NCBI RefSeq assembly: GCF_964204645.1
Contig: NC_134031.1
Location: 14,090,307 to 14,154,306, forward strand
Direction: 5' to 3'
DNA length: 64,000 bases
Source of the DNA: Tubulanus polymorphus
Lineage: Eukaryota; Nemertea; Palaeonemertea; Tubulaniformes; Tubulanidae
The notes beneath the pieces are model-generated. The model did not search any database. It was not told the DNA's origin and saw only the letters and a program-made list of their open reading frames with translations. Of the stretch, positions 1 to 64,000 are shown piece after piece; position 1 is the first letter of the stretch, and every line of letters begins with the position of its first letter. A program made the translations under genes and the position numbers.

Positions 1-1737
1 GACGAAAGCCTTCCTCTACCAGTTTTCGTTTGGGACGTTTTTTAATAGAATAGTTGAAATAAGTAATCTATTTACTTACTTCTCTCGCTACAATATCGGT
101 AATCCTAAAAATCTTTGTTCGTTGATGATTTCCGAAACCGTCTGGTGCGCTTTAATATTCTAGTTAAAGATTACGACATACGTTCCTGTGATGCCTATAA
201 TATATGAAAAAGGTAATATTATAATTGGAAGGCACGGCTTTTTGTGCCGAGTTAAAGGTATATATCATGTGATGTCAACTTACCAATATTAGCCCATCCG
301 TTTTTCCTGGACGCAAACTGCGGATAGTGTCAATAACTGTTGTTGTTCGGTACGTTTTAAGTAGCTGCCATTTTTACATTCGATTCATATTCTATACTCC
401 ATTTCGTAAGATCCGTGATTATTTTATCATCCATATCCAATAATCGTTGTATCATTAACTAAGTTAATAATCTTTATACTTGTGTGCTTCCCTCCGAAAA
501 TGCAATTTGATGTCTCACGCCTTATCGCACCCTAAACGCCTAGATTTTATCGCGATTAAACGCTTTTTGTTTAATCACTCATGGCTGCATTCCAAACGTT
601 TAATATGTCTAAAACATTTAGATCAACGATATTTGCTATCGGACATCTCAATATTCATTCACTACACATGGATCATTGAATAATTAATAATTAAGTGACA
701 AATAATTATGTTCAATCTATAAATCTTTTTTTTAAAGATGAAGATTCTCTGCATTTTTTCTCTGAAATATCCAAGTCATAATTTATTTGTAAGTGTTACA
801 GGAGGACTTCTACATGTTGACCGATTCTTTTTTGACGCCTTATAAAACGTTACCATTATGAAGCCTAAACAATGTTAACCATTCAGCGTCATTTTACAAA
901 CGACAACCGTAAATAGATGTGCAAAACGTCACAGGTCTATGCGTACACATACAAGCTATTTGGCAAAATATTATTGACAAAGATGTAGAATGGCTTCCTG
1001 TGATTATATAATGATCTCCATTTGAACGTCGAAATGTTATATTGCATTGAATATCATGAGAAGACGTATTGTAATAGTGAAGGATGTATGATTATATCAG
1101 GAGCGGCAGGCATATATAGAAAGGATTAAGTAAATCGGATTAATCGGTTAAATGGCGGATGTATACACGATTAAGAAGTCCGATATAAAAGTCAGACCCT
1201 GACATGGGGATGCTGGTGGAATGACGAAGCTATCTACGATCTGTGTAGGGCCAGATTGAATTTCATCGGCGGCTACAAGCGGTCTATAAAAAACGTATAA
1301 ACATAATTTCAATATTCAAATATTTTAGAAAATATGTTCGATATTAGGGGTATGCAGGTTTCACGAGATTAGCAATTTATAAAAGCATAACTGTCATATA
1401 CGGCTCCGCGTCCACTGATGGCATGTGTATTAGGTGACTATTTAATTCAATTTATTATTGATCCTTATTACATTGAAAATGCCAAATTCAATAAAGTTAC
1501 AAATTTTTAAAATGAGAAAATTCAAGACACGGGTAATTCATACAGAATAACATGAATAAGTTACTTAAATGACAATGTCTACTTCAACCCAGACTCAAGT
1601 CTAAGATATCGAGTGACAACCAAACCGGGACCCGGGTGGGCTGGCTATACGATATGCTCATAGTCATGATGAAGCAGACATCAGAAGAGCTCTTTCTTCA
1701 ACCATGGAGGCAATGAAGTTGCAGACCAGCTTAGAGG
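1..1737. other. No gene recognised
   Basis: I find no convincing coding exon, RNA gene or element in this stretch on either strand. The open frames present are short, often begin at TTG and have no recognisable motif. Confidence 0.5.
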
Positions 1738-1806
1738 CAAGGTCGAAAGGTCGAAAAAAAAATTCTCGCACACTCGAATTTATTTTTCGACCTCTCGACC
1801 TTTGAC
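1738..1806. repeat. Inverted repeat built of GGTCGA units
   Basis: Two arms made of repeated GGTCGA / TCGACC units (AAGGTCGAAAGGTCGAAAAA on the left, the complementary TTTTTCGACCTCTCGACCTT on the right) flank a short loop. The arms pair with one unpaired base, so the segment can form a strong hairpin. It lies just outside the low-GC virus-derived block and may be a small MITE or simply a local palindrome. Confidence 0.5.
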
Positions 1807-1836
1807 CTGAACCCCTGTTATCCCTATTACTCTTAA

Positions 1837-1858
1837 AATATTCATATATATGAATATT
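1837..1858. repeat. 22-bp perfect AT palindrome
   Basis: The 22 bases from 1837 read the same on both strands. Base composition becomes markedly more AT-rich just to the right, so this is near the left limit of the virus-derived element. I saw no matching copy at the right limit. Confidence 0.5.
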
Positions 1859-1901
1859 AATAACTTCTAAAATCAATTTTCATCAAAAATTTGATATCAA
1901 A

Positions 1902-2042
1902 ATGGAAGCAAATAAGAAGTACTACTGTCCGTCAGAACAACCACAAACCAACGATATTACAAATAATACTGGGGTTATGAATATTTATTACAAGAAATGT
2001 TCAAAATGTGAATTAGATAAACAACTCTCGGAATATTATTAA
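1902..2042 (+). CDS. Small ORF with paired cysteines, possible HNH-nuclease fragment
   Basis: A 46-residue frame opens with ATG at 1902, and is the only plus-strand frame I would keep in the virus-derived block. Its C-terminal part contains KKCSKCELDKQLSEYY, which resembles the first CxxC zinc knuckle of small HNH endonucleases (lysine-rich, CxxC, then an aromatic). A second cysteine pair that would complete such a domain is not visible after the stop at 2040-2042. It may be the 5' piece of a broken gene. Function is inferred from motif shape only. Confidence 0.3.
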   Translation: MEANKKYYCPSEQPQTNDITNNTGVMNIYYKKCSKCELDKQLSEYY

Positions 2043-2168
2043 ACGGAAAGTTATGTAACCGGATAATACCAATTGATGATGAAAATAAATTAATCTTTTT
2101 CATTTTCATATTTTTCTTTAAGCTTATTATATTCTTCTAACCCTATATTCCTTTGAATTGTCATTGAT

Positions 2169-2357
2169 TTAATTTTCTAAATGATTCCCGAGTTTATATT
2201 TATTGAATGTTTCTCTTGAAAATATTTTTGGAATATAATTTTCGACTTCATTTTTAGATGGATGTTTATTTAAAAATTCTCTAAAATCATCATGTTTAAG
2301 TTCAAATAAGTTCATTGCATAAGTTACATTTGGTTTAAAGTTATCTAACTTTTTCAA
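2169..2357 (-). CDS. Short hypothetical protein of the virus-derived element
   Basis: A 62-codon minus-strand frame, rich in lysine, asparagine and phenylalanine, as expected from the local base composition. No domain is recognised. It lies downstream of the zinc-finger gene at 2408-3198 and may be the eroded last gene of the element or a piece of a longer protein. Confidence 0.25.
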   Translation of the reverse strand: MKKLDNFKPNVTYAMNLFELKHDDFREFLNKHPSKNEVENYIPKIFSRETFNKYKLGNHLEN

Positions 2358-2407
2358 ATGGTAACTATATCATTACTCGAGAAATAATCTATAAATGTTT
2401 TTCTATA

Positions 2408-3198
2408 CTACCGATAATCTGATATATTCATTTTATTGAATTTTGTATTCATAATTAATGGATTTTCTATTACATTATCTGTACCTATATGTTTAAATGA
2501 GTATCTATGATTCAATTGTTTATCATATATTACATATTCCCTACATTTTTTACACCAAGATTTAAATACGTGTATTGCATGGGCTGAATCATTTCCACCT
2601 TTGGTTTTTAATTTATAATGTTTTGACCAAGTAGTCTTTGCTATACATTCATTACAGAAGGCACAAAAATTTTGATCTTCTTTGCATTTATCTTTATATA
2701 TATTAGCATATGTTTTTACTAATTTCAAAATATGTTCATCTTTTCTTATATGCAATAAATAATCATTATAATTATCAAAATCTTCTTCACAATACATACA
2801 TCTAATGATATCTTTTGGTTTAACATTTGATTTTTCTATTTTATAGTTAGAGGTAGATGCTGTTACATCTTCTTTTTTTGTTTTAACATGATCTTCTTTT
2901 TTGTTTCAATATTATCTTCTTTTTTAGGTTCAACATGATTTTTTATTTCGTTATCAATATCATTTTCTATTTTAGTATCAATATCATTTTCTATTTTTGT
3001 TTCAACATTATCTTCTATTTTAGATTCAATATTATCTTCTTTTTTAGTTTCAATACTATTATCTATTTTACTTTTTCTATATTTGAATTGATTAGAGAAT
3101 TCTCCAAAATACTTACCATATTCATCATAAGGTATTATATAATATATATCTGATATCATTTCACTTGGACTTTGTATTTCATATATTCCTCCTTCCAT
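2408..3198 (-). pseudogene. Zinc-finger protein with an eight-residue repeat, frameshifted
   Basis: The gene opens at the ATG complementary to 3196-3198, in the element's ATAAATG start context. About 40 ordinary residues are followed by at least six eight-residue repeats of the pattern NIETKKED (roughly 2880-3060 on the plus strand). The frame breaks near 2880 and continues downstream in another frame. That part has a C2H2-type finger (CMYC, then two histidines about 12-18 residues later), followed by CAFCNEC and CKKC cysteine pairs. A nucleic-acid-binding role is plausible. The repeats can expand or contract by 24-bp slippage, and a run of A's is the likely frameshift site. No named family is assigned. 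Confidence 0.5.
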
Positions 3199-3338
3199 TT
3201 ATTATAGAATTTTTTATTAAAATTAAAATTTTAATACATAACACTATTCAATTGAGAATTTATGATATTTAATTGCGCGTCAAATATAATATAAATGTGC
3301 ATTTTATAATTTAAACCTTTCTTCTTTTACATGAATAA

Positions 3339-4413
3339 TTATATTCCATCTTTAGTGTTCTGTAATTTTTTACCGGATCCATGTAATAAGTTATCTTCAG
3401 TGGTTCTAAAATCTAACCATAGTGCATATTTATTACCGGTATAATAATCAATTTGGTTTATATTACAATCTTCAGGTGATTTCATTTTTTCATTCACAAA
3501 ATGTTTTTTAATTTCAAGCCATTGATCAATCATTCTCATTCCCTGGCAAAATACTTTATTAGCTATGCCTTCGATAGTTATTTCTACTTGTGATATATCA
3601 GGATTATAACAATTATCAACATTTATTGCACCATTAGAATATGTTGCAATGGTGAAAAATATTAATATACCTTTAATAGATCTTCTTGGGAAGTTAATAT
3701 TCTCATTAATTATTTCGTCATTTGCATTAATAGTTACAATTTTAAATTTATCAATATAATCATATAATAATGAAAATCCTTCATGATATTGAGTTTGAAT
3801 TGTGTTAGCAATATTTTCATCAGTTACTGTATCATATTCTAAACATATATTCGATAATTTATAACCCATGTCTTTAACAACGCTTGATAATACAATTTCA
3901 TTAACAGGAGCACAAGTTATTTCAAATATAATATCTTCTTGTATAGCATATTTATATAAAGGTGCATTATCATTTATCGATTCAAAATCTAATGGATTTT
4001 ATATTTTCTTCCATAGGTCTTTTTTATCAAATTATCTGTAGCATTAGTTACTACTGCATTATTAGCTTCTGATCTTAATTTAGTTTGGTTTTCTGATTGG
4101 ATGCCTTGAAACATCATATTATTTCTATTTTCTTTTGTTAACTATAAATCTTTGTAATGCGAAAATAAATTATAATCATCTATCTATCGACAACATAACT
4201 GTTATCATGGCCAGTTACTTTTTTATCAGCTGATAAATAAATACTATATGGAACATAAAAAGTATTTTGTGTTAATCGAGGAATTCGAACATATAAAGTT
4301 TCATCAGGATTAATATTAGAAGGATTATGAGTAATTATATGATGAGATCTTTCTGCCTTAATAGCATTAGATATTCTAGAATTCTTAGAAGGATTTATAC
4401 AACTCCCACTCAT
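3339..4413 (-). pseudogene. Double-jelly-roll major capsid protein, frameshifted
   Basis: The N-terminal piece (4180-4413) starts at an ATG in the ATAAATG context and contains ETLYVRIPRL and a following VPYSIYLSAD strand. The C-terminal piece (3339-3869) contains FPRRSIKGIL and, near its end, LWLDFRTTEDNLLHGSGK. Between them, readable capsid-like sequence continues in other frames at about 3870-4180. These landmarks match my knowledge of double-jelly-roll capsid proteins carried by invertebrate Polinton-like elements. At about 350 codons the gene is shorter than a full-length capsid protein, so material may be missing. Frame changes near 4180 and 3870, plus internal stops, make it non-functional as it stands. 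Confidence 0.65.
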
Positions 4414-4433
4414 TTATTTAAGAGAAAAATTCA

Positions 4434-4751
4434 TTATTTATTTTTTATCATATTCACTAATACAAAAATAATTGCACTTATAACTGTAATTAAAAATAAA
4501 ATTATATGTTCAGCAGCAAAGTTAATAATATTTCCAGCAGATTTCAATATAAAACCAACAATTGATGCTATAACTCCGGGTAAAGCTGCAGCCCATTTTT
4601 TAGATAGTTCCCATAGATATTTTGCTAATTCTTTTAAACCATCTTTAACTTTATCTTGTATTGAATTATTATTTGGAGGTTTATCTGGTCCGGGAGTAGA
4701 TGTAGATTTTAATGAATTTGATATTGCTAAACCAATTGTTGTAAATAACAT
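4434..4751 (-). CDS. Small virion-type membrane protein (one or two hydrophobic segments)
   Basis: A 105-residue frame immediately upstream of the capsid gene in transcription order. A short Pro/Asn-rich stretch and an amphipathic helix (around KDGLKELAKYLWELSKKW) are followed by a Gly/Ala/Ile-rich segment and a clear C-terminal membrane helix (HIILFLITVISAIIFVLVNM). Small proteins of this build often neighbour the capsid gene in such elements, where they are presumed virion or membrane-active proteins. I saw no ATG in the ATAAATG context here, so the true 5' end may lie upstream. Confidence 0.45.
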   Translation of the reverse strand: MLFTTIGLAISNSLKSTSTPGPDKPPNNNSIQDKVKDGLKELAKYLWELSKKWAAALPGVIASIVGFILKSAGNIINFAAEHIILFLITVISAIIFVLVNMIKNK

Positions 4752-5063
4752 AGTTACAGCTGTTAGAATTGAAAGAATTGTTATACCTTCTAATTAAAAT
4801 AATAATTTTATTCTATCTTTTAATGATATTTCAGAATTTGGTTTTATCAACAAATCTTTAAAAATAACTTATAATTTTCTAATATGATTAAGATCATATG
4901 ATTTCAATAATATATCTCTTTCTCTTTCCTTTAAATTCTTTTAAAGTCATATTTTAAATCATCAATTTCTTTTTCTAAAGCTAACTTTCTGCTTTCATAA
5001 TCAGCTTCCTCGATTAATTGAAGATCTCTATTTAAGTCTAATTGTTTTAATTCTTCATTTGCA

Positions 5064-6145
5064 TCAGTTAGTTTTTTTTTCTAACATGGTTATATTAGAA
5101 AATCTCATCTTAATATTAGCAATTTCACCAGCTGATTCTTGCATACCTTTAATTTCTCTACGTGCTTGTTCAGGAAATATTTTTAATTCTTCTTCATTTG
5201 AATCAAGTAATCCTTTTTTTAATAAAGATTGCATTCGATTTGTTCCAGTTTCAGTACCAGGTGTATCTAAAATACTATTCATCTCTTCTTCAAATGAATG
5301 AACTGTAACATGCTGTCAAACTGTTTTACTACTTGTAATTGACTTGAACCATTATCAATTTGTTGAATATCTCTTCTCGATGTTTCTGGTGTTGAAGATC
5401 TTAATTTATCTAATCGATCTCCATACTCATCCATTTCTGGATCAACAGAAGTAGGATTTAGATTTGGATTTTTAAATGGTGAATATTTGTTAATATCAAT
5501 ACCAACATTTGGTTCTTCTTCATTTATTCTATCGAGTGCATTCCATATAAGTCTGAGAAATTCTGTACCACCTTTTGAACGTTCAATTGTAGATCTCGCT
5601 AACATTTCAGGATGGTACAGATCTTCTTGTCCCATTTTAGATAATTGAATTGATACAGTTTTTTTATTTAATTCAACATTATAATACCATGAATCATTTT
5701 TAAATTCAAAATTATTCATGAAATGTATGTCATCTTTTATAATTTGTTCTGAAATATCTTCTGGTTCAATGTTATCTGTTACATTTTTTGGTAATAATTC
5801 TTCTATAACTGTATTTTACACTATGTTTTATGTATAGTAATTCTCTTTTCAATTCAGGGTTTTCTGTTCTTTATAATCTATTAATTAAATCTTTTCTTTC
5901 TGGTCTAGTTTTAATTAATATCTCATCGCGGGTTCTTAAATAATCTACTAATTTTTCACTTGTTTCAGTATCATCTTTAAATTCATCATAATCATATAAT
6001 ATAGGCTAGAATCACCTTCACCTAAATTAGTATTATATGCTGCTCCACCATCATTATCAATATAAGTTTCATTAAAATCAGGTTGTGGTTCATCACTTAT
6101 ACCAGGGGCGTCACCAAAAGTATCCATTGGAATATATTCTTCCAT
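5064..6145 (-). pseudogene. Conserved unknown protein of the virus-derived element, broken into pieces
   Basis: Three pieces appear to belong to one gene opening at the ATG of 6143-6145, again in ATAAATG context. They are an acidic N-terminus (5948-6145), a central part (5279-5719) with hydrophobic and charged stretches, and an acidic helical C-terminal part (5064-5282). Readable sequence of similar character fills 5720-5948 in other frames. No domain is named. The position next to the capsid genes suggests a structural or scaffolding protein. Several frame changes, for example near 5950 and 5280, indicate decay. Confidence 0.4.
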
Positions 6146-6159
6146 TTATATAATAAAAA

Positions 6160-7037
6160 AATTAAGATTTAATATAATTAATATTCCTCCTATTACAATT
6201 CCTATACAAGTTATAGCTAATTTAGCATTTTCCTGTGATTTATTATCATTATTACTTTTAATTATATGATGTTGAATAATATCAGTTTTAATATTTTCTG
6301 ATATTTCCTGATATTTTTTCTGATATATGATTATTTATTCCAGCTTTAGTAAAACCTTCACTATTTTCTAAAATAAAATTAATCCATCCATTATTATTTT
6401 GTTGTTGTATATTATTATAGTATTTTGGTAATTTATTCCAATTGAGTGTTCTTATATCTGTATTTGTCATTATTTTTCCAAATTCTTCAGTATATAATAT
6501 TCCTAATCCACCCATTGTACCAATTTTTGCTCTTAAATCATTAATTGAATTAATATTAAAGTCATTACATATTTTATAAAACTTTGATAAATTAATATCA
6601 TTATTTAGTTCATTAAAATATTTCGAACCTAGTAAAGGGCACTCTAATTCATTTAATATTAATTTTATTTGAAAATATGTATGAAATCAAAAAAGTGATA
6701 ATATCAATGGTAAACTTGGTTTATTTAAATGATCATTCTAACTTATATCACACCCTGTTGTTGCGCAATAAACTGCAAAGTTTTGCCAATACTTCATATT
6801 AGATTTTAATAACCATTGTTTTGCCTCATTTAAATTTTTAAAATTAATTACGTTAATATTGAATATATTTTCCATCTTAACATTATAATTATTAGTTTCA
6901 GTAACATAAATATCTAAATTAATTAATGAATTTAAAACTTCATTTCTATATGAAATATCTTTATCAAAATCTATTGCTGGAATATTATATTCAATTGATT
7001 TATCATATTGAAAAGCTTTTGGATAACTAATTGCCAT
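6160..7037 (-). pseudogene. Conserved unknown of Polinton-like elements with GFTKAG motif, frameshifted
   Basis: The frame opens at 7037 (ATAAATG context). An N-terminal piece to 6738 includes WQNFAVYCATTGCD. Further readable protein continues in other frames, then the 6288-6515 piece ends with the landmark NSEGFTKAGIN. A hydrophobic segment lies near the 3' end at about 6170-6230. I associate this protein type (CATTGC-like motif, then GFTxAG) with invertebrate Polinton-like elements, but its function is unknown to me. Stops and frame changes near 6738 and 6520 show it is broken. Confidence 0.45.
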
Positions 7038-7056
7038 TTATATAATAAAAAAATCA
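7038..7056 (-). promoter_or_regulatory. Shared start-context/late-promoter-like motif of the virus element
   Basis: On the minus strand a T-run, a short AT tract and then ATAAATG precede this gene. The same heptamer ATAAATG covers the start codon at 9522, 9142, 8510, 8164, 7918, 7037, 6145, 4413 and 3198. In most cases a T-rich run lies 8-20 bases upstream. Poxvirus and related late promoters use TAAAT at the start codon, so a virus-type promoter is a reasonable inference. High AT content could produce some matches by chance, but not nine of nine so easily. Confidence 0.5.
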
Positions 7057-7059
7057 ATA

Positions 7060-7470
7060 AATAATTAATTCTTTTAAAAATTTATCTTGTTCTTCAATTG
7101 TTATATTACCATTTACACTTATAATCTAATGTATTTTTTAATTTATTAATTTCTTTTATATTAGATTTTATTTTTTCTTTATTTCTTTTTATATTCTATT
7201 TTGAACTTATTCCGGTTTAAACACTTGAACTTAATCCTAACACACCAATTGATATAGCTAAAGGAGTTAATGGACTGAATATTGCTAAAAATGTTATTAC
7301 AGAACTTATTGTAACTGAACCACTAATAATGAAATAATGTATAATTATGCTTTTTAAATATTTTTTCTTTTTAACTTTTAAATCATTTTCAAATTCTAAT
7401 ATTTGTTTTTCCAAATATAATTTTAATTTAGTTTTATTTATATCATATCATGAGGAATAATATCAACATT
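7060..7470 (-). pseudogene. Small membrane protein with coiled-coil flank, degraded
   Basis: The clearest frame (7217-7414) has a charged Lys/Glu-rich N-terminal stretch. It is followed by a long hydrophobic segment that could cross the membrane twice (around SSVITFLAIFSPLTPLAISIGVLGL). Lysine- and isoleucine-rich sequence continues to about 7060 in shifted frames, and the apparent start lies upstream near 7470. The single-frame version is therefore only part of it. Confidence 0.35.
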
Positions 7471-7498
7471 ATCAACTTTATTATCATTAGAAAAAAAA

Positions 7499-7918
7499 TT
7501 ACTTATTTGTGAATTTATAAGCAACAAATAATACAATATTTGTTCCACCTAAAATCCAAATTATTTCATATTGTTGTTGTTCTTTACTTGGTCTATAATA
7601 ATCTGATAATTTAGGTTTGTATGGATGTAATTTTTCACGATTTGTTACTGCGTTACATAAACTCATAGCTTCATCAACTGATTGAAAATATCTATGTGTA
7701 ATTTTCTGATCATATGATTCTTTGTTAATATAATCCATATAATTTTGTCTTTTTTCTCTATATTCTTCTGCAGCTTTATTGTATTTCTCTAATGCTAAGT
7801 TATGTCTTCTCTGTTCTGCTAATGAACTATTTTTATCAATATGCTTAAATAAATACCCACCACCTGTAAATGCTAAAGCGTTAACAATTGCCGATCCTAT
7901 AATAGTTGCAGATACCAT
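7499..7918 (-). CDS. Small protein with N- and C-terminal membrane segments
   Basis: A 139-residue intact frame starts at 7918 in ATAAATG context. It has a hydrophobic N-terminus (about residues 2-22), a long charged helical middle rich in Lys, Arg, Glu and Tyr, and a hydrophobic C-terminal helix (EIIWILGGTNIVLFVAYKF). The middle probably forms a helical hairpin or coiled coil. The next gene in the array (7943-8164) ends only 24 bases before this start. A virion membrane or morphogenesis role is a guess. Confidence 0.45.
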   Translation of the reverse strand: MVSATIIGSAIVNALAFTGGGYLFKHIDKNSSLAEQRRHNLALEKYNKAAEEYREKRQNYMDYINKESYDQKITHRYFQSVDEAMSLCNAVTNREKLHPYKPKLSDYYRPSKEQQQYEIIWILGGTNIVLFVAYKFTNK

Positions 7919-7942
7919 TTATTTAACAAAAAAATTACGCAT

Positions 7943-8164
7943 TCATATAGGAGGAATATATTTTTGTTTTTCTAAATAATCAATAGTTAAATTAGATAAA
8001 GTAACTGCTAACGTTAATTTTAATATATCATTGATATCAAATCTATCAACATTAACACTTCCAATTTTTAAATACTTTTTTACCACCATTGTATATCCAA
8101 CAGTTCCAACTGATAGTAATGCTCCATAATATAAACCAGTTATTATCCACTTATTATCACTCAT
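7943..8164 (-). CDS. Small membrane protein
   Basis: A 73-residue intact frame starts at 8164 in ATAAATG context. A hydrophobic stretch (ITGLYYGALLSVGTVGYTMVV) suggests a membrane segment near the N-terminus, with a second weak one around the LKLTLAVTLSNL region. No family is recognised. Tight spacing to both neighbours fits the compact virus-like gene array. Confidence 0.4.
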   Translation of the reverse strand: MSDNKWIITGLYYGALLSVGTVGYTMVVKKYLKIGSVNVDRFDINDILKLTLAVTLSNLTIDYLEKQKYIPPI

Positions 8165-8172
8165 TTATTAAT

Positions 8173-8510
8173 AAAAAAAAACTATCTTCAAAATATTTAG
8201 TTATCTTATTTATGATGATTTCAACATTTATTTCATTACTACTTTTATGATTATCATATATTTTAGATAATATATTTTTAATAATATCAATAATAAAATC
8301 TTCATCTAATTCATTAAAGAATTTCTAATTAAATCAGTAATCTTTACTACACCATAAAATTCTTTATTTAATGTTGTTTCATAATCAAATGTTGTTTCAT
8401 TAAAAATGTAATATTTCTAATATGAGTTATTACATCATTAATGTTAAATTTCATTTCTTTCTCACGTTTAAAATCAAATCCACATACTCGGTCCTACTGT
8501 TATATTCATT
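8173..8510 (-). pseudogene. Degraded short gene of the virus-derived element
   Basis: An ATG at 8508-8510 lies in the same ATAAATG context as its neighbours, but the frame closes quickly. Readable Asn/Ile/Glu-rich protein continues in two other frames down to about 8173. This is most simply a short gene of about 110 codons broken by small indels. It has no recognisable domain. Confidence 0.3.
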
Positions 8511-8527
8511 TATATAATGAAAAAATT

Positions 8528-9142
8528 ACTCTTTACATCTTATAACTAATTCATAAATTACAGGAAAGTTATTTAAATCAATAAAGTAACCATTATGATT
8601 TCTTACTTCTAATTTAAAATTATTAAATCGTGAAATACAAGGTTTGAAATCACATTCAGCTAAATTATAACTCATTTGAGTTCCAAATTGTTTAACATTT
8701 TTTAATGGTAAAATATTTAATATACTAGAATTATAAGTTGTATCTTTAGTTGCTTCAAATGTTTTTGTATGATCAATTTAATTGCAATAAATATAAAAGT
8801 GTGTAAAAGGCATTATATTTGAATTACCGTCTATGTTTCATGTAACAGTATCTGGTGCAATTCCTAGCAATCTAGCTAATGGTTTTTTGCCATAAATGCA
8901 TTTTGACTTTTATCATATACCTTTATTTTAATTTTATTTGTGCTAAACCATTTATTTAAAAGTATTATCTTCAATAGTTTTATCCGTATATTATAAAAAG
9001 AATTACATAAACTTACATTTACTAATTTTAATTCTACAGAATTCTTAAATTCTCTATCTAGTTGTACTAGTAAATTATGAGATTTAGAATTTAATAGTTT
9101 TTTAGAATCAACATATATTCTATATTCTTTTAATTCTACCAT
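8528..9142 (-). pseudogene. Probable minor capsid (penton-like) protein, broken
   Basis: The frame opens at 9142 in ATAAATG context. The N-terminal part (8876-9142) contains LKEYRIYVDSKKL and VSLCNSFYNIR. That arrangement, a basic strand followed by a strand ending in SFYNI, recalls jelly-roll virion proteins of large and mid-size DNA viruses and Polintons. Downstream, readable sequence continues to a TAA near 8530 and includes FNNFKLEVRNHNGYF, a typical terminal strand of such folds. Total length is about 205 codons. Stops near 8870, 8835 and 8777 and a frame change break it. The penton assignment is inference. Confidence 0.45.
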
Positions 9143-9156
9143 TTATTTTACATATT

Positions 9157-9522
9157 TTATTCAAAATCTATTTCATGGTGCATTTCATGGTGCCCTTTTT
9201 TATTCTTACCTTTATATATGAAATAGAAATCACCTGAACATAATTCCTCTAAATCTTCACTAGATAATCTATGAAATCTGTGTGGTAAATATGTTCTGAA
9301 TTTATATCTATTTCCTTTCAATCCCTCATATTCTAAATGAATAACTAATTCATCTCCATATTTGTTAGTAACTTTATCAATATTTGTTATTAAATATTTC
9401 TTATGAATTGTTAGTTCATTTAACTTCTTAAGTTTATAATCTACTGATTTAGCATTTGTGATATCTTTTATTCTATCTAGAAATGATTTATTGTTCTCAC
9501 TGTGTTCTTGTTTACTCTCCAT
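9157..9522 (-). CDS. Small conserved protein, possible OB-fold DNA-binding protein
   Basis: A 121-residue intact frame opens at 9522 in ATAAATG context. After a charged N-terminus it has LTIHKKYLITNIDKVTNKYG, LVIHLEYEG, YRFRTYLP-like strands and LSSEDLEEL. The pattern of short beta strands with a conserved KYG resembles small conserved proteins repeatedly found next to type B polymerases in invertebrate Polinton-like elements. I infer an OB-fold, single-strand-binding role. The C-terminal tail is lysine- then histidine-rich. It ends 15 bases before the start of the next gene. Confidence 0.5.
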   Translation of the reverse strand: MESKQEHSENNKSFLDRIKDITNAKSVDYKLKKLNELTIHKKYLITNIDKVTNKYGDELVIHLEYEGLKGNRYKFRTYLPHRFHRLSSEDLEELCSGDFYFIYKGKNKKGHHEMHHEIDFE

Positions 9523-9564
9523 TTATTATACATATTTTCATTAAAATTGAATTAAAGCCGATTA

Positions 9565-10560
9565 ACATGTTAGAATCCTTTTCATAATCTCATTCTCATT
9601 TGTTTCTTCCCTTTTAAATTTTAAGTATTCATCTAAATTGCAACCATAAGCAACTGTGTGTATACCATCGTCTGAAATATATCTTTTATCATCTCTTCAA
9701 TAAACATTTCATGATCTTTTGATTATACACATTTCATCTTATGTTTTCTAACTTCTTCATTGAATATACAATTGATGTAATCTTTGAAATGAATATTCTT
9801 TTCTAATACACTTTTTGTAATACCTTTCAACTTTTTAGCTTCATGAGTTTTAGTTTTATAACTATACATTTTAGATCGAATACCTATAAATTCAATCATT
9901 TCTTCACCTCCTAATTCATCCTTAAACTTTCCTGGCACCTTTTTATTATCATTGTTTAACAATTCTTGAGCTTTTGGATAATTACTAAAATCAAAATGAT
10001 GTTTTAATGTTTTTAAATCATCTGTTATGTTATTAGTTTTTATCTTTAATATATATGTAAGAATCTGTATCAAAATATAAGATTTCTATATGCTTTTCGC
10101 CAAAATGAGGTTATAATACGTTATAATAGAATTCATACATTAGTAACTTTGATATTTCTAAAACTGTTGCTCAAACATAAATTGGTTTATTAATTTTCAT
10201 TGATGTTCTCCTCATTTTAAGTGCAGCTAAATTTTCATCAAATATTCTGTTACCAATGAACTTAGGATATGTTTGTAAATGTCTTATTCTTTTACCATTA
10301 CTAACTAACTCAATATCATTTCTATTTCTAATATTTTCACAAGTCTTACCATAGAATGCATTATTCATTAACTTGAAGAAATCTTTCTCGAAATCAGTTT
10401 TAGCTTTAGTTCTCTGTTTGCTGTTAAAATCTATATATTTTTCTAACCATTTAGATTGACTGAATGATATATATCTATGTACATTTTTTACAGTGTAGAA
10501 GTACTTTCTGTAACTTTTCTTTTATGTAATAGTTATGACTGTATTTCTGTATTGTATCTC
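9565..10560 (-). pseudogene. Protein-primed type B DNA polymerase, C-terminal half, frameshifted
   Basis: Motif B of family B polymerases is visible as FKLMNNAFYGKTCEN (coded around 10330-10370). Motif C is YFDTDS (10060-10077). Downstream landmarks are DFSNYP, NNKKVPGKFKDE, EFIGIRSKMYSY and KKLKGITKSV, all typical of the thumb region of protein-primed PolB. The C-terminal end (KRYISDDG-like) is readable near 9590-9680 in another frame. Upstream of motif B the gene runs out near 10560, so motif A, the exonuclease and the protein-priming regions are missing. Frame changes near 10070 (inside motif C) and 9725 confirm decay. It would have copied the element's linear DNA. Confidence 0.85.
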
Positions 10561-10600
10561 TTTAGTAAAGAACTTAAGTAAAACTTATATTATTATATAT

Positions 10601-11175
10601 ATATTATTAATTCAAGACCTTGTAAAGGGCTACTGACCAAATCAGTCCATAACATATGATATAAGACATAGGATATAAGGGATGATCGACTGCGCACGAA
10701 ATGCCAGCTGACTGTTGTTCGTTATGAACATCATACACTTAATCTTAGTATGCCCTTTTTGGGAAAACTATTAGGCAGACCTACATAAAAGAATACTATA
10801 GGAGAAACCGTAGTTTAGTCATATTTCAACAACTTGAATTCCTCTGGTAAGATGCATAGTTAACTATAGAAGACAAGGCATAGCCTTTCATCGTAAAATG
10901 TTATAGTAACATAATCATGATGTTTTTTCACTGTCGAATTATATACACTTAGCATGTCGTTTTCTTGTATTGCTTTCTTTTTTTCGTATTTATCTGTTCT
11001 GTGCAAATATCGTTTGTTGAGCAATAAACTTTGAAATACAAAAGTTGAAATCTACTATACGTGTTTATATCCAGAGTATCTTCGTATACGGCTATGCGTC
11101 ATCGGTGTACTCAAATAAATGAAAGATTGAAATCAGTGGATAAACATTCTATAAAGGGAGCCATATCAGTACAAG
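10601..11175. other. No gene recognised
   Basis: Base composition returns to the window average after the polymerase fragment. No coding frame, repeat or RNA gene could be supported here. Confidence 0.45.
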
Positions 11176-12074
11176 ATGAATTTCCATTTTGGATCAGACT
11201 GGAGAAATACAGAAAAGACTTTGGAATCTAATAATGAAACTGTATTAATGTTTCAAAGGGGAACTAGCAAACTTAGCAGGGAGTATCTAACCACAACCAG
11301 TAAACCAGAATGTTTGAATAATATGAGAATGTATGGGTCCAATATTTTGGGTGTTGATGTTAAACATGACTTAATGTCTCTAGGCTTAATACATGTTTTA
11401 CCACTTATTGTGATGGGAAAAATGCTGGTAGATTGATTGGGTGATGTTGCAATCTGTAACAAAGGAGATACAAACTTTTTCAATCTTGTGTTTCAGTTCT
11501 TACTTGCCAACGTACCTAGCAGTGACAATAATTACAGTCAACCTAGTAAATTATATCGTTTTGATGATGGCAAAGGATCTTTCCGAGTAAGGCCTTGTTC
11601 AATGAACCATCCGATTAGACCATCATTTCAGCATGATAAAGATGATTCTGTGAAGGTGGCACTTTCATCGATCAATTGGAAATCAATTTCATGTAACTTT
11701 CATGCTTTTCAGGAATTCAGGCGGCATTTGGATGCCCTCAGTTGAAATTTATGTTGCGACCATTAGAAACGGCTCTGAAATGTGTCATGAGAGCATGGGA
11801 CAAGGAATCTCAAAGATGCTTTGGTAAAGCATTTAAAACATTTTATAAACCTTATACCCGATCATGTCATGTCAGCTATATGACTACATACTGGTTTGAT
11901 TCCCACTGGTCTGATTCATTTACTGACAGAAGACTTTACTGTATTCCACCAGAAGACCGGCGTAATCAATTGGCCATCACCGCCATTATCACCGAAAGAA
12001 AATTCCGAGGTGTAGAAGATACATACCTAGAGGACCATTTAAACAGACTTCTTTCTTATACTAGACCACTTTAG
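11176..12074 (+). pseudogene. Unknown coding remnant in three frames
   Basis: Three plus-strand pieces with protein-like composition follow each other: 11176-11436, 11437-11745 and 11742-12074. The last has a Trp/Tyr/His-rich stretch (SYMTTYWFDSHWSDSF). A possible splice acceptor (TTTTCAG) lies at about 11701-11711, where the second and third pieces change frame. I do not recognise the protein. It could be a short multi-exon host gene fragment or an old element. Confidence 0.3.
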
Positions 12075-12086
12075 TCGTCAAATTAT

Positions 12087-12600
12087 ATTGTGGAATAGGA
12101 TTCCGATCTGAAGGCCGAGTCGCCCGGATATTCGGGCCGGTTCAATTCGGCACTCCGCGGTGCGGTCCGTTCGGGTGCTCCCTCTTCAGGCGGTTATTTT
12201 TCAACTATTCGAACGATAAATTTCACGGGTATTAAATCCCTCTTTTTAAGTTTTTAATGCTCGGTTCAGGCCGGAATTCTAATTAACTAATTTATGATGG
12301 AAAAGTTAGATCGAGCGTCGTTGTTGACAAAGTTAATCACGTGTGATCGTGACGTCACGCGTCCCTCGTGACCTCGAACCAATGAGGCGCGTCGGGGACA
12401 AAGAACTCTGACCAATGGAGGGCATCGGGGACAAAAACTTCCATCCCTATATAAGAACTCTAGTTCAGGATTCATTTTTCGATTGGCATCGCCGCGAGAA
12501 AAATGGACAGTGATATAAACGAGCGACTCTCGATCGACTTAAGTCTAAGACAATACGTGACACGACGTAAGCACTACCTCCTACATCCCGTCTTAGGGGA
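12087..12600 (+). promoter_or_regulatory. GC-rich promoter-like island with possible first exon
   Basis: GC content rises sharply. A perfect CRE (TGACGTCA, 12350-12357), two CCAATG motifs (near 12379 and 12412) and a TATA box (TATATAAG, 12448-12455) are in promoter order. An ATG at 12503 follows, with an open frame that meets a good splice donor (GTAAGC) at 12567. This could be a host promoter with exon 1 or the U3-R part of an LTR. I found no second LTR, and no downstream exon can be named. Confidence 0.4.
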
Positions 12601-13310
12601 TGTGATTACTTATTACCACAGTTAAGATAGTTGATATATTATTATTGTTGCCTTGCCGCGGCCTTGATTGCACGGTTTTTGCGGTTACCGCCATGTTCTC
12701 TTGTCCAAATTCCTTATCCTAATCAATCATTATTAGAATATCTTATCAAGGGTCGCTCCTAATGATGACCTTGTAATTTCAACCTAAGTGGAATTACTGT
12801 ACCGGGTGGCTGGTGTTCGGTAGATGTCCTCACAGTCGTAACGGTCGCTGCCTTCAGTCCTGATGGTACAAGAATGGTAGACGATGGCTACTGGTGTGGA
12901 TGGTACAGCCGCACTGAGGGTATTACCGGTGTAAGATGAGGTTGGTGTGGAAGATTCAACCGCTGACGGGAATGGTACATTGGTCCTTGGAACGACGAAG
13001 AATGAAGCAGACCTATGCAGTCCACCGAATGATGTCCGATGAGATTCTGCAGAGACTGCACGCTGGCCGAGTACCGACCCTGTCGCTAGATCCATCCCCC
13101 GTCTTACCTTAATCCTTCCTTAGTTAATCGGGGCTTATCCGTCCTATATCTCGTATAGTATTATCGATCGACGATCGACCGTTTTAGTATTAAATTGCAA
13201 AGTATTAAGTATTATTATTGAGTCGCCACATCATTGTGATGCTGGGACTGGGACACGGCGAGGGTTATTCCTCTCCGTCTCCCAGTCGCTCATATTCCGA
13301 CCTACACTCT
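12601..13310. other. No gene recognised
   Basis: No coding frame with motifs or codon character of a gene. The minus-strand open frame at 12784-13095 is Ser/Thr-rich, with no domain and no support. Confidence 0.4.
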
Positions 13311-13316
13311 TAGAAC

Positions 13317-13530
13317 AAAGGGTTCTACCGTAGAACCTTTAGGAATTCTTGGGCTTGCCTCCCAGGGAGAACCCCTAAAGGTTCTTCAAAGAACCTTTTT
13401 TGCAGGGTTCCTTGAAGAACCCCTGGTAAAGGTTCTTTGAAGAACCATTTCGTATGAAGGGTTCTTGTTAGAACCCTTTCAATATTATCAAATGGTTCTT
13501 GACAGGGTTCTTGGGAGAATCATTTAAAGG
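13317..13530. repeat. Palindromic GGTTCTTTGAAGAACC-type repeat cluster
   Basis: At least six copies of GGTTCTT / AAGAACC half-sites are arranged as inverted pairs, for example AAAGGTTCTTCAAAGAACCTT near 13376-13400 and AAAGGTTCTTTGAAGAACCA near 13428-13447. Spacers contain AGGGTTC and GAACCCT variants. The cluster can fold into nested hairpins and resembles short palindromic non-autonomous repeats known from many animal genomes. Confidence 0.65.
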
Positions 13531-13560
13531 TAATTTATTTTTAGGGTTCCTCATTCATTT

Positions 13561-15077
13561 TTTGACTGCTCAAGCTGTTCATGATTTGTCCATCCTCTGT
13601 TATGTTTGACTGCTCCCTTAATCCTCATGTGGATAAAAAAACTGATGATAAGAATCGCGTAAAATTAATATCATATTAACCTTTTTATTATAAAATCTCA
13701 TGAATTGAAATATTAATGATAAATATGTTTACAATAAATGATACAAAAATAGTTCCACTAATTGGTTACATGTACAATAAGATTGAAAGATGGAGAATTT
13801 TTTTCAGTGCGCTAATCGCTTGGTATCTTAAATCGGTTGGGATTTTTTCCACACTAAGTCTAAAACGCACTGCCACCCTCGCAACCTTTCAACCGCAGCG
13901 TCCGGATTATAGTCGTATATTTCCTGAAATATAAATAATATTGAGAACAATTAATGGTGTAATAAAATCGATTATGTTTTGCAATAATGCACACTCTGCA
14001 AGTAAATCTAAACACTTTCTTGTATTACATGCATAAGTTCCAAATACATTTACCAATAGAAAAGACAAACGGTTAAAGTTAACAGTGGGATTAGATTCAG
14101 AAAAATACGAACCTTTTTAATGGGTTTCAGGTCTTTCGCATCCTCTCTCAAAATCCCTGGTAATACGTGAAGCTCTGCTGTTCTCATCATATCTGAAAAC
14201 CAGTGAATATGTAGATTGAAAATGATTATCTTCTATCAAAATACAGTCACACAGTAAAGGCTCATTGAGTCAAGATTTACTAACCTATTTCTGCAATTTC
14301 GCTACTTCGAAGGAAGGAAGCGACACGATTGCCAAATGTACAGACTTCGTACATTACTTTAATTCTTTCCGCCATAGGTCCGAGATTGGAAAAACATCTT
14401 TTGCACCGCGGTCTCACAATATGGTCAACTTCCATGGAACAATTTCTATAATACAAAAGTAATGGGAAAGTTTTAAATAATAATTATGGCTGATCCGATT
14501 CCGAGTCACTCCGGCTTTATGGCCTATATTTCATATATTTCAAATATCACAAATGTTATATACTTTCATTGAATACTACTTACCAGAATTAATTCACATT
14601 TCCAAGCTCCAGATATTCATCTTACAAAACAACGAAAAGAACGAGTCGATATACTATATGCACTATGCACTGGGCGTAGTTTGTATGAGTCGTGGTGGCA
14701 GATAATTATACAACAGTTAGTTGCATGAACAAAGGAATAATTGCCTGATCATGTACACATGGCCCTATAGACACGAACTACAATAGCATGATACTTATTA
14801 GGCCCAAAGCATTACGTTACTTTGAATTTCCACTATACTCTATGTTTTTATTCAACAAAAAATGTACAATGACTTCGACTGAATGTTTTGATAGAAATTG
14901 AGCCGAAAATACACACAATTCTCATTTTTGAGTTGCATTAGAACTTTGAATTTACTAGTTCTTTTTAAACTGCACAGTCCATTCAGAAACGCCTAGAGTT
15001 TAGAAGAGTTTAATTGTTTTTTTAAAGCATTAAAAAGCATTGTTCTATTCTCTGCCGTCTCTCCATAAAACCTAGTT
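13561..15077. other. No gene recognised
   Basis: Intergenic-type sequence. Short open frames at 13716-13934 and 14265-14462 have no motifs, and their splice and start contexts are unconvincing. Confidence 0.4.
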
Positions 15078-15182
15078 GATGTCTCAGACTAGCAAATCAA
15101 GTTATTCAGTCTCTACATATTATTATCAGTCGATGTCTCAGACTAGCAAATCAAGTTATTCAGTCTCTACATATAATTATCA
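15078..15182. repeat. 54-bp tandem duplication
   Basis: The unit starting GATGTCTCAGACTAGCAAAT occurs at 15078 and again at 15132, exactly 54 bases later. The two copies are nearly identical, differing only close to their 3' ends. No gene overlaps it. Confidence 0.85.
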
Positions 15183-15189
15183 CGCATTA

Positions 15190-16768
15190 AAGGCGTTCAA
15201 CACACATTTTAAACATACGACTTTTTAAATCTTAAAGGACGAATTAAAATGAAGGTTCATTAATTTAAAAAATGCATCCTTGTCGCACACGGTCACCAAT
15301 TTTTAGATATTGTGATGATACATAGAAAATTGTTTTCAAAGTTAACCCAATTCTAATTTCCAGTCAAAATGTTTTGTATATAACCTACACCACATAGAAA
15401 ATCAGTTATATTCATCAGCTATACGAATTATTCCCTGTTGCAGTTCTACTTAATTCTTAATTGACAATTGTGGCACCGGTTAAGAGATGTGAGGTTCGAT
15501 GGGTTTGACAATTGGCCAGAACATTCTGAAACAGGATTGCGATGTTGAAACTTTTCTCGGGCCCAAAGCAGGATCAAATGCAGGAAGTGTTAAGTTGGAC
15601 TCTGTCTGAACAAAGAACAAGACTGTTTTTACCTATACGATACAAAATAGTATGTTTGATAGAAGTGTTGCATAGTAGTGTGAGTTCTATTTCCATGAAT
15701 TTAATTTTGTGCTGTAGATGGCTCAGAGTATTTGTCTGCACTTTTTGGGAACCTTAGTTACGATGATAATACTGATTCGTGTGCAAAGCAGGATCAAGTA
15801 AGTGAAAATAGGGACTCCTAAAAAAAGAATTACTGTTTGTACTTATAACATACATATCCAGTGGCTGGTTAAACTGGTGTGAAGTAAAAATCTGTCACGT
15901 AGGGTACCGGTATGCAAAATATTATTTCATTGAAAATCAAACAAGAAAAAATATATATAAAAAAGAACTCAATTTTGATAAGTGTGAACTTTAATGATAA
16001 CTGACTTTTAACGAGAATGAAATCTTCGAAAAATTGATTATGGGCCTTTTGTCTGAACAAATGTTCATAATTGTAATATCCCTTGAATGATGTAAAACAA
16101 CTAAAACTATGAGTGACCCGATAAGATACGGTACAAACTTGGTGTGAGCCTGGGTTTCATCGGAGGTTTTTTCATTTTTATCATACGGACCAATCAGGAC
16201 AGAAGCCCCCAAGTTCTTCAAATTTCAGGCCAGTCAGTGCCGGTTACTGACGACACAAAGTTCATCGACTGACATGATTAATAATAATTTCACGATAGGA
16301 TCGCTTTAAGTTGCTTACATCTTCACTCAGACAAATTGTTGTTCCGCGCGACCTACACCGTGGCGCGTGTACTCTATAACTGATACATACACGCAGTGAA
16401 CACGAGAGTATAAGGCTATATAGCCTACGCGACAACACACAACTGTTTTCAATGCGAACGCTCCACTGTGCCCCAGTTAACAAACTAATACAAATAATCA
16501 GTCTCCAAAATGGATCGCTAATGCGAAAATTGATAAAATGACTTCAATTAATGATGATAAAACAAGTATTCCAGCCGTGTTAATATCAGACTCATCTCTA
16601 AAATTCGCTGCTATCAGTGAATCAGCCGTGCGGTGAACACGGAAGTAAATTTCCGCATTTTGAAACCACATTTTCGTCAGATATCTTGATGCAACGTTAC
16701 CTTATGCACAGGATATCGAAATTAGACACATCGCACACAATAAATCGTTATATCATACGCCTTGAATA
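15190..16768. other. No gene recognised
   Basis: I see no supported coding sequence. The region abuts the abrupt 3' break of the LINE, so the sequence just right of 16700 may be the target or a replacement of the LINE tail. Confidence 0.4.
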
Positions 16769-18859
16769 TCAGTATTTTCGCCAGAAATGATGTTGATACA
16801 TGTTATGAATCACTCGGAGGATATTTCCTGTAATTCCCGTTAAAATTAATTTATGCCACAGTGCTTTTCTCCATATTGTATCGAATGCTTTTTGGTAATC
16901 AATAAATATACAGTAAAGCTTCCGCTTATTACTAGTCAGAATATCTATAAGGGAATGCAATGTGAAAATATGGTCCATGACACTACGATTTTTTCGAAAT
17001 CCAGCTTGATTTTCATTCAGTAATTGGTTATCCATCAAAAACTCCTCTAAACGTTTATTAATCAGGCTCGTAAACAATTTGCTCATACAGCTTAATAGAG
17101 TAATTCCTCTGTAGTTATCCGGATTGGAAGGGTCTCCCTTATTCTTAAAGATTGGAGTGATAATACCTACAGCCCACTCTTCCGGAATGCAGCCAGTTTT
17201 CAAAATATTGTTAAACAACAAAACGAGGGTAGGCATGATTTCATTTTCTGCAGTTTTGAGGAATTCGTTTAAAATTTCGTCGTTTCCAGTGGCTTTATTA
17301 TTTTTGAGGCATTTTATACATTTAGATATTTCTCCCTCAGTGATTAGCCTATTAAGTGCATCATCATTGTGGTCATGAAGGAAGTCATTCACATTGAAAA
17401 AATTACGATTATCATTTTCTGCACTACGGTTTTGGTTAATGACGGAAAAGTGGTCAAATAAATCATCTAGCGACGCTTTACATTCATTTGGTTTTTCCTT
17501 TCGGAAATATTTCCAAAAAGCTTTTGGATCGTCTTTTGCTAACTTTCCTATTTGGTCATTGTGCAATTTAACTTTCTTTTGTTTTGGTATCTTTATCGAT
17601 GTTTTATACCTCTTATACGCCGAATTCAGATTAGTTCTATTTTGGACGGATCGATATCTTTTATAATTTCTTTTCGCTTTCCTATAAATTCTACGGTCTC
17701 GTTTCACTTTATAGTCATGTAACAAAGTTTTTGGTTTGTCAAAGTTAACCCGGCTTCGGCCCATTGTGGCCCCTGCCGCCTTATTTAAAATGTCGCATAT
17801 ACGCTTATTCGCACAGGCGCTGTCTATTATATCATTTTGAAGTTCGATATTTATTTTATTCAATTCGGTTTGGTTGATTGCCTCTCTAAAAACATCGCTT
17901 CGACCACTGTTCCATTTAATTTTACCTGGTATGTTAGGCATGTTTTGTACATTTGTATATGGACTTCTCGTGTGTGAAATAGAGAAGGAACACGTAACAG
18001 CACAGTGTACGTCTGAAATCATTTGGTCATAGTCGTTTACATTGAAGTTCACGCATTTTGACAACAAATAGGGAGACATAATAAAGTAATCAATAACATG
18101 GTTATTTTCCCCTTTGATGCACGTGTACTCACCGATTCCTTTATCCCTACCTAATCTGCCATTTGCAATGAACATGTTGTGATTTTTACAAAAGTCTAAC
18201 AAACGATAACCCCAATTATTGATAGAGGAGTCTTTGTTTTTCCTATTGAGTAGACCTTGTATTTTTAGTGCATCAAGGTTATGACGATCTTCCACAAAAA
18301 CTTCGTCTAGGCCTAGGAATTCCATGAGTATTTCGTCATGGGGTAAATAGTCTAATAACTGCTTTGTGTAGGCATTGAAATCGCCACATAGACAAAAATA
18401 AGCATCGGTAGAACTCATTCGGTTTATAACGTCAGTGTCGAGTTCATCGAATAAGTTAATATTTCCATATCTACTAGTTTCTGGGGGAATATATACTCCT
18501 CCAATTAACAAATGTTTTTTCCACCCTAGGAATCTCTTATCAATTTCAATCCATTGAATGATATTGGTTGATTTATGAATAGTTTTAATATATCTGTTTA
18601 GACTTTGCTTAAAAGCAACCAGGATTCCCCCAGATTTCCTTATAGCTAGATTTGATCTGTTATTCATGACTACTTCGTAACCGACACTTTTAAAATACTC
18701 TTTTACCCACAATTCATCGGAATCATCAAGTTTGGTTTCAGAAAAAACTAAAATATCAGCTGACTTGCATAAACTATCAAACTCTAGAGTATATGATCTA
18801 GATTTCAAACCACAAATATTCAGACACAGGATACTAATTTCTCCTGGCTCGGCGCAATC
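16769..18859 (-). CDS. LINE ORF2: endonuclease and partial reverse transcriptase
   Basis: The exonuclease-endonuclease-phosphatase domain begins right after the ORF1 stop (ISILCLNICGLKSR). It shows the catalytic landmarks SETKLDD, GGVYIPPE, CGDFNAYTK and SDVHCAV. A linker with basic residues leads to RT blocks NNKATGNDEI, PDNYRGITLLS, AGFRKNRS and FIDYQKAFDT (catalytic motif A). The YADD block and C-terminal knuckle are absent because the reading frame ends at 16769 in unrelated sequence. No ATG occurs before the middle of the endonuclease, so the protein must start by readthrough of the UAG or at a non-AUG codon. Confidence 0.85.
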   Translation of the reverse strand, partial: DCAEPGEISILCLNICGLKSRSYTLEFDSLCKSADILVFSETKLDDSDELWVKEYFKSVGYEVVMNNRSNLAIRKSGGILVAFKQSLNRYIKTIHKSTNIIQWIEIDKRFLGWKKHLLIGGVYIPPETSRYGNINLFDELDTDVINRMSSTDAYFCLCGDFNAYTKQLLDYLPHDEILMEFLGLDEVFVEDRHNLDALKIQGLLNRKNKDSSINNWGYRLLDFCKNHNMFIANGRLGRDKGIGEYTCIKGENNHVIDYFIMSPYLLSKCVNFNVNDYDQMISDVHCAVTCSFSISHTRSPYTNVQNMPNIPGKIKWNSGRSDVFREAINQTELNKINIELQNDIIDSACANKRICDILNKAAGATMGRSRVNFDKPKTLLHDYKVKRDRRIYRKAKRNYKRYRSVQNRTNLNSAYKRYKTSIKIPKQKKVKLHNDQIGKLAKDDPKAFWKYFRKEKPNECKASLDDLFDHFSVINQNRSAENDNRNFFNVNDFLHDHNDDALNRLITEGEISKCIKCLKNNKATGNDEILNEFLKTAENEIMPTLVLLFNNILKTGCIPEEWAVGIITPIFKNKGDPSNPDNYRGITLLSCMSKLFTSLINKRLEEFLMDNQLLNENQAGFRKNRSVMDHIFTLHSLIDILTSNKRKLYCIFIDYQKAFDTIWRKALWHKLILTGITGNILRVIHNMYQHHFWRKY

Positions 18860-20113
18860 CTATTCTGGAGCTGTTGCTAGCGGTTGGGATAGATGTAATC
18901 CACTGTCCATATCCAAGACGAACCTGGCGTCTCGGAGCGCTTCGTTTACTGATGATTGTTCAGGTTCAGACGCTACTCTGGCTCTTTTTTCCGGAGGTCT
19001 AACGGTATCCCGTTTACGATTTCCAGCAGGCGCGGTTTTACGGGTGCGCGATTTCGTAGAGTTGGTCAGTGTGGCGTATTCCTTGCGGCTGGTTGTTTCG
19101 TTCGCACCAGATGTTGCATCATTATTAACAGCAACTTGAAGTGGCAGGGTAGGTGAAGCTCGAAACGTAAAACCAGAAAAAGTACTTTCATCACGGGAAG
19201 GGGTTACATCGGGCTCTGTCGCTGGGGTTCGGTTTCTTTGAGCCGGCGCGTTGCGGTTTATCGGTTGCCTATGTGGCACGGAGCGACTTATCAATCGCCC
19301 ATTACTCGCTATTTTAAGTTCTTTCTTGGCTTCTGGTATAAAATCTAGAACTCTTCGGAAGTTTATGTCATTGAGACGTTCCGCATGTGATTGGCTTGAT
19401 CTCAACCAGACATCAGTGAACTTAGGATTTTTTCTAAGATTATGTTTCTTTCGCAAGACATCGATTTTAATGGCTTTTGTTTTCAACGCGACCTTTACAA
19501 GCGGATTTCTCTGACCATTTCTAATCGGCAATTGCTTGTGAGCTGTGATTGCTTGTTTATGGCCAAGATAGTCAAACATTTCTTCGCATGTTTTTTGGAG
19601 ATCAGATTGGAATTCTTTCTTCAAGTCGCTCAAGATAATGCAGAGTTCTGCACAGTCTAGTGGGTCGGGGCAGTTTGCAGTGAGGCCTGAGTTCACTTGG
19701 CACTGCAGCTCTATGCAGAGGCTTTCTAATTTATTTATATCTGCCCTTGCGGCTTTAAGGCTTGTGGTGAGGCTGTTTACTTTCCCTGATGTGAAGTTCA
19801 AGTCTGAGATCAACTTTTGATTTTCATTTTGAAGGTCGTCGTAGGATTTGCTGGTGTATTGAACCGAGTCAGCGAGCTCGTCGATAGTTTTTGATTGGTT
19901 TTGTAGTTTTTCATTAATACTACTTATGTCAGTATCATGGACACGAACTGTGGTTTTCAAAGAATCGAAACTATCGGTCATTTGTTTCTGCTCAAGTTGA
20001 ATATCATTCAAGCGCTTCATGATGTCAGCGACTGAGCTTTTCATAAAAGATTCAAAATCTGATACTAAGTCTGATTCTGGTATATCACCAGAGCATCGGT
20101 TGTTTCGTTCCAT
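18860..20113 (-). CDS. LINE ORF1 protein (coiled coil, RNA-binding-type)
   Basis: The first ATG is at 20111-20113, giving 417 residues to the UAG at 18860-18862. The first half is a long heptad-type coiled coil (repeated Leu/Ile spacing through IKRLNDIQLEQKQM and ENQKLISDLNFTS). The middle contains KTKAIKIDVLRKKHNLRK and SQSHAERLND, a segment resembling the RRM-like region of LINE ORF1 proteins. The last third is basic and Pro/Arg/Thr-rich. It should bind element RNA and form the retrotransposition particle. The frame continues directly into ORF2 after the single stop. Confidence 0.75.
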   Translation of the reverse strand: MERNNRCSGDIPESDLVSDFESFMKSSVADIMKRLNDIQLEQKQMTDSFDSLKTTVRVHDTDISSINEKLQNQSKTIDELADSVQYTSKSYDDLQNENQKLISDLNFTSGKVNSLTTSLKAARADINKLESLCIELQCQVNSGLTANCPDPLDCAELCIILSDLKKEFQSDLQKTCEEMFDYLGHKQAITAHKQLPIRNGQRNPLVKVALKTKAIKIDVLRKKHNLRKNPKFTDVWLRSSQSHAERLNDINFRRVLDFIPEAKKELKIASNGRLISRSVPHRQPINRNAPAQRNRTPATEPDVTPSRDESTFSGFTFRASPTLPLQVAVNNDATSGANETTSRKEYATLTNSTKSRTRKTAPAGNRKRDTVRPPEKRARVASEPEQSSVNEALRDARFVLDMDSGLHLSQPLATAPE

Positions 20114-20131
20114 TTTGTAGTCGCACGTCAA

Positions 20132-23020
20132 GCAGCCGAATAAGTGTTACACAACGAGTTAATACACACTACGCAGTTAGACCACAAAACTCCTAGCTAT
20201 TATATGGCTATCATGATTATCTTAAATTAGAATTCGATCACCATCACTATCATACATCAATAGATCCGCTCGTGTATTGTGAATCACTTTGAAAATAACC
20301 CGAAAGTGGAAAGAGGTATAATACACTGTGCCATAAAAGATCCAGTTGCGAGACGATACTGTGATTCAGCTAAACAACTTTCCATTAATTCCGTTAATAG
20401 AAATAAAAGCAATCAAGAATACATTTAGAATATATCAAAGAACATTTGAATGTTTTGCCTTGCATGCTAGTAAAAAATAGATAACTGATTTGTGTTGAAC
20501 CAGTGCCTTTGGGAATAAGACGAAAAGCTTATTTTGTGGTAGTGGTTCATGTAATGTGAATTCTGTTATGGCTTTTTTACTGAAAACTTCAATAATATCT
20601 ATAATTTAGGTAGGTAAGATAATAATTAGTAATTACTAGTTAAAGCAAGTTTCATCTTTTATTGGTAGGTCGACGTATTGGTTTGATGTCTGCTCTGGAA
20701 TTCTATTACTGACGAAATATAATTACATCCAGTTGAAGAATTAACTTATAGGATTTGAAAAAAAGACTTCAGTTTATATAAAAAATCCCGTTAGGAAATT
20801 CCAGTTCAGTAAACAATTCCATTCAACCTGAACAGCAAGCAACGATCTGGGGCTTTTAGCGTCGTCATTATATAGGCCTACTTTGAAATTCTGAAATAAC
20901 TGAGCCATATTGACTGTATTTTCTGCTCTCGATTTCAACGAATAAATAGTCCGAAAGTTAATATTAACACATAGACTATAAAGGCACGCTATGGTTAACA
21001 TAATAGTGAAAACGATAAGTCTATTGCGACACAGATTAAAATAATTGGTAATGAAAACTAGTGTATGGAAAATAGGGTCTGAAGTGCTGACTCCTACACC
21101 CTAAATTCTAGTAAAGAAATTATTTTTTCATGTGTCCAATCAGTATTTGATGAATCTATGCTAATGAACCTACATACAGATCGCATAGGAGACACTTTAG
21201 GTGATGGTCTCACTGTATAAACTATAGGGTTGCTAATGTTCACCTATTGATGACGATCGTTCAGCCGCTCTCAAGAGCTATCAAGAATTCTTAGTTTTAA
21301 TCCATCCCTAAATAAATTGGGCCATTTCTATTGAAGCCCGTTGCATTATACAAAAACAAGAGCATATCACCATAGTTGCACCATGGGCACGCTATAACAA
21401 AAACAACTGAGGAGGTCAATAGTCAACGGGATCCAATATTCGCTACTCTGCTTTAAAATTAAAATGGACTTACGAAAATTCGAATACATCTCTGCAGTTC
21501 GTTTCAGATCTTGCAAGAAAAAAGGAAAACCACACTATCAATAACGATGATGTCTAAAATGTGCAATGAACATCTTTAGGCAAATACTGACCTTCAAATT
21601 CAAACATTGTATATATAGATTAATGATACAAAATATGATATACATTGATACACATAATTTAGTTATCGGGCCCATTGCAGGTCTACGAAATTTTCTGATA
21701 TATTTTGAATGTGTATTTGTGACGCATTCATACGGTTGTTGATTGATAAGCGTGAGTCTATCCGGGTAACGGGTAATAATCCGCCACATGAAAATCTCGC
21801 CCTTCCAAATTGAATTTCATAACATGTTAATCGATGATTCTCATCTTGATTAAGAAAAACATATAATGATTTGACTATTTCTACTGAGCACTAGATGATC
21901 GACAGTAATCCCTTCAAAGTGTTAAAAAGCGATAAATTCGCCATATAAAACAAAAGCGATCAGACCATTTTAATACCCCGATAACACTGATTTAGGCACG
22001 GGTATTTGTGCGATAGATTATTGCTGGAGATTTATAATAAAATTCAGAGCACTCATGCAGCATTGTAGTAAAGATTGACTGTTTATTTCCTGATGCTCAT
22101 TGTGGCCTATAGGCCTACACAAGAATGGAGATCAGATGAAATGAAGTCCTGTCATTCAACCAAACGGATATTCAATTAATTTCATTAATAAAGAAGCAAA
22201 CAAAACTAAAGAAATAAAATCGTTTCTTTGACAGAATTTGAACTTGGACCCTGAATGCTTTGTTTTGCACACACTCAGCTGCTAACAAAATAAACAACGG
22301 TTTGTTTTGGCTATTGCGCATGCAGTGACGTCATTGTAGTGTATAATACTAATTCTTGTGGTTTTTATTGGAGGTTGGAAAATAAATGCGCTTACACTCT
22401 ACAAATATGTTTTACACTCTATCAAGCATCAGAATTTGATAAAGTAACTTCCCTATATTAATTGTGACTTTTATAATTACGGGAACTTTGTACCAGGTTT
22501 TGGAACTTAAGATTTCGATCGTTATAATATATTATAAAAAGATGTATAGTGCAACCCACTGGAGGTTTCAATTTAGGCCTAGAATAGTTTTTTGAGTTTT
22601 TCTTTATTTTCTACTTGATTTAAATTCGATTGCCTGGCAGGTTTAGAATTTTTAATGCTGCGTTAACTCTCAGATCCGTAAATCACGGTATTTGACCATA
22701 TTGGGCCATTAGAAAGACGGGAAATTATCGAAGGCTTCGATTCCGACATTCCATGTCAAAATGAGTTCCCGGAACTCACTGTTGCTGGGTTTTTGGAAAC
22801 GCTTGCCATCGAGGATGGGAATTTGATTATTCTGGTGTCCGTTTTGTGCAAATCAATGACATAATAACACGACATCGCCAATTCTAAGCCGGCTTGAAAA
22901 TGAGGTTAAGTGGTTCCCGCGGCTTCAATTCAAAGAAAACAGGTTTTCACCTACTTCAAATTTAAGCCGAAAACAGGGAAATTAACTGTATTTTCCTTAT
23001 TTGTCGCATACACCCTTTAC
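20132..23020. other. LINE 5' flank and unannotated sequence
   Basis: The first few hundred bases right of 20132 should hold the LINE 5' UTR, whose limit I could not place. Beyond it, no supported gene, repeat or RNA was seen. Confidence 0.4.
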
Positions 23021-25400
23021 TGTGGTTAGATAGATAGTTTATTCTTAATCAAAGTGTATACTACACTTGTATGACAGATAATCAAAATTACAAATCTTAA
23101 CAAAATAATTTAGTCAAAATTACATCTTGAAAAAACAGAAATATTTAGTTGATGGGGTAGCTATATTTACTCGGTTTGGTCGCCTCGAAGCATTTTCTGT
23201 CTACTGAACATTGAAATCAAATATCTTCCAACAGATCTAAGTTTTCCGATTGAATTAGTAGTTAGAAGTTGAATAAAATTTGCCATGCTAGGATGTGTTC
23301 TAAAATAACGAGGTAAGAGATTACTTCGAAGCGAGTTGTATGAGGGGCAGGACATGAGAACGTGATATTCGTCCTCAATTTCGTCAGTGGAGCAAGTTGT
23401 ACAAGTGCGGTTTTCTCTCGGCGTTAAGGGCCTGGTCCATCTACCTGTTTCAATCCTAAGATCGTGACTGCCGCATCTAAATTTAGAGATAAGGTTAACT
23501 ATTTTTGTGTCATTAATGTCAAGGTATCGTTCGTATACGAAACTTCCGTTGAAATATCTATAAAGATTGCACTTAGGGCTACGTTCTAAAGCCGCCCTCC
23601 ACGACTGAATGTAATGGTCTTTCAACCTTTGTTCGACGAGTTTTAAAAAGAATCGATCATTTTGAACTTCTTGCGCTAGCCAATAATTGCCGACACCTAG
23701 GCCGTTAAGGAAGTCACGCATTTTTGAGGCCCAGTTACAGGTGCGCGGGCTGTTCTGAATATCACCATAAAGCAGATTGTAAGTTTGGCGTAAAAGTGTG
23801 TTCTCCTCTGACCGCAGAATTTTTAACCAAAACTTTGCTACAGAGATTTGTATATCTATAGACAGAGGGAAACAGCCTAGTTCACCGTAGACCATTACAT
23901 TCGGTGTCGTGGCGCGCACATTGAGTATGTATTTACAGAATTTGACATGAACGGATTCTATATTTCTAACATTTTCCAATGCCCAGATTGGGCTACCATA
24001 CATTAATACTGATTTCACTAATGAATCAAAGATATCAAGCTTGGTTTTAGGTGAAATGAGTCTCGCGTTTAGCAAATACTTCTTGAGTCCAAAGCAAGCT
24101 CTTGTACCTTGATCGGCCTGCGACTTGATTGCAGCAGACATTTTGCCGTTATTTGACATAGTAATGCCAAGGTACTGAAAGGTTGACACCTCTTCCAGTA
24201 GGACATTGTTATAAAAACATAAAAGGGGGTTACGGTTATTTCTACGGTACCCAATTTTCATTGTCTTTGTCTTATCAGAATTCACAGATAGTTTCATCTT
24301 TTTACAATAATCATGCAGAATATCAAGCGCACCCTGCAATTCTCCGGGCGATTGGGCTAGAATGACGGTATCATCGGCGTAAAGCAAGACATATAGTTTG
24401 AATAAATTAAAGTCAATGCCTGAATGGCCATTGTTTATAAAAAATTCTTCATGTCATTAATATAGATATTGAAAAGTACAGGCGAGATACAGTCGCCTTG
24501 CCTTACGCCGACGGTGCAGTCAAAAAAGCTAGATATGAACCCATTGTTTTTGACACATGATTCACTGTTAGCATACATAGATTTAATTATGTCATAAACT
24601 TTGCCAGTGATACCAGCTTCCAGGATCTTTTTCCAGAGAATGTCGTGGTTCAAATAATCGAAGGCCTTAGAAAAATCTACGAATGCCATACACGCATTTT
24701 TCATTTTCTTCGTTATACAGTGATCGATGATTGAAGACAATACAAAGGATTGATTTATAGTACCATTATTTGGCCTAAAACCGGCCTGTGCATTATTTAA
24801 TACTTGGTGTGCCTCTAACCATTGTATAATGCGTGTATTCAGAATAATTGAAAATATTTTTCCGAAGCAGCTCAAGACGGTGATACCTCTATAATTGTTT
24901 GGGTCGGAAGTCATCCCTTTCTTATGAATGGGTGCAATGCAGCCACTGCTCCAATTTTGTGGGTAAATACCTGATTGAAGGATGACATTGAAAAAAATGG
25001 TCAGCACAGGTGTTAGGGTTTCAGAGGCAGTTATAAGCATTTCTGGTAGGATATTATCAAGACCCGGTGATTTGCCTTTTTTAGATTTCTTATCGCTCTT
25101 ATAACTTCATCTCTAGTTATGGGGATGTCTAGATCGTGAGGCATATTAATAGCTTCCGTATCATTTTCATTAAGCAAAAGATCAGGATCAATGTCATCGT
25201 TTGATTCAGATTGAATTATTCCGCGAAAAAAAGTTTCGATACAATTCTCATTCTTAGGATACGAATCGGTTGATTGAATTCGGTCATTTAAACTACTGGC
25301 TAATTTACAGTGGTCACTATTGAAACGATTAATTGAAGTGCCCTTGAAATCAAGATAGATTCCTGTTGCGTAAATTAACTAATTTTCAAGCGACCAACTT
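23021..25400 (-). pseudogene. Second LINE, 3' half (reverse transcriptase and C-terminal domain), frameshifted
   Basis: The 24435-25040 frame carries RT blocks YRGITVLS, AGFRPNNGT, FVDFSKAFD and VRQGDCISPVLFN. The 23167-24387 frame continues with LLYADDTVIL, the QYLGI block and a C-terminal CTTCSTDEIEDEYHVLMSCP knuckle. A one-base change in a T run near 24435 separates them. Another slip, in the A run near 25080, separates the KSPGLDN block from upstream RT sequence that can be traced to about 25380. The endonuclease and ORF1 are absent, the usual 5' truncation. Sequence differs clearly from the LINE at 16.8-20.1 kb, so this is another family of the same broad clade. Confidence 0.85.
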
Positions 25401-25935
25401 CTATTGTCGGTATTCGGTTAGCTCTTGGTTAGCCAGAAGTTTTACCATAAAGACTCAGACTAGATGATTGAATTAAATCTTTGAATCAAAATATTGTCAC
25501 TGGAGTAAATATATATTTTACCTAGGGGATTTCTACCTACAACCATCTAAAATGCCCCAGGCCCTAAATCCAGTAGGTTTATGGCGAAAGGTTAAGATTA
25601 GGAATGTATTAGCAATATAATCTTTTGAAACAGTATTTTGTCTCCCGATGATTTGATTTGCAGGTCAGACTTATTGTTGTCCAAAGTTCTTAAAGTGAAT
25701 TGCTTTAAAGTAATAAGTATCAATGAAACAATATCATAAATTCTGAAGTGAGTTATTTTGTAATAATCCAATTTAAGTGCACTCCGATGCATGCTAAATT
25801 CTTATAAATTCATTTATAAATTTAATTTATACATTTTCCCTCCTCACTTATTCCTTCTATATTAGTTTTACTAATGAACATAACAGTGGCTTCTGCCTAA
25901 TGTCAATAAGCAGCGATTGGGTGCCGCCTCTCTGT
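25401..25935. other. No gene recognised
   Basis: No supported feature. A minus-strand open frame at 25598-25792 has no motif. Confidence 0.4.
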
Positions 25936-25939
25936 GTTA

Positions 25940-26680
25940 ATCTATCACGAAAGATTTAACTCGATTAGAGCCGCTGAAAACGTATTTCTTTGCAGCCATG
26001 AGTTTATGCATACATGTTCTAAATCCGTCGATACGCCCCGCATTCTTTCCATCAGTTCTTCGCAACTCGTTAATAGCTCGTACAGATGTCGTAGCTGCAC
26101 ATCGTGACTTTGTCGGTAGAATAATTTTCTGTTTCGATACACTCATTACACAGGAAAATAAAGCTGGCGAGCGTCCTTTGGTCACCCAGCGAGCACTTGA
26201 AATACTCGGTAACCGCGTCAAAGGGCGTGAAATCGTAATTGTTACCCAAACACGAGTGTTCTCGCTGCAAAAAACGACCATTTATACAGCAGAATCGACG
26301 TACGCGCGAATGCCTTCTTCCGTCCTCGCCTCGGGGTAGTAAAAAGTGTTCATATTTTTCTCAAGTTGCACGCGGGCTTCGACGATCGGCGTGGCGTGGC
26401 GTTACAGATTCATTTTTCAGAACGAACGATGTGTTATAATCCTTGTTGGCAAGCGCATCATTAGAAATGCCTGCACGATCGAGCCACAGGTATATTCTTG
26501 CGCGCGTCAAATCGTCCACCGATCACGTAAAGGAGGTGATTGGCGACGAAATGGGGGCGCGCTCTTTATAAGCAGAAAGCAGCTTTAATCATCGCCAAAT
26601 AAAACCGAAAACTATATCGAACCGACTGCGAAGCAGCGGAGTAGGGCGCCTAACAGCAGATATTGAATTAGCGGGTGAGT
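25940..26680. promoter_or_regulatory. CpG-rich island with TATA box and possible first exon
   Basis: CpG density is high compared with flanks. On the plus strand TTTATAAG (26575-26582) is followed by a possible short exon ending in a strong donor (GCGG/GTGAGT, donor at 26675). On the minus strand a TATAAATGG lies near 26280-26290. Overlapping minus frames (25937-26281) contain cysteine-rich sequence such as FLCNECIETENY but no domain I can name. The layout suggests a promoter, possibly bidirectional, of a host gene or an LTR-type element. Confidence 0.35.
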
Positions 26681-26872
26681 AGTTGTTACCTTATTTTCTT
26701 AACTCAAAACTTGATCCTGACGATCAGCCCAACAAAGCAGGTTCTCCCAAATGCGGTCGACATTTTCTACAGTCAACTCTTCGTTTGACAATGACAAAAT
26801 AATGTCGTAAATTTTCTCAGTAGTCCACGAAAAGCAGGGGCTAGGGACAGGCTGCTTCTCCAAAATGAGCAC

Positions 26873-27360
26873 CTAAGGACAGGTTCCAATGGAAAATTTA
26901 AGACAGGTGTGCCCAAAGACCCACCCAACAATCGGCCGCTGCAGACATATCAACCGCTGATGGTTTGCCCACAAAAATGGAGTTACGGAGAGGTCTATGG
27001 GTAGCTCTATGTCGAATGGACTGTAATTACCTATAGGTGAACCAGGTGTCACCGAACAACAGCACGAAAAACTTGAGCCGCTGGAACAGGTCGAACCAGC
27101 CGATGAAAGCGGCCGTGTGTATGGCTCACTTGTCTGTATCGAGCTATACCCGTTCGAATCCGTACCTGAAGGACTTAAGGTCGGGAAAGGGAACGCTGAA
27201 AGTGGGCACGTGCACTTAATTTGGTCCTGAAAAAGAGCTGACGTTGGACACGCACAATACAAACAGCCATCCGAAAAATCAAAGTCGGACGACCGACAAT
27301 TCATCCTAGTACTGGCCCCAAAGGGTGACTGTGCAGCAGGAGCTGCAGGTGACAAGCGAA
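26873..27360 (+). pseudogene. Possible coding remnant, unknown
   Basis: A plus-strand frame covering roughly 27040-27220 reads as acidic, protein-like sequence (EQQHEKLEPLEQVEPADES and beyond), with a second piece in another frame at about 27250-27350. The longer minus-strand open frame is Ser/Pro/Cys-rich and looks like its shadow. No domain is recognised. The limits are uncertain. Confidence 0.2.
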
Positions 27361-27639
27361 CAGTAACGAGACACCTTTTCCGGGGTGGGGCACCCTAATA
27401 GCCAGTGCTCTGAAGTTTATTTGTACACCGAACTGGTATCAGCCCCGTCATTAACACACAATAGATGAATATCAAAAGAAATACGTAATATGTGAAACGG
27501 TATTATAAATAGCACTGTTAAATTCCAGATCACTGAAAGTAACTGTAAACACGTTGACCTGTCACCTAACGATACGTCGTGATCAGGGATAGCGCATAAA
27601 CTAAAATCCCCTTAATCCCAGGTAGACGTATAAGGCAAC

Positions 27640-27739
27640 CTGCTGGGTTGAGGGTTGGAATCCCTCGGTTGCTGTTCAACAGTTCCGTCGGTGGTAGTAC
27701 CCTTGGTGCTGAGTGGTTTCGAATCCCACAGTGGCTCCC
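27640..27739 (+). repeat. tRNA-like SINE fragment
   Basis: The sequence ends in GGTTTCGAATCCCACAGTGG followed by CTCCC, a T-arm-like stem-loop (GTGG/CCAC around TTCGAAT). A second perfect T-arm-like stem, GAGGG-TTGGAAT-CCCTC, occurs near 27651-27667. The same GGTTC-AATCCCACARTGGCTCCCT ending recurs at 33366-33390 with a clean Pol III B box. The Kolobok element A is inserted directly after CTCCC. Confidence 0.45.
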
Positions 27740-27763
27740 TTAAAGGATTTGTGACACCTAAAT
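27740..27763 (+). repeat. Left TTAA and terminal inverted repeat of Kolobok A
   Basis: TTAA followed by AGGATTTGTGACACCTAAAT. This end is the mirror of the right end at 32937-32960. The TGACAC core is shared with element B. Confidence 0.85.
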
Positions 27764-28050
27764 TATTTCTGCGGTTTTAGTTAGTATGAATAAAATTATT
27801 ACCGACAATATTTACGAAAATTAGAAGCAATGAACGTGCAATGAACGTTTATATGGTTTTGAGAGCGATTTTGATGGAAAATCTCGCACAACAGTTGAAG
27901 CGCGCATCTTCGGGCATTTCCGTCAAACATCGGTGATGATGACGTATAACCGAGAAGACGAACGCGGAAGTGGCTCATTGTACAACGAAGGATTGACTAG
28001 CGCGGACGATATATTATTCGATTATTCTGTTTTTTCTAAGTTTTTCGATC

Positions 28051-31000
28051 ATGCCTCGTCGTTGTATTTACTACAATTGTAGTTAAAGTAATCGCTCTTT
28101 GTTCTGGTGGCCACGGGATACGGTTATTGCGCGTAAATGGACCGCATTTGTGAGCAGAAAGAGAGCACAATGGAAGCCCTCATCCACGAGTGTATTGTGT
28201 GGGAGGCACTTCACCAACGATTCATTTACGAACTATTCAATGTTTACTTCAGGATTCGCGACTAAGTAAGTCTTTTAACATTCAATATTTAAAATAAAAG
28301 CAGTATTGCTATCTCATTCTTTTCATCAGGTCAGGTTAAAAAGTGTTTCAGTACACGGAAACTGGGTCAGGTCCTTTCTTTGTTCATTGCTTCGTTTAGA
28401 CATGTTTTCTGACTAACTGGTCTAGTAACTGCCTTCCCGACTCATTAATTGATGTATCATGGCTGGTTTTACAAGCTGCTCATATTGATTGCCTGAGGAC
28501 TAAATGGACCTCCTGACTCGATGTTAGGTCTACACTTAAAACCTTGAAGCCTAATCTAGTATGCAAGTATAACTATCATATTTTGAATTCCATTTAGATT
28601 ACATTTGAAGCCAGATGCCATCCCTACCATTCACATAAATGACGACGATGATAACAGTCAATCAGATACCACTAAAAGACCAACGTACGCAAAACGAAAA
28701 AGAAAAGAGTTGGTGGAAACTTTAGTAGCTGATACAGTATCTAACGAAGAGTTACAGCCTTCTACATCAACCGCTGAAACGTCATACAGTCCGACAGCTG
28801 ATACATCAACCAGTCCAACATCATCACCAGATAGGCCTCCCAAGTTTGTCGAAAAATCGTCACAGAAAGATATTGAAGCAGAAACCAAAGGTAAATTTCA
28901 CTATATCATAAAAAATTCATGCTACAATAATTTTCTGGCATTCCATTTATATTTTCAACCTGATTTTTAGAAATTATGTTGTGAAAAAGTCTGTAGGTTA
29001 TCTGAGAATAATTGGCGTATTGTTAATCGATGTTTTATTTGTGTCATTAAAGGTAATCAAACGCTTGCATGGAGACCGAAATGTAATCGACGACACTATC
29101 CGAGTCAGGGTAAATTAACAAGGAAGAAAACAACTGGCACACAAATGACCCCTAAAAAGTTTAAGCCTTCGTATGATAGCACCGATACCGACGTATCCAG
29201 CGATGACGAATACTTCGACGATGATCCCGATTATGATCCAGGTGAAGATCCTAATGGATCATCTTCAACTGAATTTGACGATGAATGTAGCTCTTCAGTA
29301 TTCGATGAAATGAGGTAGGATTTTAATTTTCCTACAGTGTTTTTTTACAACACTTATATCATAACTATGATAAGTATAATTTTTTTCAGGGATGACGCAG
29401 AAGTGCCATTACAAAAGAGGTCAAAATTCATTGTTGACCAATCTGCATTGCTGGAACTGTTTGTGTTTTGCATTTTGTGTCGTGGGAAAAACACTGTCCT
29501 TCGCAGAGTAATTTCTACCCAGCTCACCGTGAAGACGAAGTGTCAGCAGTGTCACCATGAAACCAAATGGCAAAGTGAACCATGTGTAAAGCGTATCCCA
29601 ATAACCGGTCTGTTATTAAGTTCACTGATAGTGCTGACTGGAAATCTCACCTCAAAAGTTATACGACTGCTCAGGTAAGAAAAAGAAAATCAAGCATTCA
29701 GTAAAAGGTTTACATCTTGATCGCTTTATAATATGGATAATTATCATTATTGGATTATCTGCTTATAGGTTGGCAGGTATCCAGTGCATGAGTACAAGAA
29801 CTGCGTTTCGGCACCAAGCACAGTTTGTACATAAGGCAGTGTACTCTGTTTGGAAATCAAGTCGTCAGTCTTTACTCGACAGCCTCAAAGGATCAGCACT
29901 TCTCATTGGGGGGATGCTAGGTGTGACAGCCCAGGACACTCTGCAAAATATTGTACATATTCGATAATGGACCTGAAAAGTAATAAGATAATTTCATCAG
30001 AACTGATACAGGTGTGGTATATCATTTGAAATTTTAGTCCTTTATAATAATATTAGTTCTTACTTATAAGAATATAATCTTATTATTCATTTAGTCAAAT
30101 GAGGTAACGTCATCAAACGCTATGGAAATAGAAGGTCTGAAACGTGCTGCAGAACGATTGAAGACATACGAAATCACAGCTTTCATTAGCGATATGCACC
30201 CTTCAGTGCATAAGTGGGCTCGAGACACCTGGAAAGTATCTCATTACTTTGATACCTGGCATTGTGTGAAGGGTAAGTCAATTATCAAATCAGAATCCTG
30301 TTATAACATCCCGCTCTACTTTGAATCAATATCAATTTCACTTGGTGTTAACTCATTCTGGTATGAGAGCAACAGACATTTATTTTCTGTGTAATATTAT
30401 GTTTTGCAGCAGTGATTAAGAAACTCGAGAAACTCAGTAAAAAGAAAGGTCTCGAAGATATCCAAGCTTGGATACAAAGTATCCGAGTTCACCTGTATTG
30501 GTGCGCTATGTCGTCGAAACCTGGGGACCATGAGGATATAAAACGAAAGTGGGAAACCTGTTTGGAACATATTTCAAACAATCATGAAAACTGTATGCAT
30601 GGAGATTATGAAAAGAAAAAAAAATGGATATTACCAGGTATCTATGATAACCAAAAGTCTTCATAAGCTATTGACTTGATACATGGGTGATTAGTTGCAT
30701 TTTACATGTACATATTATATTTCGTCATTTTTCTAGATACATATGCCGCAAGTGAGCTCAACATTCGTCTAATAAATTAGTGTCTTTACAAATTGGATCT
30801 GTGATATTTCTTTAATTTCCATAAACCTAAAGTGCGTGGGACATGAACCTGAGACTTATAAATCCTTCGTGGCTTTGTTTTGGTTCCAACTCGCTAGTGT
30901 TGCCATCTTTTGGTTTTTATTTTAACTTACTACATCTGTATGATTTCAAACCAGGCGATATGGAATAAATAAAATATTCAGATAATATTGTCACATAAAA

Positions 31001-31514
31001 TATGAAAAATGATTTCATTTTTAGGATGTGCACAGCAATCTTGCATTACAACGAAAATAGCGGCAGACTTCAAGCTAAAACTAAAGATGGGAATGAGCGT
31101 TTCACTGTATTTTATCCAAAACACAAAGATGGTCACACGCTTCGTAGAATATTGACCAAAGCAACATATGGTAGGTCACAATTGGATGCATATTAGAACC
31201 CTTTGATCATCGATAGTTTATAAACATATCATTGAAGCCTGTCTATAATTGAAAGCGGATCCTCATTTGCTTCATCAAATATCTTTTTAGGTTATGTCGA
31301 TGAATGCGTTGTTGCAGCAATAAAGATTGCAAACAAGGAAGTCGAAGTGAGTGATTACTGTACTCCTCCACCTCATTTGAGTTCTCAAAAAGTGAAAGTA
31401 ACCAAGGAAGAAGCCATAAACCAGCATTTGTCTCGCTTCAAGAAAGTTACAGAAATCGTGCAATCGAAGCCTCAATCCTCAGGACCAACACAGCAACAGA
31501 AGAGAAAAAGATAA
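28051..31514 (+). pseudogene. Kolobok A transposase gene (THAP + DDE), damaged
   Basis: Ten exons can be traced with consensus splice sites: 28051-28265 (THAP finger, CIYYNC ... VLCGRHF), 28598-28890 (starts with the AVPTF-like box LKPDAIPTI), 29053-29314 (acidic), 29390-29674 (CILC/CQQC zinc ribbon), 29769-30011 (first catalytic Asp block), 30095-30272 (ISDMH, second Asp; DTWHCVK), 30410-30637 (HLYWCAMSS), 31026-31170, and 31291-31514 (basic tail and stop). Lesions: an in-frame TAA at 28084-28086 inside the THAP domain, an extra base in the G6 run 29908-29913 just before the first catalytic Asp, and no counterpart of B's exon 53334-53505, which holds the presumed catalytic Glu. It shares domain order and intron positions with the gene in element B. 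Confidence 0.8.
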
Positions 31515-31624
31515 AACAATAAACTGTAATCAAGATAACGATTAATGAAAAACTAATTCCTGAAATAATTTGTCCGTTTTATTTAATAAAGATACTTATA
31601 TTATTATTTACACACATAATTCAC

Positions 31625-32725
31625 TTAGTCGTCCAGTTTTGGCAGCCTGAATCCTATATAAATGGCGAATTCTTCATCACCGTCTTTCGGAAAGTGTGCC
31701 CGGATGCACGAAACAACACAAGATGGCAAAATAACCCTTATCTTAGGTCCACAGAATCCCCAGCACCAACGAACAAACTGGCGATACGCAATATGTCTGT
31801 ATTTATCATTGGTCTGGCCTTCAAATGCTCTTCTGCCGTATTGGTTTCTATAACCACTCCAGGCTGTTTGAAGAACCCAGACATGTAGGCACACCCCCTT
31901 AAATCCATCGGTGTCAGTGATGCAGTTGTATTCCCCGGAATCGTATCCTTCGAGTTCTCGAATTTTCCCGGCAACAACATCTATCTCACTGCAACACACA
32001 CATTCCGGTTCTGTTGTTAGAATTTGACAATGGGTGCATGTACACCTGTGAAAATAAATTAAAACATTCCATCAAGACATGAAAGGTGGATCTAATTATT
32101 TCTCGTCTGGGTCTAACTGCAGTTTGGGTCACCTTTCCACTGTGTGACGCTAGTTGTTAACGTAAGGTTAGGTACATAACCATTAGGGACACCTAAACTG
32201 CAGTCACTCCCTGGTCTGGAATGAGATATCGGGTAGGCTTTCTAGCAGTCTCTGATTGCCGTTTTAGATGGCTTAGTTAGTTTATACTGAATTCCTTAGA
32301 TACCGGCTGTACAAAAAAAAACTACAAAAGACTATAGAAAGCCTTCTGTTTTACTATTGGTTGACGGATGAATTTAATAACCGAATCCACCATTATCCTT
32401 AGATTGTGTCGCCCCATACTTTGTTAACAACAATAGAAATCCCTTACCATTCATTGAACCGATGAACATCTAATCTAGAGATTCTATCCGGTCTATTGTC
32501 CGGTCTAGCGCCGTCTTCGTCATCGTCTGATGCATCAGGCTCGTACAAATACGGCGGCTCTGCAGCATTAAAAACGTCCATATCGGGCCCCATTTCGCCC
32601 ACCTCAATTTCAGATGATAGTGCACTTTCATCTGAGAATTCTCTTTCGCTTATATTTTCGCTCACTTCGCTAGATGAGGATGAATTGTCGGAGGAATAAT
32701 CACTGCATTCTCTATTGTCGGCCAT
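31625..32725 (-). CDS. P2X7 ballast-domain-like protein, Kolobok A accessory gene
   Basis: Two exons: 32448-32725 from an ATG, and 31625-32045. They are joined across an intron with GTAAGG donor and TTTCACAG acceptor, the split codon restoring a Trp. Exon 1 encodes an acidic, Ser-rich leader ending PYLYEPDASDDDEDG and then RFNEW. Exon 2 opens with CTCTHC and ECVCCSEID and continues to RHIAYRQFVRWCWG, LPSCVVSCIRAHFP and YIGF. These are the landmarks of the zinc-binding cytoplasmic (ballast) domain of vertebrate P2X7 and its many invertebrate relatives. No membrane segment or ion-channel part is present. The gene converges on the transposase gene inside the same TIRs, so it travels with the element. 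Its role is unknown; a zinc- or nucleotide-binding regulator is inference. Confidence 0.8.
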
Positions 32726-32936
32726 TTTGTTTCTGTTTGTTGTTCTCGGTTATACGTCATTCGATGACGTCATTGCCAACGCACGTGGCAATGTAGTCAA
32801 ATGTAAACAAATCATCGGAATTTCTATTAAAAGTCGTATTTAGACCAGTTAGCTAAACCGTAGAAATGTTTTATTGATATCAGTCCAATCTACGATGATT
32901 CATCTACCAAATTAATCATTAAGAATGCAAAACCTG

Positions 32937-32960
32937 ACTTATGTGTCACAAATCCTTTAA
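32937..32960 (-). repeat. Right terminal inverted repeat and TTAA of Kolobok A
   Basis: Read on the minus strand, TTAA is followed by AGGATTTGTGACACATAAGT, matching the left end with two mismatches in 20. Confidence 0.85.
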
Positions 32961-33264
32961 GTGAGCTGTTACCTCCCAACTAGACTTGGGAACTGAGGCA
33001 AGCGTGTGCGTATTAAAAACCGTTGCCCCGCAGTGACCACACTTCAACCCAACCAACATGTATCAACAACAAAAACAGACAATCGTAATGATATCAACTA
33101 ATGGTTCCTATAAGTTCCCTGGTCTAAGAAAGTAACCGTCTGCGCCCTTATCACCAAAGAACAACTTGGCCGGGGTTCGCAAAATCGCGAAAGAAATGTG
33201 CCCAAAATTAGTCGAATTTTTCTGGCACTCTCACTGGCTTTACCCTTTACCGGCGTTCAAAAGT
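32961..33264. other. No gene recognised
   Basis: Sequence right of Kolobok A resumes the interrupted locus. No coding motif is seen. Confidence 0.4.
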
Positions 33265-33294
33265 GTTCGAATCCCTTGAAGTGATTGAAACTGA

Positions 33295-33392
33295 GGCCTC
33301 ATGCTGTGTAGCAGTTGGGTTAGAATCACGCAAAGGCACATCAGGGACGGCCAAGGTCGGCAGTGGGTTCAAATCCCACAATGGCTCCCTAT
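33295..33392 (+). repeat. tRNA-derived SINE-like segment
   Basis: An A-box-like TAGCAGTTGGGTTAGA (around 33309-33324) is followed by a perfect B box GGTTCAAATCC at 33366-33376, within the T-arm stem GTGGG-TTCAAAT-CCCAC. The 3' part, AATGGCTCCCT, repeats the end of the segment at 27715-27740. The anticodon arm does not fold as a normal tRNA, so I read this as a SINE head, not a functional tRNA gene. Confidence 0.45.
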
Positions 33393-33399
33393 GCTCTTG

Positions 33400-33977
33400 T
33401 CCTTTGCTCAAATGTCCCTTTAGTTTCTATTGTATGTCTCTTGAGTGTCTGATCTCCCAAGACTGCGGGCCCCTTTTATAGAAAGAGTCGGCATTCTTGA
33501 AATTCCGAGTCTCCCACTCAACTTTTGCAAAGGAGCAGCAACCTAACTGTCGTGACTGTTTTTGTCGTATAGAATTTAGTCCTAATGATTCGCTGATCTA
33601 AAAATATTTCTAAAACTGATTTGCTAAACTAACTTTTCTTTTGCCAACCCTGCTGTCACGACGCGAAATGATTTACTCACTCCTTGCTTATCATCGTTGA
33701 AAGAACAGCCATTCTCTGCGAGTTACCAACAGACGTATACAACATGAGAAACTTTAGAGAGCTAGTGTTAACATTTAGCACAAATTAATTTAGCACAAAC
33801 TTAAACTTTAGCGATTATTAACATTTTGTTGTTAAATAACATCCAGACTACTCAAATTGTATATATTTTCAAAACTTTGTTTTCATCCAAATTAAGGTAC
33901 AAACTCATTGTTTCTTTTTCGACTTATTAATATTACTTATTCGGAAATACTTTGTGATTAATGATCAACCCTAAAAT
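33400..33977. other. No gene recognised
   Basis: AT-rich sequence with no coding frame or repeat structure that I can support. Confidence 0.4.
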
Positions 33978-34039
33978 CATTATCAGGGATGAGAACGCCG
34001 ACCTGTAAAATCCGCGGGTTATTTTTTTTGAGTGACATA

Positions 34040-34098
34040 CGCGAACCAGCTGACGGCGTAGCCGTCAGCACTAGCGAGCGCCGAAGGCGCGAAGCTAT
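34040..34098. repeat. Two compact hairpins inside the hAT-like element
   Basis: CTGACGGC-GTA-GCCGTCAG (34051-34069) and GCGCC-GAA-GGCGC (34079-34091) are perfect short hairpins with three-base loops, separated by CACTAGCGA. Confidence 0.6.
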
Positions 34099-34100
34099 TT

Positions 34101-34137
34101 CGGGGGGGTTTGGGATTGGGGGGTTTGGGGGTTTGGA
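34101..34137 (+). other. G-quadruplex-type tract
   Basis: Four G runs (7, 3, 6 and 5 G, then GG) are separated by three-base linkers TTT, ATT and TTT. This fits the standard G3+N1-7 quadruplex pattern. A run of 14-15 C's lies near 34619-34634 at the other end of the same element. Confidence 0.7.
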
Positions 34138-34735
34138 AAATTTTAGAAATTAAATACGTTTTCCGAGCACTTAGAGCGATCTCGAACCCATGAACGACTA
34201 TTATATTTTGGAAGGTAATGGCTAGTTCCAATGTGGTACATCCTCATTTGATGACATTCAGCATCTCATGCATTACGGGTCGAGCCCTGAATTATTGCAG
34301 TAAAAATGCGCCGATGAATGCTCACTAAAAATCATCACCAAGTAGTGTATAATATCCGAAAGCGTTCGCCACACACACGCAGCAACAGTAAGTAGACCTA
34401 TATACGTTACTACTGTTGCTGTGCGTGCGTGTCTGCAACCGATCGATAAAATACATACAAACTCATCGTAGTACAAATGTACATACAAAATCACTGTGTT
34501 GCAATGAATATGCATTGAAATGCGATACTTTTACGTGACGATAAGTAAAACAGGCACTGAACGCTTTTACGGTTCACCTGATTACCGATCGCGCCGGACC
34601 AATTGAGTGAGATCATCACCCCCCCCCCCCCCATACTTTTACATCATTTTTGGACTATTTGGAAAATTGATATTTTTCAATACTGAAATCCGCGGGAAAC
34701 CGCGGATCCGCGGGGAATTCTCATCTCTGCATTAT

Positions 34736-35229
34736 ATAACTTTTTTTTAATTTTTCATCTATAATCCAACCAATTCTATGATGATACAGAATAATGCAAA
34801 ATAAAAATGTCTCCCTATAATTCCGTTTCCTCCTTTTATAGGAAGTAGCCGGGAGTATCAAAAAAGATACAGCGAGATCCCAGTTAACATGTGATGTCGG
34901 GCGTGTTGATGAGTCAGGATAACGACAAAGTCGGCTGTGGGTCGACCCGGGAAGCAGTGCCAACTTACCAAATACATTTTAAAAGTCTCAATTATGTTTT
35001 CTCGCACTAAAAAAACCAATATTCGGCAATGATTCAAATTCCAATAATTTAGAATGAAATATTGGTTCAATGTAAATGAATATATGCAAACGCTTTAAGT
35101 ACGTCGGTCCATCTGCGTAGTCGAGAACTTGCTTCACCGTCTGGTAGCGCCATCTGCACTCCACGCCGGCATCGATCACAAGAATCGCCATTTTGCTGCC
35201 TTTGTTGCCAATTTGAAAACTTCCATTCG
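34736..35229. other. No gene recognised
   Basis: No supported coding sequence. Short minus-strand open frames have no motifs. Confidence 0.35.
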
Positions 35230-36987
35230 TCGCTATTATCTATTATTTGTCGAAGTTATTTACATCACGACAGGTAAGATCAAAATACCATTTACTGTTT
35301 TAACGTAATTGTGTTGCACGTTGGCCAATAATTCGCAGTATTTCTGGTTTATTTCTATTTTATCTGCAATATTCAATAGAATCCCTTGCCGGTGATGGCT
35401 TTTCCTTTCTTGAAGGCCAAGTCATATTGGACTAAATGGCGACACATTAAACGATCAGTCGGAAATCATTTGAGAGATATTGATTTTCAGAAAAGGCTAC
35501 ATACAGCAGATGATGAATCTGTAAATTTGAGGCATGGGCACGTGAATGATTGTATTACTATTAATGACAATGAAAGTGTTGGCAGGCCTTGTTCGAGTCA
35601 TGCAAACGAATCATCTGCTCCTAGACTGGGCTGTAATGATGGCAGAGAATGACTATGAGATGAATAATGATCCCATGAATCCATTGAATGATAGCTTTAG
35701 ACTAGAATCAGCTTTTTTTGAGCGATTTTCATCTGATGCGGAGTCTGAAACTGATAGCATTAAGCCAGGAACCAATAATGATGAAGCACTAAACGATTTG
35801 AATGAACCACTTAAAACAATGGGCATTGAATCACAATATATCGATGATTGCATTGACAAAAGCATCCAAATTTACCCAAAGACCCCAGGACATTACTGGA
35901 AACTCAAGTTACATATGATACAGGCTTTCATATGTGATGCCCCAGCAAGGGCATTTGTTAAATGTATTAAATCACACACTGGGTATTATGGTTGTGAAAA
36001 AATGCACAACCAAGGGAAAGTATTCCAGTCATCGGATGACATTTCCAAGTTTGAATGATCCATTGCGAAATGACTTCGATTTCATTCAAATGAAAGATAT
36101 AAATCATCATACTTCTATATCACCCCTTACTGAACTTGACCTTGGAATGGTGTCTGAATTTCCTTTAGACTACATGCATCTTGTGTGCTTAGGAGTAATG
36201 AAACAGCTCATTTCTACATGGGTTAAAGGACCCTTAGAAATTCGTATCGGTCGTAATACTATCATTGATATATCTGATAGATTACTCTCATTTTTAAGTT
36301 TTATCCCTTATGATTTCAATCGTAAGGGAAGGTCTATGAATGAACTAGCTTATTGGAAAGCCTCTGAGTATCGTCTTTTTTATTGTATACCAGAGTAGTT
36401 GCTCTACATCAACTAATACCGAGGAATTTTACAAAAATGTTCTCTTGCTGTCAACTAGTATAAACATTTTGTGCTGCCCAAGATTATGTATGAATCATGA
36501 TTTTATTAAATATGCACATGATCTTTTGGTGACGTTTGTGGAGCATTATTCAGAGCTGTATGCTCCCGATGTGATAGCATACAATGTTCATAATTTGATT
36601 CATTTGGCAGCAGATGTTTCAACATATGGACCTCTTGATAACTTCTCTGGATTTCCTTTTGAGAATTATTTAGGCAAGTTAAAACAGCAAATAAAAAATG
36701 CTCGTCTCCCGTTGCAGCAGCTTATTCGCCGTATGAGCGAAAGAGAAAACTCAGTAAGGAGATCTCTACCTTTCGGGCAACATTTCAATGGTCCATTGTC
36801 ATTGCGCTGCCTGGCATCCAATATCAAACAATATAAAAAGCTTAGACTTAATAATAGAACCATGGTCAAAGTAACTCAACCTGACAACTGTGTACTACTA
36901 AATGATGAAGTTGCTTTGGTGAGAAATATATTCACATACAGTGAGGGTCAAGAAGTCAAGATTTTGATCGAAAAATTTAGCTCATAA
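35230..36987 (+). pseudogene. CACTA/EnSpm-like (tnp2-type) transposase gene, frameshifted
   Basis: A non-coding first exon seems to end at 35273 (CAG/GTAAGA). An acceptor at 35378-35379 leads to an ATG at 35395. The coding body runs through three frame changes (near 35640, in the A run near 36002, and near 36390). Landmarks are QAFICDAPARAFVKCIKSHTGYYGC, a split cysteine pair, FPLDYMHLVCLGVMKQL, and the C-terminal HNLIHLAADV and FENYLGKLKQQI. The Cys-pair, PLDYMHL and NLIHL blocks match invertebrate relatives of CACTA transposases. The acidic N-terminal third is family-variable. A CACTA-like terminus occurs downstream at 37444-37456. No obvious left terminus was found. Confidence 0.6.
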
Positions 36988-37443
36988 GAAAGTTTTTTTA
37001 CTTATCCAATGGACTCGATACTGTTAGGAATAAGAATGGTTTGCAGACCAAGTGGTCGACTATCTAGTATACCTATGACAGATATAACATCGAAGTTTGT
37101 ACTTCTTCCCTAAATGGACAGATTTATAGCCTTTCCCTTGTTAAATCAGAAATAACTTCTTGTAGTATGATTGATAAATACGTAGTGCAGGAAAAACTAT
37201 TTATATCCTGTTAGTTAAAACGCAATCGCTCTCAAACAGGGACTACCAGTATTAAACTTTCGAGTACAATTGATGACTATTTTAAATGATAAAACAAACT
37301 TCTCGCTGCATTTTTTGTTATACATTTCAATTTATAACAGTTCGTGTATCTATAGAAACAGCTAAATAATATGATAAATAAGTTTTGAGTTAATTTTTAA
37401 ATTCATTTTTCCGCCACCCTCGAATATCTATCAAAATTGTGGA

Positions 37444-37456
37444 GGTCCCGATAGTG
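37444..37456 (-). repeat. CACTA-type terminal motif
   Basis: Read on the minus strand this is CACTATCGGGACC, which begins with the CACTA signature. It lies 457 bases downstream of the CACTA-like transposase and could be its right terminus. A related TATCGGGACC in the opposite orientation starts at 37976, right after the MITE. Confidence 0.4.
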
Positions 37457-37705
37457 GCAGATTTGCAACCTGGTTACATATGTTTAGTTAGTGTAGTACT
37501 ATATTATTTAAAGCAGGCTTCCAGTATTAATGACATTTTTCAGTAGTAAAGACATTATAGTATATTGTATTTGAATGGCTCTTATAAATTATTTTAAATT
37601 TTTGTGTGATCTCCATGGCCTGCTCTTTTTCAGTAATCTAAATTAATTATTAACTAGGTGCTAAAACGTCCCATTGGCTGCATATTGTCAGGTGGGTATG
37701 GGTAT

Positions 37706-37972
37706 GTATGGTGGCTGATTCGGGTCACATATAAAAAAAATAGATGACCCTCGATCTCCACCAATTTTTTAATAACATTTGGTTTTAACGCTACGTTAAA
37801 ACCAGTTTTTCGTTTATGTTAAACCAGAATTTTTCGTTTCAACACCGCGTTAAACCAGAATTGTTCGTTTTAACGCCGCGTTAAAACCAGTTGAAAAACT
37901 TGTTTTAACGATGCGTTAAAACGAAAAATGTAGAATTAGAACAAATTGGTGGAGACCGAATCAGCCACCATA
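37706..37972. mobile_element. MITE with 17-bp terminal inverted repeats and internal GTTTTAACG repeats
   Basis: TATGGTGGCTGATTCGG at 37707-37723 is repeated perfectly as its reverse complement at 37956-37972. A second nested inverted pair, TCTCCACCAATTT and AAATTGGTGGAGA, lies inside. The middle holds several GTTTTAACGNNNCGTTAAAAC palindromic units. Flanks offer either GGGTAT direct repeats (37700-37705 and 37973-37978) or a TA target, so the superfamily is open. No coding capacity. Confidence 0.75.
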
Positions 37973-38396
37973 GGGTATCGGGACCTTCTGAACCTTAGAT
38001 GGTCATGATTTCCGTGGATAACTACAGAAAATTAATTCTTCCTTAATTCTTCCTTTAACCGCGATTGTCGCTGTTTAACGAAATAACACGGGACTCGAAC
38101 CTAGTCTGATTTTAGCGATGCCAGTCGTTTCTGATATAGCAGTTAGTTGGTTAATGAGTAAACATTTCCGGGTAAAGAAAACCAGATATTACTTCACAAA
38201 ATATCGATAAAATACCGGTTTGAAGTGGAACTTTTGTGAATGAACAATGGCGGCCAAACGTCAATACAATATCAACGAAATATTAGGCTTTATTTAGGCT
38301 GACTCGGGCGGCGGATCTGAAGTCGGACAGTAATGATTGCTGGCCCTCTAGGTAACGAAAGAAAAACAGATTCAGTTCATGAAGTCCCTTATTACA
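37973..38396. other. Spacer and possible 5' part of the DUF4806-type gene
   Basis: An ATGGCGGCC start-like site at 38247 and a donor (CTAG/GTAACG) near 38350 are present, but the frame between them is closed. I see no usable first coding exon. Confidence 0.3.
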
Positions 38397-38397
38397 G

Positions 38398-40631
38398 GTC
38401 AAATGATCCTGATTTTGTACCCACCACCACTCAGCAGCTAGGCAGTGGGCGCCCCGGAACTCGATATGTAAAATACAACAAACGATTGTAAGTTAGGATA
38501 TTTTTTCATTGCATTACAAACAAATGTTCTACACAGTTTATGTTTATTTATACCATAACCAAGTCCCTGTAATAAAGAATAGGAGATATGGGGTCTAGAA
38601 TACCCCAAATCTATAGGCTAAAAAATGCATCAGAATATTCCGCGGTTAAACTGGACCCTGAGAAAAAGTTATTTTGATGTGATTGTTGACTTCATAGAAA
38701 ATTTATGAAAATAGTCTACATTGAAATTGTTACCTAGTAGCCGGAAATTAGGAATGATTATCATCCTAAACACATGAAAGACACATTAATTCGCGGTTTT
38801 GATTAAAAACATTTTCAGGTCATGAGTTTCTTAGTTGTCGAATTTGATGGTCCTGATGGTCTCGAAAGTTAAATTATTCCTGAATGCTAGTGCCTTCGGG
38901 ATTATGCAGGGAGTGAGAAAGAAAGATTTTGCTACTGGCCCCCGTATAAAGGGTTCAAAAAATCTAATAATGCAATACGGCAGCAGATACTCCCCGATAA
39001 TCGTGGACGGACTCAATTGCATTCTGGATGCTGGGCCGTTGCGATATGTAGTATCTGCATCAAATTGTTATTATCTTTTAGTGAATTGTAAAATATATTT
39101 TTCACCAAAATATCTCTACACTTGCAGACACGTATCAGGACGCTAGCAAAAAGCTTCAGAGGGCATTGGAGAGGTCTGATTTAAACAGCACGGATGATCA
39201 GTTACGCAAAACATCAAAACGGCCCATGAAGTGATTGTAATTGGTTAGAAGTTTCTCCGTTTCTTGTATAACTTGATGGAGGTGTAAATTTTCTATTAAC
39301 TATTTATTTCAGACCGAACCCAAAGTATAACAGGATTGCCACTATTAGTAGTAGTAGTGACGATTCGGATGATCATTCTGATGATATCCCTCCGCCGTCA
39401 AAGCGAATACGAATTCCAACAACCATACCATCATTCCCGTTGGCCAAAATCCATGTTCCAATCGCAAATTTCACCACAGGCATCTTCATCATCTGCTGAA
39501 AGAATCTCATCTACAGCCACACCATCTGTTAGAATACCACAGCTATCCATATCGTCCTTTTCATCTCCACCGCTACAACGTGTAACTACGTCTACTCCAC
39601 AGCCGTACCAACAATGCAACAGTGTACTCCGATAAGACATTCATCATCAGATGCAGCCAGTAAGTATTGTAATAAATTTCGAATACTTAAACTGGCATTA
39701 TTCCATTGGATTTGACCCTTTATTTGATGTGATTCATGATTTGAACATTCTGTTTCCAGAAGTGGTATCCAAATATCTATACAGTTAATAAGTAATTATG
39801 TCTTTAATGTATTAAACTTAATTTTCTTCAATCCTTCAGCTAAGAAGCGGCTTGAATTATTGGAGGAGCTGAAAGTAGATATAAAATTTTTGGGAAGAGT
39901 TATGTGTCGTGTCCTCCTCATCTCAACTTAGAAGAGCGAGATAATATTCTTCCCGAGGGATTCATCCTGCCAGCTGCAGATATCGAAGATGTACTCACCA
40001 ATGAGAGAATTCTCAGTGATGAGAAGAACATTACAGATCTGGTAGGTTTTGCCTGCGCATGTATTTTGTTGATTTACTTTCAACTGCAGTTAGATCAATG
40101 CATAAATGGGATGAAAAGCAGGTTAAATACTATCCCTCAAAAAAAAAAATTATACCTGGTCAACCGTCCTTTTACCTTTGTTCAAAATTGCTGATATTGT
40201 GTCCAATTTTTATAATTGCAGGCAGCATACATACGTACATATGGTGGAGCGGATGTGAAGGAAGTTGTACGGAGGATCATGGGAAACCTTTTTACCCCCC
40301 AACTTGCCCTCAAATTTAACTGGACTGGAAAAAACCAGAAGCATTGTTTTTCTGGGCTCAAATTGGTGAGGGCATTAAATGGTGAGAATGAAATGATTAA
40401 TTAACTAGGATTGAAAAGGTGGAAAAGGTGGAAAAGTTTCTGTCATTCTTGATATTTAATTTCATTATCCATATCGTTACAGAAGCAGTGAGGAAAAATC
40501 CACCGACTCGAAAAGTTGCTAATGATGAAATTGAGAAGGTTGTTCAGGGATGGTTTAAACATACGAAGGACAGGAATGGTGGCCGGGAACGAAGACGAAG
40601 ACGAGAAGAAGAACAAAATGAAAATCTGTAG
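38398..40631 (+). pseudogene. DUF4806-type multi-exon gene, partly disrupted
   Basis: Exon-like blocks with good splice signals run along the plus strand: 38398-38487, 38819-39045, 39127-39230, 39314-39660, 39841-40041, 40223-40381 and 40484-40631. The second reads SFLVVEFDGPDG and FCYWPPYKG, and the third AKKLQ-like DTYQDASKKLQ: the usual N-terminal module of these proteins. A Ser/Pro-rich middle follows. The last exons read FILPAADIEDVL, RTYGGADVKEVVRRIM, FNWTGKNQKHCFSGLKLV and EAVRKNP, matching the DUF4806 domain. Stops or frame changes near 38871, 39450 and 39900 suggest a retired copy. Function of the family is not known to me. Confidence 0.6.
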
Positions 40632-41485
40632 AGTCAATTTTATACGAGACAACTGGTGGGGGGCATAGTCCTACTGGGCTGTTGTGTTTACTTTTCATTA
40701 ATTTCTGTGGGTCATTTCCAGTGTATTTGGATAATGATACCTGAATATTTTCCATTTATTGCCTATACTACAGGCCCGTACCCAGAAGGATGTGAATGCA
40801 TCCCCACGAAAGAAAAGGTCCGCAATTTTAGTAATGAAATAAATTGTCCCTAAGAATCTAAAACTGGTTGATCTATTTGTTACTCTGCACCAGAGTCGTG
40901 CGACTGCAAATTGTCTTATTGTAAAATTTTTTATTCAGTGTTTTGATGTTTTCTGATCAATGTACTAAATATTGAAACCAAATGAGTGCTGACCTCGCAT
41001 CAAAACTTAGAGCCTTCGTCAAAATTAATTTTTTTACACCTAGAAATCAGAGAAGTTTGGCGGATCCGTAAACGAACTAACAAACCAATGGTGTTTTGAA
41101 TCATTTAAAAATGTGTTTCAGAAGTGTTAATTTGGCCATTCATAGTGTTTTTTATCTTAAAGTAGGGGTGCATAGTGTAAGAGTCAGAGTTGCTAATGAT
41201 ATCTGGTCTGTATTAATCTGTAGTTTGAAATTATTGTCAATTTTTTAAGGTTCTTTTATAATAATCATATACCAGTTGCATTTGCCGTGTACATACACAT
41301 GTATTTTAAAGCATATAATATTGTTTAATGGTCACAATTGTAAAGGGGATTTTGGGATGTAATGTTTTATACAAATATTCTGAAAATGTTTGATATTTTT
41401 TGAAGATTTTAATGTATATATATTAAATAAGTTCTACGTATTTAGAAAAATAAACACAAAATTAGGTCGCATTGACATAGTAATT
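40632..41485 (+). other. 3' untranslated-like region
   Basis: AT-rich non-coding sequence follows the DUF4806-type gene and contains AATAAA at about 41449-41454, a plausible polyadenylation signal. No other feature seen. Confidence 0.4.
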
Positions 41486-41489
41486 TCTC

Positions 41490-41860
41490 GTTTTTTTTGC
41501 ATGGACATCTGAAGGTTGGATTTACGTCGGAATGCAGTCGTAACACATACGGATCAAAGGAGGTTGGAGGTCGGCAAAAGTATTTGTGGTACTTAGTAAT
41601 TCGGGATGTGGTCGGATTTACAGCGGAATTTCGATGTAAAGGTGGGATTAAGTCGGGTAATTGGTGGCAGGGGGTCGGAAATCACCGTCGGGCCACCGTA
41701 AATTGGATGAGCAAAAAGTCCGTCGGACCCATTGTCGTGTACGACTCCGGGCCGACTTCATGGCCGACTCAAAGCCGATGTAGGCACGACCAAAAATGTT
41801 AACTGGGATCCCTTCACCAGCCACATTATTAATACACCATTGTTCGGACCCAACCAAATA
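41490..41860. repeat. Interspersed repeat rich in GTCGG/CCGAC words
   Basis: GC content rises and the words GTCGG, CGTCGGGCC and CCGAC recur at short spacing over about 370 bases, unlike either flank. Open frames on both strands follow the repeat and have no domain. It looks like a short interspersed repeat, of unknown family. Confidence 0.35.
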
Positions 41861-42727
41861 CGGTTCCGTTTGTTCTTAAGATTTTATAAAAAGATTCTGA
41901 ATGTTTGCCAGATATTGCAGCAGAAGAACCGAGAAGAATTACTTTTACACCAGGCTGATTTATGGTCACCGCTGATAGATTAAAGCATCAAACACAACCT
42001 GCCTACTACATCATATACCATACCCATAACCACCAACGCATACAGGAAATCAACATTACAAACATTTTTTAGATAAAATCTTGCCGCGGATCGACAGGCA
42101 ATGCTGTCATCTTCTAACGATATCATAAACTATTCTGAATTCATTATCCAACTCATTCAGCCGTGCCGTGATATGTTAAAACCAAATCTAAAAATAAATT
42201 CAAGCACGACAGTGATGGACTATTACAAGAAGAATATTACAGCCACAATTCTGATATTGATAAACAATCCTATTGATAAGAATCTCTTTGAAATATATGT
42301 CTTCATTGATGGATCTATTAGATTGATAAAAAGGGAAAAAACCTAAAATTCTACATTATGTGCGCTTCCACAAAGATGTTGACGGAGAAAAGTATTATCG
42401 TGAGAAAATAATGCTTTTCAATCCATGGAGACAAGAAGAAGACTTACTGAAATCTTCTTCCTCTTATGAACAACATTATAATTCCAGGAAACCTAGAAAT
42501 TATATACAAGAAAATGTGTACAACAAACTGGATCTATCTATGGAGGCTGCCCAAAAAGAATTGATCAAGCTCCAGTCCAATGAAATTGGCATAGAGGTTG
42601 AAGATCAAGGCACATTCCCGAGCCCACCTTATATGTCTTATCATCCAAGTAAGACATACGTGCAGATATTGGCCCAAACCTTGGTCTTAAATCATCAAAT
42701 ACACAGGAAAATTTTATCATTTAAACA

Positions 42728-42746
42728 AGAGGCCCACGGGCCTTAT
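42728..42746. repeat. GGCCCACGGGCC palindrome
   Basis: AGAGGCCCACGGGCCTTAT contains an almost perfect short palindrome. It lies at the 3' edge of the Helitron-like piece and could form a terminal hairpin of the kind Helitrons use, though no CTRR end is seen right after it. Confidence 0.4.
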
Positions 42747-42959
42747 ACCTTCATGACGCAGTAGAAGAAAATGATTCAGTATTCAAAGTTTTACAGAATC
42801 ATTAACATTGTAACGATGTAACAAGTTTTAAAGCAGTTACGATGGTAGTGGAGATAATGTTCATTTTCTCTTAATATATCTTAGCATGAAAAGACTAGCC
42901 CATTTTAGCTGCCCCAAACATCACCCTACATGAAAAAATGCATAAAAAATTGTAAATCT

Positions 42960-43262
42960 AAGATGGAAGGTAGCTTTGGCCGCCATACTTTTCAACCTAC
43001 CAAAATTCTTACACTGATGAAAATGCATCAAGTATTGCGAGCCGTTTCCTGCTAGAAATTCAAGATGGCTGCCCTGGCGGCCATATTTGAAAGCCAATGA
43101 TCTAAATATACAATAGGCATGGACATCTTACCTACCCTGATCCTCACACAAAATTTTGGAATTTTCGGAAATCCATCAAGAATTGCGGACTGCATCACGC
43201 AAACAAGAAATTCAAGATGGCCACCCTACTGGCAGCCATATTTGATCACCAATGACCTTTTT
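42960..43262. repeat. Degenerate tandem repeat with CAAGATGGC ... GGCGGCCATATTTG core
   Basis: Three copies, roughly 120-140 bases apart, share a core CAAGATGGCNGCCCTGGCGG continuing into CCATATTTG, followed by CCAATGA. Between cores a shared linker contains ATGGACATCTTACCTACC and AATTTT words. The cores start near 42960, 43059 and 43211. Confidence 0.55.
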
Positions 43263-44126
43263 TCAATAGGGGTGGATATCTCGCCTTACCCAAACCTCAT
43301 GCTAATTTTCAAAAAGATGCATTTCAGGCGAATTGCTGTCGAATTCAATTCAATTTCATACACACGGGGGCCACGAGAAACGATGGCAATCTAGCAATTT
43401 GATTTGGAAAATATCAGCACTATAGTTCAAAAGGGTTGATAAACCGCATCCGACTATCTAATCATTTAAAGGCTATGCCCTCATATGGAACATATATTCC
43501 CACCTCATATATTCCCACCTTATCTCAGGTGCATTCAGCCGCCATGATTCGCCCATTCAACCATAGAAACTTTCCCACTGTCTTACTATCGACATTTTCT
43601 AATAATTTAGCGAAATAATTAAAAAAGCAAAATTTCCCACTCTGCATTGATAAGGTCTAAGTATTTATTCATTTCAAAAATCTTCATCTGAACTCCCACC
43701 AACAAGTTATTAGTGGTGACTCTAAAATGACGTCATTGACTCACAACCATCTTATAACCTTCATGACTACATAATGAAGGTAAAAATGGCGGATGCTGAA
43801 TATTTAAGATTGATGCGTAATATGAACCTCAGACAAAAACAAGTAGTCCTCGTCCTGTTGCATCATTTTAAGAGTTCGGATAGTTTAAAGTTCATTTTTT
43901 CATTTATTTTTTGTAACTATATATATATATATTTGTTATTATTTACTATGATTTCAGTTACAAAATCTAATTCTAACAACTTGTTAATTACTCGTTACTT
44001 TTTTATATTTAAAAATTTGATCGATTTACTATGTTTTTAGATAAGAAATCTAATTCTAACAACTAAAATTCATTCAAAATCTATATCATGATGTCCTTTT
44101 AAGCTTTTCTTTTAATATATTAAAAG

Positions 44127-44219
44127 TAAATGGATATATCTTGTTTCATATCAGAGGTTGATTGGTCGAGTTTTGAAAAAATATACAACCTCTGGTATGA
44201 AACAAGATATAGCCATTTA
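44127..44219. repeat. 34-bp inverted repeat (hairpin)
   Basis: Arms 44127-44160 and 44186-44219 are reverse complements at 32 of 34 positions, with a 25-base loop. The arms begin TAAATGG and end CAGAGGTTG. No target duplication or coding sequence marks it as a complete element; it may be a collapsed MITE. Confidence 0.8.
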
Positions 44220-45419
44220 CTCACATAAAAAGAATAATTTGTGTCATCATGCACAAGGTGCAGAAGACTTGATGCCGCTCGATTCAATTGCAGCCATACA
44301 AGTGTCGATCAAACATTTTATAATTCGCACCGAATGTAATTCAAAGCAGCATTTCATGCAGTACTACATGAACGGATTAAAATATCCAAACATTTATTCA
44401 TTGAATCGGAAACATAGGCCTGTTGTATTGGAATGTCACTCGGCTTGAAAAAAAGTACCTTCGCCGTTACCGTGCGTTGTCATACATCGTGCATGCACCA
44501 CCAGTGGAAGAGCTGAATTATTTTAATCTGCTGGGGTCCATTTACGCGAAGGAAATTAAAACTCAAAGTCGAAGTCAATGTGGAACACCAACAATTCAGC
44601 TAAAAGGAACACCAGGGAAATGTGGTACGTAATGAATTAACAGTACTGAAAGATCCTAGGGCATTTCAGTGGCCGATCAAGTCAAAATATGTCCCAGTTT
44701 CTTGGGTGATTTCAGATGACATGGATACCTGCACGACCATTAATTCCTCCAGCAATGTCAAAACACTTTAGTCCCAGTTTATCAGAGAGGTTTTGATTTT
44801 TTAGGGGGAGGACTGGAATCATCAAGGTCAGATGAAATACAGATGTCATTTATGTGGATCGTCTCTCAGGTCTTAAAAAGCCTATTGTAGACATTATTCT
44901 CAACATCGACATCTGCCAAACATCAAATTTCAAATAAAATTTGCAATTCGCGAGCGTAAGCACCTAGCCCAATGAATCCGACAAACTGTGCAGTAACAAT
45001 CTACTGATCCTCTCCTACCCAGTGTAAACCACGAACTGCGCAGTTTCTATGAACTACCTACAAAAATGTATCAGTGCTCAAGCACGTGTGAGGATAGTGA
45101 TGAGGATAACACTTCATTGCCGGGTAAAACTGATATAGATAATTCACGGACAAGTAGGCCCTATATGTGCCTTTAAACTTTCCATAATTCATCACGATTT
45201 CGGGAACCTAAGTACAACAGGCTATGATAGTCATAGCTAGGATCATGGATACAGGCGCATTACAATCGACACGTTGCAGGTTATCTGCTGAATATTGTCA
45301 TGTACCTCGGTCGCAACGACAATCTCGTAGTTGAGCGTGGCTCTCAAAAACATGACGGATCGTGTTGGAAATCGCTAGACCGTTTTTTGAATGTGGCCAT
45401 CATACTACTGCGATTGTCT
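44220..45419. other. Unassigned sequence with short ORFs
   Basis: Plus-strand open frames at 44158-44448 and 44423-44632 have protein-like composition but no motif I can name. From 44640 to 45419 I see no feature. Confidence 0.35.
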
Positions 45420-45745
45420 CAGTATTGAATTTGTGGAGAAACTCTACAAAAATGGGCGTCACCGCACCAGCACGATCACGTTGAATAGGTGAGGCTTTCC
45501 GGCAGCGATAAAAACTGCGTGCGTTTGAATCGTGGCGACATCGTTGCGTATCAAAAAGACAATGTCTTGGCCTTGAATAGGCAAGATAAACATCTTATTT
45601 TGGTCATCTCCACCCATAGCAACGATGATGAAAGCGAGGAAGTGAATGTGCGTGGCAGCAGGAGCCAATTAGTGAAACCACGGGTCGTTCTTGATTACAA
45701 CCACCATATGTCTGGCGTCGATCTGCATGATCAGTACAATTAGTA
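45420..45745 (+). pseudogene. piggyBac-type transposase fragment
   Basis: A short piece of a piggyBac (PGBD4-like) catalytic region. LYKNGRHRTSTITLNR can be read near 45440-45490. The 45489-45743 frame then contains DKHLILVIST and RVVLDYNHHMSGVDLHDQY, the block carrying the third catalytic Asp. Stops precede and follow, and neither the N-terminal two thirds nor the zinc-finger tail is present. Confidence 0.7.
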
Positions 45746-46064
45746 TTATGAGAGTCCCTGTTAATCCGTCAATTGGTGGAAGCTAGTCACGAACTGTCCT
45801 GATTGAGTGTACAGCTGCCAAAAACATATAAATTTGCGTAGTTACATAACTATTTGCCGTGAATTGCAGATGAAACATGAGGCCTTAATCACCGTTTACA
45901 AAAACATTATAGCAATAACCATTGAAAGATTATAATGACATACAACTAAAGTGAAAATGGCCATTTCTAAAATTATATTACTATTTGTAGTCAGTGTGGA
46001 ACGTTTGGCTTTGAATCAATAATGAGGGGTGGTAGGTTTTTCTTACTATAGATGGTGCAAAGAT

Positions 46065-46710
46065 CTATCCATCTCAATGTATTCGTAATTTACGTGTTTT
46101 ATTTGACGATTCTTTGTCACTCGTTGACCATGTTAGTAATGTATGTAAAGCTGCGAATTTTCACTTATTATATACTATTGGTAAGATACGTAACCTACTT
46201 GATGATAAATCATGTAAAACTGCTGTAAATTCTCTGGTCACATCTCGTTTGGACTACGCAAACTCATTATTTGTTGGATCCAATAACACACTTGTTAATC
46301 GCCTGCAACTAATTCAAAATAATGCTGCAAGGCTTATAACAAGAACTAGAAAGTTTGAACATATTACACCTATTCTAATGGATCTACATTGGCTGCCAAA
46401 TGCTGTTCGATCAGAGTTCAAAATTCTTTTAACTGTCTATAAATGTCTTAATGATACTGCCCCTCAGTATTTAAAATCTCTTTTAACTGTTTACACTCAA
46501 TCACGACAACTTAGATCCAATTCAGTAACCAATAATCTAGTCATATCTAAGTCAAATCGGAAATTTGGTGAGAGGGCTTTTAGGTGTGCGGCGCCAGCAT
46601 TATGGAATGGGCTTCCTAGTCACGTTAAAACTAGTCCTACAGTTCAATCTTTTAAAAAAATAGTCTCAAAACTTTTCTTTTTAATCGAACATATTTGTCA
46701 TAACTTCTAG
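46065..46710 (+). pseudogene. LINE reverse-transcriptase C-terminal fragment
   Basis: The open piece contains LVTSRLDYANSLF, LQLIQNNAARLITR, ITPILMDLHWLP, RSEFKILLTVYKCLN, APQYLKSLL and GERAFRCAAPALWNGLPSHV. This is the standard post-RT region of CR1/Rex-type LINEs. It ends in a normal stop at 46708-46710. Everything upstream is lost, as in 5'-truncated insertions. It lies directly in front of the piggyBac-type gene at 46.8 kb. Confidence 0.85.
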
Positions 46711-46785
46711 TCAAGTATTCCACTTAATATGTAAATTTGTTCAAATGTGTCTCTATTTTATGCATGTTTTCTTTTTAATGTCAAG

Positions 46786-48774
46786 CGCAATGATAATGTT
46801 TTAGACTTGGACTCTAATGACAGTGACTCAAACGCTAAAAGTGGTTCAGAAAGCGATTTTAAACCCGGAAAGAAACCGAAAGTGAACCCGGAAGTGATTT
46901 AGATGCGGAAGTAAGTGACAATAATGGTGAAAATAGTCCTGTAAGTGACGATAATACTCCTGATAGTGATGATAATCAGTCTGCTGATAGTGACAGTACT
47001 GATAATGACAATCCCCAACCCCCACCAGCACCTGTCGTCCGTGGTCGGGGACGCGGACGTGGTCGAGCTACTGCTGCTGTTAGAGGCAGGCAGGGTCGTG
47101 GAACTGGGAGAGGTCATGCCCCAGTGGTCGTAGTGGACGTGGTGGACGTGGTGGACGTGGAGGACGTGCACAAGGTGCCAACATTGATCAGGATCCTGAT
47201 TGGGCTGAAGATAGAAACCACCCCCCTCCTAACTGGTTGCCGCAGTACAACTGTCCGAATCCAGGTGAGCCAAAGTTCGTTACTACGGACTACACGCCAA
47301 TTGACTTTTTCACAAAAGCTTTTCCGGACACTATTATAGACATGCTAGTGACTGAAACAAATCGTTATTTTCAACAATATCAAAACAGTGGAAATACTAC
47401 TGATAGTGTTCTAGAAACCTGGTATAATGTCACTAGTGACGAAATGAAAGCATTCCTGGCATTGTTGTTACTGACGGGATATGGAGATCGGGGATCTTTT
47501 CGTGCACATTGGTCTACTGATAAACCAGGATTCCGAGCCGTAATGAGCCGCAATCGGTTTTTGATGCTATTACGATTCTTGCACCCTGTGAATAACAAAA
47601 CACAAATTCAAAGAGGGCAGCCTGGTTATGACAGGACATTCAAGGTCAAGTCTTTGATTGAACAGCTAGTTCGCGCATGGAATGACGCCTTCCATATGGA
47701 AATGTTTCTGTCCGTGGATGAAGGCATGATAGCCTTTAAGGGTCGAACTTCTATGTTGCAATACATCAAGAGTAAGCCTGTCAAGTGGGGCATGAAAGCA
47801 TGGATACTGGCTGGGTCGAAAACTGGTTACGCCCAACTGGTTGGACGCTGTACAAAGGAGCGGACGGTGGTCAAGTTGACCTTGGGTATCGAGTTGTTAT
47901 GGACGCATCTCAGAATGTTCGGGCTGGCCAGGTCATAACATGTGACAATTTCTTCACTAGTGTGAAACCATTTGTGGACCTAAAAGATCGAAACATTGGT
48001 GCCTGTGGCACAGTTAGGGCGAATCGTGCAGGAAATCCACTAAAACTGAAGCAGCAATTCACGGCCCGCACCAACAAACGACAATTGCAGGACATGTCGC
48101 CTTTGATGTTATGGCATAACGCGTCAGACATGTTAGCAATTAGTTGGTATGACAAACGCCCAGTTTGTGTATTGTCTACTGTTAGCAATGCAGGTGTTAC
48201 TGTGAAGCATATTCGTTCACGTGAAGGAAAGGACGGTTACAGACAAATTGAAAAACCCAATGCAATTGAGGACTACAACACATATATGGGTGGAGTTGAT
48301 CTGAATGATCAATACAACTCCTATTTCAGCATACTACATCGTTCAGTGAAATGGTGGAAAAAGGTTTTTTGCCACCTGCTTATCACAGCAGTAACAAATG
48401 CATACATAATGCACAAGGTGTCCAATGCTGCTGATGCATTGACCAGTAGACAGTTTCGTTTGGAGTTATGCCATGAACTTATTGCTGACTACCAACGTGC
48501 ACCTCATCAACCCGGTCGTCAGATTTGGCATAACGATGCACCACAGCATTAGAATGGAGGAGCACATTTTATGGAAAAACTAATGGCAGGCCTGATTGTG
48601 TTGTGTGCACACTTAGAGAGAACAAAAAGTATGTTCGCTGGCATCAGACACAAAGGCAGTGTAAAACATGTGTACCTCCTGTACCTTTGTGTGACGTACC
48701 ATGCTTTGAGATTTATCATCGTTTTGTGGATTATAAGCTGTATTGGAGGCAGAATCACATGAATAATCAGTAAG
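46786..48774 (+). pseudogene. piggyBac transposase (PGBD4-like) with acidic and RGG N-terminus, frameshifted
   Basis: An Asp/Ser-rich leader (about 46800-47020) runs into an Arg/Gly-rich tract (GRGRGRGR, then RGGRGGRGG, to about 47170). The catalytic region follows: FLSVDEGMIAFKGR (first Asp, 47717), VITCDNFFTS (second Asp, 47944) and YMGGVDLNDQY (third Asp, 48298). The C-terminal cysteine-rich finger (DCVVC, CKTC, LCDVPCF) is readable at 48594-48700 in another frame. Frame changes near 46900, 47100-47130, 47840 and 48540 break the gene. A likely right end with AAAGGG/TTAA is at 49069-49078. The left end was not found, perhaps because the LINE fragment replaced it. Confidence 0.8.
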
Positions 48775-49068
48775 GTGAGACAAATCATGTTTATTTCAGT
48801 CTCTAAAATACTTTTATGCTTTATTTCTTGAACAGCTAATGATTTTGAGACAAAAACGACAATTTTCGTCAGAATTTTTTTTAAATATGACAAATTTGGT
48901 ATCATTAAAAAGCTTATAAAGAACTGTGCAAAAGTTTCTCATACACCAAAGCTGTATCTCTAATAGGCTGGGAGCTACAAGCATTTGAATATAGGACGTT
49001 TTCGCCTTGCAATTACCTTAAATTAATCTGGGACTGGGATAGCATGTGTAATAATTAATCCGGATATC

Positions 49069-49078
49069 AAAGGGTTAA
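49069..49078 (-). repeat. Putative right end of the 46.8-kb piggyBac with TTAA
   Basis: Read on the minus strand, TTAA is followed by CCCTTTGATATCCGG. That fits the TTAA-CCCT terminal pattern of piggyBac elements and lies 300 bases downstream of the transposase end. Confidence 0.4.
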
Positions 49079-49163
49079 TGGGGTTAATAAGTCTTTAGAT
49101 AATTTTATGAAAAATCTTACAAAAGAAAATCAATCTAATGACAATTTTTTCATCATTCCACAG

Positions 49164-49401
49164 TTCTAGCTTTGAGGTATCCACTCACTACACATGTCGC
49201 GTGCACAATCCTAATTTTCTAAGGAGTAAAAGACCAACAGGGAATGAGGATAAATTTAATAGAAATTTTTCGTCACGTAACCTCCCTGATGTGTCCCTCC
49301 AAAATGAAAATGAGCTTCATGATGCAGAGTTCGTAACTAGTAAGTTCAATATGTCAGAATACCGGGAACGACATAATTTATTGCAAGATACATATGGATA
49401 A
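49164..49401 (+). CDS. Exon-like ORF, unknown
   Basis: A splice-acceptor-like tract (CATTCCACAG) precedes an open frame ending at TAA 49399-49401. It encodes polar sequence such as NPNFLRSKRPTGNEDKF and HDAEFVTSKFNMSEYRERH. The second half of it lies in the tandemly duplicated 831-bp unit and is repeated at 50140-50222. No family is recognised. It may be the last exon of a host gene or a piece of another element. Confidence 0.3.
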
Positions 49402-50117
49402 GAGACGGAGAAAAACATTCACCAAGGAATCATTGTGACAGGCCTACTGTAGTAGAAAGCTAGTACTATGAAATAGAATACCACAGCATGTAACAACAAA
49501 GCTGCAGGTCTGTTTCTATTTCTTAATTCTATTCAATCAGATTACTAATTTGATGTAGCGTATTTGTGATCACGAACATAATTAATACTTTTCACATATT
49601 TGAATTTAGTTATTACATCTATATAGGTTATGTTTTGACGATTACATTGACTTTTCTAGGAGGAAAGATGGAGTTACTGAAAAAGCAAAGAACTAGTTCA
49701 CAAGGAAAAGATATAGGTAATTTGAAAATAACGACATGAAAGCTGTAACACGTCTCATTTTAGCGCTTTAACATATTAATAATCTACTATTTTTAGACGC
49801 CATTTTTCATGGAGGAAAGATCGACGAGGGTAAAGCGATGCCAAGGCTGCCCTACAGATCTTAAATGGTTAGTTGGTTATTTCCACCCTGACGCCACTGG
49901 TATTTTGAGAAAATACCCTGAATTTGATGGAAATATATTTATGCCTTCAGATCTTGTTATATCTGATGAAGAATGTATTGAAATTTTGCAAAAGGGCTTA
50001 AAACCAATGTATTAATGGTTTGTCATTTTATGAAATTCTATCTTCGTAAGAATCTAAATATTATCATAGTGGATTTTCCATTTTGCAGTTATGAATTCCA
50101 ATTATTAATTGTGATAT
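49287..50117. repeat. 831-bp tandem duplication, copy 1 (empty site)
   Basis: This unit recurs 13 bases downstream as 50131-50225 joined to 58539-59274, which also totals exactly 831 bases. I count about a dozen substitutions and no net length difference. At the position where Kolobok B sits in copy 2 (TTAA), copy 1 has TTAT at 49378-49381 and no insert. Confidence 0.9.
49809..50015 (+). CDS. 68-residue ORF in duplication copy 1, unknown
   Basis: The frame opens at ATG 49809 and contains RCQGCPTDLKWLVGYFHPD. The same ORF recurs at 58966-59172 with one residue change that I can see (CQG to CQS). A splice-acceptor-like CTATTTTTAG lies just upstream (49787-49796), so it may be an exon. No domain is assigned. 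Confidence 0.35.
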   Translation: MEERSTRVKRCQGCPTDLKWLVGYFHPDATGILRKYPEFDGNIFMPSDLVISDEECIEILQKGLKPMY

Positions 50118-50221
50118 TGATTATTGATTGTGATGTGTCCCCCCAAAATGAAAATGAGCTTCATGATGCAGAGTTCGTAAGTAGTAAGTTCAATATGTCA
50201 GAATACCGGGAACGACATAAT

Positions 50222-50244
50222 TTAAAGGGTAACTGACACTTTTT
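50222..50244 (+). repeat. Left TTAA and TIR of Kolobok B
   Basis: TTAA then AGGGTAACTGACACTTTTT. It pairs perfectly with 58516-58538. Confidence 0.9.
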
Positions 50245-51285
50245 TTTTTATTTCAAAATTCGATAAGTTCTATCGAACTAAGGAAGACTTTGAAATAGTT
50301 CTGTTCAAAAATGTGTAGTTTCCGCGAAAATCGTGATTTTGTAAGACAATTTTTGACCTCATTTCGTTGTATACATCGCGTTAGAAATCATCGGCAATTT
50401 CCGTCGATCTCCGGCGCTGTGACGTCAATAAAGTGAGCACTGAAAATTCTCTTCTATGAGATAACGTTGCGTTTTTACTACTCGGCGTGTTTTCACTGCT
50501 TTTTCTCAAATGCCAAATCGTTGTGTTTGCTTTGGGTGCGATTATTCGGATAGGGGTATATATCCTGTTCTTCGAGAAAAATGGGCTTCTTTTGTAGGTT
50601 TAAAGCGATTGAATTGGAGCGGCCCAACGTCGAATAGCGTCGTGTGTTACCGGCATTTTACCAACGATGATTTCGTTAATAAAATGCAGTATGATGCACA
50701 ATTTGCAAAGAGGTAAGTTTCATTCAGTCATCTTAACATTTATTCGAGACATGGTTTGAGAATAATTATTGTATGGGCTTGAAAATCACTGTTAAAAGGG
50801 TCGCATTTTCAAGTCCAATTCAAATCAATAAAATTTATTTTTTCCACGCGCGGTATCCAATTCATAATTTTTTATGTCAAAATGCCGTTTAACTTTTGTT
50901 TGCTAAGCGTGATTGTAAAACCATGCCTTCTAGGTCAGCTTACATCGTGTGACAATAGAAACATCTTTTCATTGAACTACTACTATAGGCCACAGTGCAT
51001 TGGCCATCGTACAATAGGCTTTTATTGTCATTGTGAGTGCCTTACTTCACTCACTAACTACAATAACAAAATGAATATTTCACGAGCCTTGTGAATTAAC
51101 GGTTGCCTTTTGCTTGAAATAGATTGTTGCTGAAACAAGGAGCCGTGCCATCGATCCACACTGTGATAGAAACCCCTGAATCTACATCTCAACCAGAGGA
51201 TTTCTTCTCGCCACCACGAAAGCCTGGACGAAAAGTGTTTGAGAAGAGGGAGAGACGGCGAGTCATTGCTGAGACTGAGAGCCAG

Positions 51286-51331
51286 GTTTTGCATAATCTT
51301 CAACCAAATTTGGTTGAAGATTATGCAAAAC
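51286..51331. repeat. 46-bp perfect palindrome inside transposase exon 2
   Basis: Arms of 20 bases (51286-51305 and 51312-51331) are exact reverse complements around AAATTT, so all 46 bases are palindromic. The reading frame stays open through it. Such a structure would make a strong hairpin in RNA or cruciform in DNA. Confidence 0.95.
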
Positions 51332-53772
51332 CTGGTGAAGATGACGGCGGGGAAGTGTATGCGGAACCCGGTATCAAATCAGAGTTCGAGGCGACAAGAG
51401 AATTTGCTGTGCAGGCTGAACCGGATTGTAAATCTCGAGGTAGGATTTTCATGATGGTATGGTGTATCATTGTCATTCAGTTTTGAATATATCACTGTAA
51501 TCATTGAATTTCATGTTATTTAATGATAATTTTTTCTAGGGATGCAAACGCTGAAAGAAACTGCACAGGTGAAGACCAAAATTGTGTACCGCATCAAACC
51601 TAAGATTATCTACAGAACGCCATTTAAGGCTCAGCGTTCAGTTGGAATCCAGGAAAATGCATTGAGTGAGTATTCTTTATTCAGTCTATATCGTATTATG
51701 GTACGGCTTGTATTATGGGGTTTTTTATGATATCATCTATTCTCCCTATCTATTTAATCCTACTACTGTGATTGGTCTGTTTTAGCCCGAAACATTGGTA
51801 TTCAATGTAAGCGACCTGCTGAAGAACTTACAAATACCTCAAAAGCCATTTGTATTGGAGAAGAATCAGATTTAGGGAGTGACAGTGAAGATGATGACTA
51901 TCATCCAGATTCGGCAGAAGAGTCAGAGATGGACAGTGGCTCTGAGGATGATTCTGAAGGCAGAGTTATGTTTGAAGAAATGAGGTTAGTAAAGTATAAT
52001 ATTTTAATCATGAATGATATTTTCCTTTCTTTTGTATAAAACTTCATTTATCATTGCAGTGATGAATCGGATAAGTCGTATAAAGACCAAACCAAGATTA
52101 TTGTGTTCCAGTCAGCAATTCTGCAGCTGTTACAATACTGCCGGCGCTGTGGAAGAGAGAACCAAGTTTGGAAGAGGCACAGAGGAACAATGTTGACTGT
52201 CAGAACAAATTGTTTGAATTGTGGTGAAACTACTGAATGGTCCAGCCAACCAACAGTTGCTCGAGGAATTCCTATATTGGATGTTTTATTAAGTGCCATG
52301 GTTCTTTTAACAGGAAGTTTGCCCACAAAAGTTTTTCGACTGTTCAAGTAAGTTGCAGTAAAAACAATACTTTCAGTCTAATCAAACATAATTTTTTAAA
52401 GTTATAAATGTAATGGTCAATCCAATTTCAGTTTCATGAATATAAAGGCTCAGAGTACGAGGACATATTTCCGGTACCAGAAAAACTATCTTCACGATGC
52501 TGTTTCATCTGTGTGGGAAGCAAGTAGATCGGCACTTGTCAACAAATTACCAGGGCCACGATTGCTTGCTGGTGATGGACGTTGCGATTCTATGGGTCAT
52601 TCTGCTAAATTTGGAAGTTACACTCTGATGGATTTAATAACTAACAAAGTGATCGCGTTTCAACTTGTTCAGGTATGTCAGAACCATAAAATCTTGCTTT
52701 TTCCTGAATTTAAAACAGTGAAAGGTTTACGTCTATCTTTGTTATTGATTTTTTTAGTCGAATGAGGTAAAGAATTCAAATGCAATGGAATTGGAAGGCT
52801 TAAAGCGTTGCCGAATACAGATAGGAAACCTGAAAGTGATGGCATTTATTTCGGATATGCACATTCAAATTACTAAATGGACAAGGGAAGTTTGGAATGT
52901 AGCTCACTATTATGACTGCTGGCACGTTGTTAAAAGTAAGTTCAAAAATTCTTTGTGTAGAATTTACATATCACTCACGGAATCAAAAATGAGACGAAAT
53001 ACTAATTTTTCATTTCAAGGTATAACTAAGAAACTAGAAATAATGTCGAGGAAAAAGGAATGTGAAGAAATCAAGGATTGGATAAAGTCAATAAAATGTC
53101 ATTTGTACTGGTGCGCTGCATGCATCATCATCACCCGGGGATAAAGAAGGCATCAGTAAAAAATGGTCATCAGCAGTCAAACACATCCAAGACAATCATG
53201 AAGACTGCAGCCATGAACCCATAACATCAGAAAAGAAATGGCTTTATCCAGGTAAGATATTATCTATTGCAACTACTGAATCAGAAATTATATCTAATTT
53301 CATGTGATGAAACATTTGATGTACTATTTACAGGATCTTTGGTTGGTGATTCTATGCAAAAATATCTGACGAATACACGGGTTATAAATAAAGTGAAGAT
53401 GATGTCACCATACGGCCAGACCAGTAAACTGGAGTGTCTTCACAGTTTATTCAATCATTTTGCCCCGAAGATGATTCAGTTTTCTTACAATGGAATGACA
53501 AGCAGGTAAGCAAAGTATATAACAATTGAGTGATTTCTATTTTTTCATACATATGTCCCTGCTAAGACTTATATCAATGTCTTATGTCTTCTCTTAGGTT
53601 ACAAATAGCTGCCCTACATTTCAATGAGAATAGTGACAGAATACAAGGCACAAAGATTGATGGGACAAAAAAATATAGCATTGTCTATCCAAAATACAAG
53701 GACACCCACACATTACGAAAACTACTCACTGATGCCACTTATGGTGAATATTAAAACCCTGGGACGCCCACC

Positions 53773-54148
53773 GTCCCATATATGGAACACCCCCTTCAAC
53801 CCCCCTTTAAAAAAAATTGTGTGAAGATTTGATCGAATTATAATATTTTGCTACCACTTCTGCCCGGTGTCCCACCCGCGGCACACGAACAGAAGCTGGT
53901 TGCGACATCTTCCGTCTGTGCAGTGCATTCAACATGGCCGCGCCCATGAAATTGGGATGACGCAAATTCGAATCAAAATTATCGTGAAAATTTCGCATGG
54001 AATCAGGTAATTAGACCACTTTTGTAATGTTATTTTACTAAAACAAATAATAAAGAATAATTAGAGTCATTGTTATCGCGTGTAGCTGATAAAGTGAAGT
54101 GTGTAAAGCCGATGTTTTAGTGGTGTCCCACCCGTGGAACACCGGGCA
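53773..54148. repeat. Sub-terminal palindromic repeats of the piggyBac
   Basis: Four related palindromes occur: 53773-53791, 53861-53887, 54122-54148 and, near the right end, 56281-56304. They share TGCCCGGTGT(C/T)CCA and its complement TGGAACACCGGGCA. They are likely transposase-binding sites. Confidence 0.65.
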
Positions 54149-54318
54149 GAAATGTTTGGTGTCAGCATGATTGATAAGATTTTTTGTATGGAACTTTTTG
54201 GGTTTGTATGGACTGCAGCACTATGATTTAGCCTTTTTATGCCCTCATGGCTAATGTTTTGATTCTTTTCTGTATTTTTAGTGATTTGGTGAATACTTGA
54301 GTCTCATCATGAAAAACC

Positions 54319-56111
54319 ATGTCTAGACAAAATAAAAAAGCATTCAGTTTGGTTCAAGTTCTGGATGTAATTGATGACGACGATAGTGATTTTGGCAATG
54401 ACCCTAAATCTGATGATGATGATGGCTGGGGCAGCGATGATGATTATGACGGAAATGCAGGGGAATCTGATATTGATAGCGACGATGGTGATGAGGATGC
54501 CGATGGCGAAAGCGATGACGATGTTCCGCTTGCTCAATTAGCTGGTGTGAGTCAGGTAGTGAGCCGTACAAAAACTGATTGTAAGTGGGTGAAAAAAAAA
54601 TTCACACCTCCAGTTATAAACTTTACTGGCCCAGCCGTTGAACCTATATGCCGTGGGGTTGAACTTGAGACGCCGTTGTGGTATTTTAGCCAGTTCATAA
54701 CAAGGGACATGTTAGATTTGATTGTGGAAAATACAAATTTATATAGTGCACAAGTATTAGGCCCAGATAAATCGGTAAATACAAACTACAAAGAGATTGA
54801 ACTATTCCTAGGAATTTATTTGAGAATGGGTCTAATACAGTTGAGATCTGTTCGCATGTATTGGGAAGTGAATCTTCGCATCCCGTTTATCGCAGATGTG
54901 ATGCCGCGAAATAGGTTCGAGACCTTGCAGCGGTATTTACACTTTGTCAATAATGAAGCTGTAACGGATGATATGAAGAAAAATAAAGTGTGGAAGTTGC
55001 AGCCATTTATTGATAAATTTCGACAACAATGTCTTCTCGTGACTCCAGAACAGTACCAGTGCGTTGACGAGCAAATGATCAGCTATAAAGGGAAGTTTAG
55101 TGGAATTCGTCAATATATCCGAGGAAAACCTCATCCGTGGGGGTTCAAAATGTGGGCCAGGTGCGGTAGCGATGGCTTTTTACATGATTTCGAGATGTAT
55201 CAAGGAAAAAATAGTGCCGAACAACGGGTTGATTCTCTTGGAACTCATATTGTCTTCAAACTATGCCAATCCCTTGCCGATAACTGTGGTTATATAGTTT
55301 TTGCTGATAACCTGTTCACCTCATTACAACTTTTGTTGAAGTTGGTACAACGCGGAATTTATTATGTTGGTACAGTTAGGGCAAATCGTGTTAGTGGTTG
55401 TCCACTCAAAACCGATAATCAGCTGAAAACCAGAGGTGAATATGATTATTATGTAGAGAACAAAGAAAATGTAGTATGCTGTCGCTGGAAGGACACAAAG
55501 GCGGTAACTTTGATGTCAACGTATGTAGGACCTGAACCGTTGGACCTGAACCGTTAGACAAATGTAAACGATGGGATAAGACTGCCAAAGCCTATAAGGA
55601 GATCAGTCGGCCATTCATGGTAAAAGAGTATAATAACCACATGGGTGGTGAAGATATGCTAGACGCATATTTGGCTAAATGTAAATTTCGTATGAGAACG
55701 AAACGATGGTATACCATATTGTTTTGGAATTATGTTAGTATAGCTTGTATCAATGCATGGCTACTTTATAAGCGCGATGCAAATCTCCTTGGTACGCCCA
55801 GTAAAATAAAACTCCGCGTATTTCAAACTCAGGTAGCAAAAGCATTAGTTACATGTGGCATGGCAAAGAGAAGGGGACGGCCATCGGATGCAGCAGGTTC
55901 ACCATCACAATATGTTCCTCCAAAAATGATACGCGTTTTGCCAGACGTTGACAGCCGATATGATCAGGTTGCTCATTGGCCTGTGAAGGCAGATAAAAGG
56001 GCCCGTTGCGTAGTTTGTAGTTCTAAAACGGACACCAGATGTGAGAAATGTGAAGTTCTCCTTTGTTTTACTGAAAACCGTAACTGTTATAGAGCATATC
56101 ATATAAAATAA
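54319..56111 (+). pseudogene. piggyBac transposase, broken by a 14-bp duplication
   Basis: The ATG at 54319 opens a frame with a very acidic first 70 residues. The DDD core follows: YQCVDEQMISYKG (Asp250), YIVFADNLFTS (Asp330) and, in the downstream frame, NHMGGEDMLDAY (Asp coded at 55653). The C-terminal Cys-rich finger (CVVCSS, CEKCEVLLCF) ends at 56109-56111. The two frames are separated by an exact 14-bp tandem duplication at 55528-55555. This alone accounts for the frame change, since 14 bases shift the frame and both sides are otherwise open. The copy looks recently active. Confidence 0.9.
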
Positions 56112-57359
56112 CTGTAAATTGAGCGATGTCCGAGGTTAGCCGAGGAGTTCATTTATAGCCATTTGTAGTTATTATACAATAGTGGAATAAGAATAAAAGT
56201 TGATTGATATTATAGCATACATTAGTGGCCTAATTAGTGTTCTTTGTTGAATCAAGTTAAGTATTAGTACAAGTCATAAATGCCCGGTGTTCCATATATG
56301 GGACAGCTCAGAAAAGTAGGTCATCACCCTTGGTTACCAAAATTTTTGATAGGGATAAACTATTTGCACCATATTTAGGCTAGTCCCAAAGGTATATAAT
56401 TTTCAGCAAATTTTTTGGTACTTTGGGCATCCCAGGGTTAAAGTCATTAACTAAACTTATGTAAATAATTCATTACCAAACACATTGTTGGCTAACAGTG
56501 TTTTTTATTTCAGAATATGTCGACATTTGCTGGAACAAGATACTCGAGGACGTGGAAGAAGCAGATAGGCCGAGGAAAATAATCACAGTACCACCAAATC
56601 TCACATCAAACAAAGAAAAAATCACCAAAGAGGAAGCCATCGCAATGCACAGGACAAGATTCAAAAAAACTAATAGATGATTGAATGGTAAGTCTCTTGA
56701 CATTTGTATTGAAGGTATAATTTCATTTAAAATTGTAATACATGCACATGAAAACATGACAATTATATTGATTTTCTTAAAAAATACATTCTTTTTAGGT
56801 CTGCGGAAAAAATGATGACCCGAAGTGATGATTTAATTCGAAAAATAATGTACGAAGAAATATATTTGAAATTTGGCAGTTCAAAGATACCGAGTACGTT
56901 TTATTTCAACATCAGGAATCATGATATATCTTGTATTCGTTTTATAATTCAACCTAAAATATTTTTCATGTCTTTTTCAGGTGATAAAGACAAAATATCT
57001 ACATTTGCATGGGAAGATTAATGGTGAAACTACAAGTCTAAGTGAAAGTTGTAGACACCAGTTCACTCAATAAATGATCTGTAGAAAATTGATAGGAAAC
57101 TGAAAATAAAATTATTGATCTGCTTAAGCATAACAAAACTGCTCCTTACTTGAACAATTAATTGCGATCAGATGTTTAAATTAGAACTCAATGGATTGAA
57201 AGCAAAACGTTTTATACATTATAAATATGCAATAAAATTTATATTTTATATCTAAGCGATGTCATTGTTTTATTAAAATATCTGTAAGAAAAGCACAAGT
57301 TAAGAAGAATATATAAACATCGTTAGAATTTTTAAGTTGAATTCTTCTATTTTAATTCA

Positions 57360-58309
57360 TTATGGTCCATCAATCGACACATTACGAAATCCTTTATATA
57401 AATGGTCCTCCTCATAACCGTCCTCAGGGAAATGTGCGCGGATGCACGAAACGACACAAGCAGGCAAAATTCTCCTATTCTCCTTGCCCAAATATCCCCA
57501 ACACCACCGAACAAATGATCTGTATGCTACATGTCTTAATTTCGCATTTGCTGGCCCTTCAAAACTTTTCCGTCCGTACTGCCGTTGAAATTCGGTCCAC
57601 ATCAGCTGCAGGACCCAAGGGTTCAAACAGATCGAAGCGAAAGCTGCTGTGTCCGTCATGCAGGTCTCTTCATTTTGTCCGGACTCCTCCCAAACCCATT
57701 CCAGTCTTCTTTTCACGACATCAATCTCCATACAGCACACACACTCTTGCTCCGTCTCTAAGATCTGACAGTGTCCACATTGGCACCTAAAAACATTATC
57801 CATAAAAATATTTTTAAGGTATGGATATAGGTATCTACTTGTTGTAAGCCTATGCTGATGCAATGCAGTGCAAGAATAGTCCAGCAGTGCCAGCACAACG
57901 ACGTTGAATCGCACTGAGCTTTTGAAACGAACATGATAAGATTCTCTCAACTTCGCCAACAAAGCTCAAAAACCTATAATTAAATCTACGGCTTAATGAA
58001 TCTTAAAATATATATTTTTAAGTTAATTGTTATATGAACATACCACTGATTCAGATTATCCAGCTCCAAACGGTTTATTCGGCCTTCGTCGTCGTCTCCC
58101 TCTGCCTCCGGTCTGGGTCCATCGCCGTTTCGCTTCGGTTCTGCCTCTGGTTCGTATAAATACGGCCCGATCATTAATTCCTCTTCGTCACTTGTTTCCT
58201 GCCATTCAAAATCACTAAGCGATTCATCTGAATTTGATGCCGAAGTGGCATTAAATTCAGATGAATCGCTCCCATTGTCCGATTCTCTATTCATTTCTAT
58301 AGACGCCAT
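57360..58309 (-). CDS. P2X7 ballast-domain-like protein, Kolobok B accessory gene
   Basis: Exon 1 (58044-58309) starts at ATG 58307-58309. It encodes an acidic Ser/Asp-rich leader with IGPYLYEPEAEPKRNGDGP and ends LDNLNQW. Exon 2 (57360-57786) opens CQCGHC ... ECVCCMEIDVV and continues to AFASICLNPWVLQ, RHVAYRSFVRWCWG, LPACVVSCIRAHFP and YKGF before TAA. The intron has GTATGT and TTTTTAG borders and splits the Trp codon, exactly as in element A. Cysteine spacing CxCxxC plus CxCC matches the zinc site of the P2X7 cytoplasmic domain. No channel or membrane part is present. The frame is fully open even though the partner transposase is damaged. Confidence 0.85.
58218..58270. repeat. Hairpin inside exon 1 of the P2X7-like gene
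   Basis: Arms AGCGATTCATCTGAATTT (58218-58235) and its exact complement (58253-58270) are extended inward by ATGCC/GGCAT, leaving a loop of five bases. The coding frame remains open through it. Confidence 0.9.
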
Positions 58310-58515
58310 TATTGAGTCGCTGCCTTTAATGACGTAGTTCTATAAATAGCCCGCAGTACACGTGTTTTTCCGGAACGATGTAAACAAAACGAGGCGCGCG
58401 AAAATCAAAATCATCAAATATCATTATAAATTGAAATTTTTTCCGATCTTTCAAATTGTCAATCTCAATAGTATACTATAATGAATCATTTTATTCCAAA
58501 AGTAGAAAATTCTTG

Positions 58516-58538
58516 AAAAAGTGTCAGTTACCCTTTAA
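58516..58538 (-). repeat. Right TIR and TTAA of Kolobok B
   Basis: On the minus strand: TTAA then AGGGTAACTGACACTTTTT. It is identical to the left end over 19 bases. Confidence 0.9.
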
Positions 58539-58965
58539 TGCAAGATACATACGGATAAGAGACGGAGAAAAACATTCACCAAGGAATCATTGTGACAGGC
58601 CTACTGTAGTAGAAAGCTAGTACTATGAAATAGAATACCACAGCATGTAACAACAAAGCTGCAGGTCTGTTTCTATTTCTTAATTCTATTCAATCAGATT
58701 ACTAATTTGATGTAGCGTATTTGTGCTCACGAACATAATTAATACTTTTCACATATTTGAATTTAGTTATTACATCTATATAGGTTATGTTTTGACGATT
58801 ACATTGACTTTTCTAGGAGGAAAGATGGAGTTACTGAAAAAGCAAAGAACTAGTTAACAAGGAAAAGATATAGGTAATTTGAAATTAACGACATGAAAGC
58901 TGTAACACGTCTCATTTTAGCGCTTTAACATATTAATAATCTACTATTTTTAGACGCCATTTTTC

Positions 58966-59172
58966 ATGGAGGAAAGATCGACGAGGGTAAAGCGATGCCA
59001 AAGCTGCCCTACAGATCTTAAATGGTTAGTTGGTTATTTCCACCCTGACGCCACTGGTATCTTGAGAAAATACCCTGAATTTGATGGAAATATCTTTATG
59101 CCTTCAGATCTTGTTATATCTGATGAAGAATGTATTGAAATTTTGCAAAAGGGCTTAAAACCAATGTATTAA
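58966..59172 (+). CDS. 68-residue ORF in duplication copy 2, unknown
   Basis: Copy of the ORF at 49809-50015, with RCQSCPTDLKWL. Conservation of the frame in both copies mainly reflects the recent duplication and is weak evidence of function. Confidence 0.35.
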   Translation: MEERSTRVKRCQSCPTDLKWLVGYFHPDATGILRKYPEFDGNIFMPSDLVISDEECIEILQKGLKPMY

Positions 59173-59274
59173 TGGTTTGTCATTTTATGAAATTCTATCT
59201 TCGTAAGAATCTAAATATTATCATAGTGGATATTCCATTTAGCAGTTATGAATTCCAATTATTAATTGTGATAT

Positions 59275-60255
59275 CATTTTGAGCTATACTATCGTCAGGT
59301 CTGGTACAGTATGAACTTAAAAAATGTCCTTTATGTTTTGATATCATTTTATCTATCATTCTATAATGTGATAGCTCTAACACTATTAACTCTGGTACGG
59401 TATGACATACTCCCCCTAAAGTTAAATGTAATAGTTAGAATGTACCTTATTCAAAATCGTATTAATATCATGTTTTATCTTGGATTTTTAAGTTATCAAT
59501 TGCCCTGGGTGATTTAATATCAATCTAATAAATGGTAGCTCTAACACTGTCAGCTGGTACGGTATAACATGCATCCCTTTAAAATCGAATATAATAGGTA
59601 ATATAAAATTCTCTGAGAGACACAATTTTCAGAGGGGATTTTGAGGGACCAAAGGCCATAACTCAGAATTTGAGGGATTTTGTACCCTCAAAAATGGATT
59701 TTGGAATTTGAGGGGTTTTTGAGGGATTTGAGGGGCTGTAGGAACCATGGTTATGTAATACACGTTTATTGCACTGTATACACGTGTATATGTAGGCCAA
59801 TTTTACATGTGTACTTGATGAAATATACGTGTGATCATTATTCATAGCACACGTGTAACATTTTAATAAGGGTGGATTCGAACCATCCCAACTAGTTTAT
59901 TGCGAACTCTTAGACATGTTTGGTGTAAAACATTTTGATATGTAGGGGAAAATCTACTTCTAAGAGTGCGAGTTTAGTACCGGTAATGATGGCCAGACTT
60001 GTCGATTATCCATTGTCGGCCTATAAATGAAAACTTGGCAGCCCATATTATCAGTTTGGTATCTATTTCATTTCAGACGTTGAATAGTTTTAATTAAAAC
60101 AACTATATGATAAGGACTTCACGTAGTTATTCAAAGGGATGTCTGGCGCTGATCTGGAAAATCTCAATCGAGAGCGAACCTTATTTTACCCGCTGTGAAA
60201 ATTCATTGCTGTCACTCATTAAGAAATAATTGCCACAAAGAATCGACTTTCAATC
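59275..60255. other. No gene; E-box-like CACGTG cluster at 59745-59860
   Basis: No coding sequence seen. From 59610 to 59740 the words TTTGAGGG and GAGGGATTTT recur irregularly. From 59745 to 59860 there are several ACACGTGT/ACGTGT words, including the palindrome ATACACGTGTAT, which contains the E-box CACGTG. Confidence 0.4.
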
Positions 60256-61722
60256 ATGGTAGTTGGTAACAACAACAATATTAAAAAGTCTCTTGGATAC
60301 TTTGCTACGAAGACAGCAACATCTGATGTTTTGTATCCCTTTCTATGGGAAGCTATTTTCTATCTGGAACAACAGGGCTTAAAGGTAAATAATCCAACCA
60401 TGGAATGGTATTATACTTTGCGATAATTTATCATGAGTAATACATGAAGTTAAGTTTGTCATAGGTTATATCAAGTACTTCAGACTAGGCATCCCCAAAT
60501 CAACGCTTGTACCGTATACATGCGGATGGAAGTAACCTTGTTAGTGAGACTGTCAACTGGATGTCAGTACAAAAACGCCCGTTGTATTTCATTTCTGATC
60601 CTCCTCATTTGATGAAAACCATCAGAAACAACTTAGAGAAATCAAAGCCAGGTGGTACCAGATGTCTTTGGGTAAATATATTACCAATTGAGTTTTTTAA
60701 TGACCTTGCTCTGGCACTGATCCAGAGGGGGGTTTGAGGGGTCCGGACCCCCCTCCCCTCTTCTGACCAAGTGCCCTTTTGAAAATCACATGTGAAAAAT
60801 TCCACCCAACATTTATCTATGACAAGAGTCCACAGTACTTCTTCAAGCTGTAATATGCACTAAAATTTTCTGGGGGAGGACCTCCAGACCTCCCTTCAAG
60901 GGCATTTCTATGAAAGAAAGTACAGATTATGATTCTTTTTTTTACAGAACAATGGTCAACATCTTTGGTGGAGTAGTATTTACAACGTGTATCGAGAAGA
61001 CAGTACTAATCAGCTCAGAATGACAAAATTGAGAGATGAGCACGTACGGCTTACACCAGTAGCCAGAATGTCAGTTAGACTTGCAGTGCAGGTGGTTAAT
61101 TGTTGCCACGCTAGATTTAGTAAACGTAGATGTAGAATAATATTTAGGATCTACGTAGTTCCACGAAAGATTTTAATTCAAACTTTTTCATGAAATTGAC
61201 ACCAGGACCCTTAAAGTCACCATTAAATGATATCTCTCCAATTTTAGGTCCTTAGTCGTTCAGTTGGACTAGTTCTCCAACAGTATGGTGGTCCTGATGT
61301 TATTGAACTCTCGAAGTTTATTGTGATGTCCGACCGGTTCTTTGACTGCTTAAATGTGAGATCTTTCAATGAACATATCACAAAAGAAAACCAGACTTGG
61401 CCCCATATCGAAGACTTGATGATGAGCGTTTCCAAGTGAGACAAATTTGAACAAAAATTCCTGAATTGTGGTACCTGCTTTAAAAATTGAGATGATAATC
61501 TATATTTTCCAGTTCCTTGAATCCTACCTGGAATACCTTGATCTATGGAAGACTTTAGTTAGTAACAGGGAGGGATTTACCAAGGCAGAGAAAGAGAAGA
61601 TGTCTTTGTCAAATCAGACATTTCATTCCATAGACAGCACCATCTTGATTTTTCACTACAGAAAGAAGACTCCGAACTATAATATACTTGTAGGCCTATT
61701 GACTCTCATGGAGTCCCATTAG
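60256..61722 (+). pseudogene. P-element/THAP9-like transposase remnant with introns
   Basis: Exon-like blocks: 60256-60384 (LGYFATKTATSDVLYPFLWEA), 60465-60671 (SPNQRLYRIHADGS, YFISDPPHLMKTIRN), 60948-61091 (NNGQHLWWSSI, LRDEHVRLTPVARMSVRLAVQ), 61248-61437 (KFIVMSDRFFDCLNV) and 61513-61722 (FLESYLEYLDLWK). All match the RNase H-like and GTP-binding-insert region of P-element and THAP9 transposases, and most borders have GT-AG signals. A TAG at 60486-60488 follows the first conserved Asp, and a frame change near 61370 breaks the fourth block. The N-terminal THAP exon was not found in front. Confidence 0.7.
60721..60765. repeat. GC-rich hairpin repeat in a P-element intron
   Basis: GGGGTCCGGACCCC (60738-60751) is a perfect palindrome flanked by G-rich (left) and C-rich (right) runs. 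It is probably part of a small interspersed repeat that continues to about 60900. Confidence 0.55.
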
Positions 61723-63000
61723 AATAATTCATTCATGGGCTTAAAGAAATGTTTGCAAGTGTTAAAGACGAACAGATTAGGGAAACTATACAAATGCAAA
61801 AATCAAGTGAAGGGCCGTTGACATATCATCAGTTATTAATAATTTTGTTACTAAACTAGGCTAATTGGTACGTAAAAAAGCCTAAGTTTTGAATTTGAGT
61901 ATTGTAATTCATTGCATTATGACTAGATTGGAGACCTTTTATCCAAATTCTAATTATGCTTTATTTCCAAAAAATAAACATAACATGAAATCCAGAAGGC
62001 ACATTCATAACTAAAAAACACTACCAAAGAAAATACTGCACATTCATCGAAATGCTCGCTAACAATAAGGGCCCTATATGTTTGTGTATCCAGATCTGAG
62101 GCTAGGCCTTCTAGGCCAGTGAGGGAAGACACACCACAGGGTTGATAGCCTCAAGACCAACCAAAATTCAAGGCCATTCCAGGCCATTAAAATAGACCTT
62201 CCGAGGCTATTACCCAAATCTAAAACCTGTTTACGACAATATATCCTCGCTTCATCCATTCAAAAACAATCAAAGCAGCTTTAACAGGGTTCATTGTGCT
62301 ACAGCTGACCCAAATTCACTCCCCCATGTTATGCCAAATTCACTGCCAACTTCAGCAATTTTTTGAAAAACTTGCAAATTGTGTGCCAGTGACTATATGG
62401 CCACACTAATGCCTTTTTAATTTAATGGACTTTGGATTTTACCAGCAAAAATGAAAGGGTGTTTGGGAAAAATAAAATATCAATCATTACGACCACAGAC
62501 ATAAACGGAAGGGATAATTAGGACGAAAGTATCAAGAAAAAAAATTCGACATGACGTTTTTGGCAGAATTTCAGAGGGGGATCCATTGCTGTAAGCAATT
62601 CCAAAAAGCCCTACATTTGCCCCTTTGAACCAAGAAATTTGTAACAGACACAATCTCCCTGAAGCGCAGTTCATGTAGTAACATGTAGTAACCGCATGTA
62701 GCATGTAACATGTAGTAACATGTAGTAACCGCATACAACTAACTGCATGATGATTCATCATACCCAGTAGTGGGTTTTGTCCAAAGACTCAGATCATGAA
62801 ATCAAAAATCAAAATGATTTATACACAGTGCATTAAACATCGTCAGGCTGTTACCAAAATTTACAACCCTACAGAAAAACAATCATAAATCTACAGATTC
62901 ACTACATTGTTAAAATTAAGTGCTGAATTCAAGGCTTTTCAATGCCTTAAATTTCCTTTTGACAATTCAAGGGTATTCAAGAATTTTAAGGCCCGCTACG
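61723..63000. other. No gene; small tandem repeat at 62670-62735
   Basis: No supported gene. At 62670-62735 the units CATGTAGTAA and CCGCATGTA repeat several times. The first bases after 61738 may encode a last, broken piece of the P-element-like protein. Confidence 0.4.
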
Positions 63001-63389
63001 AACCCTGACACCTCAAGTGGGAGAGATAGACGAGGAAAACAGTGCTTCAAGTACATTTCAGGAGGATAATACAGAAATGCTGATGGTTAAAATTGACATG
63101 CAGCAACCATCTTCTAATACATCTCACAGTACAGGAGCTAATGTCTAAGTTAACAATACCAACACATTGTAGTTTCTGTGACTATTTGAAAATTTGAACT
63201 TGAGTCTGACTTCAAATTTTTCTAAGCAATGAGGCTAAAGGGCTAAATCAGGTGAAAAGCTCTGGGGTCATATTTGAATAAAATTTACTATTGATTCTGT
63301 CCTGATTTAGGGATGAAGTAATGCATTCTAGAAGGTAATTCTGTGTTAATTTTAAGACAATCTTGTATATCCGCAAAGTAATGACATTT

Positions 63390-63775
63390 GTACGTTCTGT
63401 ATAGATTCCAGTTCCGCTCGGTGTTGACAGGACTTTTATCATTGGTGCGTGATTTTGACAGTTACCACTGTCGACCCTAAGTTTCTGCATCGAGATGGGG
63501 AGACCGAAACTTATCAGTGTTTCTTCACGCATATCGAAGGGAGGCTTGATGCGGAAATTACAACGATGGAAACAGCCTACAGTGAAGACCTGACTTTTTG
63601 GATTGGATGAAGAGAAAGCGATGCTTAAGGCAGTGAAACTTGTATACACTCAGCAAACCAAATTCTGTGTCACCAGTATCTCAAAGAAAATGTAAAAAGG
63701 CATTTGCTACATAAGACTGGTGTCAAACTCAAAGTGAAAAATAAAATAGTAAAAGCGATATTTGATAAAATTTGA
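63390..63775 (+). pseudogene. MULE-like transposase remnant
   Basis: Short plus-strand pieces in changing frames read PLGVDRTFIIGA, HRDGETETYQCFFTHI, GLDEEKAMLKAVKL and HQYLKENVKRHLLHKTGVK. These recall the Asp-containing core (GVDRTF..., DGE/D, DEEKAL, then a Cys/His-(K)ENV helix) of Mutator-like transposases common in marine invertebrates. Stops and frame changes are frequent. The minus-strand open frame over the same bases is a shadow. Confidence 0.4.
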
Positions 63776-64000
63776 GTGTTGCACTAGGATAATGAATTTG
63801 ACTGTGAATGAAAATGATTAAAATTAGAGCTGACTTAAGTAGCTTTATACTAATTAAATCAAATATTTTTATTTTCCACCAAAATTGGGAAAACTACATT
63901 TTTCATTAGTTTATTATGTTCATTTTAACATACAAATGATAATTTCTCCATGGAAATAGTATTTAGGTGAAAAAAATTGATTTTAAAATTTTATCTATGT
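63776..64000. other. No gene recognised
   Basis: AT-rich end of the window with no supported feature. Confidence 0.4.

Follow-up and report, generated by a model that had tools for sequence, protein, structure and literature searches.

We analyzed a 64,000-nucleotide window of the genome of the nemertean Tubulanus polymorphus (contig NC_134031.1, positions 14,090,307 to 14,154,306). Positions 27740-32960 are occupied by a transposon, referred to as element A, that has TTAA on both sides and 14-bp inverted ends. It carries a transposase gene and, convergent with it, a gene resembling the tail of the P2X7 receptor, KolX. The features of element A are:

27740..27743, left TTAA (target-site duplication); only a single TTAA where two related sites lack the insertion
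27744..27757, plus strand, left terminal inverted repeat, AGGATTTGTGACAC
28051..28266, plus strand, THAP exon of the transposase, with an in-frame stop at about 28084 in the window copy; Pfam THAP in the same exon of copies L019, L030, and L023
28605..29315, plus strand, two low-complexity N-terminal transposase exons (about 28605-28892 and 29052-29315)
29388..29675, plus strand, transposase exon containing a Cys-rich stretch that precedes the catalytic core
29770..30011, plus strand, transposase exon with the putative first catalytic-D motif; in the window copy the reading frame is disrupted near 29915
30095..30274, plus strand, transposase exon with the putative second-D region and the DxxH (DTWH) signature
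30409..30639, plus strand, transposase exon between DxxH and the putative catalytic E
30738..30758, plus strand, remnant of the putative catalytic-E exon; about 190 bp of copies L018-L021 missing in the window copy
31023..31169, plus strand, transposase C-terminal exon 1
31290..31514, plus strand, transposase C-terminal exon 2, through the stop codon
31625..32045, minus strand, KolX exon 2, with the ballast domain and putative zinc-ligand cysteines, through the stop codon
32448..32725, minus strand, KolX exon 1, acidic tail with the PYLYEP motif
32943..32956, minus strand, right terminal inverted repeat
32957..32960, right TTAA; one TTAA at the same two insertion-free sites

The left end, TTAA plus the repeat (27740-27757), is mirrored exactly at 32943-32960. 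In the window alone, two end matches with at most two mismatches are not rare, being obtained in 16 of 100 shuffles; it is the genome-wide count of this family-A 18-mer that shows the inverted ends to be real. With one mismatch allowed, 11 occurrences were detected in the 267.8-Mb genome, all exact, and none of the same 18-mer read backwards. They form five facing pairs and one lone left end, and all five copies with both ends carry KolX. A comparison of the joined flanks with the genome gave 37 match rows, and the best two (87% and 86%) were aligned. At both of these related unoccupied sites the junction holds a single TTAA, and after it come three bases absent from the window. Element A is thus inserted at TTAA, and the mirrored termini with flanking TTAA, first described in a sequence-only reading of the window, were confirmed by the exact ends, the 18-mer pairs, and the single-TTAA empty sites.

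The 20 best-ranked KolX loci, among them the window's own copy, were fetched first, and in 14 of them KolX lies between TTAA-flanked inverted ends. All 14 have TTAA on both sides, as expected from the Kolobok target-site duplication; since the scan itself required TTAA, the 255 other tetramers were run as a control, and together they yielded 5 locus hits. The termini of all 14 read AG...CT, corresponding to the 5'-RR and YY-3' ends of Kolobok elements. Inverted ends were not found in the remaining 6 of these loci, nor in 5 later, shorter stretches.

The transposase belongs to a gene type that the sequence-only reading had named correctly, THAP plus DDE, but in the window copy it is broken in three places. 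Pfam THAP (PF05485) was matched in the THAP exon of L019, L030, and L023 (E 3.4e-9, 5.5e-10, and 1.7e-8, respectively), consistent with the N-terminal THAP domain that is usual in Kolobok transposases (PMC6004289), and the window exon contains a stop. The motifs GGDARCDSPGH, ISDMHPS, DTWH, and SSVEAFHS were read in the exons, and the putative catalytic DDE residues were assigned by motif rather than by alignment to a named Kolobok. By motif, there is also the C/DxxH signature that Kolobok transposases have between the second D and E; the window copy has lost its E exon. Because its own transposase is broken and its KolX is open with both ends kept, the window copy could at best be mobilised by other copies.

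KolX of element A has two exons and a 402-bp intron in a predicted model with splice sites placed by eye, and encodes 232 aa; a database entry of equal 232-aa length is 98% identical. Database relatives also come from Ptychodera, Exaiptasia, Montipora, and Ylistrum. Its exon-2 ORF matches Pfam P2RX7_C (PF20478; E 7.7e-11). A KolX profile matched P2X7 in the PDB (E 3.1e-8), and the best matches of the predicted fold were P2X7 structures, weak in score. These matches show KolX to be homologous to P2X7 by sequence, with weaker support from the predicted fold. They agree with the second gene of Kol0 elements, KolX with similarity to the P2X7 ballast, and uphold the earlier description of a convergent, two-exon, P2X7-ballast-like gene. 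A P2X channel domain was not found in element A KolX: in Pfam, the exon-2 ORF matched P2RX7_C only and the exon-1 ORF no family, and the model ends at 232 aa.

Conservation was assessed in 30 aligned sequences, comprising 28 of the 65 KolX proteins found and the two window ORFs. The putative zinc-ligand cysteines C10, C12, C15, C26, and C27 (numbered in the window ORF) are at least 90% conserved, and C50 and C118, likewise putative ligands, are invariant. The cysteines that are expected to bind zinc in the P2X7 ballast or ZCD are thus conserved. By our own reading of the alignment, the GDP contacts R546, H547, and R578 of rat P2X7 (PMC7016195) correspond in the window ORF to R92, H93, and R124, each at least 90% conserved. 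Opposite contact R574 stands a valine, and opposite K583 a lysine that is absent from most relatives. In the acidic tail, a P-Y-x-F-E-P motif (P-[YFH]-x-[FY]-E-P) was present in 15/15 tails. The count took in those of the 65 proteins whose WCxC junction could be recognised and whose tail is 40 residues or longer.

Linkage between the two genes was counted at 50 transposase loci, defined by the second-D exon, and 68 KolX loci, both numbers being lower bounds. A convergent KolX was located within 20 kb of the second-D exon at 41/50 loci, within 5 kb at 38, and within 3 kb at 34; three of the 41 were joined only at 10-20 kb. KolX in any other arrangement within 20 kb was found at none of the 50. 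Among the nine loci without a convergent KolX within this distance, three are strong matches (E below 1e-17), namely C6:16659343, C6:16637996, which is the family-A copy with a left end alone, and C2:14712688, which has KolX 21 kb away. Three alike copies on C8 have stops in the Cys-rich exon and may represent a KolX-less family. No second-D exon was in reach of 27 of the at least 68 KolX loci, and at least four of these 27 (L020 and L033-L035) hold other transposase exons. At L041 (C7:3969149), KolX is single-copy and open, and the 5.5 kb fetched there contain neither a transposase exon nor a TTAA-flanked pair of inverted ends.

The window contains a second TTAA-flanked Kolobok, element B, with the following features:

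50222..58538, element B, with AGGGTAACTGACAC at both ends
53756..56437, plus strand, piggyBac-type element nested in element B, with Kolobok transposase exons on either side; does not carry the P2X7-tail gene
57360..58309, minus strand, KolX of element B, with exon 1 from the ATG at 58309 and exon 2 from about 57786 to the stop at 57360

The KolX of element B is situated downstream of the piggyBac transposase (54313-56111) and convergent with it, as would be expected if this second P2X7-tail gene belonged to piggyBac, another TTAA user. However, Kolobok transposase exons are present on both sides of piggyBac, and element B minus piggyBac aligns end to end with the piggyBac-free Kolobok copy L031 in three blocks (98.4-99.8%), apart from one more insertion of about 0.7 kb. 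We consider that assignment next to impossible; for this window, piggyBac as the owner is excluded by the nested insertion. Of the 198 family-B end sites, the first 100 gave 32 end pairs, and 17 of these pairs enclose 1.3-1.6 kb without a KolX match. These short copies show that family-B ends suffice in cis.

In this genome, the proposal of the sequence-only reading that the P2X7-tail gene is spread by this transposon lineage is supported by the linkage (41/50), the bracketing (14/20), and the family-A copies (5/5). As evidence to the contrary, it had named a majority of copies lacking the second gene. This is not the case for family A and the second-D-exon copies, but, by the end-pair search above, it holds for the short, non-autonomous family-B copies. 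It had also named P2X7-like genes outside inverted ends, for which there is one candidate, L041.

Where it can be measured, which is in one well-measured pair, KolX is under purifying selection as strong as that on the transposase. Between the family-A copies L019 and L020, dN/dS was 0.10 for KolX (19 synonymous and 8 non-synonymous changes) and 0.09 for the transposase. Between L019 and L022, it was 0.09 for KolX, with dS near saturation. Near-identical copies among the 17 chosen pairs gave values of up to 0.79 (KolX) and 1.84 (transposase), with few changes behind each. The low ratios indicate that KolX is kept and are silent on why.

Distances of KolX and transposase were correlated (Mantel r 0.83; 0/20000 permutations as high) across 13 loci, which were chosen from 25 stretches fetched around KolX and included one, L040, with only 54 KolX columns. 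Compared with element A (L019), L022 differs by 22% in KolX and 50% in the transposase, and L023 by 38% and 36%, respectively. A KolX swap between families is suggested by these differences but not established. Raw site counts gave a strong difference, though a long L022 branch would inflate them; the few shared derived sites were split 9 versus 3 in the transposase (p 0.15) and 6 versus 2 in KolX (p 0.29). The first-D exon of L022 contains a stop, and decay of its transposase is therefore an alternative to a swap.

Kolobok elements are moved by a DDE transposase, presumably by cut-and-paste. We think it probable that element A belongs to the Kol0 kind of Kolobok, itself mobilised by other copies at best, and that its KolX is not a passenger but most likely an accessory of transposition acting in trans. 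Such a Kolobok inserts at TTAA and encodes convergently a transposase, with THAP finger and DDE core, and KolX, a predicted free-standing P2X7 ballast domain with an acidic tail. KolX would serve as an adaptor in the transposase-DNA complex or as a regulator of that complex. Linkage to the transposase across divergent families, together with purifying selection, argues against passenger cargo. That KolX is a host gene captured by a Kolobok as cargo is accordingly a very improbable reading, at odds with the linkage at 41/50 loci of several divergent families, with the correlated divergence, and with the pairing of Kol0 and KolX in diverse animals that is already in print (PMC9587614). The single-copy, open KolX at L041 would fit a host origin, but it equally fits the opposite direction, a KolX left behind or adopted by the host.

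KolX could also work outside the chemistry of transposition and shield the element from the host, by blocking silencing or damage signalling or by steering to a permissive cell state. A protein of this kind would likewise be selected for and linked to the transposase, its acidic tail with the conserved short motif could suit binding of a host factor, and the exchange between families, suggested but not established, would speak for it. Nothing positive points to such a role, and the cited papers, in their available text, describe none for the ballast domain; we rate it as rather unlikely. Returning to the accessory role in transposition, a stricter form of it is conceivable and is put forward tentatively: KolX may be an obligatory, exchangeable co-factor of THAP-DDE transposons, whose P-[YFH]-x-[FY]-E-P tail would dock on either the transposase or a factor of the host, with the conserved work being done by the ballast. 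If so, an ion channel, P2X7, would have taken over part of the transposition machinery as its tail.

Kojima and Bao (2022; PMC9587614) described KolX as a protein of Kol0 Kolobok elements, likened it to the P2X7 ballast, and proposed that P2X7 arose when a P2X4-like gene was fused to KolX. The inference drawn from the window was therefore right but not new. The link between KolX and P2X7 has been known since 2022; new here are the nemertean families, the counted linkage, the selection, and the conserved tail motif. The nemertean counts independently back the 2022 proposal, according to which a major inflammatory receptor owes its end domain to a transposon protein. They also make the function of KolX and the ballast a more tractable question, with a selected protein beside a transposase, a short tail motif, and many natural variants in one genome.

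Kol0, compared by description only, shares with element A the TTAA duplication, 5'-RR/YY-3' ends, a DDE transposase with DxxH, and the second protein KolX (PMC9587614). Its reported hosts are vertebrates, annelids, cnidarians, and sponges, whereas the present host is a nemertean. In the same paper, KolobokP, KolobokD, KolobokE, and KolobokH resemble element A in having an accessory gene, but theirs encodes a nuclease or helicase, not KolX. The KolobokP gene is, like KolX, downstream on the opposite strand. A repeat search detected no direct repeats of more than 23 nt in element A, which therefore has no long terminal direct repeats of the KolobokP kind. Xenopus Kolobok (XKol) transposases and T2-MITE (PMC6004289) share TTAA, AG or AGGRR-type ends, THAP, DDE, and a zinc-finger motif with the elements described here; in contrast to these, the available text mentions no second ORF, second protein, or accessory.

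At the sensitivity of our scans, no relatives of KolX were confirmed in viral contigs (26 pattern matches) or in GTDB genome contigs of prokaryotes (68 pattern matches). P2X7 ballast/ZCD proteins and NANOR (Rump et al. 2020, PMC7016195) share with KolX the cysteine clusters and the CIT, RHxAYR, LPSC, and IRxxFP blocks. The word stem 'transpos' does not occur in the available text of that paper, which reports one or a few (<10) ZCD proteins per species, compared with at least 68 KolX loci in Tubulanus. Unlike P2X7, KolX has no channel part; it is predicted to be free-standing, bears an acidic tail, and lies inside a transposon.

Element A, a Kolobok-type TTAA transposon, has the mirrored termini and the convergent two-exon second gene proposed by the sequence-only reading. 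This gene, KolX, encodes a free-standing P2X7 ballast protein with an acidic tail. About 110 bp separate the stop codons of the two genes.

27740-32960: element A; TTAA + AGGATTTGTGACAC at the left end, exact mirror at the right end
+ strand: transposase gene of about ten exons, delimited by comparison of homologous copies
32725-32448, - strand: KolX exon 1, followed by a 402-bp intron
32045-31625, - strand: KolX exon 2 (ballast exon); KolX protein of 232 aa

The best protein match of this KolX, 98% identical, is from Tubulanus polymorphus. In the window only, the 14-mer end pair (up to two mismatches) was equalled in 16 of 100 shuffles. In the 267.8-Mb genome, TTAA plus the terminal inverted repeat of family A (the copies sharing these ends) was found at 11 sites, every one of them exact although up to one mismatch was permitted; the backwards control gave 0 sites. 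Thus, the ends are more than chance, and the genome-wide count, not the window alone, is decisive. The 11 sites comprise five facing pairs on C1, C3 (two), C7, and C10, which span 4.6-10 kb, plus a lone left end on C6. A KolX match lies inside all five pairs and is stop-free in four; in the copy at 16.3 Mb of C3 the match is split, with one stop. A genome search with the joined flanks of element A returned 37 match rows. Alignment of the best two (87% and 86%) showed in each a single TTAA at the position of element A, indicating that it inserted at a TTAA in an older repeat; in both, three bases missing from the window follow this TTAA.

In the window copy of the transposase, an in-frame stop interrupts the THAP exon, which in other copies is recognised by Pfam, and the exon with the first D of the DDE motif has a frame break. 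This copy also lacks ~190 bp, which in other copies hold most of the catalytic-E exon. Judged from these defects, element A would at best be mobilised by other copies.

The association of the two genes extends across the genome. Searches with KolX exon 2 and with the second-D exon of the transposase gave at least 83 and 51 matches, merging into at least 68 and 50 loci (lower bounds), respectively. A convergent KolX lies within 3 kb of 34 of the 50 second-D loci, within 5 kb of 38, within 10 kb of 39, and within 20 kb of 41; a non-convergent arrangement was found at none of the 50 within 20 kb. No convergent KolX was found within 20 kb of the other nine, three of which are strong matches, including the lone left-end family-A copy. 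Conversely, a second-D exon is in reach of 41 of the 68 KolX loci, and at least four of the remaining 27 (L020 and L033-L035) have other transposase exons. Three similar copies of a Cys-rich transposase exon (C8:2503077, C8:3061949, and C8:3425450; 51% to element A, with internal stops) may represent a Kolobok family without KolX, or else duplicated relics; two have a second-D match, and KolX was not found within 20 kb.

We read 25 of the 68 KolX loci. The 20 best-ranked were each examined over ~10 kb, and TTAA-flanked inverted ends with 14 or more of 16 bases matching enclose KolX in 14 of them. These came from 26,023 TTAA pairs, against five locus hits among 2,170,059 pairs for all 255 other tetramers combined. 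All 14 bracketed loci have ends starting with AGG. No pair was found in the ~10 kb at L021, L024, L025, L028, L029, or L035. Since L035 has a THAP exon at the stretch edge and L025 a transposase 10 kb off, their left ends probably lie beyond the fetched stretches. Five further stretches of 5-6 kb (L040-L044) also yielded no pair; four contain KolX and transposase exon pieces from divergent families, and L041 (C7:3966500-3972000) contains KolX only. L026 and L027 carry extra TTAA-flanked inverted pairs (15-16 matching bases) around KolX besides the Kolobok ends:

L026, 1776-9615 and 1786-9605: extra inverted pairs
L027, 1858-9373, reversed strand: extra inverted pair

L026-type ends occur at six genome sites, versus one for the backwards control; four of the six form two pairs, both with KolX. 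The expectation that KolX lies within inverted ends held for the 14 bracketed loci; L041 is a candidate exception, perhaps a host-adopted KolX or a lone relic. In its single-copy gene (C7:3969149-3969604), the ballast exon and the acidic exon upstream, which has GPYMYGP and QPYMFEP, are both open, and the nearest relatives share 72% DNA identity. The 5.5 kb examined showed no transposase exon.

A second Kolobok-KolX element, element B (50222-58538, 8317 bp), carries a piggyBac of ~2.7 kb nested at a TTAA-containing site; a further ~0.7 kb are inserted near 51303-51992. Elsewhere in the window, ORFs at 47084-48552 resemble, by eye, another piggyBac-type transposase, and long ORFs at 16769-18859 and 23167-25106 a non-LTR retrotransposon endonuclease/reverse transcriptase; 2408-7918 holds a cluster of ORFs of 130-220 aa each, mostly on the - strand. 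Family B shares the ends AGGGTAACTGACAC, which occur at 198 sites; among the first 100 of these, 32 pairs within 16 kb were found. KolX is matched in nine pairs, whereas 17 pairs of 1.3-1.6 kb and six of other lengths lack it, as judged from the exon 2 search. The prediction that most copies keep the second gene therefore stood for family-A pairs and second-D loci, and not for short family-B copies. These short copies suggest that the ends may suffice in cis, where KolX would not be needed. In two spans, C4:5843071-5856417 (13,347 bp) and C8:2875592-2888953 (13,362 bp), family-B ends enclose no KolX match. Their similar length points to a genuine large non-autonomous element, but in the C4 span the 9.95 kb that were read contain a single ORF of at least 110 aa.

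Between element A (L019) and L020, KolX differs by 19 synonymous and 8 non-synonymous changes (dN/dS 0.10) and the transposase by 31 and 11 (0.09). Between L019 and L021, KolX has a dN/dS of 0.13 and the transposase one of 0.49, the latter fitting decay of the L021 transposase. Near-identical copies reach 0.79 (KolX) and 1.84 (transposase), with too few changes to judge. Over 13 chosen loci, KolX distances track those of the transposase (r 0.83, a value reached by none of 20,000 permutations), pointing to KolX as a long-standing companion of the transposase. A swap of KolX between families is suggested, not established, for L022.

Membership in the Kolobok superfamily implies movement by a DDE transposase, presumably by cut and paste. 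Linkage and selection together argue that KolX matters to the element. Our first choice is that KolX acts as an accessory of transposition, and a shield of the element against the host comes second. That KolX is cargo is unlikely.

The link between KolX, Kolobok, and P2X7 was already published in 2022, and the Tubulanus elements are a further case. In passages of Kojima and Bao (2022, PMC9587614), Kol0 elements encode a transposase and KolX, KolX is likened to the P2X7 ballast, and the ballast proteins catalogued by Rump et al. (2020) are described as previously unrecognised Kolobok parts. The same source proposes a fusion of KolX to a P2X4-like gene as the origin of P2X7, and discusses copy-out-like excision for the KolobokP lineage. 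Beyond the passages of PMC9587614 and PMC6004289 go the linkage counts, dN/dS, the tail motif, and the nemertean host. Xenopus Kolobok, as described in a passage of PMC6004289, has THAP, TTAA, and AGGRR ends; the elements here likewise have a THAP exon, TTAA, and ends starting with AGG.
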